Part shown: one piece after another, positions 1 through 24,283 of the stretch | How the letters are laid out: each line of letters begins with the position of its first letter | Position numbering within the stretch: the stretch's first letter is position 1 | Source of the DNA: a virus | Strand: one strand, 5' to 3' | Length of the DNA stretch: 24,283 nucleotides | Virus record (IMG/VR): IMGVR_UViG_3300040801_002380 | Span: 1-24,283 of that record | Notes under the pieces: model-generated | The model's database searches: none | Told to the model about the DNA's origin: nothing | What the model saw: the letters and a program-made list of their open reading frames with translations, nothing else | Translations under genes and position numbers: made by a program

Positions 1-21
1 CCAGTTCAGCTTGATCGGCAT
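1..21 (-). CDS. Start of a further tail-region gene (partial, runs off window)
   Basis: An ATG at 21-19 overlaps the TGA stop of the upstream accessory tail gene in a TGATG arrangement, the same coupling used at many junctions in this operon. Only seven codons (MPIKLNW) lie in the window, so nothing can be said about function. It is listed because the junction style and reading direction make a real downstream gene likely. Confidence 0.5.
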
Positions 22-872
22 CAGAGGCCCCCGCAGAGATAGCCAGAAAAGAACACGAAGTTTCCGCTCTGGACGCTTCGACCGCTCGCCGACTGCGCGA
101 CAAGCGCCCGGATGATGTCGCCGGTGTTCACGCGGATTTGCCCCGACACCTGTTTGCCGTGGAAATAGACCGGTGCTTCGCAACCATTGCGCGCGAAGTC
201 CGCCCAATTCGAGCCCCCATCTGTCGACCGCTGCAATCGAGCCAAATACAGGTTCCCGGTCCCATCGATATACGTGCCGCAGTCGAACCGCGCCCATTTC
301 CCATTCCACGACGCCGGGACGGTGAAGCGCGACGTACCGTCATATGCCGACTCAGTGTCGAAAATCTCGTTTGCGAATTGCACCTCAAGAGAAGTGCCCG
401 CCGTCAGCGCCTGAGTGGCGTTTGACAAAGCACGGAACCCGGAGAAGGTGCCATGATCCAGAACCGACAAGCCGAAGAATGCGCGAGGATCAGCGACGGC
501 ATTTTGCGTCAGTTGAAGAAGGCCGCGTGTCCGCCACAGGTGGCCCGAGGTGAGAAGAACAGGACCAGTCGTCATCGTCTGCGCAAGCGTAATCGTCGGA
601 TCGACACGCGCCGTCGCGATCTGACTCCAATTTGAACCGCCGTCCGTAGACACTTCGAATTCGAAAGCCGTGTCCACGCTGCCACCACGCCAGCCCGCAT
701 CGAAAACCCCGTAGAGTCCATCGAGTCCAGCCGGAACGGTGTAGGTTCCATTTGCGGTGTTGAAGCCGGACTCGGTGTCGAGAATTTCGTCGCCGTAAAT
801 CCTGACCCCCCAAGTCCCGGCAATGTAACCTTGCAAGGCATTGGCAACCGCCCTGAACCCTTTGAGCGCCAT
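21..872 (-). CDS. Tail accessory/fibre protein made of two tandem copies of a beta-rich module
   Basis: 283 residues. The protein is an internal duplication. Copy 1 (about 1-139) and copy 2 (about 140-283) share, in order, GFRA(V/L)xNA (5-14 and 145-154), EI(L/F)DTES (29-35 and 169-175), a VPA...G...FD(A/C)G block (46-60 and 185-199) and STDGGSNW (75-82 and 216-223). The same module forms the C-terminus of the upstream tip protein. Composition is beta-rich with few charges, as in fibre-tip or C1q/lectin-like domains, but no named family is recognised. The start ATG overlaps the tip-protein stop (TGATG at 870-874), so the two are probably translated together. Likely an exposed tail-tip or receptor-contact protein; that role is inferred from position and domain sharing. 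Confidence 0.7.
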   Translation of the reverse strand: MALKGFRAVANALQGYIAGTWGVRIYGDEILDTESGFNTANGTYTVPAGLDGLYGVFDAGWRGGSVDTAFEFEVSTDGGSNWSQIATARVDPTITLAQTMTTGPVLLTSGHLWRTRGLLQLTQNAVADPRAFFGLSVLDHGTFSGFRALSNATQALTAGTSLEVQFANEIFDTESAYDGTSRFTVPASWNGKWARFDCGTYIDGTGNLYLARLQRSTDGGSNWADFARNGCEAPVYFHGKQVSGQIRVNTGDIIRALVAQSASGRSVQSGNFVFFSGYLCGGL

Positions 873-3800
873 CAGTCCAGAACCTCCATTGCGAGGAAAG
901 TCTCAGGCGATGCCAGCACGATGCCGCCGGTCGTGTTGAAGAACCCGAGAGTCCAAATATCGCCCGTGACCAATTCAACCGGCCCGAGTTGAACAAGGCC
1001 GTAGGAGTAAGCGGACGAATTCACGTTGCCCGTGAGGTTTTGCGCTTTCGAGCCGGTGCTGTTGCTGATGTAGACGCCAAAGCCCGAAGCGCCGGAATTG
1101 TGCCGCACCCCGCCGACGAACCGCGCCCACTTCCCGTTGAGCGACGCCGGAACCACGAAATACCCGAGCGATGTGTCGAAGCCACCCGTGTCGTCATCGA
1201 CCGTGTCCAGCGCGACCGTCAGGAACGCACTCGGTGAAACCGATCTGTCTGTGCCAAGGACGGCATGGAACCCGGTTCCGGCTGTTTCGGGAGACGAGGA
1301 TGGAGACGGGGACGGGGACGGGGACGCCGCGCCGGTGATGTCTTCCCCTTCGAGGAAGATCGGGGCAAGGAGAGGTTGGACACGGACGAAAGGTGTCTGC
1401 CAGTTTTCGTAGACCGGCGAGGTCCCCCGGAGCGTCTTGACGCCGAGGTCGAAGGCGAGAGTTTCCTCATCGACGTAGGGGTCCAGCACGGTCAAGTCAA
1501 ACGTGTAGGTGGTGTCGTCGTCTGGGGAGAGGTCGTCAAACTCGACCTCAACAAAGGTATCCTCGTCAACGAAGAAATCCCGCCGCGCGAAGAAGTCTGT
1601 GACACCGGATTCGAAAACGTCCGCGTGCATGAACATCACGCGCCCGAGGGGCAGGTAGGAAACGCCACTCTCGGGTCCAATCGTGGCCGAGGTATGATCC
1701 TCGACAGTCCCGGTCGTCTGCTGCAGCCGGTCCCTGTGGACCCAGGTGGCGGTGACCGAGCTGCCGACGAGCCCCGGATCATAGGAGCTGTCGACCATCA
1801 GCTGGCCCACAGGGTAGGGGCGGATGGCGCGAGAATCAAACGTGATCGTCTGCGCGGCGAGCAGACTGAGCGGGTAACTTTCGGTCGGTGTTTGGGTCGA
1901 CACCTTGACCTCGATTGCCTCGCCGGCGACGTATTGAACGGCATCGCCGAGGGTGGAGTTCTGCCACGCCACGGCATACGTCCCGACACCGTGCGGACGC
2001 GGGACCGTATCGAGGCAGCCCCTCCCTATCGTGAACGTGGCGACCCCGCCCGTAATCACGATGCTATCGACGCGGACGAGCTCGTCGCCAATAAGCAGGA
2101 GGTCCCCAACCTCGACCTGCGCCTCTTCCCCCGTCTCCAGCGCCGTGAAGGTATCGTCCGTCGCCAGCCCGGACAGGGGCGAGGTCAGCGCAAACGCCGG
2201 AGCGAACGGGGCCGAGTTGACGAAGAAGTAGGTGCCGCCGTTGTTGATCGAGATCTGAGACTGAATGTGGTTCTCGCCGGGGTTGTCGCAGCCAGCTAGC
2301 CAGAAGCCAAGGTCGGGCTCGCTCGCGAGATCCGCCAGCAGGTCGCTCTCGCCGATGTCCAGCAGCAGCTGGTAGAACGGGGCTTCGAAGGCGACTGTGA
2401 CATCGGGCGGCAGCGCCGTGTAATCCGGTGCCGGGGCGACGTCTTCGACCGCAAAGGAAGGTTGCACAGGGTCAAGCGCGAAGACGTCAGTGGCAAAGCG
2501 CACGATCACGGAGTTGTCGCGCAGATCGCCTTCCTCGATCTCGGTGACGCGACAAACCCGGTTGACAAGGCCAACCCGAGGCTCGTTCACGATGATCGCA
2601 GAGCCGAGGTTCACGGTCGTCGGAACGTAAGCGGCGCGGAAGGCCCCTCGCGTGATCGGAGACGACCGAGACTGGAGTTCACGTTGAGCGACCTTGTTCG
2701 CCAACGGGCCCCACGTGATGCCGGGCATCTCTACCTTCTCGTTGATGATCCGTCCCGATGCCAGCACGCCGGCGATATTGGTCAGGGTCACCGCGGTCGA
2801 CTTCCCGTTATCGCGCCGCGTGTATTCGAGCGTAATCTGGTTGGTTAGCTCAAAGGTCTTCGGTGTCTCCGGCTCCTGCACCCATTCCGTGATGACCGTG
2901 TTGTCGAACGTGAAGAGGTCCCCGACCGTGTAGTCCGGGCGGATGAGCTTGATCTCCCACTTCCCCGTCGCCGTGTCGAAGTAGATGCGCGCATCGATAT
3001 GGGACTCAATCATTCGCTTGATCGAGTCCATGTCGTTGATATTTGACCACTGAATCGAAAGGCCGAAGCCCTCATCATACAGAGTCTGGGCAGCCGTGGC
3101 AAAAGACGTCCCTATGTCGTTCTCGTCTCCCGAGCCATTCAGTAACGGGTTGACGAGGATGTCCCGCGCAATGTGGGCAGCGTTGAGGTCGGCGAAGGAC
3201 GAGGCGTTCGCAGTGATGGCGTCCGCCATCTCGTTCTCTTGGCCCGCATCAATGACCGTGGTCTCGCCAGAGCTGTCCAGCTGTTCCGTGTATGTGGTGT
3301 CTTCGAGATCAATGTTGAAGGTGAAGACCTCGACAGCATCGATGGCCGCGAGGTCCGCCACCGCTTCGTCGGTAATGGTCTGCGCCGGGTCCCCGCCCAC
3401 TCGCGTGGGCTCCCCATCCGTCACAAACACGATGATTCGACGGATGCGGTCGTTGCCGGAGGACGAGCCCACAGCGGAGCCGCCCGAGGCGGCCGGATTG
3501 GTCTGTGCCGGATTGGACGGGTTGACGTCGATAGCGTTGTCTACATCGTCGAAGAAGTCTCCTGCATTATCGAAAGCCACTGCAAAGTCGGTGGCGGACC
3601 CATTGTAAGGAGTGGCAGAGACGAGCGACTTGAGCGTTGAACGAGCGGTATTGTCCCACCCGATCTCTTCTGCGTAGAGATCGACAGCTCCGCCCCACCG
3701 CACGAAGGCCACGGAGTTCTTGTCCGAATTCGGGATGCGGTCCAAGAGGATGTTGATGGCCGTGATCGCCGTCGCCCCCTTCCCGCCCGTGAGCATCGAG

Positions 3801-4279
3801 CCAGAGTTATCCAAGGCGATATAGACTGCAAGAGGCTCTGTGCTAAACTCGACGTTGAGCGCAGCAAGGTTCTTCTCGAAGTTCCCGAATGTGCTGAAGA
3901 CATTGCGGACCTTCGCCCGGAAGGGCTTGATGTAGGGGTTGTTCCCGAAATAGAAGCGACGAAAGACGAGACTCATCACACCGCGGAAGTTAGGGACGTT
4001 GCCCCCCGGGAGTTTCGACGCAAGATAGGTATTCTGCTCCTGGGTCGGCTCACCCCCTTCCACGTCAATGAAGCCTGAGACGCCGCCCTCTCTCGCTTTA
4101 CCGCCGAAGAGGTTGTCGCGATTGATGCTGATCCGCCGGTTCTTCGCGGTCCCAGCCCACGCGGTCCGATCCCCGAAGTCGAGCTGAAGGAGGGCGTCAA
4201 CGGGCGACTGGCAAAGCACCGCGTGCATGCCGAGGAAATACTTGTATCCGACCGTGACCGACTTGCCGCCCTTACCCAT
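872..4279 (-). CDS. Tail tip / host-specificity (J-like) protein with an inserted vWA domain
   Basis: 1135 residues. Residues 1-130 look like the N-terminus of the central tail-tip proteins of siphophages (VGYKYFLGMH, INRDNLFGG, FRGVMSLVFRRF, NNPYIKPF). Residues about 365-650 resume that architecture (AAHIARDILVNPL, DEGFGLSIQW, HIDARIYFDTATGKWEIKLI). Between them, about 150-365 (nt 3832-3185), is a von Willebrand A domain with all MIDAS residues: DNSGS at 157-161, T230 in GSATDF and D288 in VTDGE. A Pro-Ser linker (about 984-1000) leads to a C-terminal module (about 1001-1135) shared with the next gene. AAGGAG lies 8 bases before the ATG, and the start overlaps the preceding gene by 8 bases. 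It probably forms the tail tip and contacts the host. Metal-dependent adhesion by the vWA domain is an inference from intact residues. Confidence 0.85.
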   Translation of the reverse strand: MGKGGKSVTVGYKYFLGMHAVLCQSPVDALLQLDFGDRTAWAGTAKNRRISINRDNLFGGKAREGGVSGFIDVEGGEPTQEQNTYLASKLPGGNVPNFRGVMSLVFRRFYFGNNPYIKPFRAKVRNVFSTFGNFEKNLAALNVEFSTEPLAVYIALDNSGSMLTGGKGATAITAINILLDRIPNSDKNSVAFVRWGGAVDLYAEEIGWDNTARSTLKSLVSATPYNGSATDFAVAFDNAGDFFDDVDNAIDVNPSNPAQTNPAASGGSAVGSSSGNDRIRRIIVFVTDGEPTRVGGDPAQTITDEAVADLAAIDAVEVFTFNIDLEDTTYTEQLDSSGETTVIDAGQENEMADAITANASSFADLNAAHIARDILVNPLLNGSGDENDIGTSFATAAQTLYDEGFGLSIQWSNINDMDSIKRMIESHIDARIYFDTATGKWEIKLIRPDYTVGDLFTFDNTVITEWVQEPETPKTFELTNQITLEYTRRDNGKSTAVTLTNIAGVLASGRIINEKVEMPGITWGPLANKVAQRELQSRSSPITRGAFRAAYVPTTVNLGSAIIVNEPRVGLVNRVCRVTEIEEGDLRDNSVIVRFATDVFALDPVQPSFAVEDVAPAPDYTALPPDVTVAFEAPFYQLLLDIGESDLLADLASEPDLGFWLAGCDNPGENHIQSQISINNGGTYFFVNSAPFAPAFALTSPLSGLATDDTFTALETGEEAQVEVGDLLLIGDELVRVDSIVITGGVATFTIGRGCLDTVPRPHGVGTYAVAWQNSTLGDAVQYVAGEAIEVKVSTQTPTESYPLSLLAAQTITFDSRAIRPYPVGQLMVDSSYDPGLVGSSVTATWVHRDRLQQTTGTVEDHTSATIGPESGVSYLPLGRVMFMHADVFESGVTDFFARRDFFVDEDTFVEVEFDDLSPDDDTTYTFDLTVLDPYVDEETLAFDLGVKTLRGTSPVYENWQTPFVRVQPLLAPIFLEGEDITGAASPSPSPSPSSSPETAGTGFHAVLGTDRSVSPSAFLTVALDTVDDDTGGFDTSLGYFVVPASLNGKWARFVGGVRHNSGASGFGVYISNSTGSKAQNLTGNVNSSAYSYGLVQLGPVELVTGDIWTLGFFNTTGGIVLASPETFLAMEVLD
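1302..1325 (-). repeat. Hexanucleotide tandem repeat encoding a Ser-Pro linker
   Basis: On the plus strand GGGGAC repeats about three and a half times; on the coding strand this reads as alternating Ser and Pro codons. It joins the body of the tip protein to its C-terminal module. Unit changes would lengthen or shorten the linker in frame. Confidence 0.7.
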
Positions 4280-4481
4280 TCAAGCGTCTCCTTGCCGCCG
4301 CCTCAAGGCGATCCACATTGGACTGATGATCGCCCGTCGCCCGAAGGATCGAGAGCGCGATCCCGTCCCGCACGAAGACCTTCCAGTCAAGCCTGTGCTT
4401 CTCGAAGAAGACGGTTCGCGCCTTCGGGCATATCCCGACCGTGCGGAAATCCGTGAGGGTGATGATCGGATCGTCGGTCAC
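4272..4481 (-). CDS. Small conserved tail-tip assembly protein
   Basis: 69 residues, beginning MTDDPIITLTDFR. The GTG start overlaps the previous gene's TGA as GTGA; an open frame continues upstream with unrelated composition and is not coding. The motif set (TDFRTVGIC, a central FFEKHRLDWKVFVRDGI, then a short basic helix) resembles the small protein found directly before the J-like tip protein in many siphophages, where its exact role is not known to me. Its stop overlaps the tip-protein start by 8 bases. It is probably a tip assembly or folding partner; function is inferred only from position. Confidence 0.7.
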   Translation of the reverse strand: MTDDPIITLTDFRTVGICPKARTVFFEKHRLDWKVFVRDGIALSILRATGDHQSNVDRLEAAARRRLNG

Positions 4482-4705
4482 TTCTTGGCCTGCTTCGTCT
4501 TGATCGCTTCGGTCTTGAGATCGCCATACCAATGGATCTGCGGCGTTACCCAGTTGGTCCCCCAGCAGACGGTGATCTCCTCGCCTTCCTCGGTCACTGG
4601 GATCTTGAAGTCGTTCAGGGTGCTCGGCTTCGGGGCCGGCGGCTTTGGTCGCAGCAGGCTCAGGGCGAGCGAGATAACGATGCTGATGAGTAGGTTGACC
4701 CACAT
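4478..4705 (-). CDS. Small membrane-anchored tail-region protein
   Basis: 75 residues. The first about 18 residues (MWVNLLISIVISLALSLL) form one hydrophobic segment, followed by a proline/lysine-rich stretch (RPKPPAPKP) and a polar region ending in lysines (QIHWYGDLKTEAIKTKQAKK). Proteins with this layout commonly precede the tip protein in siphophage tail operons. The start overlaps the hub gene's stop (TAATG at 4703-4707). The hydrophobic N-terminus could be a membrane segment or a buried assembly helix. No enzymatic motif is visible. Confidence 0.7.
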   Translation of the reverse strand: MWVNLLISIVISLALSLLRPKPPAPKPSTLNDFKIPVTEEGEEITVCWGTNWVTPQIHWYGDLKTEAIKTKQAKK

Positions 4706-5535
4706 TAGAACACCGTTTTGCCATCGAAGGGCGTTTCATCTGCCCAAGAGAATCCACCGAAATTGGCGAGGTTATTGAAGCGGCTGGCGCATGTCGCCCG
4801 CGAGAGATCGCAGCCGGGTGCGATGGTCACCGCCTGATTGCCGCCAGCCTGTGCCGCTGCGAAACCCGGGACCGGACCGAGCAGTACGATAGTCGAGCCA
4901 GAGTGGCTGACAATGAATTGACGCTTCCCGTTCCACTCGAAGACGCCACCCGAGAAGTATCCGGCAGCGTAGGAGGAGGCGGCGCTGATCGTTAAGGTAT
5001 TGAGCGAGATCGCCGTCACGGTCCCAGCCACTCGGAAGGACGCAATGTTGACGCCGCAGCCATAGCCCGCCTGCGAGTGGTATAGTGAATGCCGACAGGG
5101 GCGTTGGAAGACAGCGTTGATCCCCTTGCGACGCAACTCCGTGAAACGGTTCTCGGCGGTCAGGATGAGGCGCGTGAATCCGGGTTTGGCGTAGATGACC
5201 CGACCGCGGAAGCGCAGCGACTTTTCGAGCGCGCCGTCATTGAGAAAGACACGAGAGATCTGGACGGTATTGTCCTCGTACCCGTTATCCTCGATATACG
5301 TGCGCGCCCATTCATCGGACTGTGGGAACACGATGTCCACAGAGGCGCGCCCCATGACGCCGGTATTCCGGATCGCGGTATGGGAGATCGCTCGCGAGGA
5401 CCAGACCTGACTATCCGGATCGGTCCAGTCGGAGGAACGGCTCGTGAAAAACCGCTGCTCGCCGTCCTTGGCGAACTCGTAGAGCCAGATCGGACGTTTG
5501 CCGAAGATGTCGTCAAGGACGCTTGCGTAGCTCAT
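4705..5535 (-). CDS. Tail hub protein, BR0599 (DUF2163-like) family, probable Fe-S site
   Basis: 276 residues from the ATG at 5535, which overlaps the previous stop as ATGA; a longer open frame upstream is not favoured. The N-terminal part (MSYASVLDDIFGKRPIWLYE, FTSRSSDWTDPDSQVW) and the C-terminal part (RPCRHSLYHSQAGYGCGVN, APGCDLSRATCASRFNNLANFGGF) match the BR0599/DUF2163 tail family, related to the hub of gene transfer agents and the Fe-S tail-tip protein gpL of lambda. The protein has exactly four cysteines (147, 160, 242, 249), paired as expected for a [4Fe-4S] ligand set. It probably forms the baseplate hub ring between the distal tail protein and the tip. The cluster is inferred. Confidence 0.8.
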   Translation of the reverse strand: MSYASVLDDIFGKRPIWLYEFAKDGEQRFFTSRSSDWTDPDSQVWSSRAISHTAIRNTGVMGRASVDIVFPQSDEWARTYIEDNGYEDNTVQISRVFLNDGALEKSLRFRGRVIYAKPGFTRLILTAENRFTELRRKGINAVFQRPCRHSLYHSQAGYGCGVNIASFRVAGTVTAISLNTLTISAASSYAAGYFSGGVFEWNGKRQFIVSHSGSTIVLLGPVPGFAAAQAGGNQAVTIAPGCDLSRATCASRFNNLANFGGFSWADETPFDGKTVF

Positions 5536-6677
5536 CCCGGGACCTCCACGACCGGCGCGCTGATTGTCGTAAACCACCCATCCGCGGTACGCACGTGAGA
5601 TAGCTCGAACTGGTCAGTATCGTAACGCATCAGGTGAGCGAGCGAACAGTAAACATCCGCCTGCGCTGCAACCACCCCCGGCGTCGGGGAGACCGTGATC
5701 GTTGAGGACGTGCTGCCGGTAATCGATACCAGTCCCGCCTCGACCCCGACCGCCGCCCGCTCATCTTTCATGAACAGGCGTTTCCCGACTAGGTCGGTAT
5801 GGGACGCGAGGTCGTGGGCGATGGTAAACACCGTCTCGGCGGCGTCGGCGTTCTCCAGCACGCGGACCTCCTCTTTGAAGGTCGGCAACCAGAAGGGCCG
5901 ATCTTTACCACGACAGCGATGAAGGAACTGGAGGCGATCCCACCGCGCCTGTGGCGTATGGTCGGCCCAGACCAGAGTGTCGCGTCGGCGTATGTAATTC
6001 TCGGTCGTCTCGATGGCAAACTTGCCGAAGCCGTTGTCGATGAGATCGAGCGCCTGTGCGATGCCGCCTTCCAGCGGCCCCATGAGGGCGGGGCTCTCCT
6101 CGACAATGTCGAAGCCTCCGGAGGTTGCGTAGCGGGTTGCCGCGAGGTCCTTCGGATCAGTAACGAGGAACTGGACGGTGAGCGTGTTCTCGTTGATGCC
6201 TCGCTGGGTCGTTGCTCCATAAGGCGAAATGGCCGTAAGCACCGGGGCGACGAGCGAGCCAGCCGGATAGCCGTTCGAAAGCCCACCGGACACCAGGGTA
6301 AGGACGCCCGATCCCTCGGAATAGGTATCGACGGTCGCTATCTCGTAAAGGTCCGGCGACGCCCAGAAGATAACCTCTCCTCCGTCGCGGTAATCGGCTG
6401 GGTTGACGAGAAAGGTATCCTCTGACGGGGAGACCTCGGCATCGAGGGCGGTCATGTAGGCCCACAGGGGTACCGACCACTCGCCGGCCGCATTATCGCC
6501 GAAAGCCTCCATCGCCTGCGCGAAACTCGCGTCCCGTTCCCGATAGCTGTAATCAAGGATCTGGGTGGCGTCGTGAAGGCTGTCGCGGAACTCCCGCGTG
6601 AAGGTCTTCCGCACGTCCGTATAGAACCGCAGGCGCTCTGCGATCTGGCTAGGGACAAAGGGGAAGACGGTCGACAC
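5532..6677 (-). CDS. Distal tail / baseplate adaptor protein
   Basis: 381 residues. The start is a GTG directly after the tape-measure stop, with AGGGG 8 bases upstream. The N-terminus has TDVRKTFTREFRDSL and AGEWSVPLWAYMTAL. Further on, RCRGKDRPFWLPTFKEEVRVL is typical of distal tail proteins that carry a wrapped beta domain after the tape measure. Its place between tape measure and hub fits the protein that joins the tube to the hub. I cannot assign an exact family with confidence. Stop and next start overlap as ATGA, so hub and adaptor are probably made in matched amounts. Confidence 0.65.
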   Translation of the reverse strand: MSTVFPFVPSQIAERLRFYTDVRKTFTREFRDSLHDATQILDYSYRERDASFAQAMEAFGDNAAGEWSVPLWAYMTALDAEVSPSEDTFLVNPADYRDGGEVIFWASPDLYEIATVDTYSEGSGVLTLVSGGLSNGYPAGSLVAPVLTAISPYGATTQRGINENTLTVQFLVTDPKDLAATRYATSGGFDIVEESPALMGPLEGGIAQALDLIDNGFGKFAIETTENYIRRRDTLVWADHTPQARWDRLQFLHRCRGKDRPFWLPTFKEEVRVLENADAAETVFTIAHDLASHTDLVGKRLFMKDERAAVGVEAGLVSITGSTSSTITVSPTPGVVAAQADVYCSLAHLMRYDTDQFELSHVRTADGWFTTISAPVVEVPG

Positions 6678-8486
6678 TTAGCGGTCCCCTTGGTTCCGAT
6701 TGACCACGTTCATGATCAGCTGCTCCCCCTGCGCCGTCGAAAGATATTCGCCCACGAGGCCGGGGTCAAGGACGTTGACGATCTTGGTGTTGACCTGCGG
6801 AGCGGCGGCCTGTGGGCGCATCTGACGCAGCTCGCCTTTCATTCGATCCGCTGGCGTCACCGAAGCACCGCGCGGCAGGTTGACCAGCTCGGGTCCCTGC
6901 TCTCCGACCAACGCCATCCCTCCCGGAGCGTTATTCGTTCCGGTGGCGAATTTGAAGATGTTCGAGAGAAGCCCGACGCCCGGCGTCTGCCCGAAGAGTC
7001 CAGCCATCGGCCCTTGGCCGAAGAGCGCCGCCTGCAGAGCAGCCTTGGCAATCGTGCGCCCGACCTGATCCATGATGTCGATCAGGGACCCGCCATCGAT
7101 GGCGAGATCCACTAGTGAGTCCGCCGCACGGGAGGCCTGCTGCTGGAAGAACTTCGCGGCGTCCGACGCCCCGTCATACTTCTCCTTCAGCTGCTCCAAT
7201 GCGCGCCCGTAGGTATCGGCGTTGATGAAGCCCCCCGAGTGGAGCTTCTCGATATTCTCCAGCTCGGCCGCATACTTCTCCGCCTCGGTCCGCGTCGCCT
7301 CAAACAGGCGTTTAGCCTCCTGCTGCATCCGCTGACGCTCACGCTCGGCCTCGGACACCCCGCCCCCGCCGCCCCCAACCTTCGGAGAAGCGATGGGTTT
7401 GACAGGCGTAGGCGGGAGCAGGTCGCCCATCGCCGCCCCCTGCTTGTAGAGCGGAGTTCCGAAGTTCATCGGGCCCCCGGCCATCGCCGCACGCACTTGT
7501 CGAGCTGCGTTGGCTGTAGCGGTCGTCTGCCCGGCAAGCTCCCCCATCTGCACGGTCAGCGAGGCCGTCGCTTGAAGCGCAGCGAGAAGCTCGGGAGGCA
7601 GCTTCGAGGCCTCTACATTGTTCTCTTCCATCAGGCGACGGAATTCCCGCAACGCCGCCGCGCGATCCTCGAAGCTCATGGCGTCCCGAGCCGCGCGCAA
7701 GGCGCGCTCCATCTCGCGCGCAACCTGCGAATTAACCCCAAACTCTGTGGAGATGTTATTGATCGCCGTCGCCAGCATCGTCCCGGACGAGAAAGCGGTG
7801 TTGCTCGTCATCATGAATTCCTTGAGCGAGCGATCCCATTCCAGCACCGTCTCGGCCAACTGATTCTGCGCAGAGGCAATCGAGAACTCAGCAAGCGCCA
7901 AGGCAGCATCCCGGACCTCGGTCGCCATCTCGCCATACTTCTCGCCCAGCTCATCGACGGACATCTCAAGGATATTCTGGGCCGCTTCGAGGTCCGAGAT
8001 CGTGGCCTGAAGGTCCCCCATGACATCATCAAGGGTGCGGGCCTCGCTCCCGGCGAACGAGAACGCCGCCGCCAGTAGAGGAATACTGACCGCGGCGAGC
8101 GTGCCTAGGATCGCGCCCACAGGGCCGAAGATCGAGAGGATTTGCGAACCTTGCTGCGCGAAGACGACTGACGCCCGGGTCCCCGCCTGGAACTGGATGG
8201 CCATGTCCTGCAACTGGAAGCCGAGGTTCTGGACCTTGAAGCGGGTCGCACTCGACATATTCCCGAGCTGGCCAAGGGCCGAGGTCATTCCCGCCGCCCC
8301 TCGGGTTCCGCTTGCCTGCTTCGCCGCCGACGCTACCCCGGAGAAACCCTTCTCCATCATGACCATGGAGCGGGCGGTCTTCGCTTGCGTGATTGCCACG
8401 ATATCCCCGAAGCCCGTGACGCTTTTCTTCGCGGCGTCGAGCTGGCGGGTATCGAGGCGCATGCCGAGGTCGATGAAATCAGCCAT
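6678..8486 (-). CDS. Tail tape measure protein
   Basis: 602 residues. The features are those of a tape measure: an Ala/Gln-rich helical N-terminus, one long hydrophobic segment (about 116-146, beginning ILSIFGPVGAILG), a Gly-rich break (KVGGGGGG) followed by a highly charged coiled-coil stretch (EAERERQRMQQEAKRLFEA), and the family C-terminal signature (GGMALVGEQGPELV, LPRGASVTPADRM). GAGG lies 7 bases before the ATG, and the start overlaps the frameshifted chaperone end by 8 bases. Using the usual 1.5 angstrom per residue, the length suggests a tail near 90 nm, short for a siphophage. No peptidase or lysozyme domain is seen in it. Confidence 0.88.
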   Translation of the reverse strand: MADFIDLGMRLDTRQLDAAKKSVTGFGDIVAITQAKTARSMVMMEKGFSGVASAAKQASGTRGAAGMTSALGQLGNMSSATRFKVQNLGFQLQDMAIQFQAGTRASVVFAQQGSQILSIFGPVGAILGTLAAVSIPLLAAAFSFAGSEARTLDDVMGDLQATISDLEAAQNILEMSVDELGEKYGEMATEVRDAALALAEFSIASAQNQLAETVLEWDRSLKEFMMTSNTAFSSGTMLATAINNISTEFGVNSQVAREMERALRAARDAMSFEDRAAALREFRRLMEENNVEASKLPPELLAALQATASLTVQMGELAGQTTATANAARQVRAAMAGGPMNFGTPLYKQGAAMGDLLPPTPVKPIASPKVGGGGGGVSEAERERQRMQQEAKRLFEATRTEAEKYAAELENIEKLHSGGFINADTYGRALEQLKEKYDGASDAAKFFQQQASRAADSLVDLAIDGGSLIDIMDQVGRTIAKAALQAALFGQGPMAGLFGQTPGVGLLSNIFKFATGTNNAPGGMALVGEQGPELVNLPRGASVTPADRMKGELRQMRPQAAAPQVNTKIVNVLDPGLVGEYLSTAQGEQLIMNVVNRNQGDR

Positions 8487-9299
8487 CCGTGGTCCTCAGG
8501 TAGGGTTCGATATTGAGCGGGTCTTTCCCGTCTTCCATCCCTTGGAAGTATGCCGCCGAAAGCTCGCGAATGAGCTCACGCTCCCAAGGGAAGGGCAGGC
8601 GTTCCGTCGCTAGGTGGAAGTCGTAAACCTCGCCCCACGTCATAGGGCGAGATCCGGAGAAGCCGTCGAAAGCGAGAGGTCCCGCCATCAGCAGCAGGTC
8701 GATATAGCGCCATCCGGGCTCCGAGGTATCCGGCAGGCGTGGCTCGCGGCGTTCGATCTCGATCTGCCTGAGACGGGTATGCGGCCAGCGGGTGACCTTC
8801 CCGTCATACTCGGTCTCCGGGACGGCGGCGAGCCATCCTAGCTGTCGGGCGTCCCGCTTTAGTCGCTCGACCTCGGTCCGAAAAAATTGGACCGCTCTCG
8901 GGCAAAGCGTAGTACCTGGGTCACGAGATCGTCCGAGAGGCGAAAGAACGCTCGGATGTTCTCTTTCGTCGCCTCAAGGGGAGCGCCGTTCTTCGTGAGC
9001 CCCCGAAACTCGATGACCAGCACCTCGCAGAAGCGGAACCCGGCCTCTTCGTTGTCGATGGGGTCGGTCTTCTTGACCTTGGCAGCCTCGATCTTCGCGG
9101 CGGCCGCTTGAACGGTCGGGGCCTCCATCCCGCGCACAAGCACGCCGATAGGCTCGTGCTCTTGCTCGGAATCGACCAGCCGTCCCTCCTCATCTGCCCC
9201 CGGCCCCGTATAGAGCAGGTGACCGAACTTCGTGTGGGTAAGATGCAGGAAGGCCCCGTCTTCCTGCGGAGCCTTGGTATTGAGAGCGTGAATTTCCAT
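8479..9299 (-). CDS. Frameshifted tail assembly chaperone (gpGT-like, -1 frameshift)
   Basis: Reading 9299-8880 in frame 0 gives 140 residues ending SNFF. Slipping back one base at the T-run (8886-8880) continues without a stop from CGG at 8880 to the TGA ending at 8479, adding 133 residues (RTEVERLKRDARQLGW... to LRTTDG). Total about 273. I translated the extension by hand: it is open for 64 codons before its first ATG at 8688. The layout (tube, G, G-T fusion, tape measure) is that of lambda G/GT. The fusion product would bind tape measure and tube subunits during assembly and is absent from the virion. Treating 8688-8479 as an independent 69-residue gene is the alternative, but it would leave 170 bases unexplained. 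Confidence 0.88.
8859..9299 (-). CDS. Tail assembly chaperone (gpG-like, unshifted product)
   Basis: 146 residues from ATG 9299, ending GPRSSD when no frameshift occurs. It lies between the tail tube gene and the tape measure, where lambda-type phages encode the G chaperone. The last eight codons span the slippery site; most ribosomes are expected to stop here. The sequence is mainly helical with an acidic N-terminal half (GADEEGRLVDSEQEHEP) and a C-terminal helix (LSDDLVTQVLRFARE). Low sequence conservation is usual for this family, so the call rests on context plus the frameshift. Confidence 0.8.
   Translation of the reverse strand: MEIHALNTKAPQEDGAFLHLTHTKFGHLLYTGPGADEEGRLVDSEQEHEPIGVLVRGMEAPTVQAAAAKIEAAKVKKTDPIDNEEAGFRFCEVLVIEFRGLTKNGAPLEATKENIRAFFRLSDDLVTQVLRFARERSNFFGPRSSD
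8880..8886 (-). promoter_or_regulatory. Programmed -1 ribosomal frameshift site (T TTT TTC)
   Basis: On the coding strand the codons AAT TTT TTC contain T TTT TTC in the exact X XXY YYZ phase needed for simultaneous -1 slippage. The 0-frame stops 18 bases later, while the -1 frame is open for 133 codons. I see no convincing stem-loop just downstream, so the stimulator is unclear. Confidence 0.85.
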
Positions 9300-9332
9300 G
9301 ATGCTGCCTCGCTGCCGATGCTGCCTAGACGC

Positions 9333-9364
9333 CGGGGGAGGGCGCGGCAGCTGCCCCTCCCCCG
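9333..9364 (-). terminator. 10-bp GC hairpin between tail tube and chaperone genes
   Basis: Arms CGGGGGAGGG (9333-9342) and CCCTCCCCCG (9355-9364) pair perfectly around a 12-base loop that contains the palindrome GCAGCTGC. No T-run follows on the minus strand (next bases GCGTCTAGG), so it may attenuate, pause or protect the highly expressed tube mRNA rather than terminate cleanly. The 110-base gap (9300-9409) holds no gene. Confidence 0.5.
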
Positions 9365-9409
9365 ACTACCACGAACAAAGGAACAGGCGTGCTCCGTCCG
9401 TGGATTCCT

Positions 9410-9844
9410 TTAGACCCGGGTGACCCCCGTCTGGCCACGAATGACCATGTTGAAGCCCTTGTACTGGTTGGCTTCGCGGGCGAGGTCCTTCACGTTGGCG
9501 ACCAGCCCTTGGAAGTAGATCTCCTCCCCGTCCGGGTCCGTGATGAGGAACGAGTGGGTCGTGTTCGTGTTGTTCGCCGCACGGATGAGGGCCTGCCCGG
9601 CATCCGCGCCATCGTATTCGATGGTCACGGGGATCTCGCCGAGATCCTTCACGCCGGAGACGTGCGTGCGCCGCCCCGGCTTGAGCAGATCGAAGGCGAT
9701 GTCCTCGCTTTCGTCGCCGACCTCGCCAATCGAGACGATCTTGCCGACCTCGACAAACGAGAGAGCGGCGTACCCGGTCTCATCCTCGGTCGCCGGCGAA
9801 CCGGAGACCATGGACAACGTGGTGCCGATGTAAGAGATACTCAT
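9410..9844 (-). CDS. Major tail tube protein
   Basis: 144 residues. It lies directly after the tail terminator and before the chaperone pair, the standard tube position. AAAGGAGG 8 bases before the ATG is among the best ribosome binding sites in the window, as expected for an abundant protein. The sequence is beta-rich (SYIGTTLSMVSG, DIAFDLLKPGR, GEIPVTIEYDG, SFLITDPDGEEIYFQGLVA), matching the small phage tail-tube families with a beta-sandwich. There is no Ig-like extension. The gap of 77 bases to the previous gene and a 3' hairpin suggest that its mRNA level is set separately. Confidence 0.8.
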   Translation of the reverse strand: MSISYIGTTLSMVSGSPATEDETGYAALSFVEVGKIVSIGEVGDESEDIAFDLLKPGRRTHVSGVKDLGEIPVTIEYDGADAGQALIRAANNTNTTHSFLITDPDGEEIYFQGLVANVKDLAREANQYKGFNMVIRGQTGVTRV

Positions 9845-9900
9845 TCGATTCCCCTCCTTTGGTTTCTGGGGTCAACTCCCGGCTCAACCCTCAGCGGGGA

Positions 9901-9923
9901 AGCGGCCTGCCGGGGAAGCCGCT
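9901..9923 (-). terminator. Hairpin at the end of the tail terminator gene
   Basis: AGCGGC (9901-9906) and GCCGCT (9918-9923) pair around an 11-base loop; the stem covers the TAG stop of the preceding gene. It is followed by TCCCCGC, not a T-run, so terminator activity is doubtful. The rest of the 77-base gap carries only the tube-gene ribosome binding site. Confidence 0.3.
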
Positions 9924-10335
9924 ATTCTTCGGTGGAGGCGTTGCTGGCGAGATATGACAGCAGCACGGGAACCCGCCATTCCGACCCCTGTCGAAACCCG
10001 CCGCGAATATCGGCAGGGGTGCGGAACACTACCTCTCCGTTATCGATGAAGATCCGATGGCCCACAGGGAAGGCTGCGCGGATCTGCTCGGCTATCCCGT
10101 GAGCCTCGGCCGTCCCTTCGTCAAGGTCGACCACGACAACAGCGTTCACAATCCCGAATTCCCGCAGTACTCCTCCGCCTTTAAGTGTAGTGTCCTCACG
10201 GCCGGTAGGCTGGATTTGGAGCTCGACAAAAGGGCGGTCGTGCTGGCTCTTCACGTTTGGGTATGCGATAGCGAGGGCCGGGCGAATAGCGCCGAACGCT
10301 CCGGTGATCGCTGCGTCGATATCAGCCTTGTTCAT
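9922..10335 (-). CDS. Tail terminator protein (DUF4128-like)
   Basis: 137 residues. N-terminal MNKADIDAAITGAF helix, then FVELQIQPTGRED and the beta/alpha pattern with EAHGIAEQIRAAFPVG, as in DUF4128-type tail terminators that cap the tube at the neck. The start overlaps the stop of the gp10-like gene (ATGA). Its place between the neck protein and the tube gene supports the role. It ends in NASTEE. Confidence 0.75.
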   Translation of the reverse strand: MNKADIDAAITGAFGAIRPALAIAYPNVKSQHDRPFVELQIQPTGREDTTLKGGGVLREFGIVNAVVVVDLDEGTAEAHGIAEQIRAAFPVGHRIFIDNGEVVFRTPADIRGGFRQGSEWRVPVLLSYLASNASTEE

Positions 10336-10745
10336 GCCCCACTCCCTAGCGCGATCCGAGCCGCCGCTTCTCGCACGATCCGCTGCCAGTCGTTAGCGGC
10401 CATATCGCGCCAAAGCCACCCCTTGTAGTGTTGGACCCGCGCATACTTGGCGCTCCAGCCGAAGACAGCTAGGTCACCCGCCTCCATCCCGGCAACCACG
10501 AACCGCCAACTGTCGGTACCTTCGACCGGGGCCCCGCCCTGAAGGCTGCTGACCAGCGACGCTGCGAGGAACCCGGTGTCCCTCGGCACGAAGCCCGGTT
10601 GGATCGAGCCGCCCCGGATAGTCGAAGGGGCGGTCTTGCTCGCTCGCACCATCAGGTCGTTAGCCGCCTGCTTGACCACGAGGTCAAGGCGCTCGTTGGT
10701 CACGTTCGCCCAGCGCCCGGCGTCGGCTGCGCTATAACGTGCCAT
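10332..10745 (-). CDS. Neck protein, HK97 gp10-like
   Basis: 137 residues. The pattern DLMVRASKTAPS...PRDTGFLAASLVSSLQG, then a beta region with AKYARVQHYKGW, is characteristic of the HK97 gp10 family: head-tail joining proteins with conserved DTG..AAS and YA..QHYG-like motifs. GGGAGG lies 5 bases before the ATG. It follows the head morphogenesis gene after 2 bases and overlaps the tail terminator (ATGA). Likely a neck or tail-completion protein. Confidence 0.8.
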   Translation of the reverse strand: MARYSAADAGRWANVTNERLDLVVKQAANDLMVRASKTAPSTIRGGSIQPGFVPRDTGFLAASLVSSLQGGAPVEGTDSWRFVVAGMEAGDLAVFGWSAKYARVQHYKGWLWRDMAANDWQRIVREAAARIALGSGA

Positions 10746-10747
10746 CG

Positions 10748-11791
10748 CTACCTCCCGACCAGCCCGGACCAGTCGAACGAAATCTCCACCCGACAGCGGC
10801 AGTTGATGATCTCGGACGCCGGGGCGTCTAGCGAACGGTCGCCCGGGTATCGCATCTTGAAGCCGTCGCCGGTCGTGAACTGGCCGTTACGATCACGCTT
10901 CTGACCCTCCATGGCCCTGTGGGATGGGCGAGTGGCCCCGTCTTCGCTGGCGTCCCAAGTTGCAATGACCTGATCTGGCCGGATGTGACCGGCCTCGATG
11001 AGCTGGCGCACGCCTTCGTCCTGAGCATTATGCAGTCCCTGAAGCAGCTCGGTGCGGGCGATAGTCTCGCCTCGAAGTTTCAGAAGGCGATCCGAGTAGC
11101 GCGCCACCATGGCGTTAACCTGCTCTCTTGGGACCGGTCGCCCTTCCCGGATCGCCTTCCGCACCGCCCCATCGAAACGCTTGTCCCGCCGCTTGCGCGT
11201 GAAGTAGTTTGCCATTCGGGTCGGATCGCCGCTCAGGAGCTCGGCCTTGGCGTTCGCCACCCAGCGCGCTTGTGACGAGTGGAGTCCGATGATGCCCCCG
11301 ACCCTTTTGCCCGTCTGGCGGTCGACCCTACCCACAAGGTCGAGCGCCGCTTCCCTTGGTCCAGTCCCTGTCTGCATAGCCTCGGTCAGGTAGGCCATCG
11401 TCCCTTGCCGGGTATCCTCCACGATCTCCGTGATAAGGCTACTCGACCAGTCGCGGACCCACGCTTCCGCTCGGGGGTTCCGGACGTTGAATCGAGCAAC
11501 TACCGGGCCCCCCGTGATAGGGTTTGGCGGCAACGCCGGAAGCGCCGCCAAAGCCGCTACCCCTCCTTGGTAGTATGCTGCGCGCAGCGCCTCATCGAGC
11601 GGCGAGAAGAAGGCGGGGTCCATTTGGAGGATCGTCCACGCCCGGGCAAAGTCGTTATCTGCCAGCGCCGCGGTCAGGAGCTTGAGTTGGGCCTCGCTCT
11701 TGATATCGGCAACAGCGTCGAGAAAGGATCGCCGCACGCCGGGTTCGAGCCTGTCGATGAGCTCAAGGATGTCATACCGAAGCCGCGCCAT
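10748..11791 (-). CDS. Head morphogenesis protein (SPP1 gp7 / Mu gpF family)
   Basis: 347 residues. The C-terminal half has the family signature in order: IARTELLQGLHNAQDEG, WDASEDGATRPSHRAMEGQ, FKMRYPGD and the terminal EIINCRCRVEISFDW with its paired cysteines. The N-terminal half is helical with no motif I recognise. Such proteins are minor head components needed for infectious heads and often associate with portal. Here the gene is unusually far from portal, after the coat and adaptor genes. Its ATG overlaps the previous stop (TGATG at 11789-11793). Confidence 0.88.
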   Translation of the reverse strand: MARLRYDILELIDRLEPGVRRSFLDAVADIKSEAQLKLLTAALADNDFARAWTILQMDPAFFSPLDEALRAAYYQGGVAALAALPALPPNPITGGPVVARFNVRNPRAEAWVRDWSSSLITEIVEDTRQGTMAYLTEAMQTGTGPREAALDLVGRVDRQTGKRVGGIIGLHSSQARWVANAKAELLSGDPTRMANYFTRKRRDKRFDGAVRKAIREGRPVPREQVNAMVARYSDRLLKLRGETIARTELLQGLHNAQDEGVRQLIEAGHIRPDQVIATWDASEDGATRPSHRAMEGQKRDRNGQFTTGDGFKMRYPGDRSLDAPASEIINCRCRVEISFDWSGLVGR

Positions 11792-12141
11792 CAGTCTTCG
11801 AGGTCCGCTTCATACATCAGGTCGATCCCGCCCGGGTTCAGCGGCCGCACTTCTTCGATGGTGTGCCACTCGCTTCCGATCTGGACCCGGTCGCCTTCGC
11901 CCGGGACGACCCCGGCGCTCGTGCTAATGTAAAGCGTTCTCCTCGCCTTCCTATTCTGGTTCTCCGCGCCGAACCTCTGCATCACGTTGAGGTCCACGGC
12001 GCGAACGACCGTGTCGGTCTCCGAGAAGGACGGCGTTGCCGCGCCATCGCTAACCCGCTGACGCAGGGTCAGGTTCTGCCCGAAGAAGCGGATGAGCTCG
12101 GTAGCTGTCGCTTGGGCGCTAGCGTAGTCGAAAGTGGTCAT
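11791..12141 (-). CDS. Head closure / stopper protein
   Basis: 116 residues. Small beta-barrel-like composition: ATELIRFFGQNLTLRQRV, then TLYISTSAGVVPGEGDRVQIGSEWHTIEEVRPLNPGG, typical of SPP1 gp16-like stoppers and related head-tail connector proteins. It starts in an ATGA overlap with the previous gene and abuts the head morphogenesis gene. Position (adaptor, stopper, neck, tail terminator) supports a connector role. Confidence 0.65.
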   Translation of the reverse strand: MTTFDYASAQATATELIRFFGQNLTLRQRVSDGAATPSFSETDTVVRAVDLNVMQRFGAENQNRKARRTLYISTSAGVVPGEGDRVQIGSEWHTIEEVRPLNPGGIDLMYEADLED

Positions 12142-12497
12142 AGATCGATGAACACCAATTTGGCCACGGCAGCCCGCAGCTCGCTGACCTTGAGGGTCTC
12201 GATGACCTGCCGCTCCATTCCGTGGGCCTCGGCCAGCTCGGCGAGCTCTTTGCGCGGCAGATTGTTAAACCGGGTCTTCGTCATCTCGCGCTCTTGGATA
12301 AGCTGCGCGTGCGGCGGGCGACGCTCGACCCCACCAATCTCAAGGCGTCCGGACTGAACCCAGCTCTCGATGTATCCCACGTTATCGGGATGCGTCAGAT
12401 GAGCCCGCGAAATCTCGGCGCTGCGTCCGGGCCGAAGCTCCAACGCCGCCGTCTTCAGGGAGAAGGTCCGGTTACTCCGGTTCGTGATCTTCGGCAT
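12138..12497 (-). CDS. Small head-region protein with C-terminal helical (HeH/Rho-N-like) module
   Basis: 119 residues from the ATG at 12497, chosen because GGAGG lies 5 bases upstream; it overlaps the previous gene by 26 bases. The first half (ITNRSNRTFSLKT, LELRPGRSAEISRAHL, YIESWVQSGRLEIG) is a small beta-rich unit. The second half (LPRKELAELAEAHGM, LKVSELRAAVAKLV) resembles the helix-extension-helix or Rho-N-like modules that bind nucleic acid in some proteins. A similar tail end occurs in the small gene after the capsid gene. Function unknown; probably a minor head or connector component. Confidence 0.6.
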   Translation of the reverse strand: MPKITNRSNRTFSLKTAALELRPGRSAEISRAHLTHPDNVGYIESWVQSGRLEIGGVERRPPHAQLIQEREMTKTRFNNLPRKELAELAEAHGMERQVIETLKVSELRAAVAKLVFIDL

Positions 12498-13035
12498 CGT
12501 CGCCTCCGTCGATGAAGTCGCTCGGGCCCCCAAGCAGGACCCGCGTCCAACCACTCATAGAACGCATCCCGGCCCGATATTCGGTATCCACGCTCGGCCA
12601 GACCCGCCGAAACCCTTTGCAGGAGCGCCAGTTGGTTTTGTCGAAGAAGTGCGGGCTCGGGGTCATCGGAACCCCGCAGAAGAGGACCTCTTGATACCCA
12701 CAGTTAACCATGGCCACCTTCGCGACGTAGAGGCCGCTCGATCCGGACGCTTTCTGCCCCGGGAAGGTGTACTCCGTGACCCGTATCTCCGGGACGTCCT
12801 TATGCGCTCGATGGGCCCAAAAGGCCTTAGCGGGCGGGTGACCGTTCGCGGCACGCTGTTTACGCCAGCGGTCGAGCTTTTCGGGGTGGAGGCTTACCCA
12901 GCCGTCCAATTCGCCTGCCCAAACAGCCCCCGCATCGTTGCACGCGAATACCGCGTCATAACGAATACCGAGTTCTTCGACCTTGGCGAGATCCGTGAGC
13001 AGCGTATGCCCGCCGCCGAGGCAGAGCGCCCTCAC
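12472..13035 (-). CDS. Rossmann-like protein of the sugar-modification block (MptE/DUF115-like?)
   Basis: 187 residues from a GTG at 13035 that overlaps the glycosyltransferase stop (GTGA), with GGGAG 8 bases upstream. It opens with a beta-strand and glycine turn (RALCLGGGHTLLTDLAKVEEL), then AVFACNDAGAVWAGELDGWVSLHPEKL and later GSSGLYVAKVAMVNCGYQEVLFCGVPM. The order (nucleotide-binding-like loop, ND pair, SG..A..A helix, GVPM) recalls DUF115/MptE-like and sialyltransferase-like proteins often found beside phage glycosyltransferases. Enzyme activity is not established. Co-overlap with the two neighbours implies a joint role. Confidence 0.55.
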   Translation of the reverse strand: MRALCLGGGHTLLTDLAKVEELGIRYDAVFACNDAGAVWAGELDGWVSLHPEKLDRWRKQRAANGHPPAKAFWAHRAHKDVPEIRVTEYTFPGQKASGSSGLYVAKVAMVNCGYQEVLFCGVPMTPSPHFFDKTNWRSCKGFRRVWPSVDTEYRAGMRSMSGWTRVLLGGPSDFIDGGDDAEDHEPE

Positions 13036-13646
13036 AGTCCGATCTCCCACGGCCGCGGCTTCCCGTGGAAGCAGACGATTCTCGCAGCTGGCGGGATGAC
13101 GCCTCCCCGGCAATGACGCTTCCACGAGACCACGGCCCCAGGTAGCACGTCTTGCCAGTAGGTTCGCAGCCCGTGCGGGATCGCGTCACCGATGAAGCCT
13201 TGATCTCCCCACTTCCGCGACGTCCGGCATTCGCGCATATATCGCTGCGGGTCCTTGGCGAAAGAACGGTAGACGTGGCTGGCGTCGCCACTCCACCCCA
13301 TCAGCCCCGACCCCATCAACCCCTCGACCCCATTGAACTCTCGAAGGGCAAGGAAGTCCCGCACACGCACCTGATGGCAGATGGGTTCGAGATCGCCGGT
13401 GATCAGGGTATCGAGGTCGAGGTAGAGGACCGGCCCCGGCAGCTTGAAGGCCTCGATCTTCGACCACCACCCCGGCCAGTTATTGAGCAGGGGGAGCGTC
13501 CGGATATATCCGGGCAACTCCATGTCGGTCAGGCAGTAGAAGGCGCTTTCGATTGGCGACCATGTCTGCCACTGTTCGTGAAGCCGTGCGACGTGGCCGG
13601 GGCGAAAGTCTCCGCCCGACCGAAGAACGGTAACGACCTTCAGCAT
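13032..13646 (-). CDS. GT-A fold glycosyltransferase (GT8-like)
   Basis: 204 residues. It begins MLKVVTVLRSGGDF, the strand typical of nucleotide-sugar binding GT-A enzymes. Metal-binding DxD is at 77-79 in VLYLDLDTLITGDL, an acceptor-side WGDQGFI at 146-152, and a C-terminal CFHGKPRPW (192-200) whose histidine usually completes the metal site. All expected catalytic elements are present, so it looks active. It transfers a sugar from an activated donor to an unknown acceptor. It overlaps the FkbM gene by 7 bases upstream and the Rossmann-like gene by GTGA downstream. No membrane segment. Confidence 0.8.
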   Translation of the reverse strand: MLKVVTVLRSGGDFRPGHVARLHEQWQTWSPIESAFYCLTDMELPGYIRTLPLLNNWPGWWSKIEAFKLPGPVLYLDLDTLITGDLEPICHQVRVRDFLALREFNGVEGLMGSGLMGWSGDASHVYRSFAKDPQRYMRECRTSRKWGDQGFIGDAIPHGLRTYWQDVLPGAVVSWKRHCRGGVIPPAARIVCFHGKPRPWEIGL

Positions 13647-14302
13647 GGGGTCGCCAGAATGTTCCGCTCGTCCGCCCGCCGCGAGATGTAGTCCCGAGCG
13701 ATGAGCCAGTGTTCGAGGCGCGCAAAATGCTCCGGAGTGTTCGCTTCGAGGACTAGGGTCGGCCGGTCTTCCTCGATAATCCGAGAGGCCCCTGCCAGCA
13801 CCGAAGCTTCATGGCCCTCCACGTCGATCTTGAGCAGGGCAACGCGATCCGCCACAACGCTGTCCAAGGTAACTGTGGGCACTTCTTCGCTGGTCGGCCT
13901 CCCGCACGTCGCTGCCTCAATCGATCCTCCCGAGGTAAGGGGAAGCGCCGGGTTCGACCAGAACGTGGTGCTTCCAATCCTGTCGGACGCGGCGGCAGGG
14001 ACGATCCGCAGCTGCTCCTCCGTGAGCTGGTTGAGATCCCGATTGGCGCGCAGACGGTCGAGGACCCGAGGGTTCGGCTCGAAGGCAATGACCGGGACAT
14101 CCATCAGGGCGAACGGGATCGAGAACCACCCGGTCGAAGCCCCAACATCAACGAAGACCCCGCCGTCTCCTTGGGCGAGGGCGCTTTTCATGAAGATAAA
14201 GGTCGCTGGCTCGAAAGTCTTGCCGGGGTTGGCGCGCAGCCAACGGATGATCATATCGTCCTTGTCCCAGAAGGACGCCCCGTTCGCTCTAAACTCGTTC
14301 AC
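13640..14302 (-). CDS. FkbM-family methyltransferase
   Basis: 220 residues from a GTG at 14302 overlapping the previous stop (GTGA), with GAGAGGGG 8 bases upstream. SAM-binding motif I is VFVDVGASTGWFSIPFA (about 49-65), the acidic motif II is VIAFEPNPRVL (71-81), and the FkbM signature LLKIDVEGHEASVLAGA spans about 157-173, followed by RPTLVLEAN. These are intact. FkbM enzymes O-methylate sugars and related small molecules. Being coupled to a glycosyltransferase suggests methylation of the transferred sugar. The placement, within head-completion genes, is unusual. Confidence 0.88.
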   Translation of the reverse strand: MNEFRANGASFWDKDDMIIRWLRANPGKTFEPATFIFMKSALAQGDGGVFVDVGASTGWFSIPFALMDVPVIAFEPNPRVLDRLRANRDLNQLTEEQLRIVPAAASDRIGSTTFWSNPALPLTSGGSIEAATCGRPTSEEVPTVTLDSVVADRVALLKIDVEGHEASVLAGASRIIEEDRPTLVLEANTPEHFARLEHWLIARDYISRRADERNILATPC

Positions 14303-14829
14303 GACCGGAACCCCTCTCCGACAAGGCGATTGCCGGTTTTGCCCACGTTAAGGAGCGGGCCGATGATATCCATGACCTTGGTCGGGACAGGGCGATCCGC
14401 CCATGCGTCGGTGCGGTAGTTCTCGTATTCCACAGAGAGCGGGCCGACCTGCTGACGCTTTACCTTGGCGCTCGGGGTCGAGGTTGGGTTCATCGTGCCG
14501 GGACTGACCAGCTCAAGGAGGGCGATCTCCGCGGTCGCCCGTTCGATCTCACTCGGAACCTCGTCCGAAGGGACGGCAAAGCCATCATCGTCCCCGACAT
14601 AGTAGCGCGGCCACCCGAGGGCCTGATCCCGACCGTTGATCTTGTAGCCTTGCCACTTGAAGCTGTCCGTCAGGTAGAGCGAGGCGCGACGGATGGCGGC
14701 TTCCTTGAGCGCGTCCGCACCGGTCCAAGCGGTATTGCCGAGGTTCGTATGATAGGCGTCGGCGTAGGCAAGCGAGATGAACGCATCTGCGTTCGACAGG
14801 CCCGTGCCATCTTCAACGGTCAGGGTCAT
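14299..14829 (-). CDS. Head-tail adaptor / head completion protein (DnaT-like fold family)
   Basis: 176 residues. Begins MTLTVEDGTGLSNADAFISL..ADAYH, then WTGADALKEAAIRRASLYLTDSF, RDQALGWPRYYV and PSEIERATAEIALLEL: the hallmark of the phage family annotated as DnaT-like, which acts as the adaptor ring on portal. GAGG lies 5 bases before the ATG. It follows the small connector protein after 7 bases and is overlapped by the FkbM gene. The DnaT label is a database name; a replication role is not implied. Confidence 0.75.
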   Translation of the reverse strand: MTLTVEDGTGLSNADAFISLAYADAYHTNLGNTAWTGADALKEAAIRRASLYLTDSFKWQGYKINGRDQALGWPRYYVGDDDGFAVPSDEVPSEIERATAEIALLELVSPGTMNPTSTPSAKVKRQQVGPLSVEYENYRTDAWADRPVPTKVMDIIGPLLNVGKTGNRLVGEGFRS

Positions 14830-14836
14830 GGCATCC

Positions 14837-15163
14837 TCAGATGGCGAGGGCGGAGATCAGACGGTCCTTGAGCTCCGCGGCGTTGCCCACAACGGGCTGG
14901 TCAAGGGCTTCGAGGTTCTCGACCAGCTCGGCCTTGGTCATCCGGTAGACCTGCGAGCGGGTGAGCTTGGCGACCTCGGCCTCCTTCTCGGGGGCTGGCG
15001 CAGGCTGGCCGCCGTCCACGAATTGCGGAGGGGTCGCTGGCGGCTCCGGGGCGTCGGCCAGAGGGGTGTGCTTGGCGGGATCGAACGCCGACCGGTTGAT
15101 GGTCTTCCATCCTCGGTGGTTGTTCGGATCGTCGTCCTTGATTGTGATCTTAGGTATGCGCAT
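14837..15163 (-). CDS. Small head protein with C-terminal HeH/SAP-like module
   Basis: 108 residues. GGAGG 7 bases upstream of the ATG. The N-terminus (MRIPKITIKDDDPNNHRGW, INRSAFDPAKHTPL) is polar; the middle is an Ala/Pro-rich linker; the C-terminus (LTRSQVYRMTKAELVENLEAL, AAELKDRLISAL) is a two-helix module like HeH or SAP domains. Genes of this type are often found just after major capsid genes. Role unknown, possibly head decoration or connector. It is the first gene after the capsid hairpin. Confidence 0.65.
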   Translation of the reverse strand: MRIPKITIKDDDPNNHRGWKTINRSAFDPAKHTPLADAPEPPATPPQFVDGGQPAPAPEKEAEVAKLTRSQVYRMTKAELVENLEALDQPVVGNAAELKDRLISALAI

Positions 15164-15186
15164 CGGGCTGCCTCCAAAGCAAGGAA

Positions 15187-15210
15187 GGGCCCCCGGTTAC
15201 CCGGGAGCCC
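15187..15210 (-). terminator. Intrinsic terminator-like hairpin after the major capsid gene
   Basis: On the minus strand GGGCTCCCGG, a GTAA loop and CCGGGGGCCC form a 10-bp stem (one G-U) followed by TTCCTTG. It lies 10 bases past the capsid stop. The pyrimidine tail is weak, so partial termination or 3' mRNA protection is likely, giving more capsid than downstream message. Confidence 0.65.
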
Positions 15211-15220
15211 TGTTGGTCGA

Positions 15221-16378
15221 TTAGCCGAGCAGGAGCGCGGCGTGCTCCGGCTTGATCGCCTTCACGCCCCAGCAGATGGCCACTTCATAGGTGACCATGC
15301 GGTACTGCCTGTAGAGCGAGATCTCGAAGGTCAGCCCCGAGACCGGGTCCGTGACGTAGGCGCGGTCTTCCGCCTGATCGCCACCTTCCGGGATGAACGG
15401 CGTCCGCGCGGCGAGCTGGAAGGCATCGCGCGTGAAGACCATGTTGCCCGTGTAGGACGGCGTGAAGGTGACCGCATCGCCGTCATCGACGGCGACACGC
15501 AGACCAGGAGCGGCGAGGATCAGGGAGGCATCGTTCCCACCGGCGTCCGCCGTGGAGACGACATACTTGTCCGCGCCGCCCGCGATCTGGACCACGTCAC
15601 CGGCGAGGAACGCCCCCGTGTGGGTATCGACATTCAGCGTCGTGTCGCCGATGTCATAGCCCGAGGCGTTGTCGATGAGGTAGTCCGGCGACGCCGCGAC
15701 CAGAGCCGTGTGCGTCTTGATCTGCCCGGAGTGGTGGAACTCCCCGCCGAACAGCTGCTCCATCATCCCGAAGCGACGGGTCATGTCCTGCCCGGCTTCG
15801 TTCACGCGGAACATCGAGGGCTGCTTGCCGAGCAGCTTGGCCACCGCGGCCGAGCCCAGAACGACATGGCGATCCGTCTTCGGAGCCCCGTTGTCGTCAA
15901 GGATGCGGAGCACTTCGGAAAGGTCGGTGAGGTCGTCACCGGTCCCGAAGGGCGTGGTCCCGCCCGTGCCGTGCGCCCGCGACGCCGAGACATAGAGCGC
16001 CGCAAGATCGGACTCCATCTCGTTCGAGAGCGTGCGGAACGCCTGCGCGAACCGCTGCGTGGCGATGGCGCGGTTGTTCGCCTCGCCGAGCCCGCGCTGT
16101 TCCTCGCCGGTCAGGTTGAACGTGACCTTCCGCTGCTTCGTGATCTGGATGTCCACGAAGCCGATGGTCTGGTCCGCGCCCTTGGCAGCCACGTTGGTCG
16201 GCGTGATGTCTTCCGCCGCCATCGCGCCGACGACCGGCGACCGCACGACCTGATTGACCGCCGCCATCTCGGCGGTGGCGTCCCGGCTCACGGCCGAGAT
16301 GAGACCGATCATTTCGCGAGAAACCACGTTCATCGCGTTGTACATGATCGGGTAAAGACCCGTCAGAGTGTTGGCCAT
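15221..16378 (-). CDS. Major capsid protein (P22 coat-like family)
   Basis: 385 residues. Begins MANTLTGLYPIMYNAMNVVSRE, then AVSRDATAEMAAVNQVVRSPVV and VDIQITKQRKVTFNLTGEEQ, as in the P22-type coat family. The later beta insert (DIGDTTLNVDTHTGAFLAGDVVQIAGG broken by ADKYVV) resembles the GDVFTIAG region of P22 gp5 relatives. AGGAGGG lies 4 bases from the ATG, one of the strongest sites here. There is no N-terminal propeptide and no protease gene nearby, consistent with scaffold-based, non-proteolytic maturation. A strong hairpin follows the stop. The exact family should be confirmed by a profile search. Confidence 0.85.
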   Translation of the reverse strand: MANTLTGLYPIMYNAMNVVSREMIGLISAVSRDATAEMAAVNQVVRSPVVGAMAAEDITPTNVAAKGADQTIGFVDIQITKQRKVTFNLTGEEQRGLGEANNRAIATQRFAQAFRTLSNEMESDLAALYVSASRAHGTGGTTPFGTGDDLTDLSEVLRILDDNGAPKTDRHVVLGSAAVAKLLGKQPSMFRVNEAGQDMTRRFGMMEQLFGGEFHHSGQIKTHTALVAASPDYLIDNASGYDIGDTTLNVDTHTGAFLAGDVVQIAGGADKYVVSTADAGGNDASLILAAPGLRVAVDDGDAVTFTPSYTGNMVFTRDAFQLAARTPFIPEGGDQAEDRAYVTDPVSGLTFEISLYRQYRMVTYEVAICWGVKAIKPEHAALLLG

Positions 16379-16523
16379 CTGGCCCTCCTATTGCTTGAGT
16401 TTGGGTTGGGCAAGTGCCCGGAAATGGTCTTTCCAGACCGCGCGCCCTCCGCTCTCCTGCGAAAGAGGGCTCTAAACGAGGTCCGCCGCCCGGGGGTCGG
16501 AACGGCGAACCCCAAGTCCACAG
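16379..16523 (-). other. 145-base intergenic leader of the capsid gene with two small hairpins
   Basis: No gene is seen. Two inverted repeats lie here: GGTCT/AGACC around a four-base loop (16426-16439) and GCCCTC/GAGGGC around 15 bases (16444-16470). Neither is followed by a T-run on the minus strand. They may process or stabilise the capsid mRNA. The capsid ribosome binding site ends the region. Confidence 0.4.
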
Positions 16524-17321
16524 TCAGGCTGCCGGGTTGTCGATCACTTGGATCTCGCCCTTGGCCATGAGAGTGGATTTCTCGTGAGCTGGGAGCGCAT
16601 CGAACTCGCTCCGCAGTATCTGCTTCCCTTGCGTTCCGCCGCCCGGACGACCACCGCCCTGCGCGCCACCGCCATTCGATCCGGTCCCCTTCAAGATGTT
16701 GTCCTTGTAGGGATACTGGTCGACCAGAATCTCCAGCGCCTCGTCAAAGTCGGCAGGCTCGCCGGGGCGGGCCTTGGAGTAGATCTGGTTACCGTTCGCA
16801 TCCTTGGCGATCACCTTGCCGCCATCGATGGCGAAGTGCGAGCCAAAGCGGCTCTCCACCATGTCGGGCGGAATGGCGACCTTCTCGCCGATGAACTTCG
16901 ACCGCGCGAAGCGTCCGCCGATCATCTCCTTGTGGAGCGTTCCCTTGAGGGCGTCGCGCTCCTCAACGACCGGCTTGTACTGCGCCTCGACCGCCTTGAT
17001 CGCCTCCTGCTTCACCTTCTCGACCTCGCCGGCGTCCACCAGCTGCTTGTCGTTGAGGTTCTTCACCGTCTGGAGGGCCTTCTTGGCCGCGGCTGGGTCC
17101 TCGATGCCCGCAAACGCCGCGAGCTTCTCCTCCGCCTGCTCCTTCGCCAGTCGATGCCCGCGCGCCTCGCCCTGGAGCTGCGTCACCTTGTTGTTGGCGA
17201 ACTCGGCATCGAAGCCGATCTCCTTGTTGGTGTCGGTATCGAGGTAGACAGGAAACCCCTTGCTGTCAACTTCGGCGTAGGTCTTTCCCTCGACCTCAAC
17301 GGTCTTAAGTTTCAACGGCAT
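16524..17321 (-). CDS. Capsid scaffolding protein (DUF6651-like)
   Basis: 265 residues. Highly charged and helical in the middle: EARGHRLAKEQAEEKLAAFAG, AAKKALQTVKNLNDKQLV, VEKVKQEAIKAVEAQYKPVVEERDAL (shown in parts), as scaffolds are. The C-terminal third has a conserved-looking IPPDMVESRFGSHFAIDGGKV and a Gly-rich linker (GTGSNGGGAQGGGRPGGG) before a short terminal domain. AAGGAG lies 6 bases before the ATG. It sits between portal and coat, the usual scaffold slot. No serine-protease motif is visible, so it is probably scaffold only. Confidence 0.8.
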   Translation of the reverse strand: MPLKLKTVEVEGKTYAEVDSKGFPVYLDTDTNKEIGFDAEFANNKVTQLQGEARGHRLAKEQAEEKLAAFAGIEDPAAAKKALQTVKNLNDKQLVDAGEVEKVKQEAIKAVEAQYKPVVEERDALKGTLHKEMIGGRFARSKFIGEKVAIPPDMVESRFGSHFAIDGGKVIAKDANGNQIYSKARPGEPADFDEALEILVDQYPYKDNILKGTGSNGGGAQGGGRPGGGTQGKQILRSEFDALPAHEKSTLMAKGEIQVIDNPAA

Positions 17322-17354
17322 CGTCTTCTCCTTGCTCTATCTGAGCGTGCGCCC

Positions 17355-18884
17355 CTAGCTCTCCGCCACCGGGGCTCTTTGCTGGCCGGGCTGCCCCGGC
17401 GAAGGCTCTTCCTCCTCCGGCTCGTCCAGCACATCCGCCGCCAACTCCTCCGCGTCTTCGTCGGGATCGTATTCAGCAGTCAGGATGTTCCTTCGCTTCG
17501 CTTCGGTGATCAGGGCCTTGCGGCTGATATCCCCGTTGCGGCGCATCTGCATGACTTGACCGAAGCTGGCGTCATCGCCAAGGCCTAGGTCGAAGTCGAG
17601 GTCGATGAGGACCGCCCCAAAGTAGACCTCCGGGTCTTGGCGCAGCCACATCGCGGTATAGCGCAACGCCTGTTCGAGAGCGACCTTGAGGTTCAGGGCC
17701 CACGCCTGAATTGCGGCGTTCGCCTTCTGAGCGGCAAAAGCGGTCGTGACCACGGTAAGGTTGCCGGTCTGGGCCGTCAGCGGCTGCCGCCCGAGCTCCC
17801 GTAGCTCCTTGGTCGTGTCCTTGATGTGCTCGCGCAGGAAGTTGAGGCTTTCTGCCGAGGGCTCGATGAAGGCCCAGCTCCCGCCGTCCGGGGCGTAAAG
17901 GACCGCATGCGGACCCACAGGGACGGGGGCCGGCTTGCCGTCCTCGCCGACCGGGGGCTCGACCGAGTTGGCCGACAGCATCGGGAATGCGGTCAGGGTC
18001 TCGATATGCTTCAGGGAACTTTCGAGCTGGAAGAGCTCGATCTGGAGGTCTGCGGCCCCTTCCATCGGAGCCTGAACCTGCCATGACGTCCCTTTGCGAC
18101 GACCGGCGAGGAAGGGCACCAGCGTGATGACAGGGACGGTCATCGCGGTCGGGCCTTGGGTTCGCTGCCATGTCTCGGAAGAGGACTGCGCGTCCTTCCG
18201 CTTCTGCCAGATTTCCCATGTGGGCGCACTGTAGACGCCGGGGCTCGTTTGCTCGCGATTTAGCACCCGAATCTGATCGACGGCCTTTTCCTCGAAGCCT
18301 ACCCGCTCGACAACGGTTTCCTTGAGGCGAACGTGAACGAATTCCTCTTTGCCGTTGATCATCGCGCTTTCGGCGGCGAGGACACGGTCTGCGGTGTAGC
18401 GACACCAGAACGGGCGAGCCCCGATCTCGCGCTCTACCGCTCGGGTCGCGTTCTCCGGAACGCCGGCCGTGTAGTCCACGAGAATCCAGTCCAGCCCGGC
18501 GTTGATGCCGTTGGCGAAGACGTCGCCGGCGAAGGAATGGATGGTCGAACCGCGCCCGTCCACGTCCTCGCAAAACCTGTGCAGGTCGTCCGGGGCGTCG
18601 TCCTCGATCACGACTTCCTTAGCGAAGGGGCGCTGTGCGAGGTTCTCGACAATGTCCTGGTAGACGTTGGTGAAACGAGCGTTCTTGCGACGGAAGTTGT
18701 AGTTGTCGTCTGTTTCCCTCGGGTAGCGCGGCAGGAAGACGGCGGCGTTCTCGCGCATGGCGTTGGTGCCGCCCATAATGGAACGAACCTGAAACCACAG
18801 GGGGGCCATCGCCTGATGGTCGATGCTCGGGGCCGCTGGGCTCTTGGCATCAACCGTGAAGTCTGAGGTCGGGATCTTGTCCAT
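17355..18884 (-). CDS. Portal protein (DUF4055-like)
   Basis: 509 residues. The N-terminal portion (PLWFQVRSIMGGTNAMRENA, FLPRYPRETDDNYNFR, RFTNVYQDIVENLAQRPF) matches the DUF4055 portal family. The centre has PFWCRYTADRVLAAESAMI and LVPFLAGRRKGTSW; the latter part has QIELFQLESSLKHIETLTAF and a helical stem region (ESLNFLREHIKDTTKELRELG). The acidic C-terminus (DPDEDAEELAADVLDEPEEEE) is typical for a clip or tail segment. It starts 3 bases after the large terminase stop, with only a weak ribosome binding site, so translation may be coupled. Forms the dodecameric DNA channel at one capsid vertex. Confidence 0.88.
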   Translation of the reverse strand: MDKIPTSDFTVDAKSPAAPSIDHQAMAPLWFQVRSIMGGTNAMRENAAVFLPRYPRETDDNYNFRRKNARFTNVYQDIVENLAQRPFAKEVVIEDDAPDDLHRFCEDVDGRGSTIHSFAGDVFANGINAGLDWILVDYTAGVPENATRAVEREIGARPFWCRYTADRVLAAESAMINGKEEFVHVRLKETVVERVGFEEKAVDQIRVLNREQTSPGVYSAPTWEIWQKRKDAQSSSETWQRTQGPTAMTVPVITLVPFLAGRRKGTSWQVQAPMEGAADLQIELFQLESSLKHIETLTAFPMLSANSVEPPVGEDGKPAPVPVGPHAVLYAPDGGSWAFIEPSAESLNFLREHIKDTTKELRELGRQPLTAQTGNLTVVTTAFAAQKANAAIQAWALNLKVALEQALRYTAMWLRQDPEVYFGAVLIDLDFDLGLGDDASFGQVMQMRRNGDISRKALITEAKRRNILTAEYDPDEDAEELAADVLDEPEEEEPSPGQPGQQRAPVAES

Positions 18885-18887
18885 GCG

Positions 18888-20297
18888 TTATCCGTAGGTC
18901 CCAAAGACCGCAGCGCGGCGTTTCGTCACGTGTTCCGAGAATGCGCGCGACAAGGCGTCTACGATGTCCGCTCGCTTGCCGAACGGGAAGGCGCAAACCT
19001 CTTCGAGGAAGCCGTGTACCCAAGGGCCGCGGACAAGCTTGATGTTGCCCGCCTCGGCCTGCGCGGCTACCGGCTGCGCTCGGGTATATTTGTCGCCACT
19101 CTCGGGCGAGGCCTTGTAGTTGAACCCAGCCAGATGCCGGATCAGGGCCGTTACCTGAGCCTTGCCCGCTTGGCCGGGGTCCTGTGGAAGTGACCCGCGC
19201 ACCTGCTGGCCGTCCTGCGTCGCCGTGTTGCGGATCGTGCGAAAAACCCCGTCCGGCGAAAGCCATTCCGCTACCGTGTCGCGGATATAGAAGACCCCGT
19301 CTGGCGCTCGACCCAGGAGCACGCCAGCGGTGCGAGCCCCGCCTTCCTCGGCCGTAGCCGCTAGGTCCCAACCGCGCACCCAGTCCACATTGGCCGGGGC
19401 CGCCTCGACTATCTCGAACCAGTCCTTCTTGAAGAGGCCCCCGCCCTCCGGGATCGGGTTCTGCATATACTGGCCAGCGAAGACGAAGGCGCTTGCCTTC
19501 TCGCGGGCCTCCAGACTGGCAAGCGGGAATTGGTCTTCCCAGAAGGACGCCCCGTCCACGACCGCCGGGATCTTGATATGCTCCCACTTCTCGCCGTTAT
19601 TGCCCTCAAGCAGCCAGCCTGCTAGGTCTTCCTCATGAAGGCGCTGCATAACCAGAATGATCGGGGTGTCGTCCCGGTTCTTCCGGGACTCCATGGTCAT
19701 CTGAAACCAGTCGATCACGTTCTGGCGCATCAGGGGGCTCGTCGCCTCGCCCGCCTTGTGGGGATCGTCAATCAGGATCGCCCCGCCGAAGCCTTCGCGC
19801 ATCTTGCCGGCACCATAGCCGGTGATGGTGCCCTCTGCCCCGGTGGCGTAGAAGATACCACCCTGCGCCGTCCGGAACTCGTCCTTTGCCGTGCTATCGC
19901 CCGCCATCACGACATGCGGGAATATCTGGCGATACGTCTCGGACTGCATCAACGCCCGGGTCTCGTAGGTGTTCCTTGCTGCGAGCCGCTTCGAGTAAGA
20001 GGCGTGGATGAATTCGCTGTCGGGGAAGAGGCCCCCACTCCACGCCATGAACTGCTTGACGGCGATCTCCGTCTTCCCAGCTCGGGGCGGGATGTTGATG
20101 ATCAGGCGCTTCGTCCGCCCGAGGACCACCTTCTCCAACGCCGTGCAGACGACCTCTTGATGCCAGTTGCGCTTCAACGGCTGATTCAGCTCGCGCCGAA
20201 ACATCAGCCCGAGGAACGAGAGCAGGTCGCTCTGCGCGTCAGCGATCTCCTGCGGCGTCAGCCGCTGGCTCCGCGCCGTGCTTCCTTCGAAGGGCAT
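18888..20297 (-). CDS. Terminase large subunit
   Basis: 469 residues. ATPase Walker A is NIPPRAGKTE with PPRAGKT at 70-76; Walker B is AILIDDPH with D177-D178; the coupling motif follows near VMQRLHEEDLAGW (217-228). The nuclease half carries the three acidic positions expected of an RNase H-like fold: RGWDLAA (D311), LPQDPGQ (D373) and KRADIVDALS (D444/D447). Length is normal. All catalytic residues are present, so it should be active. The start at 20297 overlaps terS by 59 bases, with GGAAG 9 bases upstream. It packages DNA through portal. Confidence 0.95.
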   Translation of the reverse strand: MPFEGSTARSQRLTPQEIADAQSDLLSFLGLMFRRELNQPLKRNWHQEVVCTALEKVVLGRTKRLIINIPPRAGKTEIAVKQFMAWSGGLFPDSEFIHASYSKRLAARNTYETRALMQSETYRQIFPHVVMAGDSTAKDEFRTAQGGIFYATGAEGTITGYGAGKMREGFGGAILIDDPHKAGEATSPLMRQNVIDWFQMTMESRKNRDDTPIILVMQRLHEEDLAGWLLEGNNGEKWEHIKIPAVVDGASFWEDQFPLASLEAREKASAFVFAGQYMQNPIPEGGGLFKKDWFEIVEAAPANVDWVRGWDLAATAEEGGARTAGVLLGRAPDGVFYIRDTVAEWLSPDGVFRTIRNTATQDGQQVRGSLPQDPGQAGKAQVTALIRHLAGFNYKASPESGDKYTRAQPVAAQAEAGNIKLVRGPWVHGFLEEVCAFPFGKRADIVDALSRAFSEHVTKRRAAVFGTYG

Positions 20298-20760
20298 CCA
20301 GCACCGCTTCCTGTGTTTCCCTCGGGGTCATCGAGCCATCGGAGCTCGTATGGTCGACCTTGTCCGCCAGTCCGATGTCCCGGGCGATGAAGGCGGGGTT
20401 CAGCATCTCGGCCGCCGCACCCTCGAATTTCTGGGTGTAGATGATGTCCGAGATGGCGCGGGCCATGTCGCCCACTTCGTCGCCCTCGGGGCGCTTCTTC
20501 CAATTCTCGAAGGTCCGATCCGTGATGCCGAGATGCCCGCAGAGCCCTTTGATCGTAAAGGCTCGCATCCGGCCGATGGTCACGCGCTCGATCCCGTCCT
20601 TGGTCGAGAACACTTTCTCTTCTTTGAGCGGGTTGGCGTTGCACCAGTTGAAGTAAGCGATGGCCTGTTTACGAAGCTCCTCCGGCGACAACGAAGTGAA
20701 CGGACCAGACGGCCGAAGCCGGGTCGTCCAGAAATTCGCTTGACGCAGTAGCTCGCTCAT
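20239..20760 (-). CDS. Terminase small subunit
   Basis: 173 residues. Residues about 24-110 form a helical DNA-binding region (SPEELRKQAIAYFNWC, RAFTIKGLCGHLGITDRTFENW: a helix-turn-helix). The oligomerisation part follows (MARAISDIIYTQKFEGAAA, FIARDIGLADKVDHTSSDGS). This matches phage small terminases with an N-terminal HTH; ending in DALRRKHGAEP is also usual. It heads the late operon and overlaps the large subunit. It recognises the packaging site and loads the motor. The ribosome binding site is modest (GAGG, 7 bases). Confidence 0.85.
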   Translation of the reverse strand: MSELLRQANFWTTRLRPSGPFTSLSPEELRKQAIAYFNWCNANPLKEEKVFSTKDGIERVTIGRMRAFTIKGLCGHLGITDRTFENWKKRPEGDEVGDMARAISDIIYTQKFEGAAAEMLNPAFIARDIGLADKVDHTSSDGSMTPRETQEAVLDALRRKHGAEPAADAAGDR

Positions 20761-20848
20761 CGAGAAGCCTCAGGACTTCGCGGGAAGTTCCCTTCCCTCG
20801 TTTCGGGTCGGAGGGCAGTCAAGCTTTCGCCAACCAGCTCATCTCCGT

Positions 20849-20867
20849 CCGACGCTATATGCGCCGG
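20849..20867 (-). other. Small hairpin in the leader before the terminase genes
   Basis: In the 119-base gap 20761-20879, CCGGCGC-ATATA-GCGTCGG folds as a 7-bp stem (one G-U) only in minus-strand RNA or non-template DNA. No T-run follows, so it is not a terminator. It lies between the NusG-like gene and the late genes, where an antiterminator loading site could be. No promoter matching both consensus boxes is seen here. Confidence 0.35.
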
Positions 20868-20879
20868 TGATCCTTTCCC

Positions 20880-21380
20880 CTATATGGCGACTTTTCGCAG
20901 GAGGAAAGAGGGAACATCAACCCGCAGCCCAGATTTTTCCAGTAAAACACGAAAATACCCAGATATGGGGGTGTCTACGATCCCTTGGCGTCCCTCGAAA
21001 GGGCCTTGGCATATCTCGACGCGATCCCCCGGCGTAAACTCGATGTCCGGGGCATCGGGAGGGTCCTCGCTCGGCTCGCCGATGAGATGGAGGGCTTGCA
21101 GGCCCACAGTGGCTGGCACGCCATTGATGAGCAGCGGGCTGAACGGTGGGACTTGGAACGCCCGGGCGCGGTAGAGCGCCTCTTGGATGTCGCGACTATC
21201 GATGAACACGAAGGTCGGCATCAAAGGCAGCGTAACCACTCGGGTCTTCTTGGATCGAGGCAGACGGATGCGTCGCCGCCACCGCGGAGCCCATGCCCGG
21301 ACCCCGAACGCATAAAGCTCCCGCGCTAGCGGAAGCGTCTGGCTGCTGTTGCAGCGCACTATCGTGAATTCGTCTCGCAT
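20880..21380 (-). CDS. NusG/RfaH-like transcription elongation (antitermination) factor
   Basis: 166 residues. The N-terminal NGN-like domain (about 1-105) has FTIVRCNSSQTLPLARELYAFG, RLPRSKK, and the typical LPLMPTFVFID (51-61). The C-terminal KOW domain (about 115-166) has FTPGDRVEICQGPFEG, QGIVD, YFRVLLEKSG and VPSFLLRKV. A linker rich in Pro/Asp separates them. NusG paralogues such as RfaH or LoaP bind RNA polymerase and suppress termination in long operons. A phage-specific copy just before a 20 kb late operon suggests that it drives late transcription. It has its own promoter-like sequence and a hairpin leader. The ribosome binding site is weak (a G-run 3 bases from ATG). Confidence 0.85.
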   Translation of the reverse strand: MRDEFTIVRCNSSQTLPLARELYAFGVRAWAPRWRRRIRLPRSKKTRVVTLPLMPTFVFIDSRDIQEALYRARAFQVPPFSPLLINGVPATVGLQALHLIGEPSEDPPDAPDIEFTPGDRVEICQGPFEGRQGIVDTPISGYFRVLLEKSGLRVDVPSFLLRKVAI

Positions 21381-21400
21381 GTGCCCCCGTTGGAAAGAAT

Positions 21401-21440
21401 GCCGGGGAGGGGGAAGAAGGAAGAAGGAACCCTCCCCGGC
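21401..21440 (-). terminator. 11-bp perfect hairpin in the leader of the NusG-like gene
   Basis: GCCGGGGAGGG (21401-21411) and CCCTCCCCGGC (21430-21440) pair perfectly around an 18-base purine/pyrimidine loop. On the minus strand the stem is followed by ATTCTTTCC, a modest pyrimidine run. It ends 20 bases before the ATG. It could attenuate transcription, autoregulate the gene or hide the start. The arms resemble those of the hairpin at 9333-9364. Confidence 0.6.
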
Positions 21441-21457
21441 ACCAGACCACCAAGGGT

Positions 21458-21487
21458 CTTATACGATGAACGGCCCTCGGCTTTCAC
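21458..21487 (-). promoter_or_regulatory. Candidate sigma70-like promoter for the NusG-like gene
   Basis: On the minus strand GTGAAA (21487-21482) lies 18 bases from TATAAG (21463-21458), which matches 4/6 and 5/6 of the consensus. Transcription would begin near 21450 and run straight into the hairpin leader. Predicted from boxes alone. Confidence 0.35.
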
Positions 21488-21500
21488 CGAGAAGGATTGT

Positions 21501-21695
21501 TCACCGTCGCAGCACGTGAATCAGCTCCAAGACCTTCGCCTGATCCAGGACGATCCCGAGCGTGCCGCGATGCATGGGCTGTGGGCCCAGCATGCTTTCG
21601 AGATGGGCCGCCCACGCTTCCCGCGTCTCGGCCTTACTCAGTTCCTGCTGCCGCAGATCGAAGATGTCGATCCCGAGAGCCAGTCCGTAATTCAT
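21501..21695 (-). CDS. Small protein of unknown function
   Basis: 64 residues from ATG 21695, which overlaps the glycosylase stop (ATGA); GGGAGGG 6 bases upstream supports this start over the upstream in-frame ATG. Begins MNYGLALGIDIFDLRQQEL and ends LDQAKVLELIHVLRR, mostly helical. No family recognised. It is the last gene before the NusG-like leader. Confidence 0.6.
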   Translation of the reverse strand: MNYGLALGIDIFDLRQQELSKAETREAWAAHLESMLGPQPMHRGTLGIVLDQAKVLELIHVLRR

Positions 21696-22042
21696 CGCGC
21701 GCCCTCCCTGCACCGCTCGCAGCGCGAGCGCAAGAGCGAAAGCGACCAGATCGGGTCCACCTTCGCGTTAAGCTCCTCCCTCGGCAGCCCGCGCAGGAGC
21801 CGCTTGAATTCGGTCTTCGCCGGGAACGGGGATTGATGAATCATCCCCCGCCGCGCCATCTCGCGCACGAGCTGCTCATGGCGCACCCAGAGCGCGGTCG
21901 GTTCGAGCATCCCGCGTGTCGTATACTGCGAGATCGACATCCCCTTCTCGATGCGTCCGAGGAAGACGTGAGTTTCGTGATGTTCCCCGAGCAGGTGCTG
22001 ATCGCACATCTTGTCGGGATCGACCATCCACATTCGAGGCAC
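21692..22042 (-). CDS. Pyrimidine dimer DNA glycosylase (T4 endonuclease V-like)
   Basis: 116 residues from a GTG at 22042 that overlaps the upstream stop (TAGTG), with GGAGGG 8 bases upstream. The N-terminus VPRMWMVDPDKMCDQHLLGE aligns without gaps to T4 endonuclease V: Arg3, Asp14-Gln15-His16-Leu17, Glu20 and the catalytic Glu23 (GEHHE) all fall at the same numbers. Later, WVRHEQLVREMARRGMIHQS resembles the T4 helix FLRKRQIELIAECLKRGF. Such enzymes excise UV-induced dimers using the N-terminal amine and Glu23. Here position 2 is Pro, not Thr. Repair of phage DNA after UV exposure is the likely role. Starts at internal ATGs would destroy this register. Confidence 0.8.
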   Translation of the reverse strand: MPRMWMVDPDKMCDQHLLGEHHETHVFLGRIEKGMSISQYTTRGMLEPTALWVRHEQLVREMARRGMIHQSPFPAKTEFKRLLRGLPREELNAKVDPIWSLSLLRSRCERCREGAR

Positions 22043-22200
22043 TAGACGAGCCCTCCGAACAGGGCGACCAAGAGCTCGATTACCCCGAGCAGCATCAGGA
22101 AGACAACGCCGAGGGCGACCGCGGCGGTTCCGACGAAGATGTAGCTCCAGATCAGGAAGTTGATCCACCACTCCGAGCGATTAAGCGGCTCACGCGACAT
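22042..22200 (-). CDS. Small two-helix membrane protein
   Basis: 52 residues from the ATG at 22200, which has GGGAG 7 bases upstream and overlaps the previous gene by 11 bases. After a charged N-terminus (MSREPLNRSEW) it is almost wholly hydrophobic (WINFLIWSYIFVGTAAVALG, LMLLGVIELLVALFGG), about one long or two short membrane segments. Its stop is shared with the glycosylase start (TAGTG). Size and topology would suit a holin-like or other membrane protein, but no lysis enzyme is nearby, so this is not assigned. Confidence 0.65.
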   Translation of the reverse strand: MSREPLNRSEWWINFLIWSYIFVGTAAVALGVVFLMLLGVIELLVALFGGLV

Positions 22201-22408
22201 TGGCCAACTCCCTCTTCTTGAGCTCAACCCGCAGCGCGCCGATAAGCGGCGGCAGGTGCTGGTCGTCCCGGGCGTTGCCCGTATCTAGCCGAGCCTGATA
22301 CTCGGTCAGCTTCTCGCGCAGGAATTCGTCCGACGCTTGGGCGATCCACGCCAGGATCGATTCACTTAGGGCTGTCACGATGCGGTCCTCCAAACTAGCA
22401 CGTCCCAT
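22190..22408 (-). CDS. Small helical protein of unknown function
   Basis: 72 residues. Mostly helix: SLEDRIVTALSESILAWIAQ, DEFLREKLTEYQARLD, then LPPLIGALRVELKKRELANVA. The ATG has a purine-rich GGGGGAAGG just upstream. It starts 45 bases after the DUF6011 gene, just past the terminator-like hairpin. No family recognised. Confidence 0.6.
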   Translation of the reverse strand: MGRASLEDRIVTALSESILAWIAQASDEFLREKLTEYQARLDTGNARDDQHLPPLIGALRVELKKRELANVA

Positions 22409-22439
22409 TTTACCTTCCCCCGCTGAGTTGCTTCAAGCG

Positions 22440-22466
22440 AAAAGGTGGGGCCATCAGAGGCCCCAC
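22440..22466 (-). terminator. Terminator-like hairpin spanning the stop codon of the DUF6011 gene
   Basis: On the minus strand GTGGGGCC, loop TCTGAT, GGCCCCAC forms an 8-bp perfect stem followed by CTTTTCGC. The TGA stop (22456-22454) lies in the loop. Four T residues make it the best intrinsic-terminator candidate in the early block. Ribosomes finishing the gene would disrupt the stem, so termination may depend on translation. Confidence 0.6.
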
Positions 22467-23299
22467 TTGTCCTTGCAGATCGGGCCGATGCCCGCGTCAA
22501 TCGACGCATGGTTGGTCAGCTCGCGCCCACAGCAGGCGCAGCGTCCCGTGCGCTGGCCGTAGCGGAGCGCCGCGGCGAGCGGATCGGCCGCGATGGCCAG
22601 CAGGGCCTCGGCGGCGCTCTCGCCGCCCCGGACCGGCTTGAACGTGGTCCCGAGGATCTTGCCGAGGTAGGTCTGCTCCTCGTTCTTGACATAGAGCGCG
22701 CCGGGGTTGTTGCCCGTATCGGGAGCGCGGTTGATGATCAGGCCCTCGGCCCGGTAGGTCGGCTTCTTGTAGCCGTTCTCTACCGCGGTCTCGAACATCT
22801 CGCGGATCGGGGCGAGGTCGACCGAGACTTCGGCCTTCTTCGCCTCGGCAGCGCGCTCGGCGCGGATCGCTTCAAGCTTCTCCTTGCCGCGATGCCAAGC
22901 GGCGACCTGCTTGTCCGACAGCGAGCCCCGCGTGAAGAGCTGCGACGCCAGCGAGACGATGAACTCGTTGCTGCCGCCCAGCTCGTGGACGTTCTTGAGC
23001 TCCCGGAACATCTCGGGCTGCGCAGCGCGGAAGGCCTCGATGCCGTCCGACAGGGCCTTCGCCTTGGCGACAGCGGCGTTGACGCGGCGCTCCTTCAGCT
23101 TGCGCGGGTCCGTCTTGAAGTAGCCCTTGCCCCGGCAAGCGAAGCAATGCGCCTTCTCCTGATGGACGCGGGGGCCGCGGTAGATGCCCGTGCCGCCGCA
23201 CTGGCCGCACTCGAAGCGTTCTTCCTTCGTCCGCTTCGACGCGGCCGGCAGCGCCTCGTCCGCGAGGCCATCGATGAAGTCGTTCCAAGAGGTGGTCAT
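22454..23299 (-). CDS. Zinc-binding protein: DnaJ-type zinc finger motifs plus DUF6011-like C-terminus
   Basis: 281 residues from ATG 23299 (AAGGAG 7 bases upstream). Two CxxCxGxG motifs at 31-38 (CGQCGGTG) and 52-59 (CFACRGKG) form a DnaJ-like zinc site. A charged helical middle (PRKLKERRVNAAVAKAKALSD) and a beta region (TYRAEGLIINRAPDTG, ALYVKNEEQTYLGKILG) lead to a C-terminal CACCGRELTNHASIDAGIGP..C (C254, C257, C275), characteristic of DUF6011. There is no J domain, so it is not a DnaJ cochaperone. It may be a nucleic-acid-binding early protein; function unknown. Weak -35/-10-like boxes (GTTACA, TAATAT at 23325-23330) precede it. Confidence 0.75.
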   Translation of the reverse strand: MTTSWNDFIDGLADEALPAASKRTKEERFECGQCGGTGIYRGPRVHQEKAHCFACRGKGYFKTDPRKLKERRVNAAVAKAKALSDGIEAFRAAQPEMFRELKNVHELGGSNEFIVSLASQLFTRGSLSDKQVAAWHRGKEKLEAIRAERAAEAKKAEVSVDLAPIREMFETAVENGYKKPTYRAEGLIINRAPDTGNNPGALYVKNEEQTYLGKILGTTFKPVRGGESAAEALLAIAADPLAAALRYGQRTGRCACCGRELTNHASIDAGIGPICKDKWGL

Positions 23300-23327
23300 G
23301 GCGTATCTCCTTCTTCCTGCCCCCATA

Positions 23328-23648
23328 TTAGAACGGAAGAGGCGGGTGTGTAACACCTTTCTTGCCTTTGCTGCGCTTTTCTGCGCGCTCCGAGGCGCGC
23401 GCCCGCTCCTCCTTGGCAGGGCTCGGGACAGGGGTCAGCGGAGGCTCCGGCAAAAGCAGCCCCTCGGCGACGAGCTCCGCCCGGGTCTTGATCCGATAGC
23501 GCGGGACCTCGCCCTGCCGGCACTGCGCGCACCCGCAGCGGTCCGGGTAGTGGTTATGCTGGCGGCAGACGCCGGTAGTGTTCGCCTCGCTCAAGCGGTT
23601 CCAGCAGCCCGGGACAGCGCAGAAGGGGTCGCGCTTACCCGAGGGCAT
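23328..23648 (-). CDS. Small zinc-finger-like protein
   Basis: 106 residues from ATG 23648, overlapping the previous gene by 14 bases; the upstream part of the open frame is Ser/Arg-rich and looks like an antisense shadow. Cysteine/histidine pattern C10-x4-C15, C28-xx-H31-x-H33, C38-x-C40-xx-C43 (FCAVPGCWNRL, GVCRQHNHYPDRCGCAQC) should bind zinc. The rest is a Pro/Glu linker and a basic tail (SERAEKRSKGKKGV). It could bind nucleic acid; no family is recognised. Start choice is uncertain because the ribosome binding site is weak. Confidence 0.6.
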   Translation of the reverse strand: MPSGKRDPFCAVPGCWNRLSEANTTGVCRQHNHYPDRCGCAQCRQGEVPRYRIKTRAELVAEGLLLPEPPLTPVPSPAKEERARASERAEKRSKGKKGVTHPPLPF

Positions 23649-23784
23649 AGACCAGGACCCCAAGCTGCGTGAGGAAGACGGCCGCCCACAGGAGCCGCTC
23701 GGGCCAGCCTTGGTCGCGGGCGATAAGCGAGATGAGGCCGATCCACGCCGTGATCGACGTGGTGGCAAGGGCGAGATCGAGCAT
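23635..23784 (-). CDS. Small membrane protein, two hydrophobic helices
   Basis: 49 residues from ATG 23784, which shares a base with the previous stop (TGATG). Hydrophobic segments LALATTSITAWIGLISLIA and LLWAAVFLTQLGVLVYALG are separated by RDQGWPER, the usual layout of a helical hairpin. Unknown function; holin-like by shape only. Confidence 0.6.
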   Translation of the reverse strand: MLDLALATTSITAWIGLISLIARDQGWPERLLWAAVFLTQLGVLVYALG

Positions 23785-24200
23785 CAGATGAAATCCTCCA
23801 GGAACTGCTTGAGGGCCGAAAAGTGGTCGCCGCACCCGCGATCCTGACCCACGATCCCTTCGACCGGGAGCGAGGTCGCAGCGGCGACGACCGAGCGGTA
23901 GAGCTTCGAGCCGTAGACCCGAACCTCGTCATGATCGCCCTCGACCTCGGCCAGCACCTTGCGAACCTGCTTGCCCAGCTCGACCGCGCGATCCGCGGTC
24001 AGGCGAAGGTCGTAGTCGGGGATTGACTTGTGGGCCGGGACGAGCCCGAATTGCGCCGAGAGGATGAAGACCTCATGGCCAGCGGCCCACAGGTCCTGGA
24101 TGCTCTCGCGGACCACGTCATGCTGGCGGGCAAGATACTTGTCGAAGGCCGGGACCGATCCCGCTTCCTTCTTCTCGCTGCATCCGATGACGATGATCAT
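23784..24200 (-). CDS. DUF6884-like protein (YaaA-like fold?)
   Basis: 138 residues from ATG 24200, chosen because AAGGAG lies 7 bases upstream; the longer frame runs through the promoter. Begins MIIVIGCSEKKEAGSVPAFD with a Cys-Ser at the end of the first strand, then VFILSAQFGLVPAHKSIPDYDLRLTADRA, the signature shared by DUF6884 and similar small proteins (CSxxK...LSAxxGLV...I.xYDL). The C-terminal part has RVYGSKLYRSVV and LPVEGIVGQDRG. Related proteins occur in phages and may act on nucleotides or DNA bases; I cannot assign a reaction. It is the first gene of the block here. Confidence 0.65.
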   Translation of the reverse strand: MIIVIGCSEKKEAGSVPAFDKYLARQHDVVRESIQDLWAAGHEVFILSAQFGLVPAHKSIPDYDLRLTADRAVELGKQVRKVLAEVEGDHDEVRVYGSKLYRSVVAAATSLPVEGIVGQDRGCGDHFSALKQFLEDFI

Positions 24201-24213
24201 GACGTAACTCCTT

Positions 24214-24250
24214 CTCCCTCGAATATAGGGCATACCCGAGGGAGATGCAA
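24214..24250 (-). promoter_or_regulatory. Promoter with an inverted repeat around the -10 box
   Basis: On the minus strand TTGCAT (24250-24245), 17 bases, TATATT (24227-24222) give a plausible sigma70-like promoter. Perfect 8-base inverted arms CTCCCTCG (24244-24237) and CGAGGGAG (24221-24214) lie exactly between -35 and -10 and right after -10. That placement fits an operator, or a hairpin at the 5' end of the message. Confidence 0.45.
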
Positions 24251-24283
24251 CAGGTTCAGTATCCGGGGCCGAGCGGGATGACG

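Follow-up and report, generated by a model that had tools for sequence, protein, structure and literature searches.

Results

The tail-tip gene and its neighbourhood

The window analysed here, a stretch of 24,283 nucleotides, is positions 1 to 24,283 of the IMG/VR virus record IMGVR_UViG_3300040801_002380. Its minus strand carries at positions 872-4279 an open reading frame starting with ATG and encoding a tail-tip (J-like/baseplate hub) protein of 1135 amino acids. The family profile phrog_1101 matches residues 1-875 with an E-value of 1.6e-181 and the tail protein family phrog_6284 matches with E 8e-138. Among solved tips, the sequence matches those of phages Chi (8vjh, E 1.4e-69) and JBD30 (8rk3, E 2.1e-64), and a Foldseek search with the predicted fold returns the same two structures (8rk3, E 1.9e-27; 8vjh, E 7e-26), with T5 pb3 and lambda gpJ scoring lower. 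The product is a tail-tip hub of the lambda J/JBD30 gp53 type, and homology to this type is found on both flanks of an insert. Ahead of the insert lies the N-terminal, HDII-insertion-like hub part (residues 1-144; 3848-4279, minus strand), as delimited by profile alignment to JBD30 and Chi, and behind it follows the remaining conserved J-like hub (residues 363-875; 1655-3193, minus strand), aligned with 8rk3 and 8vjh.

An earlier note, made from the letters of this DNA, had read the sequence on both sides of the insert as one canonical J-like protein. This holds up to about residue 875, as judged by phrog_1101, JBD30 and Chi, while residues 1000-1135 (872-1282, minus strand), located behind a Ser/Pro linker, form a separate C-terminal domain. 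This domain occurs twice in the 283-residue product of the next downstream gene (21-872, minus strand), two stretches of which are matched in BLASTP with E-values of 5e-12 and 3e-8; neither the C-terminal domain nor the repeats matched a known family. Good candidates for the part that primarily binds the receptor are residues 1000-1135 and the downstream gene product.

Also encoded on the minus strand are an upper-baseplate/hub partner of 290 amino acids (BR0599/Gp84_N, from domain and phrog matches; 4705-5577) and a tail assembly, distal-tail-like protein of 381 amino acids (phrog match; 5532-6677); the tape measure lies at 6678-8486. The resulting gene order, i.e. tape measure, distal-tail-like protein, upper baseplate, a small chaperone-like gene and tip, matches that of phages Elanor, R6L and MW2. 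Between the head and the tail genes, positions 12472-14302 hold a glycosyltransferase-like gene (phrog_1962), an FkbM methyltransferase and one gene with no match, which are possible glycan-modification cargo. PADLOC gave no match.

The insert is a von Willebrand A domain

Pfam, profile and structure prediction agree in confirming that residues ~145-362 of the tip (3194-3847, minus strand) are a real von Willebrand A (vWA) domain. The earlier note had set its limits at about residues 150-365; they are better drawn as given here. The Pfam family PF00092 reaches 29.9 bits against the excised segment at a cut-off of 23.8, bearing out the vWA assignment of the earlier note; against the whole tip protein it scores 23.7 bits (E 6e-5), just below this cut-off, which is probably why a PF00092 family search of the IMG/VR record returned no match. 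A custom vWA profile recovers the domain with E 2e-58. We aligned 41 homologous segments taken from contigs of viruses and of bacterial genomes; 40 of these segments match PF13519 and 39 PF00092, some of them also weakly matching CobT_C.

This alignment served as input for AlphaFold, for which input alignments comprised 41-52 sequences. The vWA segment was predicted with a mean pLDDT of 84.3, the core blocks mostly reaching 90-98 in an alternating order of strands and helices, and residues 1-643 with a mean of 84.1; the fold predicted for the segment is the Rossmann-type alpha/beta sandwich of a vWA domain. Foldseek returned 225 PDB matches for the vWA model at E<=1e-3 (best E 2.9e-9), headed by the ITI heavy chain, vWF A3/A1, TEM8 and integrin I domains. 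The nearest bacterial relatives in the PDB found with the tip vWA profile are 9no5, a putative secreted hemolysin-type protein, and 9das (E 3.9e-14), the vWFA domain of a large adhesin of Aeromonas hydrophila. A vWA-like Foldseek match was also obtained to chain 8fqc_C1 of the baseplate of the Agrobacterium phage Milano; this candidate was set aside, the text of the corresponding paper mentioning no vWA domain.

The last vWA helix (348-359) leads, in the model of residues 1-643, almost directly to the first HDII elements, and 24 of 26 tips have a linker of 26-27 residues between vWA and HDII. Residues 252-277 (3449-3526, minus strand) form a loop predicted with low confidence (pLDDT < 50), which the window shares with close relatives. 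It is rich in Gly, Ser and Asn, follows an acidic stretch, is common to the relative L017 and is missing from most homologues.

The insertion site lies at a hub-domain junction

The position of the insert was determined by aligning the family profile A3 to the two solved tips. Profile positions 1-140 correspond to JBD30 residues 1-139 and positions 1-145 to Chi residues 1-145, and the alignment resumes at about position 330 with JBD30 residue 148 and Chi residue 155. The tips of the family thus have an insert of ~190 residues where JBD30 and Chi have 8-9, and judged from these alignments the vWA domain is a clean insertion relative to the solved tips. It occupies a surface loop where the N-terminal HDII-insertion-like part ends, directly ahead of a conserved MNPAHI stretch that we take as the start of HDII, the names of the hub domains being inferred from PMC10721106 and from our alignments. 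The proposal of the earlier note that the domain was inserted at a hub-domain junction is thereby upheld: relatives devoid of the vWA have a loop of 8-9 residues, and empty as well as refilled slots exist. Equivalence with the FNIII-A insertion of lambda was considered and rejected on position, since FNIII-A lies earlier in the chain, within the HDII-insertion domain between beta4 and beta13 (PMC10721106), and is therefore not the same insertion. Some tips (L021, L036 and similar ones) have ~110 additional N-terminal residues ahead of the vWA slot, apparently a second hub insertion.

The MIDAS is complete and retained

The window's tip carries all MIDAS residues exactly where the earlier note had located them. 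By alignment, motif 1 is DNSGS at residues 157-161 (D157, S159 and S161; 3797-3811, minus strand), motif 2 is T230 (3590-3592, minus strand) and motif 3 is D288 within TDGEP (3416-3418, minus strand). In the AlphaFold model of residues 1-643, D157-S161 occupy the beta1-alpha1 loop behind strand 150-157, the first of the vWA, T230 is part of the loop preceding helix 232-236 and D288 directly follows the core strand 280-287. This predicted arrangement corresponds to the canonical MIDAS layout, and from the topology of the loops we infer that the five residues cluster in space.

Conservation was assessed in 33 representative tips chosen for DxSxS, leaving D288 and T230 as the independent positions: Asp is found at the former in all 33 and Thr at the latter in 31. 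In the alignment of homologous segments, two Gilliamella tips have Glu in place of this Thr. A larger set of 121 distinct vWA segments from tips and neighbouring proteins was collected by profile and not by motif, and motifs 1 and 3 (DxSxS and [TSG]DG) are both kept in 120 of them. The exception is L018 (4491 onward), in which the first motif reads DNSAW and motifs 1 and 3 are lost. Its tip is a close relative of the window's with a degenerate vWA, i.e. a natural MIDAS loss. The vWA copy of phage RcSpartan, inspected in addition to this set, contains DVSGS but no recognisable [TSG]DG motif. Identity of the homologous vWA segments to that of the window ranges from about 20 to 47%.

Distribution of tip vWA domains

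Screening 50,697 GenBank phage records revealed a tip vWA in 20, representing 13 distinct phages, whereas related tips occur in 756 records, most of them lacking the domain. The cultured phages infect Bordetella (4), Xanthomonas (2), Stenotrophomonas (2), Erythrobacter (2), Variovorax (2) and Pseudomonas (PaMx28). Tip vWA domains are frequent among metagenomic viruses and are also present in some bacterial genome contigs. Among the phages with a vWA tip, MW2 (KY000218/APL99216) is the only one in which the protein is named for the domain ('von Willebrand factor type A').

In some relatives a vWA of the tip subfamily is also found in the proteins encoded next to the tip. The upper-baseplate protein, homologous to the window's 4705-5577 product, carries it in 11 distinct phages; as an N-terminal vWA in the BR0599 protein it was seen in L010, L011, L013, L015, L001, L084, L087, L089, L094, L153, L175 and L177. 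The distal-tail-like protein, homologous to the 5532-6677 product, carries it in four phages (L021:1969, L111:1103, L019:518 and L174:1946, the last being RcSpartan gene 22), and RcSpartan has none in its tip. In the window the vWA is confined to the tip, the partner proteins having none. In a quick tree most upper-baseplate copies cluster together, and the distal copies group with tips of the lineage they come from. Movement of the module from one gene to an adjacent one is therefore probable.

The insertion slot is a swap site

Comparison of closely related tips indicates that the slot is a swap site, occupied by vWA, galactose-binding-like or other domains on otherwise similar tips. R6L, which has the vWA, and L088, which has another occupant, share 81% and 79% identity in the two flanks and 21% in the slot. 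BAPIC_0004 (vWA) and L165 (other occupant) behave similarly (flanks 83% and 66%, slot 22%), as do the two Septimatrevirus phages QH3 (vWA) and SCUT-S3 (other; flanks 64% and 57%, slot 24%). Mapped on a quick tree of the hub behind the slot, the presence of the vWA requires 8-9 changes, at least 5 of which are forced by strongly supported branches.

When aligned, four of the alternative inserts hit a beta-galactosidase (1tg7, E 3.6e-4) in its galactose-binding-like region; matches to GH2 sugar-binding and PA14 domains are weaker, and Pfam scores are also sub-threshold. Galactose-binding-like domains with weak profile scores were seen in the tip slots of L088, L159, L171, L178 (SCUT-S3) and L176 (VBv52). 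Divergence of the vWA outpaces that of the hub core in every identity bin, with 56.6% versus 65.6% identity in the bin of 60-70% core identity. A host-contacting module would be expected to behave in this way, being exchanged and diverging faster while its scaffold stays constant, albeit this is no proof of binding.

Discussion

What the vWA domain does at the tail tip

We favour a model according to which the tip vWA is a module for metal-dependent adhesion exposed on the surface of the tip, and on the basis of sequence comparisons and predicted structures we put its probability at roughly 0.6. Metal-dependent adhesion, as proposed in the earlier note, is plausible and indirectly supported: the identification of the vWA, its clean insertion, the retention of the MIDAS in 120 of the 121 segments despite fast divergence, the swaps in the slot, including those with galactose-binding-like domains, and the adhesin homologue 9das all favour it. 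The slot would serve as a display position for modules binding the host surface. If each tail has three hub copies, as JBD30 and lambda do, three vWA domains would be presented, and the MIDAS together with a divalent metal might grip a protein or glycan of the host envelope by an acidic group. The role of the vWA may be that of a secondary or orienting adhesin alongside the receptor-binding parts at the C-terminus, i.e. residues 1000-1135 and the downstream gene product. For infection in general the domain appears dispensable because most related tips do without it (20 versus 756 records). A pilus as the target, also suggested in the earlier note, is unsupported: the Pamexvirus phages AXL1 and DLP4 depend on the type IV pilus (PMC9206674, PMC6469090), and their tips of 771-772 amino acids are too short for the insert, compared to 945 in the vWA-bearing PaMx28, a member of this genus. 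JBD30 grips the pilus with separate tail fibres, gp47/gp48 (PMC11445458).

The presence of the vWA in two other tail-tip proteins could equally indicate contacts inside the tip. The domain would then bind neighbouring tip proteins via its metal and stabilise or assemble the tip instead of binding the host, a role we regard as possible though doubtful. It would fit that protein assembly is often mediated by vWA domains, that the subfamily is shared with the upper-baseplate (11 phages) and distal-tail-like (four phages) proteins, which are neighbours in the particle, and that the near-fixed link to HDII suggests a rigid mount. Close relatives, however, swap the vWA for unrelated domains and retain the tip, the window's partner proteins have no vWA to pair with, and RcSpartan has its copy in the distal-tail-like protein and not in the tip. 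The same exchange with unrelated folds argues against a mechanistic gate or plug that, like lambda FNIII-A/HDII-ins2 or the T5 plug, would control tip opening and the release of tape measure and DNA, and we consider such a function unlikely. HDII-ins2 and the T5 plug are indeed inserted in roughly this part of the hub, and HDII and HDII-ins of lambda rotate upon opening (PMC10721106, PMC11101478); the position differs, the vWA lying at the end of the HDII-insertion part before HDII and FNIII-A inside that domain. Helix 348-359, joining HDII almost directly by a linker of near-constant length, could relay ligand binding at the MIDAS to HDII. Such a linker would suit a rigid mount and, on a more speculative view, integrin-like signalling via the last helix. 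A trigger of the latter kind, in which the ligand would shift the last helix, act on HDII and open the tip, making the vWA a sensor coupling host contact to DNA release, seems to us quite improbable.

A functionless passenger or decaying domain might be read from the DNSAW motif of the close relative L018, but the preservation of both motifs in 120 of the 121 distinct segments, at identities to the window's of about 20-47%, renders this very improbable. Practically negligible is an intracellular vWA of the MoxR/CobT type working with an AAA+ partner: tailed-virus vWA domains have been reported as such proteins beside AAA+ ATPases, including in haloarchaeal siphoviruses (PMC7911831, PMC8651126), and weak CobT_C matches occur in some members, but the fusion into a tail-tip protein encoded among tail genes already contradicts it. 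The window proteins scanned include no recognised AAA+ ATPase, and the neighbours of the tip gene are tail proteins.

Comparison with known systems

The vWA domain, the hub and the modularity of tips are each already known, while the way they are combined, the swap slot and the occurrence in three tip proteins seem not to have been described; open-licence papers yielded no account of a vWA in the hub of a siphophage tip. The adhesion module we propose has its closest counterparts in the tips of the Bordetella phage MW2 and of Elanor, Mallos, Bhz59, QH3, PaMx28, R6L, ZS04, BAPIC_0004 and V45iii, which share hub, slot and vWA subfamily with the window. MW2/Elanor-type tips are ~29-34% identical to the window's and keep the MIDAS in those examined. 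Several of these phages have a second vWA in the upper-baseplate protein, which the window lacks, and the window's tip differs from theirs in its C-terminus and in having the longer disordered loop. JBD30 gp53 (8rk3) and the Chi minor tail protein (8vjh) show the same hub fold on either side of the insert, with 8-9 residues in place of the vWA. Lambda gpJ likewise has a domain, FNIII-A/HDII-ins2, inserted in the HDII-insertion region of its tip protein, but FNIII-A is fibronectin-like, sits elsewhere in the chain and contacts the plug gpI.

Integrin alpha-I, vWF A and TEM8 share the vWA fold and the MIDAS, although being eukaryotic and only 10-17% identical in the structural matches. The integrin alpha-I domain is likewise inserted in a loop of another domain. 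A further parallel is given by the tail fibres of eCIS, in which a VWA is a fused module of a tail-derived particle and is discussed in terms of receptor binding (PMC12923769); it belongs to fibres of a contractile system, in contrast to the window's vWA in a siphophage hub. If the adhesion model holds, a bacterial virus would, unusually, display an integrin-type fold at its tail tip, and the occurrence of the module in three adjacent tip proteins hints at a general-purpose tail-tip adhesin. In a large group of siphophage tips the hub contains a domain-exchange slot in which a metal-dependent integrin-like domain and putative sugar-binding domains alternate, suggesting an exchangeable grip for seizing the host cell and offering a direct handle on host choice by such phages.

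Follow-up and report, generated by a model that had tools for sequence, protein, structure and literature searches.

A phage-borne NusG paralogue and its structured leader ahead of a late operon: a candidate late antiterminator

Does a phage place a specialised NusG where lambdoid phages place Q? This question was raised by the gene of an NGN-KOW protein (P0001) in a 24.3 kb virus record (24,283 nucleotides, hereafter the window). Long operons for capsules, antibiotics, and conjugation are known to be turned on by specialised NusG proteins, and the Q gene of lambdoid phages sits at the early/late junction. Our reading is that P0001 is a phage-borne specialised NusG which probably serves as the antiterminator of the late operon in place of a Q-type factor, an activity that we infer. 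The NGN domain of P0001 would dock, by homology, on the clamp helices and the gate loop of the host RNA polymerase and replace the housekeeping NusG there. For RfaH, clamp-helix binding with displacement of NusG is described in PMC7593976. The polymerase carrying P0001 would become resistant to pausing and termination over the approximately 20 kb of the operon, whose late timing is presumed, and P0001 would thus fill the role of Q in lambdoid phages. A likely entry or control point would be the structured leader ahead of the P0001 gene, either as the recognition site of P0001 or as a terminator that P0001 reads through in a positive feedback like that described for the leaders of UpxY.

If phages use specialised NusG proteins as late regulators at a fixed place, an extra route to late expression would exist beside Q- and N-type proteins and put-type RNA, with small, testable antitermination modules for non-model hosts. 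The kind of protein is already known and named in databases (PHROGs). What draws interest is the recurrence of phage NGN genes at the junction, together with the compact layout of leader, gene, and operon in the window phage, both of which open late control by NusG replacement to testing.

An NGN-KOW protein ahead of the packaging, head, and tail genes

All assigned genes of the window lie on the minus strand. Read 5' to 3', they start with a DUF6884 and a DUF6011 protein and a few small genes, followed by a 120-base gap, the NGN-KOW gene, a second gap of 119 bases, and the terminase genes terS and terL. Portal, scaffold-like protein, and major head protein come next, and then head-completion, major tail, tape measure, and tail genes. 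The features at the start of this block are as follows.

20880..21380 (-): NGN-KOW protein P0001, 166 aa, ATG start; assigned as a phage-borne specialised NusG
20239..20760 (-): terminase small subunit (phrog_606, E 8e-36)
18888..20297 (-): terminase large subunit (phrog_38, E 1e-92)
15221..18884 (-): portal, scaffold-like protein, and major head protein (phrog_145, phrog_784/206, and phrog_283)

Over the approximately 20 kb downstream of the NGN gene, the assigned genes form a single co-directional packaging-head-tail block on the same strand, as the initial annotation had stated in placing the gene just ahead of a late block of that length.

Several other genes of the window were assigned. 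The second gene before the NGN gene (21692-22033 (-)) is pyrimidine-dimer glycosylase-like (Pfam Pyr_excise, E 7e-10). Within the head-tail block, the stretch 12472-14302 (-) holds a glycosyltransferase-like gene (phrog_1962), an FkbM-type methyltransferase gene, and one gene without a Pfam match, which together look like cargo. A tail protein of the phrog_1101 type (872-4279 (-)) contains a von Willebrand factor A-like stretch (DNSGS; residues 152-337; E 6e-5, 23.7 bits against a Pfam cut-off of 23.8) and a Ser-Pro repeat beyond it. Neither tRNA genes nor Rfam matches at gathering scores were found in the window.

P0001 matched the PHROG 6386 profile, named 'transcription antiterminator', with E 4.3e-16 and 60.2 bits (residues 7-141 on profile positions 17-152 of 179), and gave no match to PHROG 25909 at E values up to 10. 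The Pfam KOW model scored 22.5 bits, barely above its cut-off of 22.3, and the Pfam NGN model PF02357 gave no match. The NCBIfam scores were 24.5 bits for UpxY (NF033644, cut-off 100), 23.3 for RfaH (TIGR01955, 144.5), 15.2 for LoaP (NF033641, 125), and 13.1 for NusG (TIGR00922, 135.7); UpxY is the highest of the five scores listed for P0001 and is still far under its cut-off. In a phmmer search of the PDB, RfaH chains were matched with E 7e-4, and Spt5 chains as well. An NGN domain followed by a KOW domain, the arrangement of the NusG/Spt5 superfamily, is indicated by phrog_6386, Pfam KOW, and the fold matches described below, and the family scans returned no Q family for P0001. Judged by sequence, and mainly by the PHROG profile, the identification of P0001 as a specialised NusG is firm, in agreement with the initial annotation of a phage NGN-KOW NusG paralogue at this place. 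The same annotation had called such a protein unusual as a phage late regulator, in comparison with Q- or N-type factors, which is half right: phage proteins like P0001 already carry antiterminator or RfaH names in databases, two phage families are labelled as antiterminators in PHROGs, and NusG-like genes are annotated in phiLM21 and in RHph phages.

Close relatives of P0001 were found neither in viral contigs nor in genome contigs or plasmids, and the phage collection gave a single weak match. This match, L021 (MT835724), is a gut 'Bacteriophage sp.' record marked UNVERIFIED. The large ORFs beside its NGN gene resemble, by eye, efflux-pump and antiporter proteins, so the record may be bacterial DNA; it was left out of the synteny count given below.

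The domains and a charged segment of P0001 were located as follows.

21078..21371 (-): NGN domain, residues 4-101; strands and helices in AlphaFold2 (AF2): E4-9 H17-23 E29-39 E46-52 H65-73 H94-101
20892..21047 (-): KOW beta barrel, residues 112-163, five strands (AF2)
21240..21284 (-): basic NGN hairpin RWRRRIRLPRSKKTR, residues 33-47, net charge +9, within the beta hairpin 29-39/46-52

Structure prediction of both domains, proposed earlier as a check, gave the five-strand KOW barrel at pLDDT 77-84 but the NGN half with low to middling confidence. Without relatives, AlphaFold2 reached a mean pLDDT of 46, and the KOW barrel alone was modelled with some confidence. With 12 phage NGN relatives (13-row alignment), the mean was 67 and strands and helices emerged in an order resembling that of NGN domains; the blocks of the NGN domain had pLDDT values of 66-82 to residue 60 and of 39-61 thereafter to residue 110, with residues 78-111 below 50. 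Foldseek returned NusG, Spt5, and RfaH (on a transcription complex; E 2.4e-5), and as the whole-chain TM-scores were only about 0.3, the domains match one by one. The best BFVD match was a phage protein named RfaH (E 2.3e-6, TM 0.53). VIA-align, whose rows span residues 103-166 and barely cover the NGN half, gave Z values of about 9-10 to the KOW domains of Spt5 and NusG, and of about 9 also to small barrels such as ribosomal proteins.

At the level of residues, Tyr54 and Phe56, the aromatics by which RfaH contacts the clamp helices, align with Phe57 and Phe59 of P0001. The position of Glu48, which forms an interdomain salt bridge in RfaH, is taken by Leu51 in the alignments. The KOW domain is a beta barrel in both AF2 models, and switching to an alpha-helical, autoinhibited form in the manner of RfaH remains compatible with them. 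The basic hairpin RWRRRIRLPRSKKTR may be a nucleic-acid contact.

Recurrence of phage NGN genes ahead of terminase and portal genes

Three NGN proteins of the PHROG 25909 type served as queries and yielded 25 loci, whose synteny was determined by tblastn using terminases and portals of four phages as references. Most of the loci, and with them the bulk of the recurrence described below, belong to PHROG 25909, a sister family whose members are 16-23% identical to P0001, which limits its weight for P0001. The sole scanned locus closer to phrog_6386 (L092) encodes a compact NGN-KOW protein and has a terS match 2.9 kb downstream.

A terminase or portal gene was found downstream on the same strand in 19 of the 25 loci by tblastn, and the best match of each kind was never upstream. 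L079, recognized via PHROG, raised the count to 20 of 25. Three loci were counted on one gene only (L069 on portal, L072 on TerL, L092 on TerS). Among the remaining five, four contigs end less than 2 kb past the NGN match, and the 3.4 kb available in L081 gave no terminase match. Upstream of the NGN gene, 11 of the 25 loci carry a DnaA-like gene. The 25 loci form seven NGN clusters at 80% identity, and every cluster holds at least one locus with a terminase or portal gene downstream. Two loci are not independent: L013 was first found via TerL and used as a reference, and L090 is probably phiLM21. In the annotated phages phiLM21 and RHph_TM3_3_3, replication genes are followed by the NusG-like gene and then by the terminase.

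The recurrent junction position in seven clusters strengthens the reading of P0001 as a specialised NusG before a late operon, and the initial annotation is supported on this point. By analogy, the phage NGN gene occupies the position held by Q in lambdoid phages. The idea of late control is directly testable in annotated phages of Rhizobium and Sinorhizobium that have the gene at the junction.

Some features vary among these loci. A tRNA-Met is annotated between the NusG-like gene and the terminase at 13299-13375 of L066 and at 1347-1422 of L067 (phiLM21 and RHph_TM3_3_3), on opposite strands. Within one NGN cluster (L076-L079 and L082), the best-matching terminase references vary by contig, as if the NGN gene were fixed at the junction while the packaging modules swap. 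Some NGN proteins of the 25909 type (L013 17-460, L066 11860-12540) have no clear KOW in the alignment, and the phiLM21 NGN protein has no Pfam match whatever at E 0.01.

Records sharing the TerL, capsid, or scaffold genes of the window contained a phrog_6386 match (E 0.1) in 2 of 62 cases (1/19 and 1/43). Many of these records are fragments, but the count indicates that the late module can in general do without such a protein, a point against the proposed role. The two phrog_6386-bearing records led to the wider NGN family. Searches for relatives by TerL in genome contigs, and by TerS and portal in viral contigs, returned none.

The structured leader, hairpins of the operon, and competing explanations

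The region upstream of the NGN gene and the operon downstream contain the following elements.

21400..21441 (-): leader hairpin, perfect 12-bp GC-rich stem (21400-21411 with 21430-21441), 18-nt pyrimidine-only loop
21474..21493 (-): second leader hairpin with a GAAA loop, upstream of the 12-bp hairpin, from the predicted fold
21458..21487 (-): weak sigma70-like promoter GTGAAA-18-TATAAG, 9/12 match
21384..21388 (-): Shine-Dalgarno-like GGGGG ahead of the NGN gene
22407..22436 (-): alternative promoter, TTGAAG-18-TAAAAT, ahead of the small genes preceding the NGN gene; against 1.4 expected, 1 was found
22445..22466 (-): terminator-like hairpin overlapping the end of gene 22454-23356, with the promoter 22436-22407 just beyond
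15186..15211 (-): terminator-like hairpin behind the gene of the major head protein, T-rich tail, z -4.2; putative read-through target
9333..9364 (-): hairpin after the major tail gene, without a T tail; its stem has GGGGAGGG in common with the leader stem

The leader hairpin ends 19 bases before the ATG of the NGN gene and exceeds every other perfect hairpin of the window (loops 3-25) in stem length; a perfect hairpin of equal length occurred somewhere in 8 of 60 whole-window shuffles. The 126-nt leader folds at -57 kcal/mol (z -3.6), and none of 200 dinucleotide shuffles folded as well. The leader of the major head gene (16379-16523 (-), 145 bases) reaches -70 kcal/mol (z -3.2) in a fold of several hairpins, and the gap behind the tail gene is structured too, so that structure alone does not set the NGN leader apart.

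For the leader, the initial annotation had proposed a perfect stem of 11 bp and a promoter of the gene's own. The stem exists but has 12 bp. The sequence GTGAAA-18-TATAAG was seen with relaxed rules only, as one of five such minus-strand sites, and a standard promoter scan gave nothing at 21458-21487. The internal hairpins claimed for the operon are present at 15186-15211 and 9333-9364, but terminator-like sites are not enriched: the scan of 14500-24283 found 6 sites against 6.5 expected. Its loop limit was 8, and the leader hairpin with its 18-nt loop therefore lies outside that scan. In the gaps between NGN gene and terS of 20 loci (43,089 bases), 49 sense and 34 antisense terminator-like sites were counted, with the gap end roughly estimated, without a terS match, for L069, L072, L078, and L086. 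Given the count in the window and this weak sense excess in the other loci, terminator enrichment was rejected as evidence.

The strongest competing explanation, to which we give a little less than an even chance, is that the leader hairpin is the terminator of the preceding early unit, that the NGN gene is transcribed from a promoter of its own or from one upstream, and that P0001 aids late elongation without recognizing the hairpin. The GC-rich stem is followed by TTCTTTCC, and scored as a terminator the hairpin is terminator-like at -20.6 kcal/mol (inner 10 pairs, tail CATTCTTT). The phiLM21-like cluster keeps a terminator at the end of the early unit, there after the NGN gene: all 7 loci carry a hairpin with a T tail in the interval from the NGN gene to terS, approximately 104 bases past the NGN stop in six of them and 624 bases in L090. 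Such a hairpin ahead of terS also fits P0001 as an antiterminator, although the pattern was not found in any of the six other loci scanned. Before the NGN gene, a hairpin (perfect stem of at least 8 pairs with at least 5 G-C, up to 300 bases upstream) was found in 0 of 24 other loci, namely 23 of the 25 (without L013 and L075) plus phiLM21, where the start of the NGN match is not always the gene start. The absence from these 24 also speaks for the terminator explanation and against the main reading, and a leader hairpin as a general trait of phage NGN genes was rejected on the same count. Against a terminator stand the loop, as 18 nt is long for an intrinsic terminator, and the T tail, which is moderate and imperfect; the observations fit a terminator and a recognition element alike.

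We regard it as unlikely that P0001 instead disturbs host transcription, for example through competition with the NusG of the host, by which phage RNA would be shielded from Rho or host genes shut off. On RNA polymerase, RfaH and NusG share one binding site, from which RfaH keeps NusG out (PMC7593976), which would make such competition feasible. The Rho-contact loop of NusG, I164-F165-G166, is apparently not kept in P0001, where the predicted strands place KSGLR by hand, but the alignment of this loop is ambiguous, also in its placement by MAFFT. Moreover, phage NGN genes stand beside terminase genes of different kinds, which argues for a local job.

Less likely still is a translational role of the leader, in which read-in RNA would pair the Shine-Dalgarno stretch and the start codon, RNA starting at about 21451 would leave both open, and P0001 would be made only once the local promoter fires. 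In RNA from 21500, both elements are predicted to be paired, with mean unpaired probabilities in the 21500-21340 RNA of 0.008 at 21389-21385 and 0.026 at the AUG. In RNA from about 21451, four of the five G of the Shine-Dalgarno stretch are predicted to be open (0.95-0.98) and the fifth is not (0.01). The joint hiding was equalled by 0 of 400 dinucleotide shuffles of a 49-nt 5' part and by one among 400 native flanks from the window. When the 5' part was lengthened to 109 nt, however, 23 of 400 shuffles equalled it and the AUG was half open; in addition, the promoter is weak and the test was picked after the fold had been seen. The folding predictions thus give only a hint that the leader RNA hides the Shine-Dalgarno stretch.

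The idea that P0001 is an antiterminator of the late operon can also be put in a bolder form, which we consider improbable. Self-sufficient NusG paralogues would be Q-equivalents in a broad set of phages, and in the window P0001 would load at the leader hairpin, read through it and through later hairpins with a related stem (GGGGAGGG), and be switched on by the RNA structure of the leader. If so, some phages would control their late genes in a way of its own class, via replacement of NusG and not via Q, N, or put RNA. The window has four sites of GGGGAGGG (1.96 expected), one in each arm of two hairpins, and 14 of 100 shuffles reach four. By chance, 8 bases are shared in 5666 of 200000 trials when arms are shuffled and in 834 of 200000 for random stems of 80% GC. 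As the sharing was spotted post hoc, it was not treated as evidence.

Comparison with known systems

The initial annotation is right in kind and too specific. It had described the system as of the RfaH/LoaP type, which in the strict sense did not hold, and four families of the NusG group were rejected for P0001. For the housekeeping NusG, the score decided (13.1 against 135.7 bits).

With the phages of PHROG 6386/25909 (phiLM21 gp34, RHph_TM3_3_3 EVB37_001), the window phage shares an NGN protein whose gene lies between the replication module and the terminase. Unlike in phiLM21 and RHph_TM3_3_3, P0001 is a compact NGN-KOW protein of 166 aa, and its gene abuts terS directly and has a structured leader of 120 nt. 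In the two annotated phages, the gene begins close to or right at the end of its predecessor, and hairpins were seen solely after the gene.

Q-type late antiterminators share with P0001 the proposed job and the position at the early/late junction, as the P0001 gene lies directly before terS and the junction is also the place of the NGN gene in 20 of the 25 loci. They have a fold other than NGN-KOW, and no Q family was obtained for P0001. An experimental test of a phage NusG as late antiterminator was not found in the open-access literature searched. PMC7593976 notes rfaH-like genes on prophages and proposes that plasmid-borne NusG paralogues antiterminate tra operons.

RfaH has the NGN-KOW architecture and a similar length, and was matched by P0001 in the PDB (E 7e-4) and by Foldseek. 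The ops element of RfaH follows the pattern GGCGGTAGNNTG. No ops-like element (at most 2 mismatches) was present in 21381-21500, and the window as a whole contained 26 against 25.8 expected. With a score of 23.3 against 144.5 bits, a leader without ops, and Glu48 replaced by Leu, P0001 was rejected as a member of the RfaH family.

LoaP is likewise a NusG paralogue serving a long operon with a leader hairpin. The hairpin of the dfn operon is of the UNCG type; a leader hairpin can be required for antitermination by LoaP, and several later terminators can be read through, as described in PMC12691694. The region 21381-21500 contains no C-UNCG-G loop (CTNCGG), and P0001 was rejected as a LoaP member on this ground and on its score (15.2 against 125 bits).

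UpxY of the Bacteroides capsule operons is again a NusG paralogue encoded near the start of a long operon, with a leader ahead of the gene, and UpxY proteins are reported to prevent termination in the leaders upstream of upxY (PMC7819879). As a family member, P0001 was rejected on score (24.5 against 100 bits). In its layout of structured leader, NusG-like gene, and long operon, however, the locus is by analogy closest to the UpxY system as it is presented in PMC7819879.
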